Shown here piece after piece: positions 1 to 64,000 of a stretch of DNA of 64,000 nucleotides (positions are counted from its first letter, which is position 1; the number at the start of each line of letters is the position of its first letter). The position numbers and the translations under genes were made by a program. The notes under the pieces were generated by a model. The model was not told the origin of the DNA, made no database searches, and worked only from the letters and a program-made list of their open reading frames with translations. The stretch is from Leeuwenhoekiella polynyae (lineage in GTDB: Bacteria; Bacteroidota; Bacteroidia; Flavobacteriales; Flavobacteriaceae): assembly GCF_004104075.1 (NCBI RefSeq), contig NZ_QOVK01000014.1, forward strand, positions 1 through 64,000, read 5' to 3'.

Positions 1-192
1 CAAAAATGGTCTGTACCGGCAGGAATATTGGCTACCCTTGTAGGTTGTGTTACAATATATGGTGCACTGTTCAGCACCGGATACTGGATCTATGGTTATT
101 ATACCAAGGCCGGCATCCTAACGCTACTCACGCTGATTGCAACTGTAGTTCTGGTGAAACTATGGCAGCGCATTAAAACGAGAGTTTTTTGA
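1..192 (+). CDS. Sodium/solute symporter (SSS family), C-terminal end
   Basis: The frame is open from the window edge and stops with TGA at 190-192, so only the last 63 residues are visible. They form two hydrophobic segments, one starting WSVPAGILATLVG and one around ILTLLTLIATVVLV, followed by a short basic cytoplasmic tail (KLWQRIKTRVF). This pattern and the wording of the first helix resemble the C-terminus of SSS-family sugar or sialic-acid transporters of Bacteroidota; that identification is from memory of the family. It lies directly upstream of a glycan-degradation operon, which fits a role in importing a released monosaccharide. A strong terminator separates the two. Confidence 0.55.
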   Translation, partial: QKWSVPAGILATLVGCVTIYGALFSTGYWIYGYYTKAGILTLLTLIATVVLVKLWQRIKTRVF

Positions 193-216
193 GTTTTTTT
201 AAATTGTTTCTGGTGA

Positions 217-246
217 AAAGGGTGCTTGTACAAGCACCCTTTTTGT
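217..246 (+). terminator. Rho-independent terminator after the symporter gene
   Basis: A perfect 20-nt palindrome (GGGTGCTTGT followed by ACAAGCACCC, 220-239) is flanked by AAAA on the left and TTTTT on the right. It can work in both directions, but the only gene ending here is the symporter on the plus strand. Confidence 0.85.
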
Positions 247-604
247 ATTTATTGACACCGCCAATAGGTTTCATACCCCGAGGCTTGTCGTGAAATTGAA
301 AATTTGTTTTTAACGTATGCCCCGTGAGCTTGCTCCGAGATAGTTTACTTTCAAGCTTTACAGAAACTAGAGTGTATTGAATATTTCAAGGCTTGACGAG
401 TTCCAAATCTCAAAATTAACCAGTCCATTATTTTATTGAAAAAATCTTAATATTCAGCGTTATTAAGCTACGCTCTGCGGTTATTCAGCGATTATTTTTC
501 AGATACCTTTAATGTTCTCTTAGTTTTAAAGAGCGTATTATCGTTATTCTGACAATTAGTATGAATTATTGATAATGCAGCTCAGCATAAACTACAAAAG
601 TCCT
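247..604. other. Intergenic region with a degenerate GC-richer repeat
   Basis: No gene is supported here. Two similar GC-richer patches stand out from the AT-rich background: ATACCCCGAGGCTTG near 273-287 and ATGCCCCGTGAGCTTGCTC near 317-335. The second contains a GAGC-TT-GCTC mini-hairpin (326-335). The region must also carry the promoter of the downstream glycosidase operon. I find only a one-mismatch -7 box (TACCTTTA, 504-511) and no convincing -33 element. Confidence 0.3.
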
Positions 605-3019
605 ATGTATTCTATTTATTTGAAAAAGTTGATTGCCACTGTTGCTGTGCTTGTTTCGGTGGCTCAACTTTTCGCTCAAGATAAAATTCCGGCGAATGCC
701 GTGTATAAAAACTCAAAACTTCCGCTAGAACAACGCGTTAATGATCTTATTGATCGCATGACTACGGAAGAAAAAGTAGGGCAGCTCTCTACCTTATTGG
801 GTTGGCCTATGTATACCAAAACTAAAAATGGTATAGAAGCTAGTGAAACGCTAAAAACCGCTATCGCTACTCAGAAAATTGGAGCCCTCTGGGGTACCTT
901 GCGCGCCGATCCTTGGACACAAAAAACTTTGCAAACCGGTCTTAATCCGATGCTTGCGGCGGAGGCTACTAATGCGATTCAGAAAATTGCGGTTGAAGAA
1001 AGTCGCCTGGGTATTCCCTTGTTTTTAGCCGAAGAAGCCATGCACGGCCATATGGCCATTGGTACAACCGAATTCCCTGCTGCCATCGCTCAGGCTAGTA
1101 CGTTTAACCCGCAACTCATCGAAAAAATGGGAAGCGTTATCGCAACCGAATTAAGAGCTCAGGGTGCGCATATTGGGTATGGTCCTATACTAGACCTGGC
1201 TCGTGAACCGCGCTGGTCCCGGGTTGAAGAGACCTTTGGGGAAGACCCGTATTTGATTTCAGAAATGGGATTGGGTCTTATAAAAGGTTTTCAGGGTAAT
1301 GGGATAAACAATCCAGAACAGGTTATTTCAACTTTAAAGCATTTTGCGGCCTACGGGGTTTCTGAAGGTGGTCATAATGGAGGGGCGGTTCATATTGGCC
1401 AACGCGAATTGATGCAGGACTATATGTACCCATTTAAAAAAGCGATTGATGCCGGAGCTTTTTCGGTGATGACGGCTTACAGTTCGGTAGATGGGATTCC
1501 AAGTACAGCAAATAAAAAATTGCTTACCGGTTTGCTTCGGGAGCAATGGGGTTTTACGGGTTTTGTGGTTTCGGACCTCGGGAGTATAGAGGGTATTAAA
1601 AATGATCATCACGCGGCAGCAACACTTGAAGCTGCTGCTGCCATAGCGATGAACGCCGGGGTTGATGTAGATCTTGGAGGTAATGGTTTTGACGATGCAT
1701 TATTGGCAGCGTTTAAAGCGGGTGACATCTCTGAAGCCCGACTTGACGAAGCAGTTAAAAAAGTCCTTCGGTTGAAGTTTGAAATGGGTCTTTTTGAAAA
1801 TCCATATGTAGATGAAGAGAAGCCTGCTAAAGTGGTTCGCAGCGAGCAGCACATCGCTGTGGCGAAAGAAGTAGCTCTTGAAGGTATTACCCTTCTTAAA
1901 AATGAGGGAGGTTTGCTTCCGCTCTCAAAGAACCTCAAAAAAATTGCGGTAATCGGTCCCAATGCCGATACGATGTATAACCAGCTGGGTGATTATACGG
2001 CACCGCAGAATCCCGAATACATCATTACGCCGCTTGAAGGCATACGGGCAAAATGGCCCAATGCGCAAATTACCTATGCAAAAGGAACCGCAATTCGCGA
2101 TACCACTCAAACCGATATTCCGGCAGCGGTTGTGGCCGCTCAGGAGGCTGAAGTTGCGATTGTCGTGCTGGGAGGCTCCAGTGCCCGGGACTTTAAAACC
2201 GAATATCTGGAGACCGGTGCCGCGACGGTTTCTACTAAAGATGACAACATTTTAAGCGATATGGAAAGCGGGGAAGGCTACGACCGCGCAACTCTTGACC
2301 TGATGGGCAAACAGCTCGAACTGCTTCAGGCTGTGGCCGCAACCGGTACCCCAACCGTGTTAGTGTTGATTACCGGCAGACCTTTATTAATCAACTGGCC
2401 TGCCAAACACATTCCTGCAATCCTAGACGCGTGGTATCCCGGTTCTCAGGGTGGACATGCGCTGGCAGACGTCTTAATTGGTGAGTATAATCCGGCGGGT
2501 CGTTTGCCCATCTCCATTCCGAGATCGGTAGGTCAAACGCCGGTTTATTACAACCACTGGTGGCCCAAATGCCGCGATTATGTAGAGGAGTCGGCAAGTC
2601 CGCTCTATGCTTTTGGTTACGGGTTGAGCTATACTACATTTGACTATTCAGATTTAAAAATTTCCCAAAGTGGAACTGATACAGACAAGCTTATAGAAGT
2701 TTCGGTAAGTGTAAAAAATACAGGAGCTCAGGCCGGGGACGAAGTGGTGCAGTTGTATCTGCGTGATGTTATAAGCAGTGTGGTCACTCCGGTAAAGCAA
2801 TTGCACGGTTTTAAACGGATTCATTTAGCCCAAGACGAAAGTAAAAAACTAACTTTTAAGATTAGGCCTGAAGATTTAGCACTGTATAATGCAGAAATGA
2901 AACAGGTGGCAGAAGCAGGAGAATTTGAAGTACAACTGGGGGCTTCCTCAAAAGATATAAGACTTACAGACAGCTTTGAATTGACTGAAGCTATTTTACT
3001 CACAACTCAAACAAAATAA
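605..3019 (+). CDS. GH3 family beta-glycosidase (beta-glucosidase/beta-xylosidase type), secreted
   Basis: About 804 residues, with the usual GH3 order: N-terminal TIM-barrel domain, alpha/beta sandwich, and C-terminal fibronectin-III-like domain ending in an ELPS-type beta-sandwich. The expected nucleophile is Asp324 in GFVVSDLGSIEG. Other signatures are KHFAAYG and the sandwich motif AVIGPNAD. The start at 605 was chosen because it yields a clean signal peptide (basic MYSIYLKK, hydrophobic core, cleavage after LFAQ). An ATG at 575 and a TTG at 569 are in-frame alternatives. The product should be periplasmic and remove non-reducing beta-linked glucose, xylose or a related sugar. It is the first gene of a seven-gene operon, with 3 nt to the next gene. 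The exact substrate cannot be read from sequence. Confidence 0.9.
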   Translation: MYSIYLKKLIATVAVLVSVAQLFAQDKIPANAVYKNSKLPLEQRVNDLIDRMTTEEKVGQLSTLLGWPMYTKTKNGIEASETLKTAIATQKIGALWGTLRADPWTQKTLQTGLNPMLAAEATNAIQKIAVEESRLGIPLFLAEEAMHGHMAIGTTEFPAAIAQASTFNPQLIEKMGSVIATELRAQGAHIGYGPILDLAREPRWSRVEETFGEDPYLISEMGLGLIKGFQGNGINNPEQVISTLKHFAAYGVSEGGHNGGAVHIGQRELMQDYMYPFKKAIDAGAFSVMTAYSSVDGIPSTANKKLLTGLLREQWGFTGFVVSDLGSIEGIKNDHHAAATLEAAAAIAMNAGVDVDLGGNGFDDALLAAFKAGDISEARLDEAVKKVLRLKFEMGLFENPYVDEEKPAKVVRSEQHIAVAKEVALEGITLLKNEGGLLPLSKNLKKIAVIGPNADTMYNQLGDYTAPQNPEYIITPLEGIRAKWPNAQITYAKGTAIRDTTQTDIPAAVVAAQEAEVAIVVLGGSSARDFKTEYLETGAATVSTKDDNILSDMESGEGYDRATLDLMGKQLELLQAVAATGTPTVLVLITGRPLLINWPAKHIPAILDAWYPGSQGGHALADVLIGEYNPAGRLPISIPRSVGQTPVYYNHWWPKCRDYVEESASPLYAFGYGLSYTTFDYSDLKISQSGTDTDKLIEVSVSVKNTGAQAGDEVVQLYLRDVISSVVTPVKQLHGFKRIHLAQDESKKLTFKIRPEDLALYNAEMKQVAEAGEFEVQLGASSKDIRLTDSFELTEAILLTTQTK

Positions 3020-3022
3020 ATT

Positions 3023-4474
3023 ATGCGATTCCTTTCATACCCTAAGTTTTTTTATGTTTTGGCTATGCTGCTGGTTTCCCTAACCTGCAGTACTAGTCTT
3101 TTAGCTCAAGGAGGTAATTTGCACGAGCAATCAAAGATTTATCAGGCACCTGCAGATAAACAAGTACAAGAAAAACTTGCAGTTTGGGGCGAGCAAAAAT
3201 TTGGCATGTTGATACATTGGGGTGTTTATGCGGTTCCCGGAATTATAGAATCCTGGCAGATTTGTTCTGAATCTTGGTTAGAGCGTCCCGAAGGCATCTC
3301 GTATAACGACTATAAAAAATGGTACTGGAATTTGAGTTCGGTCTTTAATCCTGTCAATTTTGACCCGGATCAGTGGGCAGATGCAGCAGAATCTGCAGGG
3401 ATGAAGTATGTGGTTTTTACCACCAAGCATCATGACGGCTTTAATATGTTTGACACCCAGCAAAGCGACTATAAAATCACCAACGGACCTTTTAAAAATC
3501 ATCCAAAAGCCAATGTGGCCAAACATGTATTTGAGTCATTTAGAAAGAAAGATTTTATGATCGGCGCTTACTATTCTAAACCAGACTGGCATTCGCAAGA
3601 TTTCTGGTGGGATAAATATGCTACTCCAGATCGCAATGTGAATTACGACATAAGAAAGTACCCAGAGAAATGGAAAAACTTTCAGGATTTCACGTTTAAT
3701 CAGATCAGTGAGTTGATGCACGATTATGGTGCTATTGATATTCTTTGGTTAGACGGTGGCTGGGTACGTCCACGTGAAACGGTAACCGATGAAGTGCGTG
3801 CGTGGGGAGCCCCTATTCCAGAGTTTAGTCAGGAAATAGATATGCCGCGTATCGCAAAAATGGCGCGTGAAGCCCAACCGGGAATCATCTTTGCAGACCG
3901 GACTGTTCACGGGCCCTATGAAAACTACCAGACTCCAGAGCGTTCAATCCCTGAAACTAAATTAGATCACCCTTGGGAAACCAACATGACATTGGGTAAC
4001 AATTGGGGGTATGTGCCTAATGATAACTTTAAAACTTCGGCTAAAGTGATTCATAGCCTGGTTGAAGTGGTTGCCAAAGGCGGAAATATGCTTTTAGGTG
4101 TTGGCCCGCAACCTGACGGTTTTATGCCACCTGACGCCTTACCTATTCTTGATGAAATAGGTGAGTGGTTAGACCTTAATTCTGAAGCTATTTATGGTAC
4201 ACATGCTATTGATAATTACCATAGCGAAGCGACTTATTTTACGTCTAATGATAAAAACACTTTTGCAATAACCTTACTAGAAGAAGATACTGATACTCCA
4301 AAAACTATTTTTTGGGAAGGAAACTTGCCCAAGAAAGGAAGCAGACTTAAAGAAGTGAGTAGCGGAAAAACGTTAAAATACAGGATCAGCGGAAATAAAG
4401 TTACCATAACTATTCCTGCTGCTATTCGTAAAGAAGCAAAAGCAGCTTTGGCATTTTCATACAAATCAGAATAA
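3023..4474 (+). CDS. GH29 alpha-L-fucosidase (subfamily A-like), secreted
   Basis: 483 residues with an N-terminal signal peptide ending near SLLAQ. The catalytic TIM barrel shows the GH29 hallmarks: GMLIHWGVYAVPG near residue 61, KYVVFTTKHHDGF (His136-His137), and the nucleophile Asp244 in ILWLDGGW. A small C-terminal beta-sandwich follows from about residue 390. The enzyme should release terminal alpha-L-fucose in the periplasm by a retaining mechanism. It is translated 3 nt after the GH3 gene and 8 nt before a second, quite different GH29. Assignment to subfamily A is an inference from the long GMLIHWG/ESW segment and the contrast with its neighbour. Confidence 0.92.
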   Translation: MRFLSYPKFFYVLAMLLVSLTCSTSLLAQGGNLHEQSKIYQAPADKQVQEKLAVWGEQKFGMLIHWGVYAVPGIIESWQICSESWLERPEGISYNDYKKWYWNLSSVFNPVNFDPDQWADAAESAGMKYVVFTTKHHDGFNMFDTQQSDYKITNGPFKNHPKANVAKHVFESFRKKDFMIGAYYSKPDWHSQDFWWDKYATPDRNVNYDIRKYPEKWKNFQDFTFNQISELMHDYGAIDILWLDGGWVRPRETVTDEVRAWGAPIPEFSQEIDMPRIAKMAREAQPGIIFADRTVHGPYENYQTPERSIPETKLDHPWETNMTLGNNWGYVPNDNFKTSAKVIHSLVEVVAKGGNMLLGVGPQPDGFMPPDALPILDEIGEWLDLNSEAIYGTHAIDNYHSEATYFTSNDKNTFAITLLEEDTDTPKTIFWEGNLPKKGSRLKEVSSGKTLKYRISGNKVTITIPAAIRKEAKAALAFSYKSE

Positions 4475-4482
4475 AAGTAATT

Positions 4483-5934
4483 ATGAATAAATTCTATACA
4501 GGCTTTTCGGTAATATTTGCATTGGTACTTACGAGTTGTGATTCTTCAAACAGTGAAGCACCAGAACCTTATGGTCCTATACCGTCAGAAGAACAACTCG
4601 CGTGGTATGATATGGAAATGAATGCATTTATTCATTTTACCATAAACACATTTACCGATAAAGAATGGGGGTATGGTGATGAGTCACCAGAGCTTTTTAA
4701 TCCCACAAACCTTGATACCGACCAGTGGATGTCAACCCTAAAAGATGCCGGTTTTAGCGGGGCGATTTTGACTGCAAAACACCACGATGGTTTTGCGCTT
4801 TGGCCTTCAGAATATACCGATCACGATATTGCTGCGAGTCCGTATAAAGACGGAAAAGGAGATCTGGTTAAAGAAGTTTCTCAATCGGCTAAAAAATATG
4901 GACTTGAATTTGGCGTATATCTTTCTCCCTGGGATCGCAATCGTGCGGACTATGGCGAGCCCTCGTATGTAGATTATTACCGAGATCAGGTTACCGAATT
5001 ATTTACGGGCTATGGGCCGATTTTTGAAATGTGGTTTGACGGCGCTAATGGCGGTGACGGCTATTACGGCGGGGCTAACGAAGAACGAAAAATAGACCGG
5101 GAAACCTATTACAACTGGCCCAAGACGATAGCTATGGCCAAAGAAATTCAGCCCCAGGTTTTGTTTTTTAGTGATGCAGGCCCCGATTTACGATGGGTAG
5201 GCAATGAGCGTGGAATAGGCGGGGAGACCCACTGGAATACCATTAGCACCGATACGCTGTATGCCGGTAAGTCTGACATTGGTGACATCCTGCAAAACGG
5301 TTCGCCAGATGGTAAAAACTGGGTTCCTGCAGAAGTGAATACTTCCATTCGCCCGGGATGGTTTTATCACGCTTCAGAAGATTCGCTGGTACGTACGCCA
5401 GAAAATTTATTTGAATTGTATTTAACTTCAGTAGGTCGTGGTTCAACCTTGCTGCTCAATATTCCGCCAGATCGTCGCGGCTTGTTTCATGAGAATGATG
5501 TGGCTGCCCTGCAAGGCTTTCGTAAGATATTAGACAGTGTTTTTGCAACAAATCTTGCAGAAAAAGCAACAGCCACTGCAAGAAGTTATCGGGGTAAGAT
5601 GGAGACTTTTGATGCCGCGAAAGTGTTAGACGGCGATGCAGAGACCTACTGGGCTACTGACGATGGCGTTACTACCGGAAGCATTGAACTGACTTGGGAA
5701 GCGCCCCAAAAATTGAATTATCTGGTACTTCAGGAATACATAAAATTGGGTCAGCGGATTGCCGCATTTACGGTTTCGGTTTGGGAAGATGGAAAATGGA
5801 AAGAAGTGCAAAGTCAAACAACAATCGGTCATAAAAGAATTTTAAAATTAAACGGTGTTGAAACCTCAAAATTGAAAGTAGACATTACTGAGTCACTGGC
5901 TTGCCCACTAATTTCTACTATAGAAGTTTATTAA
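4483..5934 (+). CDS. GH29 alpha-1,3/1,4-fucosidase-like lipoprotein (subfamily B-like)
   Basis: 483 residues. A lipoprotein signal ends in LVLTSC with Cys19, so it should be anchored to the outer membrane. The barrel carries MNAFIHFTINTFTDKEWG, AILTAKHHDGFALWPS and the nucleophile Asp186 in FEMWFDGANGG, the pattern of GH29-B enzymes that act on alpha-1,3/1,4-fucose of Lewis-type motifs. The last 120 residues (GDAETYWATDDG, then a beta-rich tail) resemble an F5/8 type C or CBM32-like sugar-binding domain. Its sequence differs strongly from the preceding GH29, so the pair is not a recent duplication. Together they would cover different fucose linkages. Specificity is inferred from family membership only. 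Confidence 0.9.
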   Translation: MNKFYTGFSVIFALVLTSCDSSNSEAPEPYGPIPSEEQLAWYDMEMNAFIHFTINTFTDKEWGYGDESPELFNPTNLDTDQWMSTLKDAGFSGAILTAKHHDGFALWPSEYTDHDIAASPYKDGKGDLVKEVSQSAKKYGLEFGVYLSPWDRNRADYGEPSYVDYYRDQVTELFTGYGPIFEMWFDGANGGDGYYGGANEERKIDRETYYNWPKTIAMAKEIQPQVLFFSDAGPDLRWVGNERGIGGETHWNTISTDTLYAGKSDIGDILQNGSPDGKNWVPAEVNTSIRPGWFYHASEDSLVRTPENLFELYLTSVGRGSTLLLNIPPDRRGLFHENDVAALQGFRKILDSVFATNLAEKATATARSYRGKMETFDAAKVLDGDAETYWATDDGVTTGSIELTWEAPQKLNYLVLQEYIKLGQRIAAFTVSVWEDGKWKEVQSQTTIGHKRILKLNGVETSKLKVDITESLACPLISTIEVY

Positions 5935-5945
5935 AATCCAATCTT

Positions 5946-7796
5946 ATGTTTAAAAAGGGAATCGTATTCATAATAATCCTGTTTTTTTTTAATGGTTTAA
6001 TTGCACAAACTGACGCTGCTTTTAAAATAGAAAATGGCTCTTTTGTTTATAAAGGGAAGCCGATCCCTATCTATTCTGGAGAGATGCATTATGAGCGTAT
6101 TCCTAAAGCATACTGGCGACATCGCATACAGATGATGAAGGCTATGGGACTCAATACCATTGCTACTTATGTATTTTGGAATTACCACAATACGGCTCCC
6201 GGCATCTGGGATTTTAAAACCGGAAATAAAAACATTACTGAGTTTATTAAAATGGCGCAGGAAGAAGGCATGTTTGTCATCTTGCGTCCGGGTCCTTACG
6301 CGTGTGGGGAGTGGGAATTTGGTGGTTATCCATGGTTTCTTCAGAATATTGAAGGGCTGAAAATACGTGAAAATAATGAAGCCTTTCTGGAAGCTTGCCG
6401 GGAGTACATCAACAGATTGGCAGAAGAAGTAGTTCCGCTTCATGTTAATAATGGAGGGAATATCATTATGACGCAGGTGGAGAACGAATTTGGATCTTAT
6501 GTAGCCCAGCGTGAAGATATTCCTGCAGAAGAACATAAAGCCTATAAAAATAAGATTTATAAAATGCTGAAAGAAGCCGGGTTTCAGGCTCCTTTTTTTA
6601 CGTCAGACGGTACGTGGCTTTTTGAAGGTGGTAGTCTTGAGGGGGTTTTGCCCACAGCAAATGGGGAGGGCAATGTCGCCAATCTCAAAAAAGCCGTTGA
6701 TGCCTACCACAACAACGAAGGCCCCTATATGGTGGCTGAGTTTTATCCCGGTTGGTTAGATCACTGGGCAGAACCCTTTGTGAAAATCAGTGCTGCAGAC
6801 ATTGCAAAGCAAACCGAAGTATACCTTGAAAAGGGTATAAACTTCAACTTGTATATGGCACACGGAGGAACCAATTTTGGATTTACATCAGGAGCCAATT
6901 ATAACGAGGAGCACGACATTCAGCCAGATATTACCAGCTACGATTATGATGCGCCAATTTCTGAAGCAGGTTGGGTAACGCCTAAATACGATTCTATAAG
7001 AGCTTTGATGCAACACTATGTTCCTTACGATATTCCCGAGGTGCCCGAGCAAATTCCTGTTATTGAAATCTCTAATATCAGCTTGTCTAAAAAAACTGAT
7101 GCCTTATCCTACATCAAAAAACAAAACCCGGTAACTAGTGATAGCCCGCTTACTTTTGAAGAATTGGAGCAAGGCTATGGATATGTTTTGTATAAAAAAC
7201 GTTTTACGCAACCCATCAACGGAACATTAAAAGTTCCGGGTTTGCGGGATTTTGCAACGGTTTATGTAAACGGAAAAAAAGCAGGGGTACTCAACCGGGT
7301 TTTCAACACGTATGAGATGCCTATCAAAATTCCATTCAATGGAAGTCTGGAAATTTTGGTAGAAAATATGGGGCGTATCAATTACGGTTCAGAAATCGTA
7401 AACAACCTCAAAGGAATCATCAAACCTGTTACGATCAACGATTATGAAATTACCGGTGGTTGGGAGATGTACAAAGCTCCATTTGTAGAAGTACCTCAGG
7501 ATCTCAAATCTGAAACGATAAAGACCGGTAGACCAGTTATCTATTCCGGTAATTTTGAGTTGGATAATTTGGGCGATACATTTCTTGATGTGAGTGATTT
7601 AGGTAAAGGAATCGTTTTTGTCAACGGTCACAATCTGGGACGATATTGGCAAGTGGGACCACAGCAAACGTTGTATGTGCCGGGATGCTGGCTTAAAGAA
7701 AACAATAAAATAGTTGTATTTGAACAACTTAACGAGAAGCAGGTCACGGAGCTCTCTGGGGTTAAAAAACCTGTTCTTGAAGATTTAAAACTATAA
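5946..7796 (+). CDS. GH35 beta-galactosidase, secreted
   Basis: 616 residues from the ATG at 5946. The upstream TTG at 5901 overlaps the previous gene and adds residues before the signal peptide, so I reject it. The signal peptide is basic MFKK, then a hydrophobic run, ending NGLIAQ. The GH35 barrel shows YSGEMHYERIP, LRPGPYACGEWEFGG, the acid/base Glu181 in TQVENEFGSY and the nucleophile Glu265 in MVAEFYPGW. C-terminal beta-sandwich domains end in GHNLGRYWQVGPQQTLYVP, typical of the family. The enzyme should remove terminal beta-galactose once fucose is gone, which matches its place in the operon. Gaps are 11 nt upstream and 3 nt downstream. Confidence 0.93.
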   Translation: MFKKGIVFIIILFFFNGLIAQTDAAFKIENGSFVYKGKPIPIYSGEMHYERIPKAYWRHRIQMMKAMGLNTIATYVFWNYHNTAPGIWDFKTGNKNITEFIKMAQEEGMFVILRPGPYACGEWEFGGYPWFLQNIEGLKIRENNEAFLEACREYINRLAEEVVPLHVNNGGNIIMTQVENEFGSYVAQREDIPAEEHKAYKNKIYKMLKEAGFQAPFFTSDGTWLFEGGSLEGVLPTANGEGNVANLKKAVDAYHNNEGPYMVAEFYPGWLDHWAEPFVKISAADIAKQTEVYLEKGINFNLYMAHGGTNFGFTSGANYNEEHDIQPDITSYDYDAPISEAGWVTPKYDSIRALMQHYVPYDIPEVPEQIPVIEISNISLSKKTDALSYIKKQNPVTSDSPLTFEELEQGYGYVLYKKRFTQPINGTLKVPGLRDFATVYVNGKKAGVLNRVFNTYEMPIKIPFNGSLEILVENMGRINYGSEIVNNLKGIIKPVTINDYEITGGWEMYKAPFVEVPQDLKSETIKTGRPVIYSGNFELDNLGDTFLDVSDLGKGIVFVNGHNLGRYWQVGPQQTLYVPGCWLKENNKIVVFEQLNEKQVTELSGVKKPVLEDLKL

Positions 7797-7799
7797 CAT

Positions 7800-9677
7800 A
7801 TGAAACATTCGGTTATTTTAAGATTAAGCCTGGTGCTTGTTTTGTTTTCTCTTTGCGGAAAACTTAGCGCTCAAAAAGGAGAACTTTCGGTAATTCCCAT
7901 TCCTACGGAATATGAACTGGGAGAAGGGGAGTTTGTGATCGATCAATATACCGTGTTGTATGCAAATCCCACGCAAGTTGAAGTCACAGATATTGCCGAA
8001 GGTTTTCAGCGGCAACTGCGAACGGTAACTGGGATGCTGCTTCCGGTAATGCCATTGGCTGAATTTGAGGATCAGCAGAATGCCGTAGTTTTTCACCTTA
8101 TGCCTGATGCCGAATTGGGCGCAGAAGGCTATCAACTTGAGGTCACTCCAGATCATATTTTAATCCATGCAAATAAGCCTGCCGGACTCTTTTACGCGGT
8201 GCAGACCCTGTACCAGTTGCTTCCGCCGGAAGTGGTAGAAAACGAGGTGGTTCGGGCTGTTGATTGGAGCGTTCCTGCGGTCAGTATTACTGATATTCCT
8301 GCGTATAAATGGCGTGGGTTGCATTTAGACGCCGGCAGGCATATCAGCTCCATTGATTTCATAAAAAAATATTTGGATCAGATGGCAGCGCATAAGCTGA
8401 ATACTTTTCACTGGCATCTTACCGAAGATCAGGGCTGGCGCTTGCAGATTAAAAAATATCCACTGCTTACCGAAGTGGGTGCTTATCGTGATTCTACCTT
8501 AGTGGGGCATTACGGAACCAGCAAATACGATGGTAAACGCTATGGCGGATATTATACTCAGGAGGAGGCCCGGGAAATCGTTGATTATGCTAAAGATCGC
8601 TACATCACAGTTATACCGGAGATTGAAATGCCCGGGCATTCTACGGCTGCCGTAGCAGCTTACCCAGAGCTGGGTAATACCGATAATGAAGTTAGGCCTG
8701 CAACGACCTGGGGTGTATTTCCTGATATTTTTAATGTAGAAGAAAGCACTTTTGATTTTCTGGAGGATGTTTTGGTTGAAGTACTTGATATTTTTCCTTC
8801 TAAATACATTCACATTGGGGGCGATGAAGCACCAAAAGATCAATGGGAAGCCTCTGAGCGTATTCAGTTTAAAATAGATTCTCTGGGACTGAAAGACGAG
8901 CACGAGTTGCAGAGTTATTTCATAACCCATATTGAGAAATTCCTGAATTCAAAAGGCCGTCAAATCATTGGTTGGGACGAAATTTTAGAAGGCGGTCTGG
9001 CTCCTAACGCAGCGGTAATGTCCTGGCGCGGGGAAGAAGGCGGAATTGCAGCCGCAAAAGATGCGCATTATGTAGTGATGTCACCGGGTTCGCATCTGTA
9101 TTTTGATCACGGGCAGGGAGACCCGGATCAGGAACCTCTAAATATTGGAGGATATCTTCCTTTAGAGAAAGTGTATTCGTATAAACCTACACCCGATACA
9201 TTATCTGCTGACGAAGCTAAGTACATTATGGGCGCACAAGCCAATGTGTGGACCGAGTATTTGCCTACTTCAGACAGCAGGGAGTATATGGTCTTTCCAC
9301 GTATTAGTGCTTTGGCTGAAGTGGTTTGGAGCGGGGAAGATCATAAAGACTGGGAAAGTTTTCAAAAGCGTATTCCTCAACAATTAAAACGCTATGAGCT
9401 GCAGGATATCCATTTTGCAAACACAATTTATAATGTGGAAATCCGTGCGAAATATGATGAAAAAGTTAAAGATTTTGAGGTTGTATTACATCCGCAGTGG
9501 GAGGGAACCGTACGCTATACGCTTGATGGGAGCACGCCAACAGTAGCTTCACCGGTTTACGAAAAACCACTAAAGCTTAAGGCCGGCACCAATGTGAAGG
9601 CTGGTCTTTTTGATGGCTCTGAATTAAAAGGCAGTATTACTTCGGAAACTTTAGTTATTCCGAAATCTAAAAATTAA
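7800..9677 (+). CDS. GH20 beta-N-acetylhexosaminidase, secreted
   Basis: 625 residues. Signal peptide ending LSAQ; GH20b-type alpha/beta domain to about residue 165; TIM-barrel catalytic domain with KWRGLHLDAGRH, HWHLTEDQGWR and the catalytic pair Asp342-Glu343 in YIHIGGDEAPK, the residues used in substrate-assisted catalysis. The C-terminal 80 residues contain RYTLDGSTPT, the chitobiase/hexosaminidase C-terminal type. It should release terminal GlcNAc or GalNAc. In this operon it would act after GH29 and GH35 have exposed the HexNAc. A second, unrelated-looking GH20 lipoprotein occurs at 57714-59324. Confidence 0.93.
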   Translation: MKHSVILRLSLVLVLFSLCGKLSAQKGELSVIPIPTEYELGEGEFVIDQYTVLYANPTQVEVTDIAEGFQRQLRTVTGMLLPVMPLAEFEDQQNAVVFHLMPDAELGAEGYQLEVTPDHILIHANKPAGLFYAVQTLYQLLPPEVVENEVVRAVDWSVPAVSITDIPAYKWRGLHLDAGRHISSIDFIKKYLDQMAAHKLNTFHWHLTEDQGWRLQIKKYPLLTEVGAYRDSTLVGHYGTSKYDGKRYGGYYTQEEAREIVDYAKDRYITVIPEIEMPGHSTAAVAAYPELGNTDNEVRPATTWGVFPDIFNVEESTFDFLEDVLVEVLDIFPSKYIHIGGDEAPKDQWEASERIQFKIDSLGLKDEHELQSYFITHIEKFLNSKGRQIIGWDEILEGGLAPNAAVMSWRGEEGGIAAAKDAHYVVMSPGSHLYFDHGQGDPDQEPLNIGGYLPLEKVYSYKPTPDTLSADEAKYIMGAQANVWTEYLPTSDSREYMVFPRISALAEVVWSGEDHKDWESFQKRIPQQLKRYELQDIHFANTIYNVEIRAKYDEKVKDFEVVLHPQWEGTVRYTLDGSTPTVASPVYEKPLKLKAGTNVKAGLFDGSELKGSITSETLVIPKSKN

Positions 9678-9686
9678 TATTCACTT

Positions 9687-10322
9687 ATGTCAACACCTTA
9701 TTTGAAAGAAGCTTGCGTAGAAACGCTTGATCAGGCACTTGCTGCCGAAGCTAAAGGAGCAGACCGTCTGGAGCTCTGCGCATACCTGGCTTTTGACGGA
9801 CTAACCCCTGCGCCCGACCTGATCAAAAAAGTTATAGAGCAGGTGAAGATTCCGGTTCGGGTGATGATCAGACCGCGTAACGGAGATTTTAAATATAACG
9901 AAGACGAACTGGAGCATATGCAAAAAGGCATAGAGTTTTGTAAAAAACTGGGTGTTGAAGGAGTGGTTTTTGGAGTGTTAAATCCTGACTCCACCTTGAA
10001 TCTGGAAGCTCTTGAGCAATTGACCAAGGTTGCAAAACCATTAAGCGTGGTCGTTCATAAAGCCATTGATGCCACGCCAGAACCTTTAGAGGCTTTAAAA
10101 CAGCTCTTAAAAATTAAAGGCATAGATACAGTGCTTACTTCAGGAGGCAGGTCTAATGCTTTTGACGGGTCAGAAACCTTGAAAACTATGATGGAATTGG
10201 CTGGAGATCAAGTTGAGGTTATGCCCGCAGGTAAAATTACCCAGTTTAACCTGCAGGAACTTCATGCACAATTGGGAGCCAAATTCTATCACGGGAGTCG
10301 CATTGTAGGCGAATTAAAGTAA
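9687..10322 (+). CDS. cutC: CutC-family protein (copper homeostasis family TIM barrel)
   Basis: 211 residues, no signal peptide, so cytoplasmic. The N-terminus reads KEACVETLDQALAAE followed by GADRLELCAYLAFDGLTP, the CutC family signature. A later VVFGVLNPD and VLTSGGRS complete the barrel pattern. Family members were named for copper tolerance, but many bacterial ones have no proven metal role. Here it sits inside a glycan-degradation operon (9 nt after GH20, 6 nt before the BNR gene), so a role in sugar metabolism is at least as likely. The biochemical reaction is unknown. Confidence 0.8.
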   Translation: MSTPYLKEACVETLDQALAAEAKGADRLELCAYLAFDGLTPAPDLIKKVIEQVKIPVRVMIRPRNGDFKYNEDELEHMQKGIEFCKKLGVEGVVFGVLNPDSTLNLEALEQLTKVAKPLSVVVHKAIDATPEPLEALKQLLKIKGIDTVLTSGGRSNAFDGSETLKTMMELAGDQVEVMPAGKITQFNLQELHAQLGAKFYHGSRIVGELK

Positions 10323-10328
10323 AAATAC

Positions 10329-11369
10329 ATGTTCAGGAGTTTTTTAGTATTTATAAGTCTTTTTGGTTTCTGTGCCTACGGACAAATACCTCAGGTTGAT
10401 GTTTTAGTTGATAGTTCTATTTTTGAAAAAGCTCCTTTTAAACAATGCCATGCTTCGACTCTGGTTGAAGCCGCAAATGGAGATATTCTTGCTGCCTGGT
10501 TTGGTGGGGAATACGAGCGGCATCCTGATGTAAGTATTTATCAAAGTACAAAAACTGATACAGGCTGGTCAAAACCTTTAAAAATAGCAGATGGTCAAAC
10601 GGCAAATGATACCTTGACTTACCCAACGTGGAATCCTGTTTTATTTAAAAATACGGAAAATGATTTATTGCTTTATTACAAAGAAGGCCCCTCACCATCA
10701 ACCTGGTGGGGAAAGTTTAAGGTGTCTTTAGATGATGGTAAAACTTGGTCTTTACCAAAACAATTTCCGGACAGCATTTTAGGTCCTATAAAAAATAAAC
10801 CCATTCAATTAAAATCAGGTGTGATTGTGAGTCCGTCTAGTATAGAATCTGAAGATGGAGCAATCTGGAAGTCGCACATTGAGCTTTCTAGCGACGGGGG
10901 ATATACTTGGGAGCGCGTTGCTATTCCTTCAGCAGGTTCAGTTAAAGTGATTCAGCCTACTTTAATCAAACTTCCTGACGGAAATCTAAAAGCACTTTTA
11001 CGCAGCGATCAAAATTATGTTTTAGAAAGTGTAAGTACGGATAATGGTAAAACCTGGTCTGAAGCTAAAAAAGGAAAAATGCTCAATCCAAACAGTGGGA
11101 TTGATGCAGTTACGCTAGCTAACGAAAATTTTCTTTTAGTATACAATCCGGCTGAATCTGGAGCAGATTGGTCAGACGGGCGCAATAAATTGAATTTAGC
11201 TTATAGTACAGATGGCGAGAACTGGGAAGATGTTTTAAAACTTGAAGACGAGCCGGAAGGCGAGTTTAGCTATCCTGCGATTATACAAGATTCTAAGGGT
11301 TTTGTGCACCTCACATATACTCATAATCGTACAAAAATTAAATACCTCAAGTTGAGTTTCAAGAATTAA
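10329..11369 (+). CDS. BNR-repeat (sialidase-fold) secreted protein
   Basis: 346 residues with a signal peptide ending CAYGQ. Four Asp-box motifs of the S-x-D-x-G-x-T-W type mark a six-bladed propeller: SLDDGKTWS, SSDGGYTWE, STDNGKTWS and a shortened STDGENWE. The N-terminal segment LAAWFGGEYERHPDVSIY is characteristic of a widespread exo-alpha-sialidase-like family. The FRIP/YRIP arginine motif of classical GH33 sialidases is absent, so sialidase activity is doubtful; it may be another exo-glycosidase or a lyase-like enzyme. It is the last gene of the operon, and its stop overlaps the stop of the convergent regulator gene by 4 nt. Confidence 0.75.
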   Translation: MFRSFLVFISLFGFCAYGQIPQVDVLVDSSIFEKAPFKQCHASTLVEAANGDILAAWFGGEYERHPDVSIYQSTKTDTGWSKPLKIADGQTANDTLTYPTWNPVLFKNTENDLLLYYKEGPSPSTWWGKFKVSLDDGKTWSLPKQFPDSILGPIKNKPIQLKSGVIVSPSSIESEDGAIWKSHIELSSDGGYTWERVAIPSAGSVKVIQPTLIKLPDGNLKALLRSDQNYVLESVSTDNGKTWSEAKKGKMLNPNSGIDAVTLANENFLLVYNPAESGADWSDGRNKLNLAYSTDGENWEDVLKLEDEPEGEFSYPAIIQDSKGFVHLTYTHNRTKIKYLKLSFKN

Positions 11370-12118
11370 ACCAAGGTGAGTTTTATTCCCATTTCGCGAA
11401 TGCGTTCTGCATCTGATGCAGATAGCTCTTTATCAGTGATGATTTCGCTAATTTCATCCAGTTCGCAGATTTTAGCTAGACTGCGTTTGCCAAACTTTGA
11501 AGAGTCTGCCAGGAGAATGGTTTTCTGGGCGGCATCCATCATTTTTTTATTGAGAATCGCTTCTTCTATATTGGTAGTGGTGCACCCGTAATCAAGGTCA
11601 ATCCCGTCTACACCCATAAAAAACTGATGCGAAGAAATATGATTTAAAATATGTTCAGCATAATGACCAGTTACAGATCCTGAGCGATGGCGTATATTTC
11701 CGCCTAGCTGAATGATATCTATATCTTTATGTTTGATCAATTCTATCGCAACTAGTAGAGAAGATGTAATTACGTTTAGTTTTCCTTTCGGTTTTATCGC
11801 GCGACCTAATTGTTGAACGGTGGTTCCACTGGCAATAATTATAGAATCATTTTCCTGAATCCGATCAGCTGCAGCTTCGGCGATTAATGATTTTTCTGCA
11901 GCAGAAATATTTGCTTTCTCAACCACGTCACGCTCATTCATATATGGATTTTCTAGAGAAGCACCACCGTGTGTTCTGAAAAGTAATCCTTTGTCTTCTA
12001 GTAGTTTGAGGTCTTTTCTAATGGTTACTGCAGATACATCAAGTCGTTCACAAAGGGTTGCTACCTTGATGTGTTTTTCTTCTTTTAGTTGCTCTAGAAT
12101 CTGTTGATGTCTTTCCAT
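11366..12118 (-). CDS. glpR: DeoR/GlpR-family transcriptional repressor
   Basis: 250 residues. The N-terminal winged helix-turn-helix is clear (MERHQQILEQL, then VATLCERLDVSAVTIRKDL and GLLFRTHGGA). The C-terminal sugar-phosphate-sensing domain has IIASGTTVQQLGRAI and LLADSSKFGKRSLA. DeoR-family repressors respond to phosphorylated sugars or polyols; in glycerol operons the effector is glycerol-3-phosphate. It is divergent from glpD, with a 186-nt shared region containing TCGTT/AACGA-type inverted repeats, so I infer control of the glp operon and probably itself. It overlaps the end of the convergent BNR gene by 4 nt. The glpR name rests on context. Confidence 0.85.
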   Translation of the reverse strand: MERHQQILEQLKEEKHIKVATLCERLDVSAVTIRKDLKLLEDKGLLFRTHGGASLENPYMNERDVVEKANISAAEKSLIAEAAADRIQENDSIIIASGTTVQQLGRAIKPKGKLNVITSSLLVAIELIKHKDIDIIQLGGNIRHRSGSVTGHYAEHILNHISSHQFFMGVDGIDLDYGCTTTNIEEAILNKKMMDAAQKTILLADSSKFGKRSLAKICELDEISEIITDKELSASDAERIREMGIKLTLV

Positions 12119-12150
12119 ATAGAATACTTAATTCATTTTGTAGGGAGTTA

Positions 12151-12158
12151 CAAATATA
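12151..12158 (-). promoter_or_regulatory. -7 promoter box of the glpR-like gene
   Basis: The minus strand reads TATATTTG, an exact match to the Bacteroidota -7 consensus TAnnTTTG, 33 nt upstream of the start codon. No good -33 TTG is found at 17-23 nt spacing, so the call is tentative. Confidence 0.45.
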
Positions 12159-12207
12159 AGGTGTAGAAAATCAAATGAAAACTAGTTTCTTTTGATTTCG
12201 GTTTTGA

Positions 12208-12276
12208 TCGTTATTTTATTTAAACGAAATTTTAACTTTCGAAAATAATCGTTTTGTTTCATTATTTATATATTTG
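12208..12276 (+). promoter_or_regulatory. Promoter and candidate GlpR operators of the glycerol operon
   Basis: An exact -7 box TATATTTG lies at 12269-12276, 28 nt before glpD. Just upstream are TCGTT (12208-12212) and AACGA (12223-12227) as an inverted repeat, the palindrome TTTCGAAA (12237-12244), and TCGTTT (12249-12254), which mirrors AAACGA (12222-12227). DeoR-family proteins commonly bind TTCG/CGAA-containing repeats, and these sites cover the -33 region. Operator function is inferred. Confidence 0.5.
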
Positions 12277-12304
12277 TGTGTAATTAGTAATTTTTAAAAA
12301 CCAA

Positions 12305-13900
12305 ATGAAGCAGAATATTTTCAGTCGGGAGCATATTATAAGTGAACTGCCACAAGTCAAAAAGTGGGATGTGATCGTGATAGGTGGTGGGGCTACAGGA
12401 CTTGGTGTTGCGTTAGATAGCGTAACCAGAGGTTATAAAACATTACTACTAGAGCAGGTAGACTATGCAAAAGGAACTTCGAGCAGAAGTACAAAACTTG
12501 TTCATGGTGGAGTGCGTTATTTAGCACAGGGTAATATAGACTTGGTTAAAGAAGCTCTTTACGAACGTGGTCTTTTGGCTAAAAATGCGCCGCATTTGGT
12601 AAAGAATCAAAATTTTGTGATTCCTAATTATCGCTGGTGGGAAGGCATTTATTATACAATAGGTCTTAAGGCTTATGATTTTCTTGCCGGTAAACTGAGC
12701 TTAGGAAAATCAAAACACATCAATAAAACAAAAACAGTTGAGCGTCTTTCAACCTTGCGTCAAAAAGGACTTTACGGCGGTGTGGTTTATAGGGATGGTC
12801 AGTTTGATGACTCTCGTTTAGCTACAAACATCGCGCAGACTTGTATTGAAAACGGTGCAACATTGCTCAATCATTTTAAAGTAACAGATTTGTTACAAGA
12901 TGATCAGAAGCAAATTATAGGTGTAGAAGCGATAGATATCGAAACCAACGAAAGCTATACATTTTCTAGTGATCTGGTAATTAATGCTACAGGCGTGTTT
13001 ACAGATGAGATCTTACGTATGGAAAATGCGGAAGCTAAGAAGTCGGTTGTGCCTAGTCAGGGTGTACACTTGGTTTTTGATAAAAGCTTTTTGCCCGGTG
13101 ACGATGCGATAATGATCCCAAAAACAGATGATGGTCGCGTATTGTTTGCTGTGCCGTGGCACGATAAAGTTTTGGTGGGTACTACAGATACTAATCTTGA
13201 TGACCACAGTCTGGAGCCTCAGGCTCAGGAACAGGAGATTGAATTTATTTTGAAAACCTTCAATAATTACATTGAAAAGAAAGTTACGCGAGCCGATGTG
13301 AGAAGTATTTTTGCTGGGTTGCGCCCACTTGCTGCGCCCAAAGATTCTTCCGAAAAAACAAAAGAAATATCCCGAAGTCATAAAGTTATTGTTTCAGAAA
13401 CCGGTTTGATTACCATTACCGGTGGTAAATGGACGACCTATAGACGTATGGCTCAGGATACCATAAATAAAGCAATTTCGCTTAAAAAGCTACCGAAGAA
13501 AAAATGCCAGACAGAGCATTTAGAGATTCACGGAGCCATGCCTACTGAAAACAGAGAAAACCATATGTATATTTATGGAACCGATCAGAAAGGGATTACT
13601 AAATTGGTTGATGAAGATCTTTCTTTAGGTGAAAAATTACACCCCAGACTTCCATTTTTAAAAGCCGAAGTAATCTGGGCGGTACGATATGAGATGGCAC
13701 GTACTGTAGAAGATGTTTTGGCTAGACGGGTAAGAGCACTCTTTCTAGATGCTGCTGCTGCCCGTGATATGACCGCAGAAGTTGCTTCACTAATTGCAGG
13801 CGAACTCCATAGAGATGAGGGCTGGAAGCTTAATCAAATAGAAGAGTTTACAAAGTTGGCAAATCATTATTGCATAGATAGCAATACAGTTATCGCCTAA
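12305..13900 (+). CDS. glpD: Glycerol-3-phosphate dehydrogenase (FAD-dependent)
   Basis: 531 residues, full length for GlpD. The N-terminal FAD fold is DVIVIGGGATGLGVALD, followed by TSSRSTKLVHGGVRYL, which is diagnostic of the GlpA/GlpD family. The substrate-binding region has DGRVLFAVPWHDKVLVGTTD and the ITGGKWTTYRRMA motif. The C-terminal DAO_C-type helical domain begins near residue 400. The enzyme oxidises glycerol-3-phosphate to dihydroxyacetone phosphate at the cytoplasmic membrane and passes electrons to quinone. It is first in the glycerol operon and divergent from its likely repressor. A stable hairpin separates it from glpK. Confidence 0.96.
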   Translation: MKQNIFSREHIISELPQVKKWDVIVIGGGATGLGVALDSVTRGYKTLLLEQVDYAKGTSSRSTKLVHGGVRYLAQGNIDLVKEALYERGLLAKNAPHLVKNQNFVIPNYRWWEGIYYTIGLKAYDFLAGKLSLGKSKHINKTKTVERLSTLRQKGLYGGVVYRDGQFDDSRLATNIAQTCIENGATLLNHFKVTDLLQDDQKQIIGVEAIDIETNESYTFSSDLVINATGVFTDEILRMENAEAKKSVVPSQGVHLVFDKSFLPGDDAIMIPKTDDGRVLFAVPWHDKVLVGTTDTNLDDHSLEPQAQEQEIEFILKTFNNYIEKKVTRADVRSIFAGLRPLAAPKDSSEKTKEISRSHKVIVSETGLITITGGKWTTYRRMAQDTINKAISLKKLPKKKCQTEHLEIHGAMPTENRENHMYIYGTDQKGITKLVDEDLSLGEKLHPRLPFLKAEVIWAVRYEMARTVEDVLARRVRALFLDAAAARDMTAEVASLIAGELHRDEGWKLNQIEEFTKLANHYCIDSNTVIA

Positions 13901-13919
13901 TATTAATACAAATATCATC

Positions 13920-13945
13920 GCTCCTCAATGATAGTATTGAGGAGT
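13920..13945 (+). other. Intra-operon hairpin between glpD and glpK
   Basis: CTCCTCAAT (13921-13929) pairs perfectly with ATTGAGGAG (13936-13944) around a six-base loop, with a possible extra G-U pair. It is followed only by TTTAAC, so it is a poor terminator. It may be an mRNA stability or processing element that changes the glpK to glpD ratio. Confidence 0.55.
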
Positions 13946-13967
13946 TTAACCTTAAAACTTATATATA

Positions 13968-15461
13968 ATGGACCAGTTTATTTTAGCTCTGGATCAAGGG
14001 ACAACAAGTTCTCGCGCAATCGTTTTCGACAAGAAAGGTAGTATTGTTTCTATAGCACAGAAAGAATTTCAACAATATTTTCCCAAGCCGGGTTGGGTTG
14101 AGCATGATCCACAGGAAATCTGGTCTACCCAAGCAGGTGTAGCTGCAGAAGCAACTGTTTCTAAAGGTTTGAATGGGAAAAACATTGCAGGTATTGGGAT
14201 TACAAATCAACGGGAAACCGTTGTGGTTTGGGATAGAAATACTGGTGAGCCTGTTTACAATGCGATTGTATGGCAAGACAAGCGGACTGCTGATTATTGT
14301 GAAGAGCTGAAAGAGAGCGGTCAGGCAAAAATGATTCAGGAGAAAACAGGACTTGTTATTGATTCGTATTTCTCAGGGACTAAAGTAAAATGGATTTTAG
14401 ATAATGTTGAAGGTGCTCGTGAAAAAGCAGAAGCAGGTGATCTTATCTTAGGAACTATAGATACATGGTTGATCTGGAAATTTACAAAAGGCGATTTGCA
14501 TGTAACCGATGTAACTAATGCGTGTAGAACGCTTTTGTATAACATAAATACGATGGATTGGGATCCAGAGCTTTTAGAACTTTTTGGAATTCCAGAAAGT
14601 ATGCTGCCAGATGTAAAAGATTCTAGTGAAGTTTATGGTCACACAAAAACTACAGTATTTGCTTCTAAAATTCCTATTGCCGGTATTGCAGGAGACCAGA
14701 TGGCAGCTCTTTTTGGACAGATGTGCACTAAAAAAGGAATGGTAAAAAACACTTACGGAACAGGTTGTTTTATGTTGATGAATATTGGGGATAAACCCAT
14801 TATTTCTAAAAATAATCTGCTAACCACTGTAGCCTGGAGAATAAATGGAAAAACCGAATATGCTCTAGAAGGAAGTATTTTTATTGGTGGTGCTGTGGTG
14901 CAATGGTTACGAGATGGACTTGGTATTATTGCTAAATCTGAAGATGTGGAGCCGCTTGCAGAGTCTGTAGAATCTACAGATGGTGTTTATTTTATTCCTG
15001 CATTTGCCGGTCTTGGCGCACCGTATTGGAATCAAAAAGCAAAAGGAACCATTTTTGGTGTTACCCGAGGAACTACAGATGCGCACATAGCCAGAGCTTC
15101 TATTGAAGCGATTGCTTACCAAACTATGGATATTTTAAAATCTATGCAGGCAGATTCTGGTATTGAGATCAAAGAATTACGTGTAGATGGTGGAGCTTCG
15201 GTAAATGAAACACTTATGCAGTTTCAGGCAGATGTGTTGAATTCTATTACCGTTAGACCAAAAATCACCGAAACGACAGCTTTAGGAGCCGCATATCTTG
15301 CAGGTCTGGCTGTAGGTTTCTGGGAAAGTAAAGAAGAGATTCAAGAGATGTGGCAAGAAGATAAACGTTTTGAACCCAAAAAACCCAGAGCAGATGTTGA
15401 AGCGGGTATCAAAGGGTGGTATCGTGCTGTTAAAGCCTTAGAACATTGGACAAAACTTTAA
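13968..15461 (+). CDS. glpK: Glycerol kinase
   Basis: 497 residues, the normal length for GlpK. The FGGY-family N-terminus is [16 protein letters not shown]. Other landmarks are [46 protein letters not shown] and the FGGY C-terminal signature region with [20 protein letters not shown]. It phosphorylates glycerol with ATP in the cytoplasm, supplying glycerol-3-phosphate to GlpD. It is separated from glpF by only 10 nt. Nothing unusual is visible. Confidence 0.97.
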
Positions 15462-15471
15462 GACGTATAGA

Positions 15472-16203
15472 ATGACACCATTTATAGCAGAAGTAATAGG
15501 AACAGGACTGTTAATCCTTTTAGGAGGAGGTATAGTCGCAAACGATATTTTAAAAGGAACTAAAGGTCACGGTGGTGGGTGGATGACCATCACAACGGCT
15601 TGGGGGCTTGCAGTATTTGTAGGTGTAGTTGTTGCGGGACCTTATAGCGGAGCACATCTCAATCCGGCGGTTACCATAGGTCTCGCAGTTGGTGGTTTAT
15701 TTCCTTGGGCAGATGTGCCTACATACCTCGCGGCAGAATTTTTAGGAGCAATGATCGGTTCATCATTAGTATATCTGATGTATAAAGATCATTTTGATGC
15801 TACAGAAGACGGTGGGCTCAAGCGTGCAGTATTTTGTACAGACCCGGCCATTCCCAATAATTTTAGAAATATCATAAGTGAGATTCTGGGAACCTTTGTA
15901 TTGATCTTTTGTGTATTCTATTTTTCAGGAGCAGAAATTGTTGACGGAACCGGTACAAAAGTTGGTTTAGGATCTATAGGTGCAATTCCGGTTGCATTTG
16001 TAGTCTGGGGAATAGGGCTTTCTCTGGGCGGAACCACCGGTTATGCTATCAATCCTGCAAGGGATTTAGGACCGCGCATTGTTCACGCATTATTGCCTAT
16101 AAAAGGAAAAATAAATAGCGGATGGAGTTATGCCTGGATTCCAGTAGTAGGTCCTGTTATTGGTGCAGTTCTCGCAGCACTTCTTTATCTCACCTTAAAC
16201 TAA
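15472..16203 (+). CDS. glpF: Glycerol uptake facilitator (MIP/aquaglyceroporin)
   Basis: 243 residues, six membrane helices and the two half-helix NPA signatures: GAHLNPAVTIG near residue 64 and GYAINPARDLGPR near residue 193. The Asp in NPARD favours aquaglyceroporins over water-only channels. It lets glycerol cross the cytoplasmic membrane for GlpK to trap. It is placed directly after glpK and 18 nt before a predicted outer-membrane protein, giving a possible path across both membranes. Confidence 0.95.
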   Translation: MTPFIAEVIGTGLLILLGGGIVANDILKGTKGHGGGWMTITTAWGLAVFVGVVVAGPYSGAHLNPAVTIGLAVGGLFPWADVPTYLAAEFLGAMIGSSLVYLMYKDHFDATEDGGLKRAVFCTDPAIPNNFRNIISEILGTFVLIFCVFYFSGAEIVDGTGTKVGLGSIGAIPVAFVVWGIGLSLGGTTGYAINPARDLGPRIVHALLPIKGKINSGWSYAWIPVVGPVIGAVLAALLYLTLN

Positions 16204-16221
16204 TTTTCAGCTAAACTATTT

Positions 16222-17001
16222 ATGAAATTATTTAAATCGGCCTTAGTGCTGGTGTGTATTTTTGCACTTCAGCAACTACAGGCACAGGGAGACTTACGCT
16301 CATCAAATCTTGAAATCGTAGATTCAACTTCTTCAAAATACCAGCCTTTCGACTTTAATTTAAAAGTAAAGACGATGCACTTGTGGAAAGGCTTACGTGT
16401 AACTGATGCTCCGGTTGTTGATGTAGATCTCAATTATACCTCACGAGACGGAAAATTTAAAGCCGGTCTTTGGGGTGGTGCTGGTGTAACCGGTTATTAT
16501 ACCGAGTTTGATTATTATGCTTCATATAGTACAAACGGCTTTTCATTGGCAGTTTGGGATATCAATAACTCGAGTGATTTTCCAGATGCAGAGATTTTTG
16601 ATTACGATCGCAGTACAACTTCACATTTTGTTGATGTGACATTGGGATATCAGTTCAAGCCCATTCCGCTTAAATTATCGTGGAGTACAATAGTACAGGG
16701 TAGAGATACTTATATAACCAACTCCGAAAAATTGCGTAATGCTTTTTCTAATTATGTAGAAGCGAATTATGGCTTGATTCAAAAAAAGGATTGGTCGCTG
16801 AGTGCTTTTGTAGGAGGTGCTTTTTCATTTGAAAATGAGGCGCACTTTTATGGAGATCATCCTAATGTAACCAATTTGGGACTTATTTATACTAAAGAAG
16901 TAAGGGTGCTTAAAAAGTTCACTTTGCCTTTTGCAGCAACTGCAATGTGGAATCCTGAACAGGAATATGGCGCAATTGAAGTCGCAGTTACACTATTTTA
17001 G
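16222..17001 (+). CDS. Putative outer-membrane beta-barrel protein of the glycerol operon
   Basis: 259 residues with a signal peptide (basic MKLFK, hydrophobic core, cleavage after LQAQ). The mature part is rich in alternating aromatic/hydrophobic strands with short turns (YTSRDGKFKAGLWGGAGV, FVDVTLGYQFKPI), and the C-terminus ends EYGAIEVAVTLF with a terminal Phe, a common outer-membrane barrel signal. I do not recognise a characterised family. Position as the last gene of the glp operon suggests an outer-membrane pore or receptor for glycerol or a glycerol-containing compound; this is inference. Only 1 nt separates its end from the convergent potassium-uptake gene. Confidence 0.7.
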   Translation: MKLFKSALVLVCIFALQQLQAQGDLRSSNLEIVDSTSSKYQPFDFNLKVKTMHLWKGLRVTDAPVVDVDLNYTSRDGKFKAGLWGGAGVTGYYTEFDYYASYSTNGFSLAVWDINNSSDFPDAEIFDYDRSTTSHFVDVTLGYQFKPIPLKLSWSTIVQGRDTYITNSEKLRNAFSNYVEANYGLIQKKDWSLSAFVGGAFSFENEAHFYGDHPNVTNLGLIYTKEVRVLKKFTLPFAATAMWNPEQEYGAIEVAVTLF

Positions 17002-17002
17002 A

Positions 17003-17686
17003 CTAAGAGTTTATGAATTTTCTAATGTCTTTATTAGAACCATAAAGAACTAAGATGTCGCCTTGTTCGAGTAAAAGCTTGGGCGTGGCGACACTTTGTA
17101 CATCTATTATTGTTTTCTTCTTACCTATATTGGTTTCAACTTGAGCGTTTTTTAAGGTTGTTAAGACTAATAAATTATAACGCTCTCTAAACTGAACTTC
17201 CTCTACTGTTTTATTTGCATAACGCACAGGAAGTTTTACTTCTACAATACTGAAGTAATCATTCAATTCAAATGAATCAACAACACCGCGCATGCAAAGA
17301 CGTTTTGCCCAGCGTTCTGCACTCTCTTGTTCAGGGTGCACGATCTCGTCAACGCCAATAGCATTCAAGACATTTTCGTGCAAGGTATTAACTGCACGGC
17401 TGATGAGTTTTTTAACCTGTAAGTTTTTAAAGAGCGCTGTTACCATAACGTTGGTCCCCTGGTTTTCGCCAATGGCAACAATTACAATATCAGTATCTTT
17501 TAGCGGAAGCCCGCTAACTGTAGATTCATCGGTGGCATCTAGACAAATGGTATGCGTTATTTTTTCTTTTAATGCATCTACACGAGGCATTTTGATATCA
17601 ATCCCAATAACTTCATTTCCCTGAGCTGTTAATTTTTCAGCAAGAGATGCACCAAAACTTCCTAAGCCTATAATGATATATTTCAT
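17003..17686 (-). CDS. Potassium uptake regulatory subunit (TrkA/KtrA type, RCK domains)
   Basis: 227 residues, cytoplasmic. The RCK_N Rossmann fold is YIIIGLGSFGASLAEKLTAQG with the nucleotide-binding glycines and a following acidic residue (VIGID). A mid-chain DIVIVAIGENQGTN is also typical. The C-terminal 80 residues form a TrkA_C domain. It would bind NAD(H) or ATP and gate the membrane subunit encoded 13 nt upstream (17700-19442). One RCK_N and one TrkA_C domain match the KtrA layout rather than the double-length enterobacterial TrkA. Confidence 0.92.
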   Translation of the reverse strand: MKYIIIGLGSFGASLAEKLTAQGNEVIGIDIKMPRVDALKEKITHTICLDATDESTVSGLPLKDTDIVIVAIGENQGTNVMVTALFKNLQVKKLISRAVNTLHENVLNAIGVDEIVHPEQESAERWAKRLCMRGVVDSFELNDYFSIVEVKLPVRYANKTVEEVQFRERYNLLVLTTLKNAQVETNIGKKKTIIDVQSVATPKLLLEQGDILVLYGSNKDIRKFINS

Positions 17687-17699
17687 CTTCTAAATTCTT

Positions 17700-19442
17700 T
17701 TAATTGATCAAAATTTCTTCTGTGGGATAGCGGTATGCTTTGTGTTTGATTTTTCTAAATATAGCAATCATAATAGTCAGCATACTTACCCTTCCTATAA
17801 ACATTACTAAAATCAAAACTCCTTTACTTGCTGCGGAAAGACTTGAGGTAATACCCAGACTCAATCCTACAGTACTGTATGCTGAAAAACATTCAAAAGC
17901 AATACTGAGTAGGGTTTTATCAGGGTCAAAGGAAGTTATTGCGATAACAGCAAAACCGATAACTACTAATGATAAAGAGATAATTGCAAAAGCACGTCTC
18001 ACTGAAATGTCAGCAATTTCTCTGCGGTAAATTTCTATGCGTTCTTTTCCTTTTGCAAGACTTAAAAAATTTAAGGTTGCAATAGCAAAAGTGCTGGTTT
18101 TTATTCCTCCACCAGTAGATGCCGGTGAAGCTCCAACCCACATAAGTAAAAAGATTAGCATAATGGTTGAAAAGTGCAGCTGGTTCATATCAAGCGTATT
18201 GAAGCCGGCTGTTCTGGGAGTTGTTGCACCAAAAAAGGCTGTGACAAATTTACCAAACCCATCATGCTCTTCTAAAGTATTGTGGTATTCATTGATATAA
18301 AAAACGAGTGTACCTAGAACAGTCAAGGCACTTGTTGTGATCAGGGTTATTCTACTGCTTAAGCTCAAAACCCAGGGTTTGTAAACGATACTGCGATCTC
18401 TGTTTTTTAAAGGGGTTATGACTTTGTATTTCAAATATTTAATAACATTGATGACAATAGGAAAACCTAAGCCTCCAAATACAAATAGACCTATTAGGGT
18501 AAGCTGAAGTGCGTAATTATATCTAAAGTTGATGTCGTAGATTCCGTTTGAGAGCGTTGAAAATCCCGCATTACAAAATGCAGAAATAGAATGAAATACC
18601 GCAAAAAACGCACGATCTGTAAACTCTGGGATATCTTTTAATTTCAGGCTAAAAAAGATAATAAGTGCGCCAATAGCTTCAATAGAAAAGGTGATGACCA
18701 GAATGCGTTTTAGGGTAGAAAATACTTCGCCTATTTTTTGTGAATTATTCATATCACTCAGCACCACCTGATTCTCAAAAGAGGAAACACCTTTAAAAAA
18801 ATAACTAAAATAACTGGCGAAGGTAAGAATCCCCAATCCGCCTAACTGTATTAAAAAGATGATGATGTTTTGACCCAAAGGTGTAAAATAACTGCCGGTA
18901 TCAACCACAATTAGACCGGTTACACATACGGCGCTTGTTGAAGTAAATAGCGCATCTAAAAAGGAAATTCCATCGTAAGTGGCATTAGGTAGCGTTAATA
19001 AAAATGCACCAAACAATATGATACCTATAAAACTGGCAATAAAAAGTTGAGCAGGGTTTAGATGACTTTTTTTATAGCTAAGTCTTCGCTCTGCAAATTC
19101 ACGTATAAAGGTGAGAATAATGGCTGCCTTCAACCATTTGTCATTGTATAAAAAACCCAGCTTTTCGTGCGCTTCGTGTCCAAAAAAATGAATTCCTATA
19201 ATATAGAGAATGAGCAAAATACTGGCAGCATCAAAGAAAATAACCTGTGTGCTTAACTTTTTAGACTGAATAAAATACCTGATAAGTGTTGTGGCAATAC
19301 CTATAAATAATACGATAAGGTAATAGGCATTTAAAAACAGCTGAATATCTTCAGACTGCTCATAACCAAAATCAAGAATGAATGCAAAAACTCCAATTAA
19401 GCTTAGAACAAAAGCAGAACGAAATAATGTATTTAAAGTCAT
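17700..19442 (-). CDS. Potassium transporter, membrane subunit (TrkH/KtrB family)
   Basis: 580 residues from the ATG at 19442. The TTG at 19466 would add eight residues. There is an extra N-terminal block of four or five helices (to about residue 140), then the TrkH/KtrB core with selectivity-filter loops such as LDALFTSTSAVCVTGLIVVDTG, SISAFCNAGFSTL, TTPRTAGFNTLDM and ECFSAYSTVGLSLGIT. It imports potassium and is first in a two-gene operon with its RCK partner. The extended N-terminus is common in Bacteroidota members. Its upstream region is shared with the divergent decarboxylase gene. Confidence 0.93.
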   Translation of the reverse strand: MTLNTLFRSAFVLSLIGVFAFILDFGYEQSEDIQLFLNAYYLIVLFIGIATTLIRYFIQSKKLSTQVIFFDAASILLILYIIGIHFFGHEAHEKLGFLYNDKWLKAAIILTFIREFAERRLSYKKSHLNPAQLFIASFIGIILFGAFLLTLPNATYDGISFLDALFTSTSAVCVTGLIVVDTGSYFTPLGQNIIIFLIQLGGLGILTFASYFSYFFKGVSSFENQVVLSDMNNSQKIGEVFSTLKRILVITFSIEAIGALIIFFSLKLKDIPEFTDRAFFAVFHSISAFCNAGFSTLSNGIYDINFRYNYALQLTLIGLFVFGGLGFPIVINVIKYLKYKVITPLKNRDRSIVYKPWVLSLSSRITLITTSALTVLGTLVFYINEYHNTLEEHDGFGKFVTAFFGATTPRTAGFNTLDMNQLHFSTIMLIFLLMWVGASPASTGGGIKTSTFAIATLNFLSLAKGKERIEIYRREIADISVRRAFAIISLSLVVIGFAVIAITSFDPDKTLLSIAFECFSAYSTVGLSLGITSSLSAASKGVLILVMFIGRVSMLTIMIAIFRKIKHKAYRYPTEEILIN

Positions 19443-19553
19443 TATTTTAGAAAGTGATTCTTTCAAATTCAGCGTATTGAAATTTCAGCGCAAAGTTACG
19501 CCAACTTGAATAGAGACTAGATTTAAAATCTTAAACTTTAGATAATTTTTGAG

Positions 19554-19578
19554 CAAGATTTTGGATACTTAAATCTTG
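19554..19578. promoter_or_regulatory. Inverted repeat, candidate operator upstream of the decarboxylase gene
   Basis: CAAGATTT (19554-19561) and AAATCTTG (19571-19578) are perfect 8-bp arms with a 9-nt spacer, located between the two divergent genes and 12 nt upstream of the -33 box. The position suits an activator or a regulator of both genes. No T-run follows, so it is not a terminator. Confidence 0.4.
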
Positions 19579-19590
19579 TTGCTTAAAAGT

Positions 19591-19620
19591 TTTTGGGCGC
19601 TTCTTAAAGCCTTAATTTTG
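19591..19620 (+). promoter_or_regulatory. Promoter of the PLP decarboxylase gene
   Basis: TTTTG (19591-19595), a 17-nt spacer and TAATTTTG (19613-19620) match the Bacteroidota -33/-7 consensus well. The predicted transcript start leaves a leader of only about 14 nt. Confidence 0.65.
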
Positions 19621-19638
19621 CAGAAAATTTAGAACCTT

Positions 19639-21063
19639 ATGAAAGCACAACAAACAGCACGTTTAGAATTATCTGAGCAAGAAATGCGGGATTATGGCTA
19701 CAAAGTGGTTGATGCTATTGTAGCGCATCACCTCAATCAACATAAAGAGAAACCGGTAGCTCAGGCAAGTCGTGCGGAGATGGACTCGTTACTGAGAGAG
19801 AACGTACCTGAAAAAGCGACTGCTGTAGATGATGTTTTTAATACTGTGATGGAAAAAGTGATGCCATATACCAACATCATGAGTCATCCTAAATTTTATT
19901 CTTTTGTGCCGGGGCCCAGTAATTATGTCAGCGCCATGGCAGATGCGCTAGCGACAGGTTTTAATGTGTTTTCTGGGGGGTGGGCGGCATCTCCTGCAGC
20001 AGCAGAATTAGAGATCGTGACCATAAACTGGTTACTCAGTCTTTACGGTTTTCCTAAAAAGCGAGGTGGTGGGATCTTTACCAGTGGCGGTTCAATGGCA
20101 AACCTTACGGCACTAATAACAGCCCGAAATATAAAATGCGGAGATGATTTTTCTAAGGCGGTGATATATCTTTCTGATCAGGCACATTCTTCAAACATCA
20201 AGGCGATACGTGTGATGGGCTTTAGAAAAGAACAAATACGTCTGATCCCAACAGACATGGAGTTCAAATTTTCTATCAATAAACTTAAAAATGCGATTAA
20301 TAAAGATCGTTTAGAAGGGTGGAAGCCTTTTTGCTTATTGGCTTCGGCCGGAACAACAAATACCGGAACTGTAGACCAACTTACAGAATTGTCTGAGATT
20401 GCAAAAAAAGAAGATCTTTGGTTCCATATTGATGGAGCGTATGGTGGTGCAGCAATTCTTTCTAAAAATGGAAAGCAGCTTTTAAAGGGTGTTGAAAAGG
20501 CAGATTCACTTACTGTAGATCCGCATAAGTGGTTCTACCAGCCTTATGAAATGGGCTGTCTATTAGTGCGTAATCACAAGTGGTTGAGTGGTACATTTAC
20601 TGAAGTCCCGGAGTACCTTAAAGATGTAGAAGGAAATAAATCTGAGATCAATTTTTACGATCATGGGATACAGCTTACACGTCGTTTTAGAGCGCTTAAA
20701 TTTTATATGAGTGTAAAAACTTTTGGCCTTAAAGCGTTTCGAGAGGCGGTACAATACAATTTTGATTTGTGCGAAAAAGTAGAAAGTATTCTTCGGAAAA
20801 GTGCCAAGTGGGAAGTAGTTTCACCGGCAACGCTCGCGGTAATTAATTTCAGATATCACCCTATTAATCAAAATCTTTCAGAAGAAGAGCTTGATGCACT
20901 CAACTCTAAAATATCTGAGCGTGTGGTGAATTCGCGAGAAGCGATGCTGGTAACTACAGTTTTGAACGGACAGATCGTTCTGCGTATGTGTCTGATAAAT
21001 CCTAGAACTACACTTACAGATGTAGAAGAAACTATAGCATTATGTGAGAAAATGGCAGGATAA
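19639..21063 (+). CDS. PLP-dependent group II amino-acid decarboxylase
   Basis: 474 residues with the fold-type I decarboxylase pattern: [32 protein letters not shown], the cofactor-stabilising [12 protein letters not shown], and the PLP lysine Lys297 in [16 protein letters not shown]. It is most like aromatic-L-amino-acid, glutamate or diaminobutyrate decarboxylases. The substrate cannot be settled from sequence; the HKWFYQPYE neighbourhood favours an aromatic or bulky substrate over glutamate. It is a single-gene unit with its own promoter, and ends back to back with the fructokinase gene (21064). Confidence 0.88.
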
Positions 21064-21957
21064 TTATTCTGCCATTTTTTCTAATATTTTTTCTTTTGAA
21101 ATTTTTGCATTCGCACCTTTTTCACCTGCTACCAGCGAGCCTAAAGCACAAGCAAAAGCCAGTGATTCTTCAGGCTTGTTTTCAACCATAAATAGTTGAT
21201 AGATCAAACCGGCAAGAAAAGAATCTCCTGCACCTACAGTATCAACAACCTCGATTTTATAGCCCGGGTGTTTGTAAATCTTCCCGTTTTGATATAAGAT
21301 CGCCCCATCTCCACCACAGGTTACACAAATGAGTTTAGTTTCTGTATGCTTGCTGATTGCTTCAATTTGATCAGAAACATTTTGACTTTTGATGTCAAGA
21401 TATTGCGCGATTTCTTCCAGTTCTTCATCATTCATTTTAACCATATCAGCCTGCTTCATAAACTGAATGAGATGTTCCATTTTATAATGAGGCGCACGCA
21501 GATTTACATCAAAAATTGAATAGTTGGCTTCAGTAAGTAATTCTTTTAAGGTATTGCGGGAAGTCCCACCGCGAGCCGCTAAAGATCCAAATATAAAAAG
21601 ATCGGTTTGTTTTACTGCCTTTAGGTTGTTTTCGGTTAAAGCTATTGCGTCCCACGCTACAGGCTCCTTAATGGTGTATGAAGCGCTACCGCTTGAATCT
21701 AATCTCACCATAACCTGACCGGTCTCTAGGGAATCATCTTCTTGTATCAGACTTTGATCGAGATCAAACTTTTCAATCGCAGCTTGTGTATCTTTAGCGA
21801 GAGCATCAGAGCCTAATCTACTAATCATTTTTACAGTAAGCCCCAGACTTTTTAGTCGCAGACATAAATTGAGTGGTGCGCCACCCAGCGCTTTTCCATC
21901 AGGAAAAACATCCCATAAAATCTCGCCATAAGAAATGGCGCTTAACATATCTTTCAT
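21064..21957 (-). CDS. PfkB-family carbohydrate kinase, probable fructokinase
   Basis: 297 residues. PfkB signatures are present: GEILWDVFPDGKALGGAPLN at the N-terminus and VDTVGAGDSFLAG with catalytic base Asp245 near the C-terminus. It would phosphorylate a hexose, most likely fructose, in the cytoplasm. The context supports this: it is the last gene of a set with a GH32 fructan/sucrose hydrolase and a sugar porter. Its start overlaps the porter's stop by 1 nt, indicating translational coupling. Ribokinase-type or aminosugar kinase activity is less likely. Confidence 0.88.
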   Translation of the reverse strand: MKDMLSAISYGEILWDVFPDGKALGGAPLNLCLRLKSLGLTVKMISRLGSDALAKDTQAAIEKFDLDQSLIQEDDSLETGQVMVRLDSSGSASYTIKEPVAWDAIALTENNLKAVKQTDLFIFGSLAARGGTSRNTLKELLTEANYSIFDVNLRAPHYKMEHLIQFMKQADMVKMNDEELEEIAQYLDIKSQNVSDQIEAISKHTETKLICVTCGGDGAILYQNGKIYKHPGYKIEVVDTVGAGDSFLAGLIYQLFMVENKPEESLAFACALGSLVAGEKGANAKISKEKILEKMAE

Positions 21958-23294
21958 TACCCTAAGATTTTTTCTTCTAATTCTTCGAGAGAAATACCTT
22001 TAGTTTCCGGCATCATAAATTTGGTAAATAGCAATTGTAAAAACATCATAAATGCAAAAAATGCAAATATGGGCCAGGGGTTATCCTTAAAAACTCCGTT
22101 ATCACCATCTAAAAATACAGGAGTTAAAAGAGTGATTAAAGCCGCAAAAACCCAGTGGGTTCCGGTACCCCATGACTGACCGTAAGCACGAACTTTATTC
22201 GGGAATATTTCTGAGATAAATACCCAGATGACTGCTCCTTGTCCTATAGCGTGAGATGCTATAAAAATCAAAATAAACGTGAGTAATACCGCAGGACTAG
22301 AACCATTATAAAAACACCAGGCAACAGTGACCAGACTGATGATGTAGCCTAAAGAACCAATATACATCAGAGTGCGTCTTCCTAGACGATCAATTAAACC
22401 AACGCCTACAAAGGTGAAAATAAGATTTACAACACCTATAGATATAGAGTTTAATAGCGAATCTTCTGTAGCCAAACCAGCTTTAACTAAAATCTCAGGA
22501 GCATAATACAAAATAAAATTTATACCGGAAAGCTGATTAAAGAATGCGATTAAAAAGGCGAGTACCAGAGGTTTTTTAAACCGCTTGGTAAAAAGTTTGA
22601 TGTCGTCAGAAGTTTTAGCCAGTTCTGTTTTTATAGCATCTATTTTTTGCTGAGTTTCAGTTTTATCATAAACTTGATTTAAGACTTCAAAAGCAGCTTC
22701 CTCATCTTTTTTCTTATGGAGTAACCAGCGGGGACTTTCAGGAACTGTGAGTACTAATAAAGTATATAGAAAGGCAGGGATAGCTTCTACACCAACCATC
22801 CAGCGCCAATCGTTTTCACCTTGAAACCCTTCTAATAAATAGTTAGAAAAGAAAGCGATAAGAATACCCAGAACGAGATTAAATTGATAAAGCGCTACCA
22901 GTTTACCACGATTAGAAGCTGTTGTGATTTCTGAAATATAGGTAGGTGCAGCAACCGATGAGGCACCAACTCCTACGCCGCCAATAAATCTAAAGAACGA
23001 AAAAAGGTAAGGATCTGGTGATAGTGCAGAGCCTAAAGCTGATACGAAGTATAAAATTCCTATCCAAAACAAGGTTTTTTTACGTCCAAATTTATCACAG
23101 GGGATACCGCCGGTTAATGAACCTAAAACGGTTCCCCATAATGCCATAGACATAATGAATAAACCGTGAAACCATGGAGAAAGATTCCAAAGTTCTTTTA
23201 CCGGAAGGTTTGCTCCTGAAATAACGACGGTGTCAAAACCAAACAGAAAGCCTGCAAGTGCTACTGTGATTGACCATTTTTGAACTGCTTTCAT
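21957..23294 (-). CDS. MFS sugar porter
   Basis: 445 residues, 12 membrane helices. Sugar-porter signatures are DKFGRKKTLFWIG after helix 2, PESPRWLLHKKKDEE before the central loop, and DRLGRRTLMYIG in the second half, with a final PETKGISLEELEEKI tail. It should import fructose, sucrose or a small oligosaccharide across the cytoplasmic membrane, probably by proton symport. It lies between the GH32 gene (19 nt) and the fructokinase gene (1-nt overlap), so fructose from fructan or sucrose cleavage is the likely substrate. Confidence 0.92.
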   Translation of the reverse strand: MKAVQKWSITVALAGFLFGFDTVVISGANLPVKELWNLSPWFHGLFIMSMALWGTVLGSLTGGIPCDKFGRKKTLFWIGILYFVSALGSALSPDPYLFSFFRFIGGVGVGASSVAAPTYISEITTASNRGKLVALYQFNLVLGILIAFFSNYLLEGFQGENDWRWMVGVEAIPAFLYTLLVLTVPESPRWLLHKKKDEEAAFEVLNQVYDKTETQQKIDAIKTELAKTSDDIKLFTKRFKKPLVLAFLIAFFNQLSGINFILYYAPEILVKAGLATEDSLLNSISIGVVNLIFTFVGVGLIDRLGRRTLMYIGSLGYIISLVTVAWCFYNGSSPAVLLTFILIFIASHAIGQGAVIWVFISEIFPNKVRAYGQSWGTGTHWVFAALITLLTPVFLDGDNGVFKDNPWPIFAFFAFMMFLQLLFTKFMMPETKGISLEELEEKILG

Positions 23295-23313
23295 AAACGT
23301 GAATTAATTCGGA

Positions 23314-24864
23314 TTAGTTTTCTTTCCAGATGGAAGGAATAGGGGTTAATGTAATAGTTGTGGGTTTGTCTTTTGTCTCAATGCTAAATTCTGTATAGGG
23401 TTTACTTGGAAAAAATTGAGCGGTCAATGCATTAGCACCGCCGTCTCCAAAAAACTCGACAGATGATGTATCTATGTAAATTGAAAAATCTGCAGATTCT
23501 CCCTTTTTAAAATTAGCTGGAGCCTTCATAACAGGTAAAGCAAACGAGTCAGAAAATGTTGTGTCACCACTTTTGCTTCGGTCTAAGCTATATTCTTGCT
23601 TTTCTGAATCGTACGAGATTAAAAGTTGCTCGCCATCAGTATTGCTTAATTTTATATTGAAATCATTAAGTGGTTTTGGTAGATCAAATGCTATTTTAGA
23701 TTGATTCAGTTCAGGATGAGAAAACACGTAGATTTCATTTTTTTTCTGAATTTGAAGATTTTCAGTTTGAAGATTTTCAGTTAGTGTTTCTATAGGTTTA
23801 TTTGTTAAGAAATAAGCTTCGTTTTTGTGCAGTTCTAACTTCCGCGGAAGCGTCATCGTACTGCGCCATTTTTCGGTAGGAGTAACTTGGCCATAATCCC
23901 AATTGCTCATCCATCCTATAAAAATACGCTGCTCATCCGGAAGGTTATTGTAGGTGATACCGGCATAATTATCTCTTCCCAAGTCAATCCATTTTTCTTC
24001 GGTTTGAGAAGTTGTAAAAGTTTTTCCATCAAATTCTCCTATAAAATATTGAGTTCCAGAACCTCCATTAGGAGCACCCGGATTGATGCTAATAAGCAAA
24101 ACCCATTTAGTTTCACCGGTTTCCTCAATCGTTAGCGGAAAAAGATCTGGACATTCCCATACACCTCCGTGGGCACCAGTATTTTGACCAAAATCGCTGA
24201 GGTAAGTCCATTCTTTTAAATTATCAGAATTATAAATCATCGCACGATCTCCGCCTACAAGCAGCAAAACCCATTTTTGAGAAGCCTCATGCCAGAAAAC
24301 TTTAGGGTCTCTAAAATCTACAAGGTTATCGCTGTTGGGTACAACAGGGTTGTTAGCGTATTTGGTAAAAGTCTGCCCATTATCTAAGCTATATGCGATA
24401 CCTTGATACTGGTAGTTGGTTGTTTTTTGAGCTGCGCCAACTGGGTCGTGATAGGTAAACATCGCAACTAAAGGTGGGTTTTGAGAAGTACCAAAGCCTG
24501 ACGTATTATTATGGTCAACTACTGCGCTTCCTGAGAATATATAACCTAAACTATCTGGTTTTAATGCTACTGGCTCGTTGGTCCATTTTTTTAAATCTTT
24601 ACTCGTAGCGTGTCCCCAATGCATAGGTCCCCATACGGTAGAATCAGGATAAAACTGATAGAATAAATGATAAGTTCCGACATTATAAACCAGTCCATTA
24701 GGGTCGTTCATCCAGTGTGCTTCCGGAGAAAAATGATATTGTGGACGAAAATTTTCGTAATATGCTTCAACTACCGTATCTTTAGGGGTAGCATTAGTTG
24801 TATTTTCTTTTTTACAAGCGGTCATAATCAAAAAGACTAGTAAGATTGAAGATAAGTATTTCAT
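23314..24864 (-). CDS. GH32 fructan/sucrose hydrolase, lipoprotein
   Basis: 516 residues. Lipoprotein signal with Cys17 (LIMTAC). The five-bladed propeller carries all three GH32 catalytic motifs: nucleophile Asp54 in HWMNDPNGLVY, the transition-state stabiliser in DFRDPKVFWH (Asp186), and acid/base Glu237 in VWECPDLF. A C-terminal beta-sandwich follows from about residue 370. It should hydrolyse beta-fructosides such as levan, inulin or sucrose on the cell surface or in the periplasm. Exo-type action is inferred from the similarity to exo-levanase/exo-inulinase. It heads the minus-strand operon and is divergent from a LacI regulator. Confidence 0.93.
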   Translation of the reverse strand: MKYLSSILLVFLIMTACKKENTTNATPKDTVVEAYYENFRPQYHFSPEAHWMNDPNGLVYNVGTYHLFYQFYPDSTVWGPMHWGHATSKDLKKWTNEPVALKPDSLGYIFSGSAVVDHNNTSGFGTSQNPPLVAMFTYHDPVGAAQKTTNYQYQGIAYSLDNGQTFTKYANNPVVPNSDNLVDFRDPKVFWHEASQKWVLLLVGGDRAMIYNSDNLKEWTYLSDFGQNTGAHGGVWECPDLFPLTIEETGETKWVLLISINPGAPNGGSGTQYFIGEFDGKTFTTSQTEEKWIDLGRDNYAGITYNNLPDEQRIFIGWMSNWDYGQVTPTEKWRSTMTLPRKLELHKNEAYFLTNKPIETLTENLQTENLQIQKKNEIYVFSHPELNQSKIAFDLPKPLNDFNIKLSNTDGEQLLISYDSEKQEYSLDRSKSGDTTFSDSFALPVMKAPANFKKGESADFSIYIDTSSVEFFGDGGANALTAQFFPSKPYTEFSIETKDKPTTITLTPIPSIWKEN

Positions 24865-24895
24865 ACTAAATGACTTTAATTAGAAAATAGATTTT

Positions 24896-24912
24896 AATTC
24901 CGCGGAAATTTA
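24896..24912 (-). promoter_or_regulatory. Candidate GH32 promoter with palindrome
   Basis: The minus strand reads TAAATTTC (24912-24905), one mismatch from the TAnnTTTG box, 41 nt upstream of the GH32 start. It overlaps the perfect palindrome TTCCGCGGAA (24898-24907), the only GC-rich patch in the region. The palindrome could be a repressor site. No clear -33 element is seen. Confidence 0.35.
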
Positions 24913-24923
24913 AAACATTTTAA

Positions 24924-24955
24924 TTGAACTTAATCGATTTAGTCGTGTAAATTTG
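24924..24955 (+). promoter_or_regulatory. Promoter of the LacI-pgmB-GH65 operon with LacI-type operator in the spacer
   Basis: TTG (24924-24926), a 21-nt spacer and an exact TAAATTTG box (24948-24955). Inside the spacer is CTTAATCGATTTAG (24929-24942), a near-perfect palindrome (12 of 14 positions) with the central CG typical of LacI-family operators. Binding here would block RNA polymerase, so autorepression by the adjacent regulator is the simplest reading. Confidence 0.6.
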
Positions 24956-24976
24956 CCACAACACTGTTTGTTGAAT

Positions 24977-24992
24977 AGTCTATAGATAGACT
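24977..24992 (+). promoter_or_regulatory. Inverted repeat in the LacI gene leader
   Basis: AGTCTAT (24977-24983) and ATAGACT (24986-24992) are perfect arms two bases apart, in the predicted 5' leader 29 nt before the start codon. It could be a second protein-binding site; as RNA the loop is too small for a stable hairpin. Confidence 0.3.
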
Positions 24993-25020
24993 TAATATTA
25001 TTAATTCTTTTTCCCAAATT

Positions 25021-26067
25021 ATGAAAAGAAAGCTGACCTTAAAATCAATCGCTAAAGAACTGGGAGTATCAATTTCTACAGTATCAAAAGCTTTGCGAGA
25101 CAGTCCTGAAATTAGTGAAGAAACCCGTGAGAAAATAAAGGCTTATGCCAAGCTTTATAATTATAAGCCAAATAATATAGCCCTGAGTTTGAAGAATCGT
25201 AAAACCAATACTATAGGTGTTATCATTCCTCAAATCGTTCACCATTTTTTTACAACTGTGATACAGGGTATAGAGCATGAGGCAAGAGAGAAAAATTATA
25301 ATGTAATTATCTGTTTGTCAAACAATGATTTTGACAAAGAGGTTCTCAATATGGAATTACTTGCGAATGGTAGTACAGATGGTTTTATTCTTTCGGTATC
25401 AAAAGAGACGATGCTTAAAGAAGATTATCACCATTTAAATGAAGTTATAGAACAAGGTATGCCGGTTGTGATGTTTGACCGTGTGGTAGATGGTATACAG
25501 TGTGATCGCGTACTTATTGATGATAAAGAAGGAGCAAAGAAGGGGGTGACCCATATGATACGCTCTGGATGTCGTAAGATAGGTATTATTACTAGTGAAG
25601 ATTATGTAAGTGTAGGTCGTTTAAGAACAGAAGGTTATTTAGATGCTTTAGACGATTTTGGTATAGAACCAGATGATAAGCGTATTTTGAAGTTAGACAA
25701 TATTGATGATCTTTCTGATAAATCTAAAAAGCGCATCGAAGAGTTTATTACTAAAAATGACCTTGATGGAGTTTTTACGGTTAATGAACTTTTTGCTGTT
25801 CACGCATCACGTGTAATCAGTGGTTTAGGGAAGAAGATTCCAGATGATATTTCCTTAGTTTGTTTTACTGATGGTCAATTATCTGAGCATGCTGTGCCTA
25901 GTCTTACTGCTGTAAGTCAACACGGAGAAGAAATGGGGCGCAAAGCTGCGGCGATGCTTATAGACAAATTAGAGCGTCCTGAAGATGAAGAAGAGGAGTA
26001 CAGCACAGCTTACATAGATACCAGTCTGGTAGAGCGAGAATCTACAAAAGAAGTCATCAAACGCTAA
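25021..26067 (+). CDS. LacI-family transcriptional regulator
   Basis: 348 residues. The N-terminal helix-turn-helix is textbook: LTLKSIAKELGVSISTVSKAL followed by the hinge-helix segment KPNNIALSLKNRKTNTIGVIIP. The remainder is a periplasmic-binding-protein-like sensor domain (VVMFDRVVDGIQCDRVLIDD, SLVCFTDGQLSEHAVPSLTAV). It would bind DNA as a dimer and release it, or bind it, on sensing a sugar. It is first in the operon with pgmB and GH65 (1 nt to pgmB) and divergent from the GH32 set, so maltose-like or fructose-derived sugars are the candidate signals. A matching operator lies in its own promoter. Confidence 0.92.
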   Translation: MKRKLTLKSIAKELGVSISTVSKALRDSPEISEETREKIKAYAKLYNYKPNNIALSLKNRKTNTIGVIIPQIVHHFFTTVIQGIEHEAREKNYNVIICLSNNDFDKEVLNMELLANGSTDGFILSVSKETMLKEDYHHLNEVIEQGMPVVMFDRVVDGIQCDRVLIDDKEGAKKGVTHMIRSGCRKIGIITSEDYVSVGRLRTEGYLDALDDFGIEPDDKRILKLDNIDDLSDKSKKRIEEFITKNDLDGVFTVNELFAVHASRVISGLGKKIPDDISLVCFTDGQLSEHAVPSLTAVSQHGEEMGRKAAAMLIDKLERPEDEEEEYSTAYIDTSLVERESTKEVIKR

Positions 26068-26068
26068 T

Positions 26069-26725
26069 ATGGGTAAGAAGGGATTTATTTTTGATTTAGA
26101 CGGAGTAATTGTAGATACGGCAGGATTTCATTATCTCGCTTGGCGCAACTTGGCTAATGAATTGGGTTTTGAATTCACGGAAGAACAAAATGAGCTTTTC
26201 AAAGGGGTAAGCCGCGTTCGATCTTTAGAGATTTTACTCGAGATAGGTGGCGTTAAAGCAACGGAAGAACAAAAGGAAGGCTGGCTGGTTTCAAAAAATG
26301 AGGAGTATCTAAGTTATATCGCTAAGATGACTGAAAATGATATCCTTCCGGGAGTACTTAAAGTACTAACCTATCTTAAAGAAAAAAACATACCTATGGC
26401 ATTAGGTTCTGCAAGTAAAAATGCACAACCTATTCTAAAACGCGTAGGTCTTTTTGATCTTTTTGATTGTATTGTAGATGGCAATCACGTAGAAAAGGCA
26501 AAGCCAGATCCTGAGGTTTTTACCTTGGGAGCAGAAGAACTTGAAGTAGAATATACAGATGCTATCGTTTTTGAAGATTCTATTGCCGGTATTCAGGCAG
26601 CAAATAGAGTTGATATGGTAAGTGTAGGTATAGGCGATGCCAAAGTTTTGCATGAAGCCGATTATAATTTTAATGATTTTACAGAAATTGATACTGCATT
26701 TTTAGATCAACTAATTAACGCATAA
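26069..26725 (+). CDS. pgmB: Beta-phosphoglucomutase (HAD superfamily)
   Basis: 218 residues. HAD motif I is FIFDLDGVIVDTAGFHYLAW, with nucleophile Asp9 and acid/base Asp11, and the following helices match the beta-PGM cap. Motif II is LGSASKNAQ, motif III KAKPDPEVF, and motif IV VFEDSIAGIQAA. It converts beta-D-glucose-1-phosphate to glucose-6-phosphate. The GH65 phosphorylase encoded 2 nt downstream would produce exactly that substrate, which is strong contextual support. Confidence 0.94.
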   Translation: MGKKGFIFDLDGVIVDTAGFHYLAWRNLANELGFEFTEEQNELFKGVSRVRSLEILLEIGGVKATEEQKEGWLVSKNEEYLSYIAKMTENDILPGVLKVLTYLKEKNIPMALGSASKNAQPILKRVGLFDLFDCIVDGNHVEKAKPDPEVFTLGAEELEVEYTDAIVFEDSIAGIQAANRVDMVSVGIGDAKVLHEADYNFNDFTEIDTAFLDQLINA

Positions 26726-26727
26726 CC

Positions 26728-29034
26728 ATGAATCAAGATTATATAGTACCTGCTCCCTGGGCAGTGATAGAAGAAGGATTTGAAAGAGAACGCGTAAAAT
26801 CTTCAGAAAGCCTGTTTAGTATAGGTAATGGAGCAATGGGACAGCGTGCCAATTTTGAAGAAGAGTATAGTGGAAAAACATTTCAGGGAAGTTATATAGG
26901 AGGTGTCTATTATCCTGACAAAACCCGCGTAGGCTGGTGGAAAAATGGTTACCCGGAGTATTTTACAAAAGTGCTTAATGCACCTAGTTGGATAGGTATA
27001 AAAGTAAAAGTTGATGGGGAGTCACTGGATTTGAACACAGCAAAAAGCGTGTCAAAATTCCGTCGCGAACTCAATATGAAAGAAGGCTGGTTGGGCAGAA
27101 GCTTTGAAGCCGAACTTCAAAATGGAACCCAACTTAAAGTGAAGTCTAAACGCTTTTTGAGTTTAGAGCATGATGAATTGGGGGCCATTAATTATGAGGT
27201 TACTCCCCTCAATAAAGACGTGAGTATTAGTTATGAGCCTTATTTAGATAGCGGTATCACCAATGAAGACACAAACTGGGATGATAAATTCTGGAATACT
27301 TTAGAAGTAGCAGAAGACGGAAATAAAGCTTTTATTTCTGCGCATACGATGAAAACATTTTTCTATGTATGTACCGCAATGTCTAACACCTTTACAGTAG
27401 ATGGGAAAGAAATTTCTCTGACGCTCAAAACCAATAAAACTGATAGCTACATAGGTCATGTTTACGAAACCGATATACGTGAGGGAGAAACTTTTGCTAT
27501 CCAAAAATATGCAGGATATATCACTTCTTTCAACCACGATAAAGATGATTTAAAGAAAGCAGCGACTTCAGTTTTAGATATTGCGTTAGAAGAAGGTTTT
27601 GATAGTTTATTATCCAAACAAAAAGAAGATTGGGCAGCAATCTGGTCAATGGCAGATATTGTTATTGAAGGTGATGTAAAAGCGCAGCAAGGAATTCGTT
27701 TCAATATTTTTCAATTGAATCAAACTTATTTAGGAAAAGACGCCCGTTTAAATATAGGTCCTAAAGGATTTACCGGAGAGAAGTATGGTGGTTCAACCTA
27801 TTGGGATACCGAAGCGTATTGTTTGCCCTTTTATATGGCTACCAAAGATCAAGAGGTTGCGCGTAATTTGTTGACTTATCGCTACAATCACTTAGAAAAA
27901 GCAATTGAAAATGCTCAAAAGTTAGGCTTTAAAAATGGAGCAGCATTGTATCCTATGGTTACGATGAATGGGGAAGAGTGCCATAATGAATGGGAAATCA
28001 CTTTTGAAGAAATACATCGTAATGGAGCGATGATATTTGCTATTAGAGATTATGTGAATTATACGGGTGATTACAGCTATATTCCTGAAAAAGGTTTAGA
28101 AGTTATGATCGCAGTAGCTCGTTTTTGGAAACAACGTGCTACTTGGTCTGCCAAAAAAGAGCAGTTTGTAATTCTTGGAGTGACTGGGCCTAATGAATAT
28201 GAAAACAACGTAAACAATAATTTTTACACCAACTATCTTGCAAAATGGTGCCTGAGTTATGCGGTAGAGCATACTAAAAAGGTTGCTAAAGAATTTAGTT
28301 CAGATTACAAACGAATTGCAGAAGTAACCGGTGTCTCTAATGAAGAATTAAATTCTTGGATCAATATTTCAGAAAAAATGTATTTACCTTTTTCTGAAGA
28401 AGAAGGTGTGTATTTACAGCAAGACGGTTTCTTAGATAAAGAGCTGGTAACTGTTGCAGATCTTGATAAAGCAGAACGGCCTATCAATCAAAAATGGAGC
28501 TGGGACAGAATTTTACGATCACCTTATATAAAACAAGCAGATACGCTTCAGGGTTTTTATGTTTTTGAAGATCACTTTACAGAAGAAGAACTCAAGAAGC
28601 ATTTTGACTTTTATGAACCATTTACCGTTCACGAGTCTTCATTAAGTCCATGCGTTCACGCGATTCAAGCTGCAAAATTAGGACAGATGGATCAAGCTTA
28701 TGAATTTTACTTGAGAACCTCTCGCTTAGATCTTGACGACTATAATAAAGAAGTACACGAAGGCTTACACATTACAAGTATGGCGGGTACCTGGATGAGT
28801 GTTGTTGAAGGTTTTGGGGGAATGCGAATTAAAGATGATATGTTATCTTTTGCTCCAAAAATGCCAAAGGCCTGGGAAGGTTTTTCCTTTAAACTGAATT
28901 TTAGAAATCAGATACTAAAAGTAGCAGTGGGTAAAGATAAATACATCTTTAGTCTTGATACCGGTGATGATCTGGATATTTTAGTTGATGGTAAACAAAT
29001 ACGAGTAACTTCTGATGCAGCAGTTGAAGTTTAA
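26728..29034 (+). CDS. GH65 disaccharide phosphorylase, probable maltose phosphorylase
   Basis: 768 residues, normal for GH65 inverting phosphorylases. N-terminal beta-sandwich (SLFSIGNGAMGQRANFEEE), then the (alpha/alpha)6 barrel with the general acid Glu490 in GVTGPNEYENNVNNN and the phosphate-site region IKQADTLQGFYVFEDHF. There is no signal peptide, so it acts in the cytoplasm on imported disaccharide, giving glucose and beta-glucose-1-phosphate for PgmB. Maltose is the most likely substrate by family; trehalose, kojibiose or nigerose phosphorylases share the fold and cannot be excluded. A strong terminator follows. Confidence 0.88.
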   Translation: MNQDYIVPAPWAVIEEGFERERVKSSESLFSIGNGAMGQRANFEEEYSGKTFQGSYIGGVYYPDKTRVGWWKNGYPEYFTKVLNAPSWIGIKVKVDGESLDLNTAKSVSKFRRELNMKEGWLGRSFEAELQNGTQLKVKSKRFLSLEHDELGAINYEVTPLNKDVSISYEPYLDSGITNEDTNWDDKFWNTLEVAEDGNKAFISAHTMKTFFYVCTAMSNTFTVDGKEISLTLKTNKTDSYIGHVYETDIREGETFAIQKYAGYITSFNHDKDDLKKAATSVLDIALEEGFDSLLSKQKEDWAAIWSMADIVIEGDVKAQQGIRFNIFQLNQTYLGKDARLNIGPKGFTGEKYGGSTYWDTEAYCLPFYMATKDQEVARNLLTYRYNHLEKAIENAQKLGFKNGAALYPMVTMNGEECHNEWEITFEEIHRNGAMIFAIRDYVNYTGDYSYIPEKGLEVMIAVARFWKQRATWSAKKEQFVILGVTGPNEYENNVNNNFYTNYLAKWCLSYAVEHTKKVAKEFSSDYKRIAEVTGVSNEELNSWINISEKMYLPFSEEEGVYLQQDGFLDKELVTVADLDKAERPINQKWSWDRILRSPYIKQADTLQGFYVFEDHFTEEELKKHFDFYEPFTVHESSLSPCVHAIQAAKLGQMDQAYEFYLRTSRLDLDDYNKEVHEGLHITSMAGTWMSVVEGFGGMRIKDDMLSFAPKMPKAWEGFSFKLNFRNQILKVAVGKDKYIFSLDTGDDLDILVDGKQIRVTSDAAVEV

Positions 29035-29057
29035 ATTAGAAATTACTTGAAGAATTC

Positions 29058-29092
29058 AGCCTTTGCTTAATTTATAAGCAAAGGCTTTTTTT
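29058..29092 (+). terminator. Rho-independent terminator after GH65
   Basis: AGCCTTTGCTTA (29058-29069) pairs perfectly with TAAGCAAAGGCT (29075-29086) around a five-base loop, followed by a run of seven T. It closes the LacI-pgmB-GH65 operon. Confidence 0.92.
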
Positions 29093-29101
29093 GTTTATGT
29101 A

Positions 29102-29569
29102 GAACTTATTATAGAATTAAAACAACTTAAAACTCGCCAAAATCTAAACCCTGACAGCAAAATTTATAAGCAGTTTGAGAAGCTGAATAAGATACTTGCG
29201 GAACTACAATTAAAAGAATTTTCAGATAAAGTAATAACTGAAATAAATATAAACATAGAAGAACTGAATAGCTTTAAAGGTTCTGATAAAAAGTTGCAGA
29301 AGAAGATTAGAAAATCTCAATTTGAAATTTTGACTTTTTTAGAAAAAGAAGCCGGTATCGTAACTAAAAATCATTATCGCAGTAAGTGGTTAGCAGTAGG
29401 CATGGCAGCATTTGGTATTCCGATGGGAGCCGCTTTTGGAGCAGCATTGGGTAATATGTCATATTTAAGTATAGGAATGCTTTTCGGTATAGCGATAGGC
29501 GTAAACGTTGGTAGAAAGAAAGATAAGGATGCAGCTGCAGAGAATAAGGTTCTTGATATTGAGATTTAA
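29102..29569 (+). pseudogene. Small membrane protein gene with a damaged or non-standard start
   Basis: A coherent reading frame runs from about 29102 to the stop at 29567-29569: a charged helical part (ELIIELKQLKTRQNLNPDS) followed by a glycine-rich membrane segment pair (MAAFGIPMGAAFGAALGNM, GMLFGIAIGVNVG) and a basic/acidic tail. The frame has no ATG, GTG or TTG before 29294, yet the upstream part clearly reads as protein. At 29097 an ATG occurs in another frame (ATGTAGAA); adding one base (ATG-Tnn-GAA) would join it to this frame. So there is probably a 1-base deletion or sequencing error, or an unusual ATT start at 29108. The fallback is a shortened protein from TTG 29294 (91 residues). 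Function unknown. Confidence 0.55.
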
Positions 29570-29608
29570 TTGTATATTTCATTAAACCCCTAAATTAAAT
29601 TGACACTT

Positions 29609-30229
29609 ATGGATGATATTCTAACCTATTCAATATCTGTTTTTACTGGCTTTTTTGCGATAATGAATCCGTTGTCAAACATTCCTATTTTTATATCACT
29701 TACTGAAGGTGCAACCCGTGAAGAAAAACAAAATGTGAATAAACGAGCTGTTCTGGTTGCGTTTATTATTATAACGGTTTTTGTAGTTCTGGGAAAGTTT
29801 ATTTTTGGACTTTTTGGAATAACCATTCCGGCATTTAAAATCACTGGAGGAATCTTAATATTTTACGTGGGGTTTGAAATGCTTCAGTCTAAAAAGTCCA
29901 ATGTAAAGCATTTAAAAGAGCCTAATTTTGATGAGAATATTGCGGTATCTCCATTAGCGATCCCCATTTTAGCTGGCCCCGGTACAATAGTTACAGCAAC
30001 CAATTTTGTGTCGAATCCTTCTTATGTAAATATAGGTCTGGTAATTTTGATCTTTGGGTTGATGTGCTTACTCACCTATATAGCCTTTAGTCTCAGTGAT
30101 TTTATTGCTCGTAAAATAGGAGAAAATGTAATTTCGGTAGTTGGTAAAATTATGGGATTGATCATTGCCATCATTGGTACAACAATGGTGATACAAGGGA
30201 TTAAGCTCTCTTTTGATTTAATAAATTAA
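29609..30229 (+). CDS. MarC-family integral membrane protein
   Basis: 206 residues from ATG 29609; the TTG at 29600 is a weaker alternative. It has six predicted membrane helices and the family pattern GFFAIMNPLSNIPIFISLTE at the N-terminus and AIPILAGPGTIVTATNF after the central loop. MarC/YhgN proteins are common inner-membrane proteins whose transport role is unproven, despite the historical link to multiple antibiotic resistance. It appears to be transcribed alone and is convergent with the next gene (18 nt apart). Confidence 0.88.
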   Translation: MDDILTYSISVFTGFFAIMNPLSNIPIFISLTEGATREEKQNVNKRAVLVAFIIITVFVVLGKFIFGLFGITIPAFKITGGILIFYVGFEMLQSKKSNVKHLKEPNFDENIAVSPLAIPILAGPGTIVTATNFVSNPSYVNIGLVILIFGLMCLLTYIAFSLSDFIARKIGENVISVVGKIMGLIIAIIGTTMVIQGIKLSFDLIN

Positions 30230-30247
30230 ATATTCGGAAATTTCCCA

Positions 30248-31159
30248 CTAATCTACCTTTACGGGATTTTCCTGTTTCAAAGGCATATAAATATCTGCTT
30301 TCCATTCCATAGCATTTCCGCCCATATTAGGGTTATTGAAAAATACTTCCAGAGGTTTGGGGTCGACTTCAATGTTATTTTGTTTCGCGTAAGCCAAAAG
30401 CGCGTACCAGGCACGATCTGAAGTGATGTAGTTGCCGTTATATACCGCGTGAATGGCATCTTTTGTAAACAAGCGTTTGTATTTAATTTCGTCAGTAATG
30501 GGCAGGTTTTCAGAGCGAATAATGGGAAAGCAAAAATTGTAAGAAATACTGTCTGTCTTTTGATTCCATTCGGTTACTTCTACAAATGGAGGGCCGTTCA
30601 TTTCAACATTGTTGCGCGTAAGAACGTCGCCTATATAACCGTAATTACGCATCATCCCTAAGGCTTTTGCTTCTTGCATACTTTTTAAGGAAATGTACGC
30701 ACAATAGGTAGAAGGTGTTTTTTCAATGCCCGTAACTTCTATTTTAATCTCTTTAAGATGCTGATTAAGTGTCTCGTAAAAATCCATTGCATTAGCAGTA
30801 CTTCGATCCTTAAAAAGTGTATTGGTAAAAGGCACTGTTAGCCGGTTTTTTAGGCTGTGCTCAGCGTCTTTGACGCCCACGCTTACTTTGGTGATCGAAT
30901 CATTAAGCGGATAAACGTTAAAGGAATACGTTACCGTTGAATCGCCAAATTGCCGCTCTTGAACAATAGCTGAGGTTCCGTGCTGCTCGGTAATGGTACT
31001 CGCGGTTAAATTGCTGTTCCAACTTTTTATAGATTGAACTATGGTACCCGGAGTTGTTTTTACTTTAAAGTTGATGATATAATCACTTGGCTTAATAAAC
31101 AAATACCAACCTGCGGCAATACACAATATTACACCAATGGCAAGAAGTCCTTTTTTCAT
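30248..31159 (-). CDS. Membrane-anchored protein with GyrI/AraC effector-binding-like domain
   Basis: 303 residues. A single N-terminal membrane helix (LLAIGVILCIAAGWYLFI) is followed by a beta-rich region to about residue 150. A C-terminal part (VEVTEWNQKTDSISYNFCFPI, HAVYNGNYITSDRAWYALLAYA, VFFNNPNMGG) resembles the GyrI-like/effector-binding fold. The N-terminal region may be an SRPBCC-like domain. It would face the periplasm or be anchored with the domain outside. It is 8 nt after the haloperoxidase-like gene and so probably in the same transcript. Small-molecule binding is plausible; no activity is assigned. Confidence 0.6.
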   Translation of the reverse strand: MKKGLLAIGVILCIAAGWYLFIKPSDYIINFKVKTTPGTIVQSIKSWNSNLTASTITEQHGTSAIVQERQFGDSTVTYSFNVYPLNDSITKVSVGVKDAEHSLKNRLTVPFTNTLFKDRSTANAMDFYETLNQHLKEIKIEVTGIEKTPSTYCAYISLKSMQEAKALGMMRNYGYIGDVLTRNNVEMNGPPFVEVTEWNQKTDSISYNFCFPIIRSENLPITDEIKYKRLFTKDAIHAVYNGNYITSDRAWYALLAYAKQNNIEVDPKPLEVFFNNPNMGGNAMEWKADIYMPLKQENPVKVD

Positions 31160-31167
31160 AAATGCAA

Positions 31168-32517
31168 TTAATTTGAAGCTTGAGCGGTATTGTTTTTCAT
31201 GATAAGATTTTTAACCACAAACTGACCTAACTGACGACCTTGTTTTAAACCTTCGTCAATAGCGGCACGGTAATGAATACCCCCGTAAAGTCTGCTTAAA
31301 GCAGCTTCTGAAGATGCTTGTCTAAAGGAGTCAAAACTACGTATGGGAAGTCCGTATGCGGTTTCGGTATCATCGTCAAACTGAAAATTATCTCCGTAGA
31401 TTTGTGTAAGAACCTCGGCCGCTGCACCAGAAACTACAGAGTGGCCACTGCTGTACTCAGGAAAAGGAGGTGTTTGTAAAACAGGAGCCCAACTGTCATC
31501 TATATGCTGATTAATGAGTGTTTCGGGACGTATGAGGTTACTTCTGTACTTTTCATCCCAACAACTTATAAAGCCATCAAAAAGCGCGATAGAGGTCTTT
31601 GTGTATGCGTAAACAGTCTCCATCAAATCTGCATTGGCTTTTTTTGTGGCAATTTTTACAATCCCGACCCAGTGGCCACCTGGAGTAATCTTTTTTGTGG
31701 CAAACATTAAATGCCCCTTATGCGTAGAAACATACGGGTTACAATCCCAGAACTGAGCGATCGCCACTTTTTCTGAGTCGTCTCCTTCATCAGACATCTC
31801 ATTACGTACATTGTAAACTTCCATCAATTGCTTGTAAAATTCAGAGTCTTCTTCCATAGAAAATTCTGGTGGTGGAATGGGTTTAAATTGAGAAGCAGAG
31901 TCAATTACAAAGGTGCGAATCTTCATCCAATGCGGTTCTATTCCATCCATATAAGCAGGAGGAGTAGGTTGCCATCTTGAGGGATTGTCAGGATTTACCG
32001 AGAATTTAGGCATCGTACGCGTTTGCTTGTACATATCCCCATCCATCCAGCTTTTAATGTGATCAGCAACTTTTAAACCATAGTCTTTAGAAGCTGCTAA
32101 TTCTGTAGGATTCTGGTCTTCCCATTTCATATATAAACTGTCGCGCATCTCAGTAATTCGATCTTCAGAAAAAATAAGACTTTTTGCTATTTCCATTTGA
32201 GCAATCAATGCAGCGACATCATAATTCACAGATGCACCGGCATCAGGTTTAGGAGTTTCTTTTAAGTCTGTTAATTGACCGGCTAAAGTCACATAATCGG
32301 GGTTGTTTTGTGCTAAAACTTCGTACGCAGCAATATTAGAATAGGAGTAGATACGACTGGCAACAGGCGGTGAGAAAATATCGTGAATGATTACTTCGGT
32401 CACTTTATCTACCGCATTGTTGTAATCATCTGGTGTTACTTTAAGCGGTACTTCTTCTTTAGCACAAGAAGTAATTACCAGTGCGGCTATAAAAACTAAA
32501 CTTATTTTTTTAAACAT
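31168..32517 (-). CDS. Vanadium-dependent haloperoxidase-like lipoprotein (PAP2 superfamily)
   Basis: 449 residues, lipoprotein signal with Cys18 (ALVITSC). The vanadate/phosphate-binding set of the chloroperoxidase/PAP2 superfamily is in order: Lys323 and Arg330-Pro331 (KYRSNLIRP), Ser357-Gly358-His359 (YSSGHS), Arg409 and His415 (SRLYGGIH). Two positions differ from the textbook consensus: Ser rather than Pro before SGH, and no Asp four residues after His415 (Asp is at +6). It may be a haloperoxidase or an acid phosphatase. It follows three VCBS/ASPIC lipoprotein genes by 49 nt and likely belongs to that locus. Confidence 0.8.
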   Translation of the reverse strand: MFKKISLVFIAALVITSCAKEEVPLKVTPDDYNNAVDKVTEVIIHDIFSPPVASRIYSYSNIAAYEVLAQNNPDYVTLAGQLTDLKETPKPDAGASVNYDVAALIAQMEIAKSLIFSEDRITEMRDSLYMKWEDQNPTELAASKDYGLKVADHIKSWMDGDMYKQTRTMPKFSVNPDNPSRWQPTPPAYMDGIEPHWMKIRTFVIDSASQFKPIPPPEFSMEEDSEFYKQLMEVYNVRNEMSDEGDDSEKVAIAQFWDCNPYVSTHKGHLMFATKKITPGGHWVGIVKIATKKANADLMETVYAYTKTSIALFDGFISCWDEKYRSNLIRPETLINQHIDDSWAPVLQTPPFPEYSSGHSVVSGAAAEVLTQIYGDNFQFDDDTETAYGLPIRSFDSFRQASSEAALSRLYGGIHYRAAIDEGLKQGRQLGQFVVKNLIMKNNTAQASN

Positions 32518-32566
32518 AGTCCTAACTTAATTTAAGAAATGCATCATTAAAGATGAATGCTTGTTT

Positions 32567-35500
32567 TTAATTTTTCAGTTTATAAAGTTGGATGGCTGCG
32601 TCATTAGGTGTTGCAAGTAAATACTTTTGACCTTTTAATGAAAGAATATTTAAATGACGAATTGATTTTTGTGTGAAGTCTAAACCGATTTGATCCCCGG
32701 GAATAAACGTGTCAGCGTTTTTAATTAAAACTCCACCAAAGCTGTCTAATCTTCCGTGAAAGGGTTGAACGCCAAAATAGTTTCCTGCCGCGAGAACCTC
32801 ATCTCTACCGTCATTATCAAAGTCAAATTTACAAAAACTTAATATGGGAGCAACCTGAAAATCATAGCCTAACGGAACAAAGGTAAATTGCCCGTTATCA
32901 TTGCGCAAATACCCGGTTTTAAGCGTGTTTACTTCAAGTTTTTTACTTGTTTCTAATTGGTCTTCATTAAGAATTTCCTCAATGGTTTGACCGGCAAAAT
33001 CTTTATAGCTATGGTATTTTTTCTTGAAACTCACTACTTGTGAGGCTAAAGCGTCTAGTCCCATTAAGGGGTAGTATTTTCCGTTTTTTGCGGTAGTTAC
33101 AATAGTTTCTGTTTGCCCATTGTTGTCAAAATCATTGTAATAGAGCAACATCGGAACATCTGCAGAAGCTTTAAATTTACTGTTTTCGCCCCAATTACCT
33201 AATATATAATCGGTGTCGCCGTCGCCGTCAATATCAAACGGAATAATACCTTGCCAGAGTCCGTTCAATTTTTCGTTTATAACTTCAGTTCGGGTAAGTT
33301 TTCCATTTTCATTTTTAAGAAAAGTAGGCTCCATCCATTCACCCACTATAATAAGATCTTGTACGCCATCGCCACTAAAATCATCCCAAACGGCTGCAGT
33401 TACCATACCCAGGTCTTTAAATTCTTGCGCTACGCGGAAAGAACCCTTAGCATTCTCTAAAAGATAAGAAACCGGTATTTTACCAAAACTTCCTGTGATA
33501 CTTTGAGTTCCTGCAAAGACATCCAGATCGCCATCGTTATCATAATCATAGGCCGCTAATACCGAAGTATTGTCAAAAAGCTCTGGCATAGTTGACTTCT
33601 CAAAACCTTCTACTGTATTTAAATACAAACCATCTATTAAGGGTTTTGCTCTGTTAAAAAAGTCACCTCCCGCAGTACCGGTCATTAGATCATTTTTTCC
33701 ATTCTGATCAAAATCAGCTATAACTGCAGAAACCTCTTCATTAATAGAATCATTGACAATAGCCGGGTAACTAATGCGCTGATAGGTAGAATCTTTTTGT
33801 AGATAAATTTGAGAAGCGATGTATTTAGAACCCCCAAAGAATAAGTCTTCTTTGCCATCACCATCTATATCGCCTTGAGCAATTGCTGGTCCGCGATCAC
33901 CTATCTGATACGGAATTAATTTCTCCCGATCAAAGTCTGAATAGGCATCTTCTTTATGAACAAAGTCAAGGCCTAAGCTGTCTGTGACTGCTGTAAAAAG
34001 TATCTTTTTTCTTGGTTTGAGATTGCCAAAATTAAAGGGTTGAGTGTTTTCTTCCTTTATTGTCAACGTTTGATTGGCTTCAACATTAGTTAATTTTTGG
34101 CTGGTCTTATCTGGCCAAATAATGCGAATAGAATCTACTATTTTTTCCTGGGCTAACCCAAAATGAATTAATGGTTCTGAAGATGCCTGAAAACCTCTCA
34201 CCGTATAGAGTTCTTTAAACTGTTTTATTCCATTGGCATAGGCGTAGATTTTAGCACCAATGGCAAACTCATTTTTGCTTTTTGAAGTCAGTTTAATTTT
34301 AAGGTAGTTTGCTTTTTGATTAGTCTGGTTGATGTAAAAAGTAGGTGCAGCATTGATATTATTGGTCACCAAATCGAGGTCTCCGTCATTATCTAAATCT
34401 GCATAGGCTGTGGCTCCAGAAACGATGGTGTCATTTGCGATCCATTTACCGGACTGATCTTTAAAATTGAGATCTTCACTGCCTTCGTATACATAATTAT
34501 GAGTAGTTCCGCTAGGCATAAGATCTAAGGCTTTTTGATCTATAAGCGCTGTATTATTTATTTTATTTTGAATCTGGTCACTTGATACAAACTTTATATA
34601 ATCCAGATCATTGGGACGTTTTGGGATGCCATTTGAAATGAATAAATCTTGCTGCATATCTTGATTGTAATCGCCAAAAAGAGCACTCCAACTCCAGTCT
34701 GTAGCTGCAACGCCACTTAATAAAGCCGTCTCCTGATAGTTACCACCTTCGCGGTTAATAAATAGCATATTTCGGGTAAACTGGTAGTGATATCCGTAAC
34801 GGTCTGTGCGCAGGCGCTGTGTTTGTATATTGTCATCACCTTCAGATGCTTTTAAAACCTTCTCATCTTGTGGAAGCATATCTAACGAGATCAGATCTGG
34901 CCAACCGTCATGGTTTAAATCCGCAACATCACTACCCATAGAAAATCTGCTAGTATGCCCAAAATGCTTTTTCAATGCTTCGGTAAATGAACCGTCGCCA
35001 TTATTTAAGTAGTAATAATCATCTTCGTGAAAATCGTTACCAATGTAGATATCAGGATAACCATCTAGATTAAAATCTGATACTGCTATACCTAATCCAT
35101 AGCTGTTTATTCCGCCATAAATACCCGCTTCTTCGCTCACGTCTGTAAAATGATCTCCATCATTTCGCATCAGGCGGTCACCGGTTTGTGGATTGCGCTC
35201 GTATCGCAAATCTGCTTTCCCAAATGAACTCTGAGTATGTACCGCATGATTTAGAATATAGATATCTAGATCACCATCCAGGTCATAATCTAAAAAGGCT
35301 GCAGAAGAAGAAAAGGTATCCAGATCAAGACCATATTCTGAAGCTTTCTCAGTGAAAGTACCATCACCATTGTTTATAAAAAGTTCGTTGTAACCGTTCA
35401 GACCGTTAAGCCCTACAACGGCACAAACATATATATCCAGAAAGCCATCTCCGTTGATATCGCCCATTACAGCACCAGTATTCCAATCGCTATTTCCGGC

Positions 35501-35806
35501 AACACCGGCAGCTTCAGTGATATTCTCAAATTTTAGATTTCCTTTATTGAGGTAGAGTTCATTTTTTACCTGATTACCCGAAAAATACACATCTGGCAAT
35601 CCGTCGTTGTTGATGTCACCTATAGCTAGACCACCTCCGTTATAAAAATAGAGGTAATCTAAGATGTTCATATCTTCAGTCGCAGTAAGTGCATTCTGGA
35701 AGCTAACTCCGATTTTTTCAGTCTCAGGATTGGTAAATAATTCGGGCGCTTTAGAACACGAAAAAACGACAAAACCTAATACTATGAGTACAATAGCTTT
35801 ATTCAT
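32567..35806 (-). CDS. VCBS/FG-GAP repeat lipoprotein with ASPIC/UnbV domain (CRTAC1-like), paralog 3
   Basis: About 1,079 residues. I chose the ATG at 35806 because it gives a lipoprotein signal (MNKAIVLIVLGFVVFSC); the longer form adds ten residues. Calcium-binding DxDxDG-type loops recur through the protein (GDINNDGLPDVYF, DYDLDGDLDIYI, DLNHDGWPDLIS, DLDNDGDLDLV), indicating a beta-propeller. An ASPIC/UnbV domain lies near residues 515-585 (VRGFQASSEPLIHFG, DSIRIIWPD), then a second set of VCBS repeats runs to the C-terminus. Likely a surface-exposed binding lipoprotein. Its start overlaps the previous gene's stop by 8 nt. Ligand unknown. Confidence 0.85.
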   Translation of the reverse strand: MNKAIVLIVLGFVVFSCSKAPELFTNPETEKIGVSFQNALTATEDMNILDYLYFYNGGGLAIGDINNDGLPDVYFSGNQVKNELYLNKGNLKFENITEAAGVAGNSDWNTGAVMGDINGDGFLDIYVCAVVGLNGLNGYNELFINNGDGTFTEKASEYGLDLDTFSSSAAFLDYDLDGDLDIYILNHAVHTQSSFGKADLRYERNPQTGDRLMRNDGDHFTDVSEEAGIYGGINSYGLGIAVSDFNLDGYPDIYIGNDFHEDDYYYLNNGDGSFTEALKKHFGHTSRFSMGSDVADLNHDGWPDLISLDMLPQDEKVLKASEGDDNIQTQRLRTDRYGYHYQFTRNMLFINREGGNYQETALLSGVAATDWSWSALFGDYNQDMQQDLFISNGIPKRPNDLDYIKFVSSDQIQNKINNTALIDQKALDLMPSGTTHNYVYEGSEDLNFKDQSGKWIANDTIVSGATAYADLDNDGDLDLVTNNINAAPTFYINQTNQKANYLKIKLTSKSKNEFAIGAKIYAYANGIKQFKELYTVRGFQASSEPLIHFGLAQEKIVDSIRIIWPDKTSQKLTNVEANQTLTIKEENTQPFNFGNLKPRKKILFTAVTDSLGLDFVHKEDAYSDFDREKLIPYQIGDRGPAIAQGDIDGDGKEDLFFGGSKYIASQIYLQKDSTYQRISYPAIVNDSINEEVSAVIADFDQNGKNDLMTGTAGGDFFNRAKPLIDGLYLNTVEGFEKSTMPELFDNTSVLAAYDYDNDGDLDVFAGTQSITGSFGKIPVSYLLENAKGSFRVAQEFKDLGMVTAAVWDDFSGDGVQDLIIVGEWMEPTFLKNENGKLTRTEVINEKLNGLWQGIIPFDIDGDGDTDYILGNWGENSKFKASADVPMLLYYNDFDNNGQTETIVTTAKNGKYYPLMGLDALASQVVSFKKKYHSYKDFAGQTIEEILNEDQLETSKKLEVNTLKTGYLRNDNGQFTFVPLGYDFQVAPILSFCKFDFDNDGRDEVLAAGNYFGVQPFHGRLDSFGGVLIKNADTFIPGDQIGLDFTQKSIRHLNILSLKGQKYLLATPNDAAIQLYKLKN

Positions 35807-38800
35807 TAAGTGCAAATATCTTTGGTTTTTCATCATTTACAGAAGCGATAAGGTAAACATTTCCTTTATTGTCGCTAAACGTTGATAAGTGCTTGACTTC
35901 TCCTTTAATAAAGAATCCACTCTTATCATAATTCTGCCACTTGTAATTCGCATTACCTTCGTTAAGCAGTACATTGCCAAAACTGGCATCCAATTGTGAA
36001 TATTGTGGCTTAAACTCATAATTGTTACCCGCCATGATCAAATCTGCAAGCCCATCTTTATTGATATCAGCAGAAACTATATCGCAAACACAAGACAACT
36101 GCGTCTGGTAAGGAAGAGGTTTTAGACTAAAATTGCCTTTTCCATCATTAATGGCTAACATAGATTGAGAATATTTTACCGTTTTCTTGATCGCATTATT
36201 TAAGCTCTCTGTTGAAAAAATCTCGTCGATATATCTGCTGGCATAATCTGAAGCTTTTAAGTTCTGTTTTTTAAGTGAACTCATTTGTGCTGTGATTTCT
36301 TTCTTTTGATGTAAGGGGTAATCTTTACCATTTTTGTGCATCGTGGTGATTTGTTCAATCGTTCCGTTATTGTCAAAATCATTAATGTACATCGACATCG
36401 GGTTTTCTACCGTAGGTAAATAATGCAAGTTTTCTCCTTCGTTTCCTAAAACCAGATCCATATCGCCATCATTATCTATATCTACTGCAGTAATGGTATT
36501 CCACCAGCCGGTTTTGTCTCTCAGATTATTCTTTTTTAATGAAATTCTTCTGCCTGAATTTCTATAAATCAGAGGCGAACCCCATTCTGAAACGGTAATC
36601 AGGTCTTTTTTGTCGTCTCCGTCAACATCAAGCCAGATTGCATCGGTCACCATACCGGCATCTTTAGTGTCGTAAGCCAGACGTTCGGTGGCATCTACAA
36701 AAATGCCGTCTCCGGTATTTTCTAAAAATAATTGTGCAGGATCTATACCGTAAACCCCAACAACGCTGCGAGAACCAATAAAGACATCTGTATCGCCATC
36801 GCCATCAAAATCATAAGGAGCAACAACGCTCATATTTTGAAATGCTGACGGAAGCTCATTAGATGATTTGCTGAAGTTGCCTTTGCCGTCATTGAGATAC
36901 AAGCGCGGTCTTAGCAACTCTTTTTTGCCCACTTCATTACCTCCGGAAGCTACTAATAAGTCAAGATCCCCATCACCGTCTGCATCAAAGAATGCAGCTG
37001 CTGTATCTTCAAAATTAGCTTCATCTTCAAAGAGCGACTGATTTTTTGCATTTAGTTTTCCACCGCCTAGATGTAGATATAGTGTTCCCGCACTTCCACT
37101 GGGAGCTCCTACAAAAATATCTTCATTTCCGTCATTATTGACATCGCCTACAGCGATAGCCGGACCTTCCTGAGAAAGTTTTTTAGCAATTAGACCTTCG
37201 TAATCAAAGTCATTGTAGTTGTTTTCTTTGTTAGCTTTAAGCTTATCGTTATTAAGTTCGGTAAGCAATTGTGGACCTGTTTTTTGCTTCTGTGGAATAA
37301 ATACTTCAGTAGCCTTAGCCTGATCGAGATTTAAAGTTTGATTTGCAGCCACTTCTTTGAATACTTCAGTTTTATCATTGGGCCAAAGCACGCGTAATGA
37401 ATCTATGGTTTGCGTTTGTCCCAGACCTATAGTCATCTTATAATCCATAGAAGATTGAAAGCCTCGCACAGGATATAATTCCTGTAAAACTTCTTGCCCA
37501 TCAAAGTACAGACGTACTGAAGATCCCACTGCAAACGGATTCTTCTCACCACCTTTAAAAGTGATAGTTATATAATTGTTATCGGTTTGTTGTCTGCTCT
37601 CGTTACGGTATATAAATGCCTGCATATTCACATTATTCACCACAAGATCCAGATCGCCATCATTGTCCAGATCGCCATAAGCAGAACCGTTAGACATGCT
37701 GGGAATGTCTAACCCCCATTTTTTACCGGCATCTTCAAAAGTCAGATCTTTTTTGTTGCGGTAAACTGCGTTGGGTAACGGTTTTTTAGGCATTTTATTA
37801 ATGATAGAATCAATAACCTGGCGCTTACCCGTGAGTGCCATATTTTGAATAATCTCATTAGCGAAGAAGTCTACGAAATCCAAATCAGTAAGATCGTGAT
37901 TGATTCCATTTGTGACATAAATATCGCGGTAGCCGTCGTTGTCTAAATCAGCTAATAATCCCGCCCAACTCCAGTCTGTAGCGTCTATACCGCTGTAATA
38001 AGCAGTTTCTGTAAACGAACCGTTACCGTTATTTACCTGTAGGGTATTTTGAATAAATTGCTGATAGAAGTCTTTACTCTGCTTTAGTTTATAAACATTA
38101 TAACTGTCAAACTCCATCACAGATTTCACCCGTTCTTCAGGTTCGGGAAGCATATCGGTTATAAAAATATCTTGCAAACCATCGTTGTTGATGTCAGAAA
38201 TATCAACACCCATCGCGGAGAGAGAAAGGCGTGATGTCCAGTTTTTAATATCTTCTTTGAACGTCCCGTCTTGTTGATTGATATAAAGATAATCGCGCTC
38301 GTAGAAGTCATTTGAGATGTAGATATCTGGATAAAGATCATTGTTGATGTCTGTGATCATTACTCCGAGGCCAAAACCTATAAGGCTTCCGTAGATACCT
38401 GCTTCTTCACTTACATCTGTAAAAGTATCGCCATCATTCCGCATTAAAAGATCACCTACACCTTTAAAAATATCCGGAACATTTTCCCAGTTTTCTGCGC
38501 GAGTATCACGCTGTTCAGCATATCCCAACCCACTTACGGGCACATTACTGTTATTCAAAATATAGACATCAAGATCCCCATCTTTATCATAGTCAAAAAA
38601 GCTGGCCTGTGTAGAAAAACCAGATTTAGCCAGATTGTATTGCTTGGCTTTTTCGGTAAAAGTAAGATCCCCGTTATTGATATAAAGATCATTGTCGTGG
38701 TTGTCTCCTTTCATATTACCGGCATTACTTACATAAATATCCAGTAAGCCATCGGCATTCACATCTGCCATAACCACACCGGTAGACCAGGGTTTACTGC

Positions 38801-39149
38801 CGCCTACCCTGGCAGCTTCGGTAATGTCTTCAAACTCAAAATTACCTTTGTTGAGGTAGAGTTTATTCTTCCCCATATTTGCGGTTAGGTAAATGTCTGC
38901 AAGACCGTCATTATTAATATCACCTATAGCAACTCCACCACCATTGTAGAAATTTCGGTATTTAAAAATATTGAAATCTTTCTCATTTTTAATCGTATTG
39001 ACAAAGTCGATACCGGTTTCTTCAGTAGCCATCAGGCTAAAGAGTGTAGGTTCTTTGCTAGTGGTCTCTTTCTCTTCTGAACCTTTATCGCCACAAGCAA
39101 TAAGTATCAATACTAAGCTGAAAAAGTAAAGTTTATTAAGACTATTCAT
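35799..39149 (-). CDS. VCBS/FG-GAP repeat lipoprotein with ASPIC/UnbV domain (CRTAC1-like), paralog 2
   Basis: 1,116 residues, lipoprotein signal with Cys19 (VLILIAC). Same architecture as its neighbours: FYNGGGVAIGDINNDGLADIY near residue 68, repeated D-x-D/N-x-D-G loops (DYDKDGDLDVYI, DINNDLYPDIYI, DLDNDGDLDLVV), an ASPIC/UnbV domain around residues 535-605 (VRGFQSSMDYKMTIG, DSLRVLWPND), and a second VCBS half. The start overlaps the upstream paralog's stop by 1 nt (TGATG), and the end overlaps the downstream paralog by 8 nt, so the three should be made together. Sequence similarity among the three points to old tandem duplication. Confidence 0.85.
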   Translation of the reverse strand: MNSLNKLYFFSLVLILIACGDKGSEEKETTSKEPTLFSLMATEETGIDFVNTIKNEKDFNIFKYRNFYNGGGVAIGDINNDGLADIYLTANMGKNKLYLNKGNFEFEDITEAARVGGSKPWSTGVVMADVNADGLLDIYVSNAGNMKGDNHDNDLYINNGDLTFTEKAKQYNLAKSGFSTQASFFDYDKDGDLDVYILNNSNVPVSGLGYAEQRDTRAENWENVPDIFKGVGDLLMRNDGDTFTDVSEEAGIYGSLIGFGLGVMITDINNDLYPDIYISNDFYERDYLYINQQDGTFKEDIKNWTSRLSLSAMGVDISDINNDGLQDIFITDMLPEPEERVKSVMEFDSYNVYKLKQSKDFYQQFIQNTLQVNNGNGSFTETAYYSGIDATDWSWAGLLADLDNDGYRDIYVTNGINHDLTDLDFVDFFANEIIQNMALTGKRQVIDSIINKMPKKPLPNAVYRNKKDLTFEDAGKKWGLDIPSMSNGSAYGDLDNDGDLDLVVNNVNMQAFIYRNESRQQTDNNYITITFKGGEKNPFAVGSSVRLYFDGQEVLQELYPVRGFQSSMDYKMTIGLGQTQTIDSLRVLWPNDKTEVFKEVAANQTLNLDQAKATEVFIPQKQKTGPQLLTELNNDKLKANKENNYNDFDYEGLIAKKLSQEGPAIAVGDVNNDGNEDIFVGAPSGSAGTLYLHLGGGKLNAKNQSLFEDEANFEDTAAAFFDADGDGDLDLLVASGGNEVGKKELLRPRLYLNDGKGNFSKSSNELPSAFQNMSVVAPYDFDGDGDTDVFIGSRSVVGVYGIDPAQLFLENTGDGIFVDATERLAYDTKDAGMVTDAIWLDVDGDDKKDLITVSEWGSPLIYRNSGRRISLKKNNLRDKTGWWNTITAVDIDNDGDMDLVLGNEGENLHYLPTVENPMSMYINDFDNNGTIEQITTMHKNGKDYPLHQKKEITAQMSSLKKQNLKASDYASRYIDEIFSTESLNNAIKKTVKYSQSMLAINDGKGNFSLKPLPYQTQLSCVCDIVSADINKDGLADLIMAGNNYEFKPQYSQLDASFGNVLLNEGNANYKWQNYDKSGFFIKGEVKHLSTFSDNKGNVYLIASVNDEKPKIFALNE

Positions 39150-42100
39150 CAGTTATTCTCTTTTCTTAAAAATAGGGGTTTGTCATTATTACGACCTATA
39201 ATGTAATAGGGATTGTCTTTTATTTTTAGCGGTGCAATGCTGCGCACAGCTCCTTTAATATCAATTTTATGTTGTCCGGCGTACTTAAAATTATTACCGG
39301 TATTCAGAAGAAAAACACCGTGTGATGCATCTAACCTTCCCAACTGTGTGCTAATCTCACTGTCATTACCCAAAAGTAGCAGATCGTTTAAGCCATCTTC
39401 ATTAAAGTCTGTAGCGGTGATAACTTTAACCGTTGAAACTTGCGCCATAAATGGCAGGTGATGTGCTTTAAACTCTAAGTTACCTACGTTTTCAAAATAC
39501 GTACTTGCGAGTTTAAAAACTTGTTTTTTTTCAGCTTTTTCTAATTTTTCTTCTGAAAATAAATCGGTTATACTGGCTTGTGCAAATGCATGATAGCTTA
39601 AGAATTTCTTGTTTAAAAAGGGGAGCTGTTTAACCAGTTCATCTTTAGTTGCTAAAACCGTTTCTGAGCCTTTGTAATAATATGAAGTCACAGGATCAGT
39701 TTTACTATTAGCATCAAAATCAAAGCGATATAAATTAATAGGCTGCTCTAAAGAAGCCTTTAATCTTGTGTTTAAGCCCCAATTACCGGCAATCATATCT
39801 AAATCACCATCTTGATCAAAATCTTCAACCAGAATCGAGTTCCAGAGTCCATTTGTGTTTTTTAGACTTTCAATATTTTGTAATTCTAGTTTAGAACCCG
39901 AATTCATCAAAATTTGTATTGGCATCCAATGACCACAAACTATCGCATCAGGATATCCATTTACATCCAGATCTGCCCAAATAATATCTTTTACATTTCC
40001 TAGTGTCGCAAATTCTGGAGCATAGGTTGCTGTGATATTTTCAAACTTTCCTTTTCCGGAGTTTTTAAAAATATATTGTTTAGGAGTTGCTCCAAATTCA
40101 TGAGGAACTAAATCACTGGTAATCACTAAATCTAGTTTTCCGTCTTTATCAAGATCAACAGCTTTTATTTTTGACGCATTAAGTTCAATACCTTCAAAAG
40201 CATTATTTACTTTTTCAAAAGAACCTTTAGTGTTTAAGTAGAGTCGGGGAGTAAGGGCTTTACCATTTTTAAATTCGTTACCTCCGCTTGCTATAACAAT
40301 ATCAAGAGTTCCGTTATCGTCAGCATCAAAAAGCGCTGCTGCGGTGTCCTCATTTATAGCATCTTCATCAGCATCAGGAAGAAAGCTCTGGGTGAAATTT
40401 CCTGTTTTGTTCTGAAAGAATATCGTTGTTTTTTGAGCCTTAGCACCCAGAATTATAAAGTCATCTAAGCCATCATTATTCAAATCAGCAGTTTGAATTT
40501 GTGGGCCCGTATTAGTATTCGCATAGGGAACAAGGCCGTCTCTGCTAAACTCAATAGAATTTCCGTCTTTGTGGTTAAAATCTACCTGAAGAGAATCAAT
40601 AGTCCAATTGATTTCAGTTTCAGGATTTTTGATATTTTTTTCTTTTGATTCAGCATTGCTTTCAGATAAGACAAGATTTGAGTTTGTGTTTGTCAAAATC
40701 TGTTGTTTTCCTGATGGCCAAATCACTATAAGAGAATCTAATTGTTTAGCATCGCCCAGCCCCACAAAAACAGAGGGGGGTACAGCAGACATAAAACCTC
40801 GTGTGGTGTAATTTTCAAAAGCTTGTTTTCTATTATTTTGATAGGCGATGAGTTTTGCTCCAATGCCAAAAGTGTTTTTGTCTTCCCCTTTAAACTGAAT
40901 TTGAATGCCTTTCTGAGTTGATTCCTGAGCTGTTGTATTTTCAAGAATATAGGCTTCTTCATTTACGTTATTAACGACAATATCCAGATCCCCATCGTTA
41001 TCCAGATCAGCATAAGAAGCCCCGTTGCTAAAAGATGGTTTATTTGCCGTCCATAACTGGGTGACATCCTCAAAAGTACCGTCGCCATTATTTTTATACA
41101 TGTAGTTTGCTACATGAGTTTCCGGGAGTTTTTTGATGAATTCCATTTCTGTTTCAGACATGTTTTTGCCTAATCTTTTCTGAATAGACTCATTAGAAAT
41201 AAAATTCACAAAATCCATATCGTTGGTCGCGCCAAGAATTCCGTTTGCGATATAAATGTCTTTAAATCCATCGTTATCAAAATCAGCTATGAGTGGAGTC
41301 CAAGACCATTCAGTAGCGGCAATTCCACTTTGAAAAGCAGTTTCCGCGAAGCGACCATCACCTAAATTGAGCTGTAGCGTATTTTGCATAAACTGGTAAT
41401 CATAACCGTTACGCAACTGATTTTGGTAAATAGGGTAGGAATATTCATTCCCTGAAGCCTTGAGAACTTCCAGATTTTCAGGAAGCATATCGAGACTTAA
41501 AATATCTGTGTTTCCGTCGTTATTAATGTCAGCAATATCAGTTCCCATAGAAAAGTGTGAGGTGTGTCCTAAACTTTTTTCTGTGGTATTTAGCTCTGAA
41601 AATGTTCCGTCTTGATTATTAAGATAGAGGTAATCATTTTCAAAAAAATCATTGGCAATATATAAATCAGGATAGCTGTCATTGTTAATATCAGAGACTG
41701 AAACACCAAGGCCGTAGCCTATTTTACTGCTTAAAATACCTGCTTTTTCAGTGACATCTGTAAAATAACCGTTGTTGTTTTGGTACAATTTATCGCCAAG
41801 TAAACTATCTGCTTTTTTACGAACAGCAGCTTTACCATAATTGGCGTTGGGATGAACTGAATGATTGAGTAAATACATGTCGAGATCGCCATCTAAGTCA
41901 TAATCAAAGAAAGAAGCCTGAGTGGAAAGACCTGCATAATCCAGACCATATTCAGCAGCAGCTTCTTTAAATTTTGGAATGCCATTTTGCTCGCCAATAT
42001 TTATGTATAATTTGTTGTGCCCTTTAAGTTGTAAATGACCGCTTACTGTGCATACATAAATATCCAGTAGGCCATCTGCGTTGATGTCAATAACGGTGAC

Positions 42101-42442
42101 CCCTGTACTCCAACTTTTAGTTTCATGAATTCCGGAAGCTGAGGTAATGTCTTTAAATTTAAAATCACCTTCATTAAGGTATAACTTATCTGAAACTTGA
42201 TTTCCTGTAAAATAAAGATCAGGTAACCCATCATTATTGAAATCTGCAATAGCTGCACCACCACCATTGTAGAAGTAGAGGTAGTTGAGAATGTTGAGTT
42301 GAGGAGTGCTGGTTAATGTATTTTTAAAATCTACCCCAGAATCTGCAACATAAGCTAATTTATAGGGCTGACCTTCCTTTTCGCAAGAACAGCAAAAAGT
42401 ATAAATCAAAACGATTATAGTATAAAGATGTAATCGCGGCAT
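39149..42442 (-). CDS. VCBS/FG-GAP repeat lipoprotein with ASPIC/UnbV domain (CRTAC1-like), paralog 1
   Basis: 1,097 residues. The N-terminus (MPRLHLYTIIVLIYTFCCSC) has a lipobox-like FCCSC with a probable lipidated Cys20. FYNGGGAAIADFNNDGLPDLY begins the first propeller, with DYDLDGDLDMYL, DINNDSYPDLYI, DFDNDGFKDIYI and DLDNDGDLDIVV following. The ASPIC/UnbV domain lies about residues 520-590 (TRGFMSAVPPSVFVG, DSLIVIWPSG), with more VCBS repeats in the second half. It is the first of the trio, 92 nt after susD with a terminator-like hairpin in between. A role as a surface partner of the SusC/SusD transporter is inferred from position and lipidation. Confidence 0.85.
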   Translation of the reverse strand: MPRLHLYTIIVLIYTFCCSCEKEGQPYKLAYVADSGVDFKNTLTSTPQLNILNYLYFYNGGGAAIADFNNDGLPDLYFTGNQVSDKLYLNEGDFKFKDITSASGIHETKSWSTGVTVIDINADGLLDIYVCTVSGHLQLKGHNKLYINIGEQNGIPKFKEAAAEYGLDYAGLSTQASFFDYDLDGDLDMYLLNHSVHPNANYGKAAVRKKADSLLGDKLYQNNNGYFTDVTEKAGILSSKIGYGLGVSVSDINNDSYPDLYIANDFFENDYLYLNNQDGTFSELNTTEKSLGHTSHFSMGTDIADINNDGNTDILSLDMLPENLEVLKASGNEYSYPIYQNQLRNGYDYQFMQNTLQLNLGDGRFAETAFQSGIAATEWSWTPLIADFDNDGFKDIYIANGILGATNDMDFVNFISNESIQKRLGKNMSETEMEFIKKLPETHVANYMYKNNGDGTFEDVTQLWTANKPSFSNGASYADLDNDGDLDIVVNNVNEEAYILENTTAQESTQKGIQIQFKGEDKNTFGIGAKLIAYQNNRKQAFENYTTRGFMSAVPPSVFVGLGDAKQLDSLIVIWPSGKQQILTNTNSNLVLSESNAESKEKNIKNPETEINWTIDSLQVDFNHKDGNSIEFSRDGLVPYANTNTGPQIQTADLNNDGLDDFIILGAKAQKTTIFFQNKTGNFTQSFLPDADEDAINEDTAAALFDADDNGTLDIVIASGGNEFKNGKALTPRLYLNTKGSFEKVNNAFEGIELNASKIKAVDLDKDGKLDLVITSDLVPHEFGATPKQYIFKNSGKGKFENITATYAPEFATLGNVKDIIWADLDVNGYPDAIVCGHWMPIQILMNSGSKLELQNIESLKNTNGLWNSILVEDFDQDGDLDMIAGNWGLNTRLKASLEQPINLYRFDFDANSKTDPVTSYYYKGSETVLATKDELVKQLPFLNKKFLSYHAFAQASITDLFSEEKLEKAEKKQVFKLASTYFENVGNLEFKAHHLPFMAQVSTVKVITATDFNEDGLNDLLLLGNDSEISTQLGRLDASHGVFLLNTGNNFKYAGQHKIDIKGAVRSIAPLKIKDNPYYIIGRNNDKPLFLRKENN

Positions 42443-42480
42443 AGAGTAGGTTACAGTAGTTTTGGAAAGTTACTAATTTA

Positions 42481-42508
42481 AAAAGAGGACCATAAATGAT
42501 CCTCTTTT
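42481..42508 (-). terminator. Hairpin terminator/attenuator between susD and the VCBS genes
   Basis: AAAAGAGGA (42481-42489) pairs with TCCTCTTTT (42500-42508), continued inside by CAT/ATG after one mismatch. On the minus strand it is followed by TTTTT-type sequence. It would end some susCD transcripts before the VCBS genes, leaving the downstream genes at a lower level or on read-through. Confidence 0.65.
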
Positions 42509-42534
42509 CTATTATGGGTAACAAAATATAAGGA

Positions 42535-44136
42535 TTAATATCCAGGATTTTGAACAAGATTTGGATTTGATAATAAAGCAGTTTCTGGAATTGGGAACAG
42601 ATTAACGTTAGGGTCCCCGGAAACTTCTTTGAGCGCCCAAGGTGAAGTGAACTGATTAAAACGTACAAGATCATTTCTTCTCCAGGTTTCTATAAACAAC
42701 TCTCTGGCACGCTCATCTAATAAGGATGATTCGTCAAGACTTGTTAATGCAGGGGTGTTATCTCTACTAGATCTTAAAGTATTTACCATAGTTAAAGCCT
42801 CTGCAGTCTGCCCTTTTCTAAACATTGCTTCTGCTTTCATTAAGTAAGCATCAGCGTATCTAAAAAAGACTTGATGTCTTCTAAAAGATTCAATAAAAGG
42901 ACTTGTATCATCACCTGTATCGGGAATTGGATCATAAGGATGATATTTAATAAGTCGTATACCTTGTACCTCTGTATTACCTACCAAAGAGGGAATTTCT
43001 TTAGTAAAAGATAAAGGTCCGCCTTGTCTGTTTTTTAGCATAGAACCATCTGAGTCATATTGCTGTCCGATAAGGAATCCATAGCCTATTCCAAGATTAA
43101 GATCATTTGCATTGGTGTTATCCCACACAATACCTCTACGCTCTTCCTGACCGTCGCCTTCGTAATTTGTATTGGGATCACCTTCAAACTTGTCATAAAA
43201 CTCAGCAAGAGTAGAAAATCCATTCCAACCACCACCAGTATTATCGGGAGCATTTTGATTGTAATGTAGCGTATTCCAAATTCTTGGAGCAACTTCACTT
43301 CTTAAAAAGAAAATAGTTTCGGTATCTTCAGTGGGTTCAAAAATTTCAAAATAGCTTTTTTCAGACTCAATAGCAAATCCGCTTGCTGTAATAGCATCTA
43401 CAGCAGCAATAACTTTATCCATATCAGCGGAGTCAAATTCACCAGAACTACTATAAACAGAGGCATTTAAATATAACTTTGCCATTAAAAATTGAGCTGC
43501 TTCTTTAGTAGCTTTTACAGTTTTAGTTAAATCTGGTCCGGTAGATGGAAGATCAGGTAAGGCTTCTGTTAAATCTTGAAGTACAAAAGCATAGGCTTCT
43601 GGTCTTGTTAAAACTCTAGGGTTAACTTTAGGACCTTCGTCAACTTCTCTAAATGGAACAGAACCATAGAAATCCATAACAAAGAACATATTATATGCTC
43701 TTAAAAATTTTGCTTCAGCAATAATAGCAGGAGAAGGATTACTTTCTATAATTTCAGAAGCTCTAAAAATATTTTGGTTCAGAGTGTTCCAAGCATTTTT
43801 TATAAATAAATGTGCAGAATTCCAAGTATGTGTATGGAGTTGTCTCCACACCCCATTATCTCCCCAGTCAGTACCTCGAGTAGGCACTAAAAGTTCATCT
43901 GTAGTAACTTCATTAAGTGCATAGATATTATCTTGACCTTGAAAATCACCACCTATCTTGTTGTAGAGGTCACTTAGGGAAGATGCCGGATCTGCTAATG
44001 GCGAGAATGTAAAGTCGCCAGTATCTTTACTAATAATGGAATCGGTCTCCTCAATTTCTAAATCTGTACAGGATATCAAAGCACTAATAATAAGTGCTGA
44101 TAACGCAAAGGGTTTAATTATTGTTCTTATTTTCAT
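42535..44136 (-). CDS. SusD/RagB-family nutrient-binding lipoprotein
   Basis: 533 residues, lipoprotein signal with Cys23 (ALISC). The N-terminal part has the TPR-like helices of SusD (ARNLF-equivalent segments such as IIAEAKFLRAYNMFFVMDFYGSV and VLQDLTEALPDLPS). The C-terminal RagB part has FFRYADAYLMKAEAMFRKG and LDERARELFIETWRRNDLVRF, both strong family signatures. It caps the SusC channel on the cell surface and captures the ligand. It follows susC by 9 nt. The ligand class is unknown, because no carbohydrate-active enzyme accompanies it. Confidence 0.95.
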   Translation of the reverse strand: MKIRTIIKPFALSALIISALISCTDLEIEETDSIISKDTGDFTFSPLADPASSLSDLYNKIGGDFQGQDNIYALNEVTTDELLVPTRGTDWGDNGVWRQLHTHTWNSAHLFIKNAWNTLNQNIFRASEIIESNPSPAIIAEAKFLRAYNMFFVMDFYGSVPFREVDEGPKVNPRVLTRPEAYAFVLQDLTEALPDLPSTGPDLTKTVKATKEAAQFLMAKLYLNASVYSSSGEFDSADMDKVIAAVDAITASGFAIESEKSYFEIFEPTEDTETIFFLRSEVAPRIWNTLHYNQNAPDNTGGGWNGFSTLAEFYDKFEGDPNTNYEGDGQEERRGIVWDNTNANDLNLGIGYGFLIGQQYDSDGSMLKNRQGGPLSFTKEIPSLVGNTEVQGIRLIKYHPYDPIPDTGDDTSPFIESFRRHQVFFRYADAYLMKAEAMFRKGQTAEALTMVNTLRSSRDNTPALTSLDESSLLDERARELFIETWRRNDLVRFNQFTSPWALKEVSGDPNVNLFPIPETALLSNPNLVQNPGY

Positions 44137-44145
44137 ATCTATTTT

Positions 44146-47100
44146 TTAAAAAGTTAAGTTTACCCCAAGGCTATAAATCCTTGGTCTAGGGAATGATGTG
44201 TAATCAATACCTGCGATTGGTAATCCATTTAATAAATCACCACCTCCTGGTACAACACTAACTTCAGGGTCTAACCCGCTATAGCTTGTTAGGACAAATA
44301 AGTTTTGACCAGTTAAGTTAAAACGCATACTCTTAAAAAATCCTACGCCTTGAATAGGAACATTATAGGATAATGATGCTGTTTGTAATCTTAAGAAATC
44401 GCCTTTCTCTAAAAAACGTGTTGAAACTGATGCTTCAGCAAATCTACCTTCAACCCCTGCCAGATCAATAACATCGGTTGTAACATTGTTTCCACTACCA
44501 ATAGCTCCACCAGTAAAAAATGCGTTAGCGGTATTGTTATAGATGTAATTTCCGGCTTGTCCATTAAAGTATAATGAAGCACTCCAGTTTTTATAGCTGG
44601 CTGAGGTTGAAATACCTCCTGTGAAATCTGGCAAGGCACTTTTACCTACAAATTTTTGATTATCAACACCGCCTTCAAAGGTTGGGTTACCGTTAGCGTC
44701 AAATCCAATAAATTCTCTTAAGTAAAAGGAATAAATAGGTTGACCTGTCTGTAGTCTTTGTGCAAATGCCCCTGTAAGACCTGCACCGCGTATTGTTCCT
44801 GCAGCAATTCTTCCATCAAAATCTTGAATTTCATTTTTATTATAGGCAAGATTCACTCCAAAAGTCCAGTTAAAATCTTCTCCTTGAAGTATATCGTAAT
44901 TCAATGCGACTTCAAAACCAGTGTTTAATACAACAGCATCTAAATTTTGAAAGAAAAAGGGCTGTGGTGATGGTTGAGCAGCTTCAATATTTAACAATAA
45001 ATCACGGGTTTCTTTGCGATACACATCAAAACTACCACTAAAGCGGTCATTATCAAAGCCAAAGTCTAAACCGGCAGCGTATTGTGTAGTTTCTTCCCAT
45101 TTCAAGTCTGGATTAGCAAAGGCAACTGTTGTAATTCCCGGAATGTTAATAGCTCCGTCATCATTAATGCTACCATCAGAATACCGTTGTCTTCTCACAA
45201 ATTGACCATAACCTAGACCATCCTGATTACCTGTTATACCGTAGCTCAATCTTAGTTTAAGTGTTGAGAAGGTATCTCCAGCAAACGCTTCATTATTAAT
45301 TTTCCAGGCAAATGCAGCGGATGGAAAAATACCATACTGATTATTTCCACCAAATTTTGATGATCCATCAGCTCGTACGGTTGCTGTAAATAAGTATTTA
45401 TCTGCAATTGTATAATTAACACGAGCAAAATAGGATTGAAGCTCATCAGTATTATCAAATGTATTAGCGAATACTGATCGTAAAGGCAAGTTAGAAACCT
45501 CTCCCAATGATTCATTAGAAGGCTCGGGAAAGAGTCTGTTAACAAACAAACCTGTTCCAGCAGAGTAACCATATTGCTGATAACCCCCATTGATCAATGA
45601 CTCTAATCTGCCAACAGCATTATTAAGATCATCTGCCATTAGATCTAGATCTGTTGTTTGATAACCAAAGCCTTCAATATTTCTGCCCGAAGCTTGAAAT
45701 TGTTGGTAGGAGAACCCTATTAAACCATCAAACTTAGAATTTCCGAAATCTTTTTTATAATTAAGGGTTAACTCAAGCAGTCTATTATCATTATCAACCT
45801 CATTTAAAGCACCTCTACCATTACCGGCTGCACCCCGTGAAACGTTGAAAGAATTTGCATTCAATGATGCGTTTCTTGCTGAATTAGCAACGTCATATCC
45901 AAAAGTAGCCTTAGCTAAAATGTTATCTGTTATATCATAAGATCCCGATAGATTCAGTAAGAAACGATCTGTTTGAGCTAAACTCTGAAAATTCTGAATT
46001 AGATTTAAAGGGTTTATACGGTCTCCAGGATTAAATGTAGGGTCTGCAGGCCAAGTTGGGTTTGCAGAATATGCAGCACCTAAGAGATCTCCTGTAGAAC
46101 CAGCACTACCACTTAGTGGAGGAGCTTCATCATTTACCCGAGATAAAGTACTTTGAAGGGTAAGCAATAATTTGTCATCAAATAAGCGTTGTGAAGCATT
46201 TAGCCTACCTACTATACGCTCTTGAGAAGATTTATTTACAACCCCTTCTTGATTGCCATAATTGAAAGTTGCTCTAACATTACCAGAACCGTAGTTCTGA
46301 GAATAGGCAAAGTTTGTGTTAGTAGAAATTGTATTTCTTGTCACCAGTGATTGCCAGTCTGTGTCATTACCTAAGTCTCTCGCAGTACCTCCAAAGGCAG
46401 CAACCGTACTTAAAAATTGCTGGCGATTGAGTAAGTCATATTCATTTGCTGGGTTAGCAACACTAACTTCTGATGAAACTTCAAAAGTACCGCCACTTGC
46501 TCCCCCGCGACCACTTTTAGTCGTAATGATTACTACACCGTTTGCGCCACGAGATCCATAAATAGCAGTAGAAGAGGCATCCTTCAAAATACTAATATTT
46601 TCAATATCATTTGGGTTTAAGAAACTTAAAGGGTTTCTAGCTGCACTACTTCCTACCCCTATATCGGATCCTTCAGCAGAAGTGTCTCCAGATGGAAGGG
46701 GTACACCATCCACTACAAATAAAGGGTTGTTGTTTGACCTTACAGAAGATGTACCTCTAATGCGTATAGCAATTCCTGACCCTGGTTCACCACTACCCGA
46801 TGCAATTTGAACACCAGCGGTCTTACCTTGAATTAATTGTTCAGGAGAAGAGATTACCCCTTTTTGAAAATCTTCAGAAGTTACTGACGCAACCGAACCA
46901 GTAGCATCTTTTACTGTCGTAGATCCATAACCAATAACCACAACCTCTTCAAGAGCTGCAGCATCTTCTTCTAGGGTTACACTAATAGTAGATCTGCCAT
47001 TAACAGCAACCTCCTGTTGTGAAAATCCTACATAACTAAATACAAGTGTTGCATCTGAAGGAACGTTATTTAAGGTATAGTTACCATCAAAATCTGTTGT

Positions 47101-47253
47101 AGTGCCATTTGTGGTTCCTTTGACTAGAACGTTTGCGCCAGGCAATGGGCCATTGGGTTCTGATACTGTTCCGGATACTGTTTGTGCTTGCGCCATACCT
47201 GCCAGTAAGAGCGAAGCGAAAAACAACATACTTTTAAGTATTACATGCTTCAT
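44146..47253 (-). CDS. SusC/RagA-family TonB-linked outer-membrane transporter
   Basis: 1,035 residues from the ATG at 47253, which begins a good signal peptide (MKHVILKSMLFFASLLLAG, cleavage after AQAQ). Upstream in-frame codons would add about 50 non-signal residues. The layout is typical: carboxypeptidase-like domain (SGTVSEPNGPLPGANVLVKG), TonB-box region (EEVVVIGYGS), plug with PLFVVDGVP and DASSTAIYGSRGANGVVIITT, then the 22-strand barrel ending RPRIYSLGVNLTF. It imports a ligand across the outer membrane using TonB energy. It is first of the susC-susD unit, and its upstream region holds a promoter and several palindromes. Confidence 0.96.
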   Translation of the reverse strand: MKHVILKSMLFFASLLLAGMAQAQTVSGTVSEPNGPLPGANVLVKGTTNGTTTDFDGNYTLNNVPSDATLVFSYVGFSQQEVAVNGRSTISVTLEEDAAALEEVVVIGYGSTTVKDATGSVASVTSEDFQKGVISSPEQLIQGKTAGVQIASGSGEPGSGIAIRIRGTSSVRSNNNPLFVVDGVPLPSGDTSAEGSDIGVGSSAARNPLSFLNPNDIENISILKDASSTAIYGSRGANGVVIITTKSGRGGASGGTFEVSSEVSVANPANEYDLLNRQQFLSTVAAFGGTARDLGNDTDWQSLVTRNTISTNTNFAYSQNYGSGNVRATFNYGNQEGVVNKSSQERIVGRLNASQRLFDDKLLLTLQSTLSRVNDEAPPLSGSAGSTGDLLGAAYSANPTWPADPTFNPGDRINPLNLIQNFQSLAQTDRFLLNLSGSYDITDNILAKATFGYDVANSARNASLNANSFNVSRGAAGNGRGALNEVDNDNRLLELTLNYKKDFGNSKFDGLIGFSYQQFQASGRNIEGFGYQTTDLDLMADDLNNAVGRLESLINGGYQQYGYSAGTGLFVNRLFPEPSNESLGEVSNLPLRSVFANTFDNTDELQSYFARVNYTIADKYLFTATVRADGSSKFGGNNQYGIFPSAAFAWKINNEAFAGDTFSTLKLRLSYGITGNQDGLGYGQFVRRQRYSDGSINDDGAINIPGITTVAFANPDLKWEETTQYAAGLDFGFDNDRFSGSFDVYRKETRDLLLNIEAAQPSPQPFFFQNLDAVVLNTGFEVALNYDILQGEDFNWTFGVNLAYNKNEIQDFDGRIAAGTIRGAGLTGAFAQRLQTGQPIYSFYLREFIGFDANGNPTFEGGVDNQKFVGKSALPDFTGGISTSASYKNWSASLYFNGQAGNYIYNNTANAFFTGGAIGSGNNVTTDVIDLAGVEGRFAEASVSTRFLEKGDFLRLQTASLSYNVPIQGVGFFKSMRFNLTGQNLFVLTSYSGLDPEVSVVPGGGDLLNGLPIAGIDYTSFPRPRIYSLGVNLTF

Positions 47254-47306
47254 AAGTTTGAATTTTAATTGAATTATTGGTTTTTCCAAAAGTGTTTCTT
47301 GGTTAT

Positions 47307-47335
47307 CAAATTTATATAAATAATTGAATAAACAA
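47307..47335 (-). promoter_or_regulatory. Promoter of susC
   Basis: On the minus strand, TTG (47335-47333), an 18-nt spacer and an exact TAAATTTG box (47314-47307). This leaves a leader of roughly 50 nt before the susC start. Confidence 0.65.
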
Positions 47336-47358
47336 GGGTAACTACAACGTTTAAGTAA

Positions 47359-47372
47359 CGAAATCGATATAG
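47359..47372. promoter_or_regulatory. LacI-like half-matching site upstream of the susC promoter
   Basis: CGAAATCGATATAG shares 11 of 14 positions with the operator-like CTTAATCGATTTAG in the LacI gene promoter. It lies about 24 nt upstream of the susC -33 box. ATCGAT alone is common enough to arise by chance, so this is weak. Confidence 0.25.
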
Positions 47373-47407
47373 TTTTGAAAACTGTAAGAAATACGCTTAT
47401 CCTCAAT

Positions 47408-47443
47408 ATATTATCAAATGATTAATAATATTTGATAATATAG
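47408..47443. repeat. 36-bp perfect inverted repeat upstream of susC
   Basis: TATATTATCAAAT (47408-47420) and ATTTGATAATATA (47431-47443) are perfect 13-bp arms with a 10-nt spacer, so the centres are about two helical turns apart. There is no T-run, so it is not a terminator. It is about 155 nt upstream of the susC start and 73 nt upstream of the -33 box, a position that suits an activator. Confidence 0.6.
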
Positions 47444-47661
47444 TGAAAAAATTATGAAATATTCATGCTGTTGAATTTTTCGCCTAAAAGAGTTTAGTGA
47501 ATCTTATGATTCTTTTTTTTTGAAAAAAAATAAAAGTAAGCTCAAAAAAGCACCTCAAATAGTACTTTTTTACCTGCACAAAACACCCTTTTTAATCCTT
47601 AAAACGTCAAATCTGCGTAATCTCTGAATTCAAAATTCTTAAAAGCTTATTTAATAAGGTG

Positions 47662-47675
47662 CTAAATCGATTAAA
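47662..47675. promoter_or_regulatory. LacI-type operator-like palindrome
   Basis: CTAAATCGATTAAA is nearly the reverse complement of the operator-like sequence in the LacI promoter at 24929-24942 (13 of 14 positions). Both contain AATCGATT. It lies upstream of both the BaiN-like gene and susC. Shared control by one LacI-family regulator is an inference. Confidence 0.4.
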
Positions 47676-47723
47676 CGATTTTTAAATTTATAGTAGTTTA
47701 GTTAGAGAAATCAAGCTTGGTGG

Positions 47724-47731
47724 TATCTTTG
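47724..47731 (+). promoter_or_regulatory. -7 box immediately before the BaiN-like gene
   Basis: An exact TATCTTTG box ends 4 nt before the ATG at 47736. If used, transcription would start at or almost at the start codon, giving a leaderless mRNA. No strong -33 TTG is visible (TTTAG near 47697 is the best). Confidence 0.5.
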
Positions 47732-47735
47732 TAAA

Positions 47736-48992
47736 ATGATTTACGATTCGATAATTATTGGAGGTGGAGCAGCCGGGTTTTTTACTGCAATTAATTTAGC
47801 TAAAAACAGACCTGGAAGCTCAATTATTATTCTAGAACGAGGAGGTCAGGTTCTTGAGAAAGTGCGTGTTTCGGGCGGTGGTCGTTGTAATTTGACGCAC
47901 GCTGTGTTTGAACCTAGACTACTTACCGATTTTTATCCAAGAGGAAAAAGAGAATTGCTGGGGCCTTTTCATACGTTTATGACTGGGGATACAATGGCTT
48001 GGTTTGAAGATTTAGGTATTCCTTTGAAAATAGAAGAAGACGGGAGGGTTTTTCCGCAAAGCGACAGTTCACAAAGTATTATAGATTGTTTTCTTGAAAA
48101 GGCTTCGCACTACAACATAGCGATAGAAACTAAAACACCTGTGACATCATTAAAAAAAGTTGATGATAATACCTTTGAATTAGGTTCTAAAAATTTCACT
48201 TATCTCTCCAAAACCGTTGTTGTGGCTACCGGGAGTAATCCTAAGATGTTGAAATTACTAGAGGAAGCTCGGGTAAAAGTGACTTCCACAGTGCCATCTT
48301 TGTTTACATTTAATATAAAAGATGAGCGTATCACAAATTTAGCAGGAGTTGCTACTCAAGCTCGAGTGAAGCTTTTAGATTTAAATAAAAGATCATTACT
48401 TGTAAATGAGACACAAATTGACCAGAATGGTACTGAAGGACCAGTTTTAATAACGCATTGGGGTATGAGCGGGCCGGGAATTCTTAAATTATCAGCTTGG
48501 GGTGCTCGCACTTTAAAAGCATCTAATTATGAATTTCTAATTGAGATTTCTTGGTTGCCAGATTATAATATAAATCAATTACGGGAAGCCTTGAGAGAAT
48601 CAAAATTTAATCTGGCAAAACAGACTGTTGCGAAGTGGGCTCCTTTTGATTTACCTAAACGCCTTTGGCAAAGTTTGGTTAAAGCTTCAGGGATTTCTGA
48701 TTCTTTAAAATGGGCAGATCTTAATAAAGCTATGCTTAATGATCTGGAGCAACAATTGCTAACGTGTCATTTTCGTGTAAGTGGAAAAAGTACTTTTAAA
48801 GAGGAATTTGTGACTGCAGGGGGTGTTGATCTCACTGAAATTGATTTTAAAACATATCAAAGTAAAAAGATCAAGGCCTTGTATCTGGTAGGTGAGGTAC
48901 TTAATATAGATGCAGTAACGGGAGGGTTTAACTTTCAAAATGCCTGGACGGGTGGTTTTATCGCAGCAAAGGCTCTGGCAGAAAGCCTTTAA
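47736..48992 (+). CDS. BaiN/RdsA (HI0933)-family NAD(P)/FAD-dependent oxidoreductase
   Basis: 418 residues. The FAD dinucleotide-binding motif starts at the first residues (YDSIIIGGGAAGFFTAINLA), followed by VRVSGGGRCNLTH, the HI0933 family signature. The C-terminus has FVTAGGVDLTEIDFKTYQSK and the closing FAD motif with GEVLNIDAVTGGFNFQNAW. It is a cytoplasmic flavoprotein; relatives include BaiN, a bile-acid oxidoreductase of gut clostridia, but most bacterial members have no known substrate. It is a single gene, with its stop overlapping the convergent tspO-like gene by 4 nt. The motif position fixes the start. Confidence 0.9.
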   Translation: MIYDSIIIGGGAAGFFTAINLAKNRPGSSIIILERGGQVLEKVRVSGGGRCNLTHAVFEPRLLTDFYPRGKRELLGPFHTFMTGDTMAWFEDLGIPLKIEEDGRVFPQSDSSQSIIDCFLEKASHYNIAIETKTPVTSLKKVDDNTFELGSKNFTYLSKTVVVATGSNPKMLKLLEEARVKVTSTVPSLFTFNIKDERITNLAGVATQARVKLLDLNKRSLLVNETQIDQNGTEGPVLITHWGMSGPGILKLSAWGARTLKASNYEFLIEISWLPDYNINQLREALRESKFNLAKQTVAKWAPFDLPKRLWQSLVKASGISDSLKWADLNKAMLNDLEQQLLTCHFRVSGKSTFKEEFVTAGGVDLTEIDFKTYQSKKIKALYLVGEVLNIDAVTGGFNFQNAWTGGFIAAKALAESL

Positions 48993-49465
48993 TTGAGACG
49001 CCAGATTTCAAAATTGAGAGCTGTTGCATATGCTACCCATATTATATAGGGGATTAATAGAGTCGCCGCACTAGGATTCACTACTTTAAACCATTTAAAA
49101 GTAAAAAGTAAGAGAATAATCAAAGCCAAAATAATAATAAGTGCAGGTAATATAAGTTTAAGCCCGAAAAAAAATATAGACCAACTGGCATTTAATATAA
49201 GTTGAAAACCAAAATGATATAGAGCTGTTTTTACCCATTTATGGTAGAAACCTTTGTTCCAAACCATACCTGCTGCTACACCCATAAGTATATAGAGAAG
49301 CGTCCATATGGGGCCAAATAACCAATTGGGTGGAGTGAAAAAAGGCTTTTCTAAATTAATATACCACACGTCAACGCTGCTTTGAGTCGCTATTGCACTA
49401 AGAAATCCCACGATTAAGCAAATCGTTACGGGTATTAAAATACGTAAAGCCTTTTGTGTGATCAT
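48989..49465 (-). CDS. TspO/MBR-family membrane protein
   Basis: 158 residues, five predicted membrane helices, tryptophan-rich. Family landmarks are WYINLEKPFFTPPNWLFGPIW near the first loop and LNASWSIFFFGLK in the fourth helix. TspO proteins bind porphyrins and cholesterol-like ligands and have been linked to stress and tetrapyrrole regulation; the role here is not known. It is transcribed alone on the minus strand, ending inside the last bases of the BaiN-like gene. Confidence 0.9.
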   Translation of the reverse strand: MITQKALRILIPVTICLIVGFLSAIATQSSVDVWYINLEKPFFTPPNWLFGPIWTLLYILMGVAAGMVWNKGFYHKWVKTALYHFGFQLILNASWSIFFFGLKLILPALIIILALIILLLFTFKWFKVVNPSAATLLIPYIIWVAYATALNFEIWRLN

Positions 49466-49558
49466 TAGAACTGTACTTGTTACTAATTTAGAAAATAAAT
49501 ATGAGTTTTTAATTCATTAAAAAATTGAGTTTAAACTTTCATAAGTTTTTAGAGACAG

Positions 49559-49566
49559 TATATTTG
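49559..49566 (+). promoter_or_regulatory. -7 box immediately before mvaD
   Basis: An exact TATATTTG box ends 4 nt before the ATG at 49571, the same spacing as at 47724-47731. This predicts a transcript starting at the start codon. The best -33 candidate is TTTC at 49537-49540, so the promoter is not complete. Confidence 0.5.
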
Positions 49567-49570
49567 CAGT

Positions 49571-50653
49571 ATGACAACTACCAAATTTCATCCTGAGGTC
49601 TACACTCAGGCACTGACAAGTCAGTCAGTGAGTTATGCTTCCCCTAGTAATATAGCTCTAATTAAATATTGGGGTAAACACGGTGTGCAAATACCTAAAA
49701 ACCCTTCAATTAGTTTTACACTAGATACATGTAAGACCACAACTAAATTGAGTTATGTTAAGCGTGAGAAAGTCACTGATGAATATGAGCTTAAGGTGAT
49801 TTTAGATGGGAAACACAAGCCTGGTTTTGAGCCTAAAATTCATCAATTCTTTGGGCGTATTCAATCTTATCTGCCTTTTGTAAAAGATTATGTGTTTACT
49901 ATTGAAACATCAAACAGTTTCCCTCATAGTTCCGGTATCGCTTCTTCTGCTAGCGGTTTAAGTGCTCTTGCATTATGTTTGGTGGAAATGGAACGCGAAA
50001 TGCAGCCAGAAATGACTTTGAAACATTTCAATCAAAAAGCTTCGTTTATTGCGCGGTTGGGTTCAGGAAGTGGTTGTAGATCTTTAGAAGGTCCTTTAGT
50101 TGTCTGGGGAGAACATGCAGAAATAAAAGGGAGCAGCGATTTATACGGAGTTCAATATCCGTATGAAATACACCCGGTTTTTGATAACTATCAAGATGCT
50201 ATTCTTTTAGTAGATAAAGGAGAAAAGCCAGTGAGTAGTACTGTGGGGCATAACTTGATGCACAATCATGCCTATGCTGCAAGTCGTTTTGAACAGGCTG
50301 TGGTAAATTTATCTAACCTCATCCCTATTTTAAAAACCGGAGATTTAGATGGGTTTGTGAGGCTTGTAGAAAGTGAAGCGCTTACGCTACACGCAATGAT
50401 GCTTACCAGTAACCCTTATTTTATTTTAATGAAGCCAAACACACTTCATATTATAGATAAGATTTGGGAATATCGAAGAGAAACCGGTATACCTGTGTGT
50501 TTTACGCTAGATGCGGGTGCGAATGTTCATGTTTTATTTTCGGATATAGATAAAGAGCAGATTCACGAATTTATTAAGAATGATTTAAGTAAATACTGTC
50601 AGGATAACAGGTATATTTTTGACAGTGTGGGAAGTGGCGCAATTAAGTTGTAA
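49571..50653 (+). CDS. mvaD: Diphosphomevalonate decarboxylase
   Basis: 360 residues. GHMP-superfamily fold with SYASPSNIALIKYWGK at the N-terminus and the ATP-binding FPHSSGIASSASGLSALAL, both diagnostic for this enzyme. A later ARLGSGSGCRSLEGPLVVWG is also conserved. It makes isopentenyl diphosphate from mevalonate diphosphate with ATP in the cytoplasm. It is 30 nt before a mevalonate-kinase-type gene and a prenyltransferase gene, so the three form an isoprenoid operon. Confidence 0.95.
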   Translation: MTTTKFHPEVYTQALTSQSVSYASPSNIALIKYWGKHGVQIPKNPSISFTLDTCKTTTKLSYVKREKVTDEYELKVILDGKHKPGFEPKIHQFFGRIQSYLPFVKDYVFTIETSNSFPHSSGIASSASGLSALALCLVEMEREMQPEMTLKHFNQKASFIARLGSGSGCRSLEGPLVVWGEHAEIKGSSDLYGVQYPYEIHPVFDNYQDAILLVDKGEKPVSSTVGHNLMHNHAYAASRFEQAVVNLSNLIPILKTGDLDGFVRLVESEALTLHAMMLTSNPYFILMKPNTLHIIDKIWEYRRETGIPVCFTLDAGANVHVLFSDIDKEQIHEFIKNDLSKYCQDNRYIFDSVGSGAIKL

Positions 50654-50683
50654 CTTTGCCAAGGCCTAATAACTAGTAGATTT

Positions 50684-51622
50684 ATGAAAGGACCTTTATT
50701 TTATTCAAAAATTCTTCTTTTTGGTGAGTACGGAATCATCAAGGATTCAAAGGGTTTATCTATACCTTATAACTTTTATAAGGGTGCTTTAAAACTAGAT
50801 GAAAATCCAGATGAGATCGCTGTTAAATCTAACGAAAGTTTAGGTCGTTTTGCTGAGTATCTTCAGTTACTACAAGAAAATCAACCGGAATTAGTGCAGT
50901 TTGATATTGAAGCTTTAAAGGCTGATATAGCTGAAGGTATGTATTTTGACAGTACTATTCCTCAAGGCTATGGAGTGGGGAGTAGCGGTGCGCTTGTCGC
51001 TTCCATTTACGATAAATATGCAAGTGATAAGATCACAATTTTGGAGAATCTTACCCGTGAAAAATTATTGACGCTTAAGCAGATTTTTGCGCAGATGGAG
51101 TCTTTTTTTCATGGAAAATCTTCTGGTTTAGATCCTTTAAATAGTTATTTGAGCCTGCCTATTTTGATCAATAGCAAAGATGATATAGAGCCTGCCGGAA
51201 TTCCTTCTCAAACCGTTGACGGTAAAGGAGCAGTTTTTCTTTTAGATAGTGGTATTGTAGGCGAGACAGCACCGATGATCAATATATTTATGGAAAGTAT
51301 GAAGCAAGAAGGTTTTCGTAAAATGTTAAAAAATCAGTTTGTCAAACATACCGATGCTTGTATCGATGACTTTTTAAAAGGTGATGTGAAGTCGCTTTTT
51401 AGTAATGTTAAACAACTTTCTAAAACGGTGCTTCGCAATTTTAAACCTATGATCCCTGCAAGTTTTCATGATCTATGGAAACAAGGCTTAGATTCTAATG
51501 ATTACTATTTGAAGCTTTGCGGTTCTGGAGGTGGCGGTTATATTTTAGGTTTTACCGAAGATATTGATAAAGCCCGTAGGTCACTTGATGGTCACAAATT
51601 AGAAGTGGTCTATAACTTCTAA
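50684..51622 (+). CDS. GHMP kinase, probable mevalonate kinase
   Basis: 312 residues. N-terminal FYSKILLFGEYGIIKDSKG, ATP-loop IPQGYGVGSSGALVASIYDKY, and C-terminal LKLCGSGGGGYILGF mark the GHMP superfamily; FHGKSSGLDPLNSYLSLP is the mevalonate-kinase type acceptor region. It phosphorylates mevalonate in the cytoplasm. Phosphomevalonate kinase is the main alternative, but the GEYGII start and 312-residue length favour mevalonate kinase. Placed between mvaD and a UbiA prenyltransferase. Confidence 0.85.
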   Translation: MKGPLFYSKILLFGEYGIIKDSKGLSIPYNFYKGALKLDENPDEIAVKSNESLGRFAEYLQLLQENQPELVQFDIEALKADIAEGMYFDSTIPQGYGVGSSGALVASIYDKYASDKITILENLTREKLLTLKQIFAQMESFFHGKSSGLDPLNSYLSLPILINSKDDIEPAGIPSQTVDGKGAVFLLDSGIVGETAPMINIFMESMKQEGFRKMLKNQFVKHTDACIDDFLKGDVKSLFSNVKQLSKTVLRNFKPMIPASFHDLWKQGLDSNDYYLKLCGSGGGGYILGFTEDIDKARRSLDGHKLEVVYNF

Positions 51623-51650
51623 GAATTATCTTCATTTAAAATACTCGTTT

Positions 51651-52565
51651 ATGTCTCGCATAAGCCGAAGAAATAAACTGTTACTTCTCAAATTTTTGAG
51701 TTTGTTTTCGGTGGTGCGTGGGTATAACATTCTTATTATTGTTTTAGCACAATACCTGGCTTCGATATTCATTTTATCGCCAGATAATCTACGTGCGCGA
51801 GATGTAGTGCTTGATCTTAATCTATTTTTAATTGTGTTGTCTACTTCTCTGGTTATCGCCGGGGGGTACATTATTAATAGTTTTTACGATAGTGCAAAAG
51901 ATTTGATCAACAGGCCTAATAAGACGAGGCTAGACCATATGGTGAGCCAGAAAAAAATACTCACTTTGTATTTTGTACTCAATTTCATTTCAGTCATTGT
52001 TGCTAGCTATGTTTCTTTCTTTGCAGTGCTGTTCTTCTCAGCCTATATTTTCGGGATTTGGTTTTACTCCCACAAACTGAAGAAAGTTCTTTTTCTTGGA
52101 AATCTTACTTCTGCATCTCTTGCGTTAACTCCTTTTTTTGCAGTATTTATTTATTACCGAAATTTTGAAAAAGTGATTTTTGTACACGCATTATTTTTGG
52201 GTTTGATTATAATAGTGCGCGAGCTTATTAAAGATCTGGAAAATATAAAAGGAGATATTGCCCTAGGTTATCATACGTTTCCAGTTATTTATGGAGAACG
52301 TCCTACCAAAGCTTTAATAACATTACTTGTGGGTATTACAGTAATTCCCGCTTTTTTACTCATCAACAACTTTGATGTAGGGTTGATGAGCTACTATTTC
52401 TATTTAAGTATGATTCTGCTACTGGTTTTTTTATTCTGGTTGTGGAAGTCTAACGAGAAGTTGCATTACCTGCTTTTACACAATATTTTGAAATTAATTA
52501 TCGTGCTAGGTGTTTTTAGTATTTTACTAATTGATACAGATGTTGTGATCAACCGTATTCTATAA
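51651..52565 (+). CDS. UbiA-family prenyltransferase (geranylgeranylglycerol-phosphate geranylgeranyltransferase-like)
   Basis: 304 residues, eight or nine membrane helices. The first Asp-rich motif is NSFYDSAKDLINRP (N-x3-D-x3-D) and the second is RELIKDLENIKGD, both ligating magnesium-diphosphate. It transfers a prenyl chain to an acceptor at the membrane. Flavobacterial relatives are usually annotated as geranylgeranylglycerol-phosphate transferases, but menaquinone- or heme-type acceptors are possible. It is 28 nt downstream of the mevalonate kinase gene, which provides its substrate pathway. Confidence 0.82.
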   Translation: MSRISRRNKLLLLKFLSLFSVVRGYNILIIVLAQYLASIFILSPDNLRARDVVLDLNLFLIVLSTSLVIAGGYIINSFYDSAKDLINRPNKTRLDHMVSQKKILTLYFVLNFISVIVASYVSFFAVLFFSAYIFGIWFYSHKLKKVLFLGNLTSASLALTPFFAVFIYYRNFEKVIFVHALFLGLIIIVRELIKDLENIKGDIALGYHTFPVIYGERPTKALITLLVGITVIPAFLLINNFDVGLMSYYFYLSMILLLVFLFWLWKSNEKLHYLLLHNILKLIIVLGVFSILLIDTDVVINRIL

Positions 52566-52595
52566 AAAAAAAAGCCATCTGAGAGGATGGCTTTT
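52564..52595. terminator. Bidirectional terminator between the prenyltransferase gene and a small secreted-protein gene
   Basis: AAAAGCCATC (52570-52579) pairs perfectly with GATGGCTTTT (52586-52595) around a six-base loop. The long A-run on the left becomes a T-run for the minus-strand gene ending at 52625; the right TTTT serves the plus-strand gene ending at 52565. Confidence 0.9.
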
Positions 52596-52624
52596 AAGGC
52601 TGACTCAAATAAACTAATTACTAC

Positions 52625-52960
52625 TTATGCTTTTTTAATGGTATAGGTAATATTGAAAAAACGATTCCCTGATACTTTAATATCGGTCTTTTTGTAGTTT
52701 AATCTTGATTTGATGTAGTTTTCAATGATTTTATTTTCCGTATCTACATTGAGTACAACAAGTTTCCCTTGAGCAGTCACCATAAAGTGAATGTTGTTTT
52801 CTAGTATATCCTGCTCTAATTCGATATCAGAATTTCCTAAAAGTGCTACAACCTGAGCACGAAGCTCAACACTTTTTGATTCTGGTTTTGGGTCTGTGTT
52901 TGCAAAAAGGTTTGTAGCTGTTAGTGCAAGAGCTAAAACTAAAACGTGTAACTTTTTCAT
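52625..52960 (-). CDS. Small secreted protein of unknown function
   Basis: 111 residues from the ATG at 52960, which starts a good signal peptide (MKKLHVLVLALALTATNLFA). The longer frame from 52990 would put ten extra residues before it. The mature part (about 90 residues) is charged, with alternating strand/helix character and FMVTAQGKLVVLNVDTENK near the middle. I recognise no family. It has its own promoter-like box and shares a bidirectional terminator with the prenyltransferase gene. It should be periplasmic or secreted. Confidence 0.8.
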   Translation of the reverse strand: MKKLHVLVLALALTATNLFANTDPKPESKSVELRAQVVALLGNSDIELEQDILENNIHFMVTAQGKLVVLNVDTENKIIENYIKSRLNYKKTDIKVSGNRFFNITYTIKKA

Positions 52961-52987
52961 GTTTTTTTTTATTTGTGATTGATGTCT

Positions 52988-52995
52988 CAAAAATA
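52988..52995 (-). promoter_or_regulatory. -7 box of the small secreted-protein gene
   Basis: The minus strand reads TATTTTTG, an exact TAnnTTTG match, 27 nt upstream of the start at 52960. No -33 TTG at the right distance. Confidence 0.45.
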
Positions 52996-53314
52996 TTAAC
53001 TCAGCTTGCGTTACACGGTATAATTTGTATTATGCTAATTTGATGAAATACCTGCTTTTTCTGTTAAATTTCAGGTTAGTGACAATTTCTAAACAAATCT
53101 ATTTTTATTAATTAAAAGCAAGAAAGTCGTGAATTTTCAGAAGGTTTTAGATTGAATTAATACATACTAATTTGTTATTGTTTCTCAAGCCTTCAGTTTT
53201 AATAACCGCACTGGTTTCTAATATGAACTAAGGGTTAAGAAGAAGAGTTTTTTAGGCATTCAGTTTATGTCTTTGAAGCTTTGTTTCAGGTGTTAAATTC
53301 GTTTTTTAAATATG

Positions 53315-53322
53315 TATCTTTG
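53315..53322 (+). promoter_or_regulatory. -7 box of the pseudouridine synthase gene
   Basis: An exact TATCTTTG box followed by CAC, 15 nt before the ATG at 53338. The predicted leader is about 10 nt. The -33 element is weak. Confidence 0.55.
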
Positions 53323-53337
53323 CACAAAATTTAAATT

Positions 53338-54192
53338 ATGAGCAGACATCAAGATGGAAAGAGAGACGGGAAAGCGTCTGGTCGCGGTTCTAACAATATG
53401 CGTAGCAAAAGTAACGCAAGAGGGAACGCTCCTATAAAGAAAAATACAGCCGCTAGCAGTCGCACAGCGACCGCCAGTTCTGGTAAAGGCGGTATTCGTT
53501 TAAATAAATATATTTCTAATAGTGGCATCTGTTCTCGCAGAGAGGCAGATATGTATATCGCTACCGGGCAGGTTTCGGTTAATGGCGAGATCATTAATGA
53601 GATGGGGTATAAAGTGAATTTAGATGATGATGTGCGTTTTGACGGTCGTCGCATCAACCCGGAGTCTAAAGCGTATGTATTGCTTAATAAACCAAAAGGT
53701 TTTTCTGTAACCACCAGTAATTCTAAAGGAATGACGGTTATGGATCTCGTGGCTAGCGCTACAAAGTCTAGAATTCAGCCGGTAGGAAGATTGGGGCGTA
53801 ATGCAACAGGACTTATCTTATTTACCAATGATGAGAAGGTGATGCAAAAATTAACCAACTCAAAAGCCGGTTTGCAGCGTCTCTTTCATATAGAGCTTGA
53901 TAAAAACCTAAAAGGTGAAGATCTTGAGAAAATTAAAAAGGGTCTTACGGTAGATGGTAAAAAGTACGAGGTTGAAGATTTAAAATATGTAGATGGAGCT
54001 CCTAAAAAAGAAGTAGGTCTTCGTATAAGAAATATAGGAAGCAGTCTTATACGTACTGTTTTTGAACATTTAGATTATCAGGTTGTACGTGTAGATTGTG
54101 TTACACTTGCCGGTTTGACAAAAAAAGACCTGCCAAGAGGTAAATATAAACACTTGAGTGAGCAGGAGATTAATAATCTTATGATGCTTTAA
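53338..54192 (+). CDS. RsuA/RluB-family pseudouridine synthase lacking the usual catalytic aspartate
   Basis: 284 residues: a basic, low-complexity N-terminal tail (to about 50), an S4 RNA-binding domain (IRLNKYISNSGICSRREADMY), then the synthase domain. The family motif GRLDxxTxGL reads GRLGRNATGL here: Gly153 sits where the catalytic Asp is expected (codon GGG). The following LILFTNDEKV and C-terminal IRTVFEHLDYQVVRVD are typical. It should bind 23S or 16S rRNA, but enzymatic activity is uncertain. It may be a structural paralog in this lineage, or a neighbouring residue may substitute. It has its own promoter-like box. Confidence 0.85.
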   Translation: MSRHQDGKRDGKASGRGSNNMRSKSNARGNAPIKKNTAASSRTATASSGKGGIRLNKYISNSGICSRREADMYIATGQVSVNGEIINEMGYKVNLDDDVRFDGRRINPESKAYVLLNKPKGFSVTTSNSKGMTVMDLVASATKSRIQPVGRLGRNATGLILFTNDEKVMQKLTNSKAGLQRLFHIELDKNLKGEDLEKIKKGLTVDGKKYEVEDLKYVDGAPKKEVGLRIRNIGSSLIRTVFEHLDYQVVRVDCVTLAGLTKKDLPRGKYKHLSEQEINNLMML

Positions 54193-54280
54193 GGCTTTGT
54201 TTTATTTTTTATTTTAGATTTAAAGTGTTGTAAAAAGGGAGATTAGTATTTTTTTTACATTACCTTAAGAGTTGATTGCA

Positions 54281-54309
54281 TTGTATATCAAATTCTTTTT
54301 TTACATTTC
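54281..54309 (+). promoter_or_regulatory. Probable promoter of the polyamine operon
   Basis: TTG (54281-54283), an 18-nt spacer and TACATTTC (54302-54309), one mismatch from TAnnTTTG. It precedes speA by 17 nt. Confidence 0.4.
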
Positions 54310-54326
54310 CTGCTTTAAACAATTTA

Positions 54327-55727
54327 ATGAATACAAAGTATATAGATCTTATAGATCAATCTTTCTACTTTCCTCAAGAGGAATTCAAACTTGAGGACAA
54401 TCAATTAAAGTTTCATGATATAGACTTGATGGCTCTTGTAGAGCAGTATGGCGCTCCATTGAAATTCAGTTATTTGCCAAAAATTTCTGAAAATATCAAC
54501 CGAGCCAAAGGCTGGTTTGCAGATGCTGTCAAAAAGCATAACTATAAGGGATCTTATAATTACTGCTATTGTACTAAAAGTTCGCATTTTAAGCATGTAC
54601 TTGATGAGGCTCTAAAAAATGATATTCATATAGAAACTTCTTCTGCTTTTGATATCAATATTGTAAATAAGCTGAAAGAAAATGGTAAGATCACAGATGA
54701 GACATTTGTGATTTGCAATGGTTTTAAACGGGACCAATACATAAAGAATATTACCAATCTTATCAATGATGGGCAAAAGAACTGCATTCCTATCATTGAT
54801 AATTATGAGGAAATCAATCTGCTTACTGAAGGTATTAAAGGTGATTTTAAAATAGGTATTCGTATTGCTTCAGAAGAAGAACCTAAGTTTGAGTTTTATA
54901 CGTCAAGGTTAGGAATAGGATATAAGAATATTGTTCCTTTTTATGAAGACCAGATTAAGAATAATGATCAGTTGGAACTTAAAATGCTTCATTTTTTCAT
55001 CAATACAGGGATTCGTGACAACGCGTATTACTGGAATGAGATGAATAAGTGTCTTAAGGTCTATATTAGGTTGAAAAAGATTTGTCCTTCATTAGACAGT
55101 CTAAACATTGGTGGAGGCTTTCCTATTAAAAATTCGTTGGCTTTTGATTACGACTATGCTTATATGGTAGATGAGATCATCAATCAAATCAAGATCACGT
55201 GCGATGAGGCTGAGGTGCCTGTGCCTAATATTTTTACAGAATTCGGTAGTTATACAGTAGGAGAAAGCGGCGGTGCCATTTATGAAGTGTTGTACCAAAA
55301 GCAACAAAATGATCGTGAAAAGTGGAATATGATAAATTCATCATTTATTACTACTTTGCCAGACACTTGGGCGATTAGCAAGCGCTTTATTATGCTACCG
55401 GTAAACCGCTGGGATGAAGAATATGAGCGCGTTCTGTTAGGAGGTCTAACATGTGATAGTGATGATTACTACAACAGTGAGCAGCACAGTAACGCGATTT
55501 ACTTACCCAGATATAAAAAAGACAAACCATTATACATCGGGTTTTTTAATACCGGTGCTTATCAAGAAACCATAGGAGGCTATGGCGGTCTGCAACACTG
55601 TTTAATCCCTCAGCCTAAACATATTCTGATAGATAGGGATGAAAATGGTAGCTTAACAACCCGTATATTTAATGAACAACAAAAAGCAGAACAATTGCTT
55701 AAGATTTTAGGTTATGAGTACAACTAA
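54327..55727 (+). CDS. speA: Arginine decarboxylase (fold type III, short bacterial form)
   Basis: 466 residues from ATG 54327; upstream codons back to 54276 add residues unlike the family start (MNTKYIDLIDQSFYFPQEEF). The alanine-racemase-like barrel with the PLP site appears as SYNYCYCTKSSHFKHVLDEA, and the C-terminal half has SLNIGGGFPIKNSL and EFGSYTVGESGGAIYEV. The shorter length is typical of Bacteroidota, compared with about 650 residues in enterobacteria. It makes agmatine from arginine. Its stop overlaps the agmatinase start by 14 nt, so the two are coupled. Confidence 0.9.
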   Translation: MNTKYIDLIDQSFYFPQEEFKLEDNQLKFHDIDLMALVEQYGAPLKFSYLPKISENINRAKGWFADAVKKHNYKGSYNYCYCTKSSHFKHVLDEALKNDIHIETSSAFDINIVNKLKENGKITDETFVICNGFKRDQYIKNITNLINDGQKNCIPIIDNYEEINLLTEGIKGDFKIGIRIASEEEPKFEFYTSRLGIGYKNIVPFYEDQIKNNDQLELKMLHFFINTGIRDNAYYWNEMNKCLKVYIRLKKICPSLDSLNIGGGFPIKNSLAFDYDYAYMVDEIINQIKITCDEAEVPVPNIFTEFGSYTVGESGGAIYEVLYQKQQNDREKWNMINSSFITTLPDTWAISKRFIMLPVNRWDEEYERVLLGGLTCDSDDYYNSEQHSNAIYLPRYKKDKPLYIGFFNTGAYQETIGGYGGLQHCLIPQPKHILIDRDENGSLTTRIFNEQQKAEQLLKILGYEYN

Positions 55728-56641
55728 AAATTATGCTGGCATCCCTGATGAGTTTGCCAAATTGGAGACTTCAAAAATTGTACTAATCCCGGTGCCTTAT
55801 GATGGGACTAGTACTTGGGGTAAAGGTGCAGACAAAGGGCCGCAGGCTTTTTTAGACGCATCAGAAAATATGGAGACTTACGATATTGAGACTGATACTG
55901 AAGTTTATCAGCAGGGTATTTATCTCGCTCCTGCAATAACTGAAGCTAGTTCTCCAGAAGCAATGGTACAAGAAGTTCATAAAACAACTAAAGACTTTAT
56001 TAAACGTAACAAGTTTGTTACACTATTTGGTGGTGAACATTCGGTATCAATAGGTGCCATACGTGCTTTTAATGAGCTGTACGACAATCTTACGGTATTA
56101 CAAATAGACGCACATACAGACTTGCGTCAGGAATATATGGGTAGCAAATGCAACCACGCCTGTGCAATGTATGAAGCTAGCCAGACAACAAATCTAATCC
56201 AGGTAGGCATACGAAGTATGGATGCTCTTGAGAAAACCGTAATGGATGAGGACAAAGTCTTTTTCGCTCACGAAATGGTGCAGGATGAGTACTGGGCAGA
56301 TACGGTTATAGATTTATGTACAGATCACGTTTTTGTAACATTTGATCTTGATGGATTAGACCCTTCTATAATGCCATCTACAGGAACTCCTGAGCCGGGT
56401 GGTTTATTTTGGTATGAAACTATGGATTTCTTAAAGCGTCTTTTTGCTGAAAAGAATGTGGTAGGCTTTGATATAATGGAACTTTGCCCTAGCGAGCACG
56501 ATAAATCTTCAGACTTTTTAGCTGCTAAACTGTATTATAAAATGTTAAGCTACAAATTTGAAGGAGAAGATATAGAAGATAATTATGATAATACTTACGT
56601 AGCTAAAACTTCTAAAGGCGGCGTAAATAAATTTGACCTAA

Positions 56642-56658
<17 letters not shown>
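55714..56658 (+). CDS. speB: Agmatinase (ureohydrolase family)
   Basis: 314 residues. All binuclear manganese motifs are visible: FGGEHSVSIG, LQIDAHTDLRQEYMG and VTFDLDGLDPSIMPSTGTPEPGG. It hydrolyses agmatine to putrescine and urea. It is embedded between speA (14-nt overlap) and a deoxyhypusine-synthase-like gene (17-nt overlap), so the pathway runs arginine to agmatine to putrescine to a higher polyamine. Confidence 0.95.
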
Positions 56659-57622
<964 letters not shown>

Positions 57623-57640
57623 GATGAATTCTAGTAAACT

Positions 57641-57678
57641 AAAAGCCTCCTAAAGCCAAAATTCAGGAGGCTTTTTTT
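57641..57678 (+). terminator. Rho-independent terminator of the polyamine operon
   Basis: AAAAGCCTCCT (57641-57651) pairs perfectly with AGGAGGCTTTT (57665-57675) around a 13-base loop, followed by more T. It may also stop the convergent GH20 gene on the minus strand. Confidence 0.9.
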
Positions 57679-57713
57679 ATAAGTCTATATTCAATAACTA
57701 AAGATATATACTT

Positions 57714-59324
57714 TTATTTTTTTAAAGTCTTGGGTATTTCGCTTTCAGTCTTCCATTCTATCAAAGGGGAAGGATAATAGTTTACATTCATCTTCTCTAA
57801 GAATGGAGCTTGGTTGCCGAGACGAGCTTTATAATTTTCCCAGTCTCTGTTTTCAGGTTGTGACCAGTTCAACTCAGCAAAACCTATAGCTCTTGGGAAC
57901 GCTAAGTACTCAAGTTCGCTAATAGTGCTAATAGTTTCAGACCATAAAGGTGCCTCAATACCCAATATATTTTTCTGAGGTATATTTTTATAAGATTCCG
58001 GTTTCCAAATGTAGGCTGTATCTACTGGCACATAGCCGGCCCAATTCAAGCCATATTCAGACTCAAGATCATATTTCATATCCAGATAGGCTTTGTTTGC
58101 AGGAGACATAATTATCTTTAGGTTTTTAGCTACGGCCATTTTTGCATTGTCTGTACTTGACCAAAACTGAGCAATAGATGTAGTATCAATATCTGCCGTA
58201 ACAATTTCATCCCAACCAATCATAATTTTGTCGTAGCGCTGAACAATCTGTTCAACTTTATTTACAAAATAGATATAATCGTCCTTTTTGGTCACGTGGC
58301 TTTCATCACCACCTATGTGAAAATAAGGTCCGGGCGTTAATGCCGAGATCTCTCGTACAACATCATCTATAAATGTATAAACCGTATCCTTATGCGTGTC
58401 AAACGTGCTGAAACCTACGTGTGTGCCTCGGTATATTTTCGGAGTTTTTCCGTTTCCATTTAAAATAGGATAAGCCACCGAAGCTGCATTGGTATGACCA
58501 GGCATATCGACTTCGGGAATTATGGTGATGTGATTTTGGGCAGCGTACTCAACAATAATTTTATAATCTTCTTGTGTGTAAAAGCCACCGGGCTCGCTAC
58601 CTACTTCTGTAACTCCGCTTATCTCCGTAAGTTTGGGCCATGATTTTATTTCAATTCGCCATCCCTGATCATCTGTCAGGTGTAGATGCAAAATATTGTA
58701 CTTATAGTAAGCCAGGAGATCAATATATTTTTTGACTTCTTCCACAGTAAAAAAATGACGTGCTACATCTAGCATAGCGCCGCGATACGCAAATAAAGGG
58801 CTGTCATTAATACTTCCTGAAGGGATAGGCCACACAGGATAATCGATGATAGAATCACTTGCTTTTGAAGGAATGAGTTGGCGCAAAGTCTGAATACCTC
58901 TAAAGGCTCCGGCAGCACTTGCAGCACTCAAAACAATAGAGTCTCTATTAATCTTTAAAAAATAAGACTCTTGATTTATTTTAGATAAACTATTTGAATG
59001 GTGAATATAGATGACACTTTCCTGATTCGGGAACTCTGTATTTACAGGAACATCCATCTGTATTAAATCTTTTAGTTTATCAGCTAAAAACAAGCCGACA
59101 TCATTAAAATCTAATGAATCTGGTGCTGTGTGAATAGCTGTAAATCGATCTAACGGAAAAGCGCTGTATGTAGCTTCTGTAGTTGAAGGTTTTGGGATGA
59201 GGTCTGCCTGAGTTAAATCGGTTTTAGGAAGATTTAAGTGCCGAGGTTCTTTTTCGGGTTTACAAGAAAAAAAAAGCATTGCAATACAGCTGAATGCTAT
59301 AGCTGAAGATTTAGAATAATGCAT
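57714..59324 (-). CDS. GH20 beta-N-acetylhexosaminidase, lipoprotein
   Basis: 536 residues from ATG 59324; the TTG one codon earlier is less likely. Lipoprotein signal with Cys21 (MLFFSC). GH20b-type domain to about residue 175, then the TIM barrel with YRGAMLDVARHFF, LHLTDDQGWRIEI and catalytic Asp340-Glu341 in FHIGGDESH. It should release terminal GlcNAc or GalNAc, or act on chitooligosaccharides, at the cell surface or periplasm. Unlike the GH20 at 7800-9677 it stands alone and has no CHB_HEX_C extension. No partner genes in the window point to its substrate. Confidence 0.92.
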   Translation of the reverse strand: MHYSKSSAIAFSCIAMLFFSCKPEKEPRHLNLPKTDLTQADLIPKPSTTEATYSAFPLDRFTAIHTAPDSLDFNDVGLFLADKLKDLIQMDVPVNTEFPNQESVIYIHHSNSLSKINQESYFLKINRDSIVLSAASAAGAFRGIQTLRQLIPSKASDSIIDYPVWPIPSGSINDSPLFAYRGAMLDVARHFFTVEEVKKYIDLLAYYKYNILHLHLTDDQGWRIEIKSWPKLTEISGVTEVGSEPGGFYTQEDYKIIVEYAAQNHITIIPEVDMPGHTNAASVAYPILNGNGKTPKIYRGTHVGFSTFDTHKDTVYTFIDDVVREISALTPGPYFHIGGDESHVTKKDDYIYFVNKVEQIVQRYDKIMIGWDEIVTADIDTTSIAQFWSSTDNAKMAVAKNLKIIMSPANKAYLDMKYDLESEYGLNWAGYVPVDTAYIWKPESYKNIPQKNILGIEAPLWSETISTISELEYLAFPRAIGFAELNWSQPENRDWENYKARLGNQAPFLEKMNVNYYPSPLIEWKTESEIPKTLKK

Positions 59325-59487
59325 CAATTGGTTGTATTAAAATCGAAGGTTTAACTGTTATACTTAACTTTCTAGTTAAAAGAATCTTGCAAATTACACT
59401 ATCAAAAATTATAAAAAGAAAAAGTGCTCTGTAAATTAGAGGATGCATTTAAAGTTCTGTAATTAACAAAAACAGGTAATCTTTAGA

Positions 59488-59515
59488 TTTGCTTTAGAAG
59501 TATTGCTTATTTTCG
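59488..59515 (+). promoter_or_regulatory. Probable promoter of the lipid-linked sugar transfer genes
   Basis: TTTG (59488-59491), a 16-nt spacer and TATTTTCG (59508-59515), one mismatch from TAnnTTTG, 17 nt before the glycosyltransferase start. Confidence 0.4.
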
Positions 59516-59532
59516 CAAACTTATTTATTAGT

Positions 59533-60252
59533 ATGTCTTACAAGTTAACGGTAGTCGTTCCTGTTTATAATGAAGAAGATAATCTACTTCGGGTAGAGCA
59601 GGTTTTTCAGGATTATTTTAAAATAGCTGCGGTACCTACTCAAGTGCTTTTTGTAAATGATGGTTCTAAAGATAAAAGTCAAGAGCTTATAGAAACCATT
59701 TGCGCGCGTAGTAAAGGATTTCAGTTTATTTCTTTTGCAAAAAACTGCGGATTGAGCGCAGCGATTAAAGCCGGATTTGATTATACTAAAACTCCTCTGG
59801 TAGGTTATATTGACAGTGACCTGCAGACTACTCCAGAAGATTTTAACGTCCTGTATCCTTATATTAAAGAGTATGATCTGGTAACCGGTCATCGTGCCGA
59901 TCGAAAGGATTCTTTTGTAAAAAATATGTCGAGTACAATTGCAAATAAAATTCGGCGTGCTTTTACAAATGATGGGATGGATGATACAGGTTGTCCTTTA
60001 AAAATTATCAAGACTGATTATGCTCAGCGAATCCCCATGTTTAGAGGTTTACACCGCTTTTTGCCTGCCATGATTATGCTTCAAAATGGGAAAACGGTAC
60101 AGGTTCCTATTCGTCATTTTCCACGTATTGCAGGAACTGCCAAGTTTGGTTTGTGGAACCGCCTTTTAGGTCCCTTGATGGACTGTTTTGCGTACCTGTG
60201 GATGAAGAACAAATACATTAATTATGAAGTAGCCAAAAAATCAGATGCATAG
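59533..60252 (+). CDS. GT2 glycosyltransferase, polyprenyl-phosphate sugar synthase-like (DPM1/ArnC type)
   Basis: 239 residues from ATG 59533; the longer frame from 59503 adds ten hydrophobic residues that do not fit the family. The GT-A start is LTVVVPVYNEEDNL, with FVNDGSKDKS, VGYIDSDLQTTPEDF (the DxD-type metal site) and GCPLKIIK later. There are no C-terminal membrane helices, so it acts at the inner face of the membrane, transferring a sugar from a nucleotide sugar to undecaprenyl phosphate. Its end overlaps the next gene by 8 nt. The sugar is unknown; ArnC- or DPM-like donors are both possible. Confidence 0.88.
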   Translation: MSYKLTVVVPVYNEEDNLLRVEQVFQDYFKIAAVPTQVLFVNDGSKDKSQELIETICARSKGFQFISFAKNCGLSAAIKAGFDYTKTPLVGYIDSDLQTTPEDFNVLYPYIKEYDLVTGHRADRKDSFVKNMSSTIANKIRRAFTNDGMDDTGCPLKIIKTDYAQRIPMFRGLHRFLPAMIMLQNGKTVQVPIRHFPRIAGTAKFGLWNRLLGPLMDCFAYLWMKNKYINYEVAKKSDA

Positions 60253-60874
60253 CCCCGTTTGGATATATGCAATTGGTTTTCTCGCGCAGTTAATGTTTAG
60301 CGGTCGCTTGATTATTCAATGGTTTTTATCTGAAAAGCAGAAACGGGTACTTACGCCTTCAACCTTTTGGTGGTTGAGCTTGGGAGCTTCTTTCTTGCTT
60401 TTTGTCTACGGGTATTTACGGGATGATTTCGCCATTATGCTAGGCCAAACCTTAACCTATTTTATTTACATCAGAAACTTGCAACTACAGGGACAGTGGG
60501 TTAAATCACCTAAAGTCCTTCGCTGGTTTTTATTTGTTTTTCCGATTCTGCTGGTGATTTATGGCTACAATAATGGGCATTATGATATCGATAAATTGTT
60601 TAGAAATGAAGATATTCCCTTGTGGCTGTTGCTTTTGGGGAGCATTGCTCAGGTGATTTTTACGTTGCGATTTATCTATCAGTGGATTTATTCTGAACGC
60701 AAAAAGAAATCAAGCTTGCCTTTAGGATTCTGGTTGTTGAGCCTCGTAGGCGGACTCCTAATTCTTACCTATGCTATTTTGCGCAGAGATCCGGTACTTT
60801 TTGTGGGACACCTTATGGGCGTTTTTATCTATTATCGCAATATGAAACTTTCAATTGGTATTGATAAAGAATGA
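60245..60874 (+). CDS. Membrane protein with two LAB_N domains
   Basis: 209 residues, about six membrane helices arranged as two similar halves. Each half carries the lipid-A-disaccharide-synthase N-terminal (LAB_N) pattern: FLAQLMFSGRLIIQWFLSEKQ with TFWWLSLGASFLL in the first, and GSIAQVIFTLRFIYQWIYSERK with GFWLLSLVGGLLIL in the second. No LpxB catalytic domain follows. It overlaps both neighbours (8 and 4 nt), so it works with the polyprenyl-phosphate sugar synthase and the ArnT-like transferase. A flippase role for the lipid-linked sugar is a hypothesis from context. Confidence 0.88.
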   Translation: MHSPVWIYAIGFLAQLMFSGRLIIQWFLSEKQKRVLTPSTFWWLSLGASFLLFVYGYLRDDFAIMLGQTLTYFIYIRNLQLQGQWVKSPKVLRWFLFVFPILLVIYGYNNGHYDIDKLFRNEDIPLWLLLLGSIAQVIFTLRFIYQWIYSERKKKSSLPLGFWLLSLVGGLLILTYAILRRDPVLFVGHLMGVFIYYRNMKLSIGIDKE

Positions 60875-62511
60875 GTATTGACGAAAAATATTATCCGCTA
60901 ATCATTCTGGCAGTTTGTGCATTGCTGTTTTTTCCGCATCTTGATGTGCTATACGCCAACATTATGGAAGCGCGTAACTTCATCACCGCACGCGAAATGC
61001 TGCACTACGACAATTGGGTGTTTACCACAATGAACGGTGAAGCCCGTTATGAAAAGCCACCCTTACCAACATGGTTGGCGGCCTTTTCGGGTGCGATTTT
61101 TGGTATTAGTAAACTTTGGGCGTTGCGACTGCCTTCTGCAATTATTACCACGGTAATGGCCCTTTTTAGTTTTTCGCTTTCGCGAAAACGTCTCAGTTTG
61201 TCTCCAAAACAAAGTTTGTATACGACGCTCATTCTTGCAACCTCCTTTTATGTGATTTTTGCAGGGCGAAATGGCACCTGGGATATTTTCGCCCACGCTT
61301 TTATGCTGGGTGGTATTTATTTTTTATTTCAGTTTTTTACCGAAAGCAAGCAGAAGTATAAAAACGCTTCCCTTGCCGGGTTGTTTCTTGGTCTGTCTTT
61401 TATGAGTAAAGGCCCTGTAAGCCATTTTGCGCTTCTTCTACCATTTTTGATTGCCTACGCCTGGGTTTACAAATTCAGAAGTTTTAAAGGTAGAATAGCA
61501 CCATTTATGATGCTGCTGGTTATCGCTTTGGTGCTTAGTTCTTGGTGGGCACTGGCTATTTATTTTGTAGACGGGGAAACAGCACAGGCAATAGCCGATA
61601 AAGAGTCGGCAGCGTGGGCCAATCACAATACGCGTCCTTTTTATTATTACTGGAGCTTTTTTACGCAAAGCGGAATCTGGACGGTTCCGGCTTTTGTAGC
61701 GCTTTTATATCCTTATTTAAAATCAAGGGTTACGCATTTAAGAGCCTACCGCTTCAGTTTGATCTGGACGTTAGCAGCAGTCGTTTTACTTTCTTGTATT
61801 CCGGAGAAAAAATCAAGATATCTATTGCCGGTACTAATTCCCCTTGCGTTCAATACCTCGTTCTACATAGAGTATCTCGTCCGTGAATTCAAAAGCCTGA
61901 GTGATAAGCGCGAAACCATACCGGTATATTTTTACTTTGGTTTGCTGGCGACGATTTGTTTACTTTCCGGTCCTGTCATTTTATACCTTTTCAGTGAAGA
62001 TTTTCAGGCAACAGACTGGCTCTGGTTTGGCTTATTTCAACTAGCTGCGATAGGCTTTGCTTTTGTATTTATAAAGAGTTTACGATCTAAAAGTATTGAA
62101 CCGGCATTTTTTGCAGTAATTGGTTTTTCTTGTGCTATTATTCTTTTTGTGTTTCCGGTGGTTAGGCTTAGCTATACCAATCAAGATTTTAGAGAAATCG
62201 CACCAATAATTGCAGACTATAAGGTTGCCGGCAAACCCATCTACCTATTTGAAAACAGTTCGCCGGAACTGATTTGGGATTTAGGAGAGCGTGTACCAGT
62301 GCTTAATACACGTGAAGGCTTGCAGTTGCCTGCTCAAACTTCTTTTTATTTGATTTTAGAGGAAGAACGTAAAAAAGAAGTAGAACAATTGTTAGCCGGC
62401 TTAAAAATGACTTTAAAAGGCTGCTATGATGGAAATATAACGACGAAAGCGGATCGTAATTATAAAACCCGAAGGATTGGTTGCCTATATCTTGTTTCTG
62501 AAGCCAATTAA
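60871..62511 (+). CDS. ArnT-like polyprenyl-phosphate-sugar glycosyltransferase (GT83/PMT type)
   Basis: 546 residues, about 12 membrane helices. The first periplasmic loop carries NIMEARNFITAREML and EARYEKPPLPTWLAA, the acidic and KPPL-type motif of ArnT/PMT enzymes. The C-terminal 120 residues are soluble and probably periplasmic. It would transfer a sugar from the polyprenyl-phosphate donor to lipid A, another lipid or a protein. It overlaps the LAB_N gene by 4 nt and its stop overlaps the convergent mannosyltransferase-like gene by 4 nt. The acceptor is unknown. Confidence 0.87.
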   Translation: MSIDEKYYPLIILAVCALLFFPHLDVLYANIMEARNFITAREMLHYDNWVFTTMNGEARYEKPPLPTWLAAFSGAIFGISKLWALRLPSAIITTVMALFSFSLSRKRLSLSPKQSLYTTLILATSFYVIFAGRNGTWDIFAHAFMLGGIYFLFQFFTESKQKYKNASLAGLFLGLSFMSKGPVSHFALLLPFLIAYAWVYKFRSFKGRIAPFMMLLVIALVLSSWWALAIYFVDGETAQAIADKESAAWANHNTRPFYYYWSFFTQSGIWTVPAFVALLYPYLKSRVTHLRAYRFSLIWTLAAVVLLSCIPEKKSRYLLPVLIPLAFNTSFYIEYLVREFKSLSDKRETIPVYFYFGLLATICLLSGPVILYLFSEDFQATDWLWFGLFQLAAIGFAFVFIKSLRSKSIEPAFFAVIGFSCAIILFVFPVVRLSYTNQDFREIAPIIADYKVAGKPIYLFENSSPELIWDLGERVPVLNTREGLQLPAQTSFYLILEEERKKEVEQLLAGLKMTLKGCYDGNITTKADRNYKTRRIGCLYLVSEAN

Positions 62512-63911
62512 GAAAATAGCTTCAAGCTCTTTTTGGTATTCAATTCCAAAATTAAATAGCCGGCAACGGCGCAATATTCAAAAGCTACTAATACTAATTT
62601 TTCGTGTACGCCATCTACTTGATACGCAGCGTAACTAAACATTATAGTAAATGTCCACATTAGCATATAGCGGTATCTTGTAAAAACCGAAAGTAATAAT
62701 GGCGTAGCGAGGTACCAGGGATGCACGGTTGTAGAAAGCGCAAAATAACAGGAAATACCAAAAAGAAGTCCGGTAAAGAGTTGTTGCAGACTTCTGTTTT
62801 TTCTAAAAAAGCTTAGTGCGAGTAGTGCAACTACCGCTATAAGCGGAAGAACTTTGCCTGCAGTTTCAATAATATTATAGCCTTTTACCTGATAACCTAC
62901 CCAGCGCACGACATAATACATACTGGCATTGAACTCAAATTTCTGAAACCAAAGGGATAATGTCGCACTAAAATGCTCCAGCAAAGCTGAATTTAAAAAG
63001 GGTGAAAAACTCAAGATGAAAATCAAAATAGCCAATCCGTAAAAGCGGGTTGATTTCCAGAGTGAAGCCGGAAGATTTTGTTTTACGTAACGCAAAAAGT
63101 CTTGCGTTTGAACTGAAGGTTTTGCAGGCTTGATCAAAAACTGAAACAACAGCGGAAGCAACATCAACGGCACCAATTTTACGGAAACCGAAAGTCCCCA
63201 GAGCACTGCCGCCCAAAACCACTTTTTAAGGTATAACAAATACAGCGCTGCAAGCATAAAAAAGAGCATAACGCCTTCAAAATGCAGGTTTCCGGTGAGT
63301 TCAATTACAATAAACGGATTGAGAAAATACCAGAAAATCTGTTGTGCTGGCAAGCCCATCACTTTTAAAAATTTGCTTCCTATCCAAACGATTCCGAGAT
63401 CTGCAGCGATGATACTGAGTCGCAGAACTACGATTCCGCCCAGGATCGAATTACCGCTGAAAAGTCCGGCAAGCCAAAAGAAAAACTGATTCACCGGGGG
63501 GTAATTTGAATAATGCGCACGGCTTAAACTGCCCATTCCTTCCAGTAGTTCGCTGCTTTGGCTAATAGGAATAGTTCCCTGAGCTACCCATTGATCGGGC
63601 GTAAGTAAATACGGACTCAATCCCTGAGTGAGTAAACGGCCATCCCATAGAAAGCGGTAAAAATCTTGTGACAAATTGGGTTCGGCAATAAAGAAAATAC
63701 ATCGGGCAAGGACACCCACAGCAACAAGAATTTTAAAATCGGTTTTTAGAAGATGAATGAGTTTAAAAGACAGAAAGAATAAAGCTGCGTAAAGTGTGAT
63801 GAGTTTTACAAAATCGTAACGCTGTAAACCGTAGGCAAACGTGCAATACATCACCAGGATACTGATGATAAATAGGAGTTGTATTTTATAAGGCTTTAGT
63901 TTTTTTAGCAT
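62508..63911 (-). CDS. Multi-pass mannosyltransferase-like membrane protein (GT-C fold)
   Basis: 467 residues from ATG 63911. Ten or more membrane helices. The first periplasmic loop, EPNLSQDFYRFLWDGRLL, and SNYPPVNQFFFWLAG are the motif pair of polyprenol-phosphate-mannose-dependent transferases, and IELTGNLHFEGVMLFFML follows in the core. The enzyme should use a lipid-linked sugar on the periplasmic side. It is convergent with the ArnT-like gene, overlapping by 4 nt. The acceptor is unknown; a link to the neighbouring lipid-linked-sugar genes is inferred from position. Confidence 0.8.
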   Translation of the reverse strand: MLKKLKPYKIQLLFIISILVMYCTFAYGLQRYDFVKLITLYAALFFLSFKLIHLLKTDFKILVAVGVLARCIFFIAEPNLSQDFYRFLWDGRLLTQGLSPYLLTPDQWVAQGTIPISQSSELLEGMGSLSRAHYSNYPPVNQFFFWLAGLFSGNSILGGIVVLRLSIIAADLGIVWIGSKFLKVMGLPAQQIFWYFLNPFIVIELTGNLHFEGVMLFFMLAALYLLYLKKWFWAAVLWGLSVSVKLVPLMLLPLLFQFLIKPAKPSVQTQDFLRYVKQNLPASLWKSTRFYGLAILIFILSFSPFLNSALLEHFSATLSLWFQKFEFNASMYYVVRWVGYQVKGYNIIETAGKVLPLIAVVALLALSFFRKNRSLQQLFTGLLFGISCYFALSTTVHPWYLATPLLLSVFTRYRYMLMWTFTIMFSYAAYQVDGVHEKLVLVAFEYCAVAGYLILELNTKKSLKLFS

Positions 63912-63927
63912 CAATTTAGTGCAGAAA

Positions 63928-64000
63928 TTAGGATAAATATAGGCTTTTATACCATGCGCCAGCGATTACAGCGGCATCCTTTAGCGCCTTTTTTGGCGCT
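63928..64000 (-). CDS. C-terminal end of an unidentified minus-strand gene
   Basis: Reading inward from the window edge, the minus strand gives 23 sense codons (APKKALKDAAVIAGAWYKSLYLS at its end, shown here only as its key part KDAAVIAGAWYK) and a TAA at 63930-63928. The gene would lie 16 nt upstream of the mannosyltransferase-like gene. Too short to identify; the reading frame itself is uncertain. Confidence 0.3.
   Translation of the reverse strand, partial: APKKALKDAAVIAGAWYKSLYLS

Follow-up and report, generated by a model that had tools for sequence, protein, structure and literature searches.

A conserved SusC/SusD block in Leeuwenhoekiella polynyae carries a predicted vanadium iodoperoxidase and three FG-GAP/ASPIC giants

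What does a SusC/SusD importer take up when its neighbors are a haloperoxidase-like enzyme and giant repeat proteins? This question is raised by a block of genes in the window, a stretch of 64,000 nucleotides of L. polynyae DNA. Open reading frames and Pfam searches agree with the first-pass annotation on the minus-strand gene content: SusC, SusD, three FG-GAP/ASPIC giants, an enzyme of PAP2 fold and a GyrI-like protein. The gene for the last, EBD, belongs to the block even though it lies beyond the interval first assigned to it. The features are:

44146..47253, minus strand: SusC, a SusC/RagA-type TonB-dependent porter of 1035 residues (TIGR04056 at 672.5 bits, cut-off 368.25)
42535..44136, minus strand: SusD, a predicted SusD-type lipoprotein of 533 residues (PF07980 and PF14322 above cut-off)
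42603..46811, no strand assigned: exchange block of SusC barrel and SusD (blastn and sliding identity against the related locus L060)
39149..42442, minus strand: V1, an FG-GAP/ASPIC giant of 1097 residues (seven FG-GAP_3 stretches; UnbV_ASPIC at 59.1 bits)
35799..39149, minus strand: V2, an FG-GAP/ASPIC giant of 1116 residues (eight FG-GAP_3 stretches; UnbV_ASPIC at 72.5 bits)
32567..35836, minus strand: V3, an FG-GAP/ASPIC giant of 1089 residues (seven FG-GAP_3 stretches; UnbV_ASPIC at 78.8 bits)
31168..32517, minus strand: VIPO, a predicted vanadium iodoperoxidase ortholog of 449 residues (703 bits to 4cit/4usz)
30248..31159, minus strand: EBD, 303 residues with an N-terminal hydrophobic stretch and a C-terminal GyrI-like/effector-binding domain (PF06445 at 25.6 bits, slightly below the Pfam cut-off of 26)
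25021..29034, plus strand: LacI, beta-phosphoglucomutase and GH65 genes, context outside the operon

The SusC frame first opens at a TTG at 47406, with an ATG at 47253. The V1 and V2 frames share 1 nt, and an alternative ATG at 35806 would give a V3 of 1079 residues with an 8-nt overlap. The block genes are probably co-transcribed. As had been stated at first pass, Pfam (E up to 0.001) detected no CAZyme, sulfatase or peptidase family in 30248-47253; GH65, GH32 and other genes lie near the block but outside these limits. The tandem of SusC and SusD is a feature of polysaccharide utilization loci, and relatives of the block share with such loci LacI-type regulators and sugar catabolism genes. 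However, polysaccharide utilization loci have CAZymes, where this block has a haloperoxidase and ASPIC giants instead.

The first-pass annotation had proposed a dedicated system, and its suggested neighborhood comparison was carried out. Block order was retained in all 12 other genomes of the genus. Across the family, 91 Flavobacteriaceae loci were compared, drawn from 133 other genomes with a match (11 chosen first and the 80 highest-scoring of the others; the lower-scoring remainder is outside the sample, except for 10 low-identity copies). Matches at contig ends (G093, G113 and G158) were excluded, neighbors were labeled by phmmer at more than 60 bits, and of two copies in G036 the one at L073 was counted, the other (L078) having no adjacent V gene. 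A V gene lay directly upstream of VIPO in 74 of the 91 loci and was non-adjacent in 17; EBD followed directly downstream in 68/90, and both SusC and SusD were upstream in 63/91. Neither SusC nor SusD was present in the fetched region of 18 loci, some from regions that end short; these include L070 of Zobellia uliginosa, and another Zobellia genome (L200) has both. Outside the family, an ASPIC domain lay within 4 kb of the best vanadium haloperoxidase (VHPO) in 17 of 30 genomes, with about 0.25 expected; these 30 are the best-scoring of 64, and because low-scoring ASPIC matches are missing, both observed and expected values may be undercounts. Second VHPO copies in this test numbered 17, at 40% identity or more. 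Family counts and out-of-family enrichment rule out chance adjacency of the block genes. Thus, the neighborhood is kept across genus, family and out-of-family VHPO loci, which supports a dedicated system.

VIPO matched the Zobellia enzyme of 4cit/4usz at 703 bits over residues 3-445, that is, over its full length. This is the vanadium iodoperoxidase of Zobellia galactanivorans, reportedly described by Fournier in 2014. A PDB search with VIPO gave 20 matches at E up to 1, of which 17 were haloperoxidases or NapH relatives, with 4cit the best by far, and three were short spliceosome-type chains. Residues K323, R330, S357, G358, H359, R409 and H415, which we take to be the vanadate-binding residues from their positions in the 4cit alignment, are all shared with the Zobellia enzyme and were invariant in 91/91 Flavobacteriaceae orthologs as well as in 10/10 low-identity homologues. 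Judged by its sequence, VIPO is an ortholog of the crystallized iodoperoxidase 4CIT/4USZ, and the haloperoxidase assignment made at first pass proved sound; the protein would probably oxidize iodide with H2O2. The alignment of the Z. uliginosa VIPO to 4cit scored 1023 bits and spanned 450 residues (about 98% identical), and the gene of this VIPO is placed inside V1-V2-V3-VIPO-EBD at L070. Together with the 703-bit match, this indicates that the crystallized enzyme type comes from the block. In the accessible part of PMC9296495, Zobellia vIPO3, which may or may not be the block gene, is up-regulated on Ascophyllum relative to alginate.

VIPO could instead work as a PAP2-superfamily phosphatase at the cell surface, removing phosphate from a ligand before import. 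VHPOs and PAP2 phosphatases have an active-site motif in common, and VIPO has a PAP2 Pfam match. Of the 80 named loci, which are the best among at least 587 candidates, 43 have homologues of a calcineurin-like phosphoesterase (PF00149 in L109) in their 10-kb flanks, and such homologues also occur in 14/91 family regions, where downstream flanks are short. However, in the PDB search above VIPO lay nearer to VHPOs than to solved acid phosphatases, and it is orthologous over its full length to a solved haloperoxidase. The invariant vanadate site also speaks against a phosphatase, though such a site alone is compatible with phosphatase activity. On the orthology and the vanadate site this was set aside as a main reading, and we consider it distinctly improbable.

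Each of V1, V2 and V3 carries a single mid-protein UnbV_ASPIC domain and seven or eight FG-GAP_3 stretches by Pfam, with repeats and UnbV_ASPIC above cut-off, as in the CRTAC1/ASPIC-UnbV family. Human CRTAC1 (9etn), which has the same two elements, was matched by a profile of 102 V proteins at E 1.3e-25 and by V3 at E 6.8e-14. The V proteins differ from the 586-residue 9etn chain in being about twice as long, with repeats flanking the ASPIC domain on both sides. The FG-GAP repeats are of the calcium-loop type and are predicted to bind calcium. At first pass the V proteins were proposed as binding modules, which they may be. A profile of 61 EBD orthologs matched 7zhd at E 2.6e-8. Under a rough lipobox pattern, with open reading frame starts taken from the longest frame, lipobox-like sites were found in 61/91 VIPO, 47/91 V2, 43/73 V3, 25/61 V1 and 44/68 SusD homologues; the residues following the cysteine were acidic in SusD and mixed in VIPO and V. 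V, VIPO and SusD are predicted from their N termini to be lipoproteins. The block proteins are probably located at the cell surface and may form a complex.

The closest solved chain to SusC was 8aa4_A (337.5 bits), and that to SusD was SusD itself (3ck7, 87 bits, residues 74-533). RagA, which is a peptide porter, ranked third among the solved relatives of SusC (236 bits), so the ligand cannot be read from SusC similarity by itself. The SusC barrel and SusD (42603..46811) diverge from relative L060 between flanks that are 94-96% identical by blastn and sliding identity. Similar exchange borders were seen in the pairs L222/L238 and L219/L226, for three genera in all, and roughly the first 100 residues of SusC stay constant across the exchange. 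The SusC barrel and SusD can thus be exchanged as one cassette while the remainder of the locus does not change. Divergent SusCD genes between closely related flanks are an allelic pattern like that of RagAB. In Porphyromonas gingivalis, too, this SusCD-type pair occurs as distinct alleles; unlike RagAB, as covered by the part of PMC11817032 available to us, the exchange here spans species and genera of marine bacteria and has a haloperoxidase module downstream. Exchange may change importer specificity or phage sensitivity and leave the rest of the locus untouched. Since SusCD alleles swap while the rest is constant, SusCD and VIPO may be only loosely coupled.

The ligand had been proposed at first pass to be a non-polysaccharide, halogenated or phosphorylated compound. 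In related loci, however, xylose isomerase, xylulokinase-like and sodium-symporter genes lie inside or adjoining the operon. Both xylA and xylB were present in 27/91 Flavobacteriaceae loci (21 of these 27 with SusD, 25 with a V gene), and xylA stands beside VIPO in 21 genera by hand count. Sodium-symporter genes occurred in 45, LacI in 31 and GH65 in 13 of the 91 loci. LacI is divergent and adjoins SusC in 22/91, and LacI, beta-phosphoglucomutase and GH65 genes stand divergent beside SusC in other genera (e.g., L198, L219, L221, L229 and L245). Of 51 readable loci, 28 had a LacI-type palindrome, CGAAAACGTTTTCG, before SusC with at most 2 mismatches; 29 of its 65 sites fell within 23,460 of 1,858,241 bases, an enrichment that is partly circular because the motif was derived from those same upstream regions. 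The window locus itself has no xylAB, no LacI adjoining SusC and no palindrome before SusC, and the xylA of this genome sits on another contig. The xylA linkage was seen only in Flavobacteriaceae: across 21 out-of-family genomes with xylA, the gene never lay within 50 kb of any VHPO listed. No specific sugar can be named, since GH65 and LacI (alpha-glucosides) disagree with xylAB (xylosides). Thus, the evidence from relatives favors a sugar ligand, which the SusCD of the window may share; of the first-pass reading, the conserved dedicated system with its haloperoxidase ortholog stands and the non-carbohydrate ligand is not supported.

A narrower form of that proposal, a system dedicated to taking up or processing some halogenated organic compound, would fit a haloperoxidase ortholog within the operon, and Zobellia encounters organohalogens from algae and possesses a haloacid dehalogenase, according to the accessible part of PMC8490876. 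The same paper reports a knock-out mutant of Zobellia galactanivorans. However, no dehalogenase was found in the block by Pfam, and relatives carry sugar genes and LacI-type palindromes. On these grounds it was set aside as a main reading, and it appears very unlikely indeed.

Our best explanation, held tentatively, is a sugar-regulated SusCD importer with a constant calcium-loop/iodoperoxidase accessory module that handles H2O2 and iodide. The locus would be a SusC/SusD operon of the polysaccharide-utilization type, with a constant module in place of the usual glycosidases: the calcium-loop CRTAC-like lipoproteins V1-V3, the vanadium iodoperoxidase and the protein with a small-molecule-binding domain. 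SusCD would take up a glycan fragment, or a glycoside, that has been cut at another site, and VIPO, at or just beneath the cell surface, would turn iodide into hypoiodite with H2O2 from algal defense or photochemistry. The most likely benefit here would be removal of peroxide and reactive halogen at the feeding site, with the V proteins as a calcium-dependent scaffold or binding partner. Because importer, giants and an iodoperoxidase-type enzyme share one conserved block, these data suggest that cell-surface feeding is coupled to iodine or peroxide chemistry.

The same chemistry could serve iodine capture: VIPO would make HOI or I2 at the cell surface, and oxidized iodine or iodinated small molecules would be bound and imported by the V proteins and SusCD. 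The block would then account genetically for the iodine uptake of marine Flavobacteriaceae that depends on calcium, glucose, oxygen and peroxide. Iodine uptake by Arenibacter C-21 requires glucose, O2 and Ca2+, becomes glucose-independent with an H2O2-generating or iodide-oxidizing system, and has been ascribed to a proposed haloperoxidase, with at least five homologues of the Zobellia enzyme listed (PMC5064120). In line with this reading, two Arenibacter loci other than C-21 (L135 and L141) carry SusD, V2, V3, VIPO and EBD, and the V proteins have many repeats of the putatively calcium-binding type. However, iodine capture would leave the sugar regulators and xylose genes superfluous, and the best solved relatives of SusC and SusD are named SusC homolog and SusD. 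We regard it as unlikely. Its extension to a phylum-wide peroxide- and calcium-dependent iodine importer, in which iodoperoxidase, putative calcium propellers and SusCD act as one outer-membrane machine that captures oxidized iodine during sugar feeding with a swappable SusC barrel and SusD, is rather unlikely; if true, it would provide the genes by which bacteria of coastal seas accumulate iodine.

Hypohalite from VIPO might also loosen cross-links, phenolic or of other kinds, that surround a glycan of the xylan or pentosan type before SusCD imports it. Besides the xylose genes in 27/91 loci, this would suit a second locus in the same genome, SusC-SusD-V-VHPO2-GH10 xylanase, which is retained in two more members of the genus, and a Hymenobacter volaticus plasmid with the order beta-L-arabinofuranosidase, SusC, SusD, VCBS, hypothetical, VHPO and GH3. 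However, the GH10 linkage was seen only in the genus (L042, L051 and L054), whereas the two VHPO2 loci sampled from other genera (L050 and L053) had neither V nor GH10 within their 20 kb, and we know of no substrate of the Zobellia enzyme except halide. Such oxidative attack is therefore fairly improbable. These GH10 distributions and the lack of out-of-family xylA near VHPO also weaken a general assignment of ASPIC-bearing VHPO loci as xylan loci.

An operon joining the Zobellia iodoperoxidase to SusCD and CRTAC-like giants was not found described in the literature searched, subscription papers being mostly out of reach, nor is the VIPO-SusCD-CRTAC link described in the accessible parts of PMC10643221, PMC11871015, PMC13198595 and PMC12188728. 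Through the conserved block, a characterized enzyme type gains partners, a likely type of regulator and a genetic handle, and the FG-GAP/ASPIC lipoproteins of Bacteroidota, a functionally blank group, gain a recurrent partner. Separately, the calcineurin-like phosphoesterase homologues near the named loci may reflect a link to phosphorus.

Open reading frames, Pfam and NCBIfam confirmed the gene set described in the first-pass annotation, a SusC/SusD pair followed by three VCBS/ASPIC giants, a PAP2 protein and an effector-binding protein:

47253 to 30248, minus strand: SusC, SusD, V1, V2, V3, VIPO and EBD, in that order (open reading frames)

Pfam and NCBIfam matches of the window proteins backed the identities of SusC and SusD, the FG-GAP/ASPIC architecture of V1-V3 and the PAP2 domain of VIPO; the GyrI-like domain of EBD was a borderline match. 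As the same annotation had stated, CAZyme, sulfatase and peptidase families were absent from the block's Pfam and NCBIfam matches, and its lengths for the giants (1,079-1,116 residues) and gene overlaps are correct provided that V3 starts at 35806. The nearest solved relatives of SusC and SusD were, at low similarity, a SusC homolog and SusD, with RagA third for SusC. The block is probably cotranscribed. An ordinary glycan locus (569-9677; GH3, two GH29-type fucosidases, GH35 and GH20) lies at the window edge.

VIPO matched the solved Zobellia enzyme (4cit/4usz) with 703 bits over residues 3-445, while no other solved chain scored above 28 bits. This enzyme is classed as the group-2 iodoperoxidase in PMC13198595. 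The Zobellia uliginosa ortholog (L091), which sits within V1-V2-V3-VIPO-EBD, matched 4cit with 1023 bits over 450 residues (about 98% identity by hand count on the alignment), and that of Zobellia russellii with 900 bits. Among the matches listed, the best named one to VIPO came from a Leeuwenhoekiella MAG (85% identity). Vanadate-site residues were invariant in 91/91 family orthologs and in 10/10 low-identity copies.

VIPO homologues (E <=1e-50) were found in 134 of 299 Flavobacteriaceae genomes and 105 of 203 genera. The ordered neighborhood anticipated at first pass was retained across flavobacterial genomes: among 91 family loci, all from genomes other than this one, a V gene lay directly upstream of VIPO in 74, EBD directly downstream in 68 of 90, and both SusC and SusD upstream in 63. 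In the other genus genomes (12/12), SusC and SusD were kept, as were V directly before VIPO and EBD directly after it. Three V genes were present in 55 of the 91 loci and two in 24. Neither SusC nor SusD occurred within the fetched region, which was cut in some cases, at 18/91 loci, including one of Zobellia uliginosa (L070); a same-genus locus (L200) has both. Among the best 80 of 587 candidate loci (flanks <=10 kb), V was directly upstream in 72 and EBD next in 71 of 79. For ten copies at 41-47% identity, V was upstream in five and EBD was present in none.

Across the phylum sample, VHPO was detected at E <=1e-25 in 79/392 genomes. Outside the family, an ASPIC domain lay within 4 kb of the best VHPO in at least 17 of 30 genomes (the best-scoring of 64) against about 0.25 expected, a value likewise derived from the ASPIC matches listed, and within 4 kb of at least 10 of 17 second copies (>=40% identity). 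Given the family counts and this proximity, the VHPO-ASPIC pairing is old but not universal. At three loci (L272, L273 and L274), a distant VHPO (41-42% identity) precedes a shorter ASPIC-type protein (~660 aa), reversing the pair.

Comparison with a homologous locus, L060, in 250-base bins revealed flanks of 92-99% DNA identity around a block at 42,603-46,811, which comprises the SusC barrel and SusD and within which identity fell to ~50-70%. V1-V3, VIPO and EBD were 95.7-98.9% identical at the protein level, versus 53% for SusD and 61% for SusC, whose residues 1-100 were 98-100% identical and whose following 50 were 80% identical. In three further pairs, two from other genera, these segments of SusC were 94-100% and 86-92% identical. 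Similar borders were seen in two other genera (L222/L238 and L219/L226), with weaker contrast in L219/L226 because its flanks are themselves only ~75-85% alike. The opposite case was L079, with SusC 77% and V2 62% identical to the window. V2 identity exceeded 75% in 76 locus pairs, many of them same-genus and thus not independent; SusC was below 70% in 51 of the 76. The divergent block between alike flanks, the repeated borders and the pair counts show that SusCD alleles travel as units through a constant locus. RagAB alleles of Porphyromonas gingivalis behave similarly (PMC11817032). Possible causes of such exchange are phage-receptor escape and a switch of specificity.

Relatives' loci were linked to sugar genes. 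xylB and xylA lay inside or beside the operon at 27/91 family loci from 21 genera (hand count), and a sodium symporter gene frequently accompanied them. SusD was present at 21 of these 27 loci and a V gene at 25. xylA exceeded its NCBIfam equivalog cut-off; xylB fell below and is therefore named xylulokinase-like. The 21 out-of-family genomes having xylA all lacked a listed VHPO within 50 kb of that gene. LacI-family genes occurred at 31/91 loci, divergent beside SusC in 22, sometimes accompanied by beta-phosphoglucomutase and GH65, a set also present in the window:

25021-29034: LacI, beta-phosphoglucomutase and GH65, beyond a MarC-type gene

The palindrome CGAAAACGTTTTCG (<=2 mismatches) was found upstream of SusC in 28/51 readable loci, an enrichment that is partly circular because the consensus was derived from the same regions; it was not found before SusC of the window. 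Its shape and position suggest a LacI-type operator. Between L222 and L238, the symporter beside xylA (L222 7941-9527) is divergent; xylAB and the V genes are mostly >90% identical in DNA. At 12/91 loci, mostly of the xylAB type, two V genes flank the gene of a conserved ~200-aa protein that has no Pfam match (for example, L072 16001-16603).

We tentatively propose, with a little under even confidence, that the operon encodes a sugar-regulated importer plus a constant module handling peroxide and iodide. SusCD would import under sugar regulation, and the module, placed at the surface in a complex with it, would deal with peroxide and iodide at the importer, where VIPO would be active and of benefit. 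The most interesting alternative, iodine capture by the block, seems unlikely to us; in its favor, iodine uptake by Arenibacter C-21 requires glucose, oxygen and calcium, with a haloperoxidase proposed (PMC5064120), and two other Arenibacter genomes (L135 and L141) carry the block. VHPO, SusCD and ASPIC proteins are each of known kinds; our literature search found no description of their conserved union. Calcineurin-like phosphoesterase homologues in the flanks of 43 of the best 80 of 587 loci mean that the system may have a phosphate-related role. One such protein (L109 12275-16024; 1,249 aa), recurring downstream of VIPO, ends in a region similar to an outer-membrane barrel, with a ShlB match slightly below cut-off.

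The L. polynyae genome holds seven ASPIC domains at five loci. One locus is accompanied by GH3, SASA esterase and GH31, another by GH2, GH97 and GH16, and a third, recurring in two genus members, combines a VHPO of different type (DUF6851, VCPO_2nd and PAP2) with a GH10 xylanase:

L042 (own genome, C6:15000-34900) 4824-15435: second SusC-SusD-FG-GAP/ASPIC-VHPO-GH10 locus, also in L051 and L054

VHPO matches also occurred on plasmids. The Gemmatirosa record lacks annotation. The Adhaeribacter plasmid has a TonB-dependent receptor close to its VHPO, and its listed genes include none for a VCBS protein. The Hymenobacter volaticus plasmid (L294 1-18390) carries beta-L-arabinofuranosidase, SusC, SusD, VCBS, a hypothetical protein, VHPO (a match spanning two annotated genes) and GH3. 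This strain was isolated from air.
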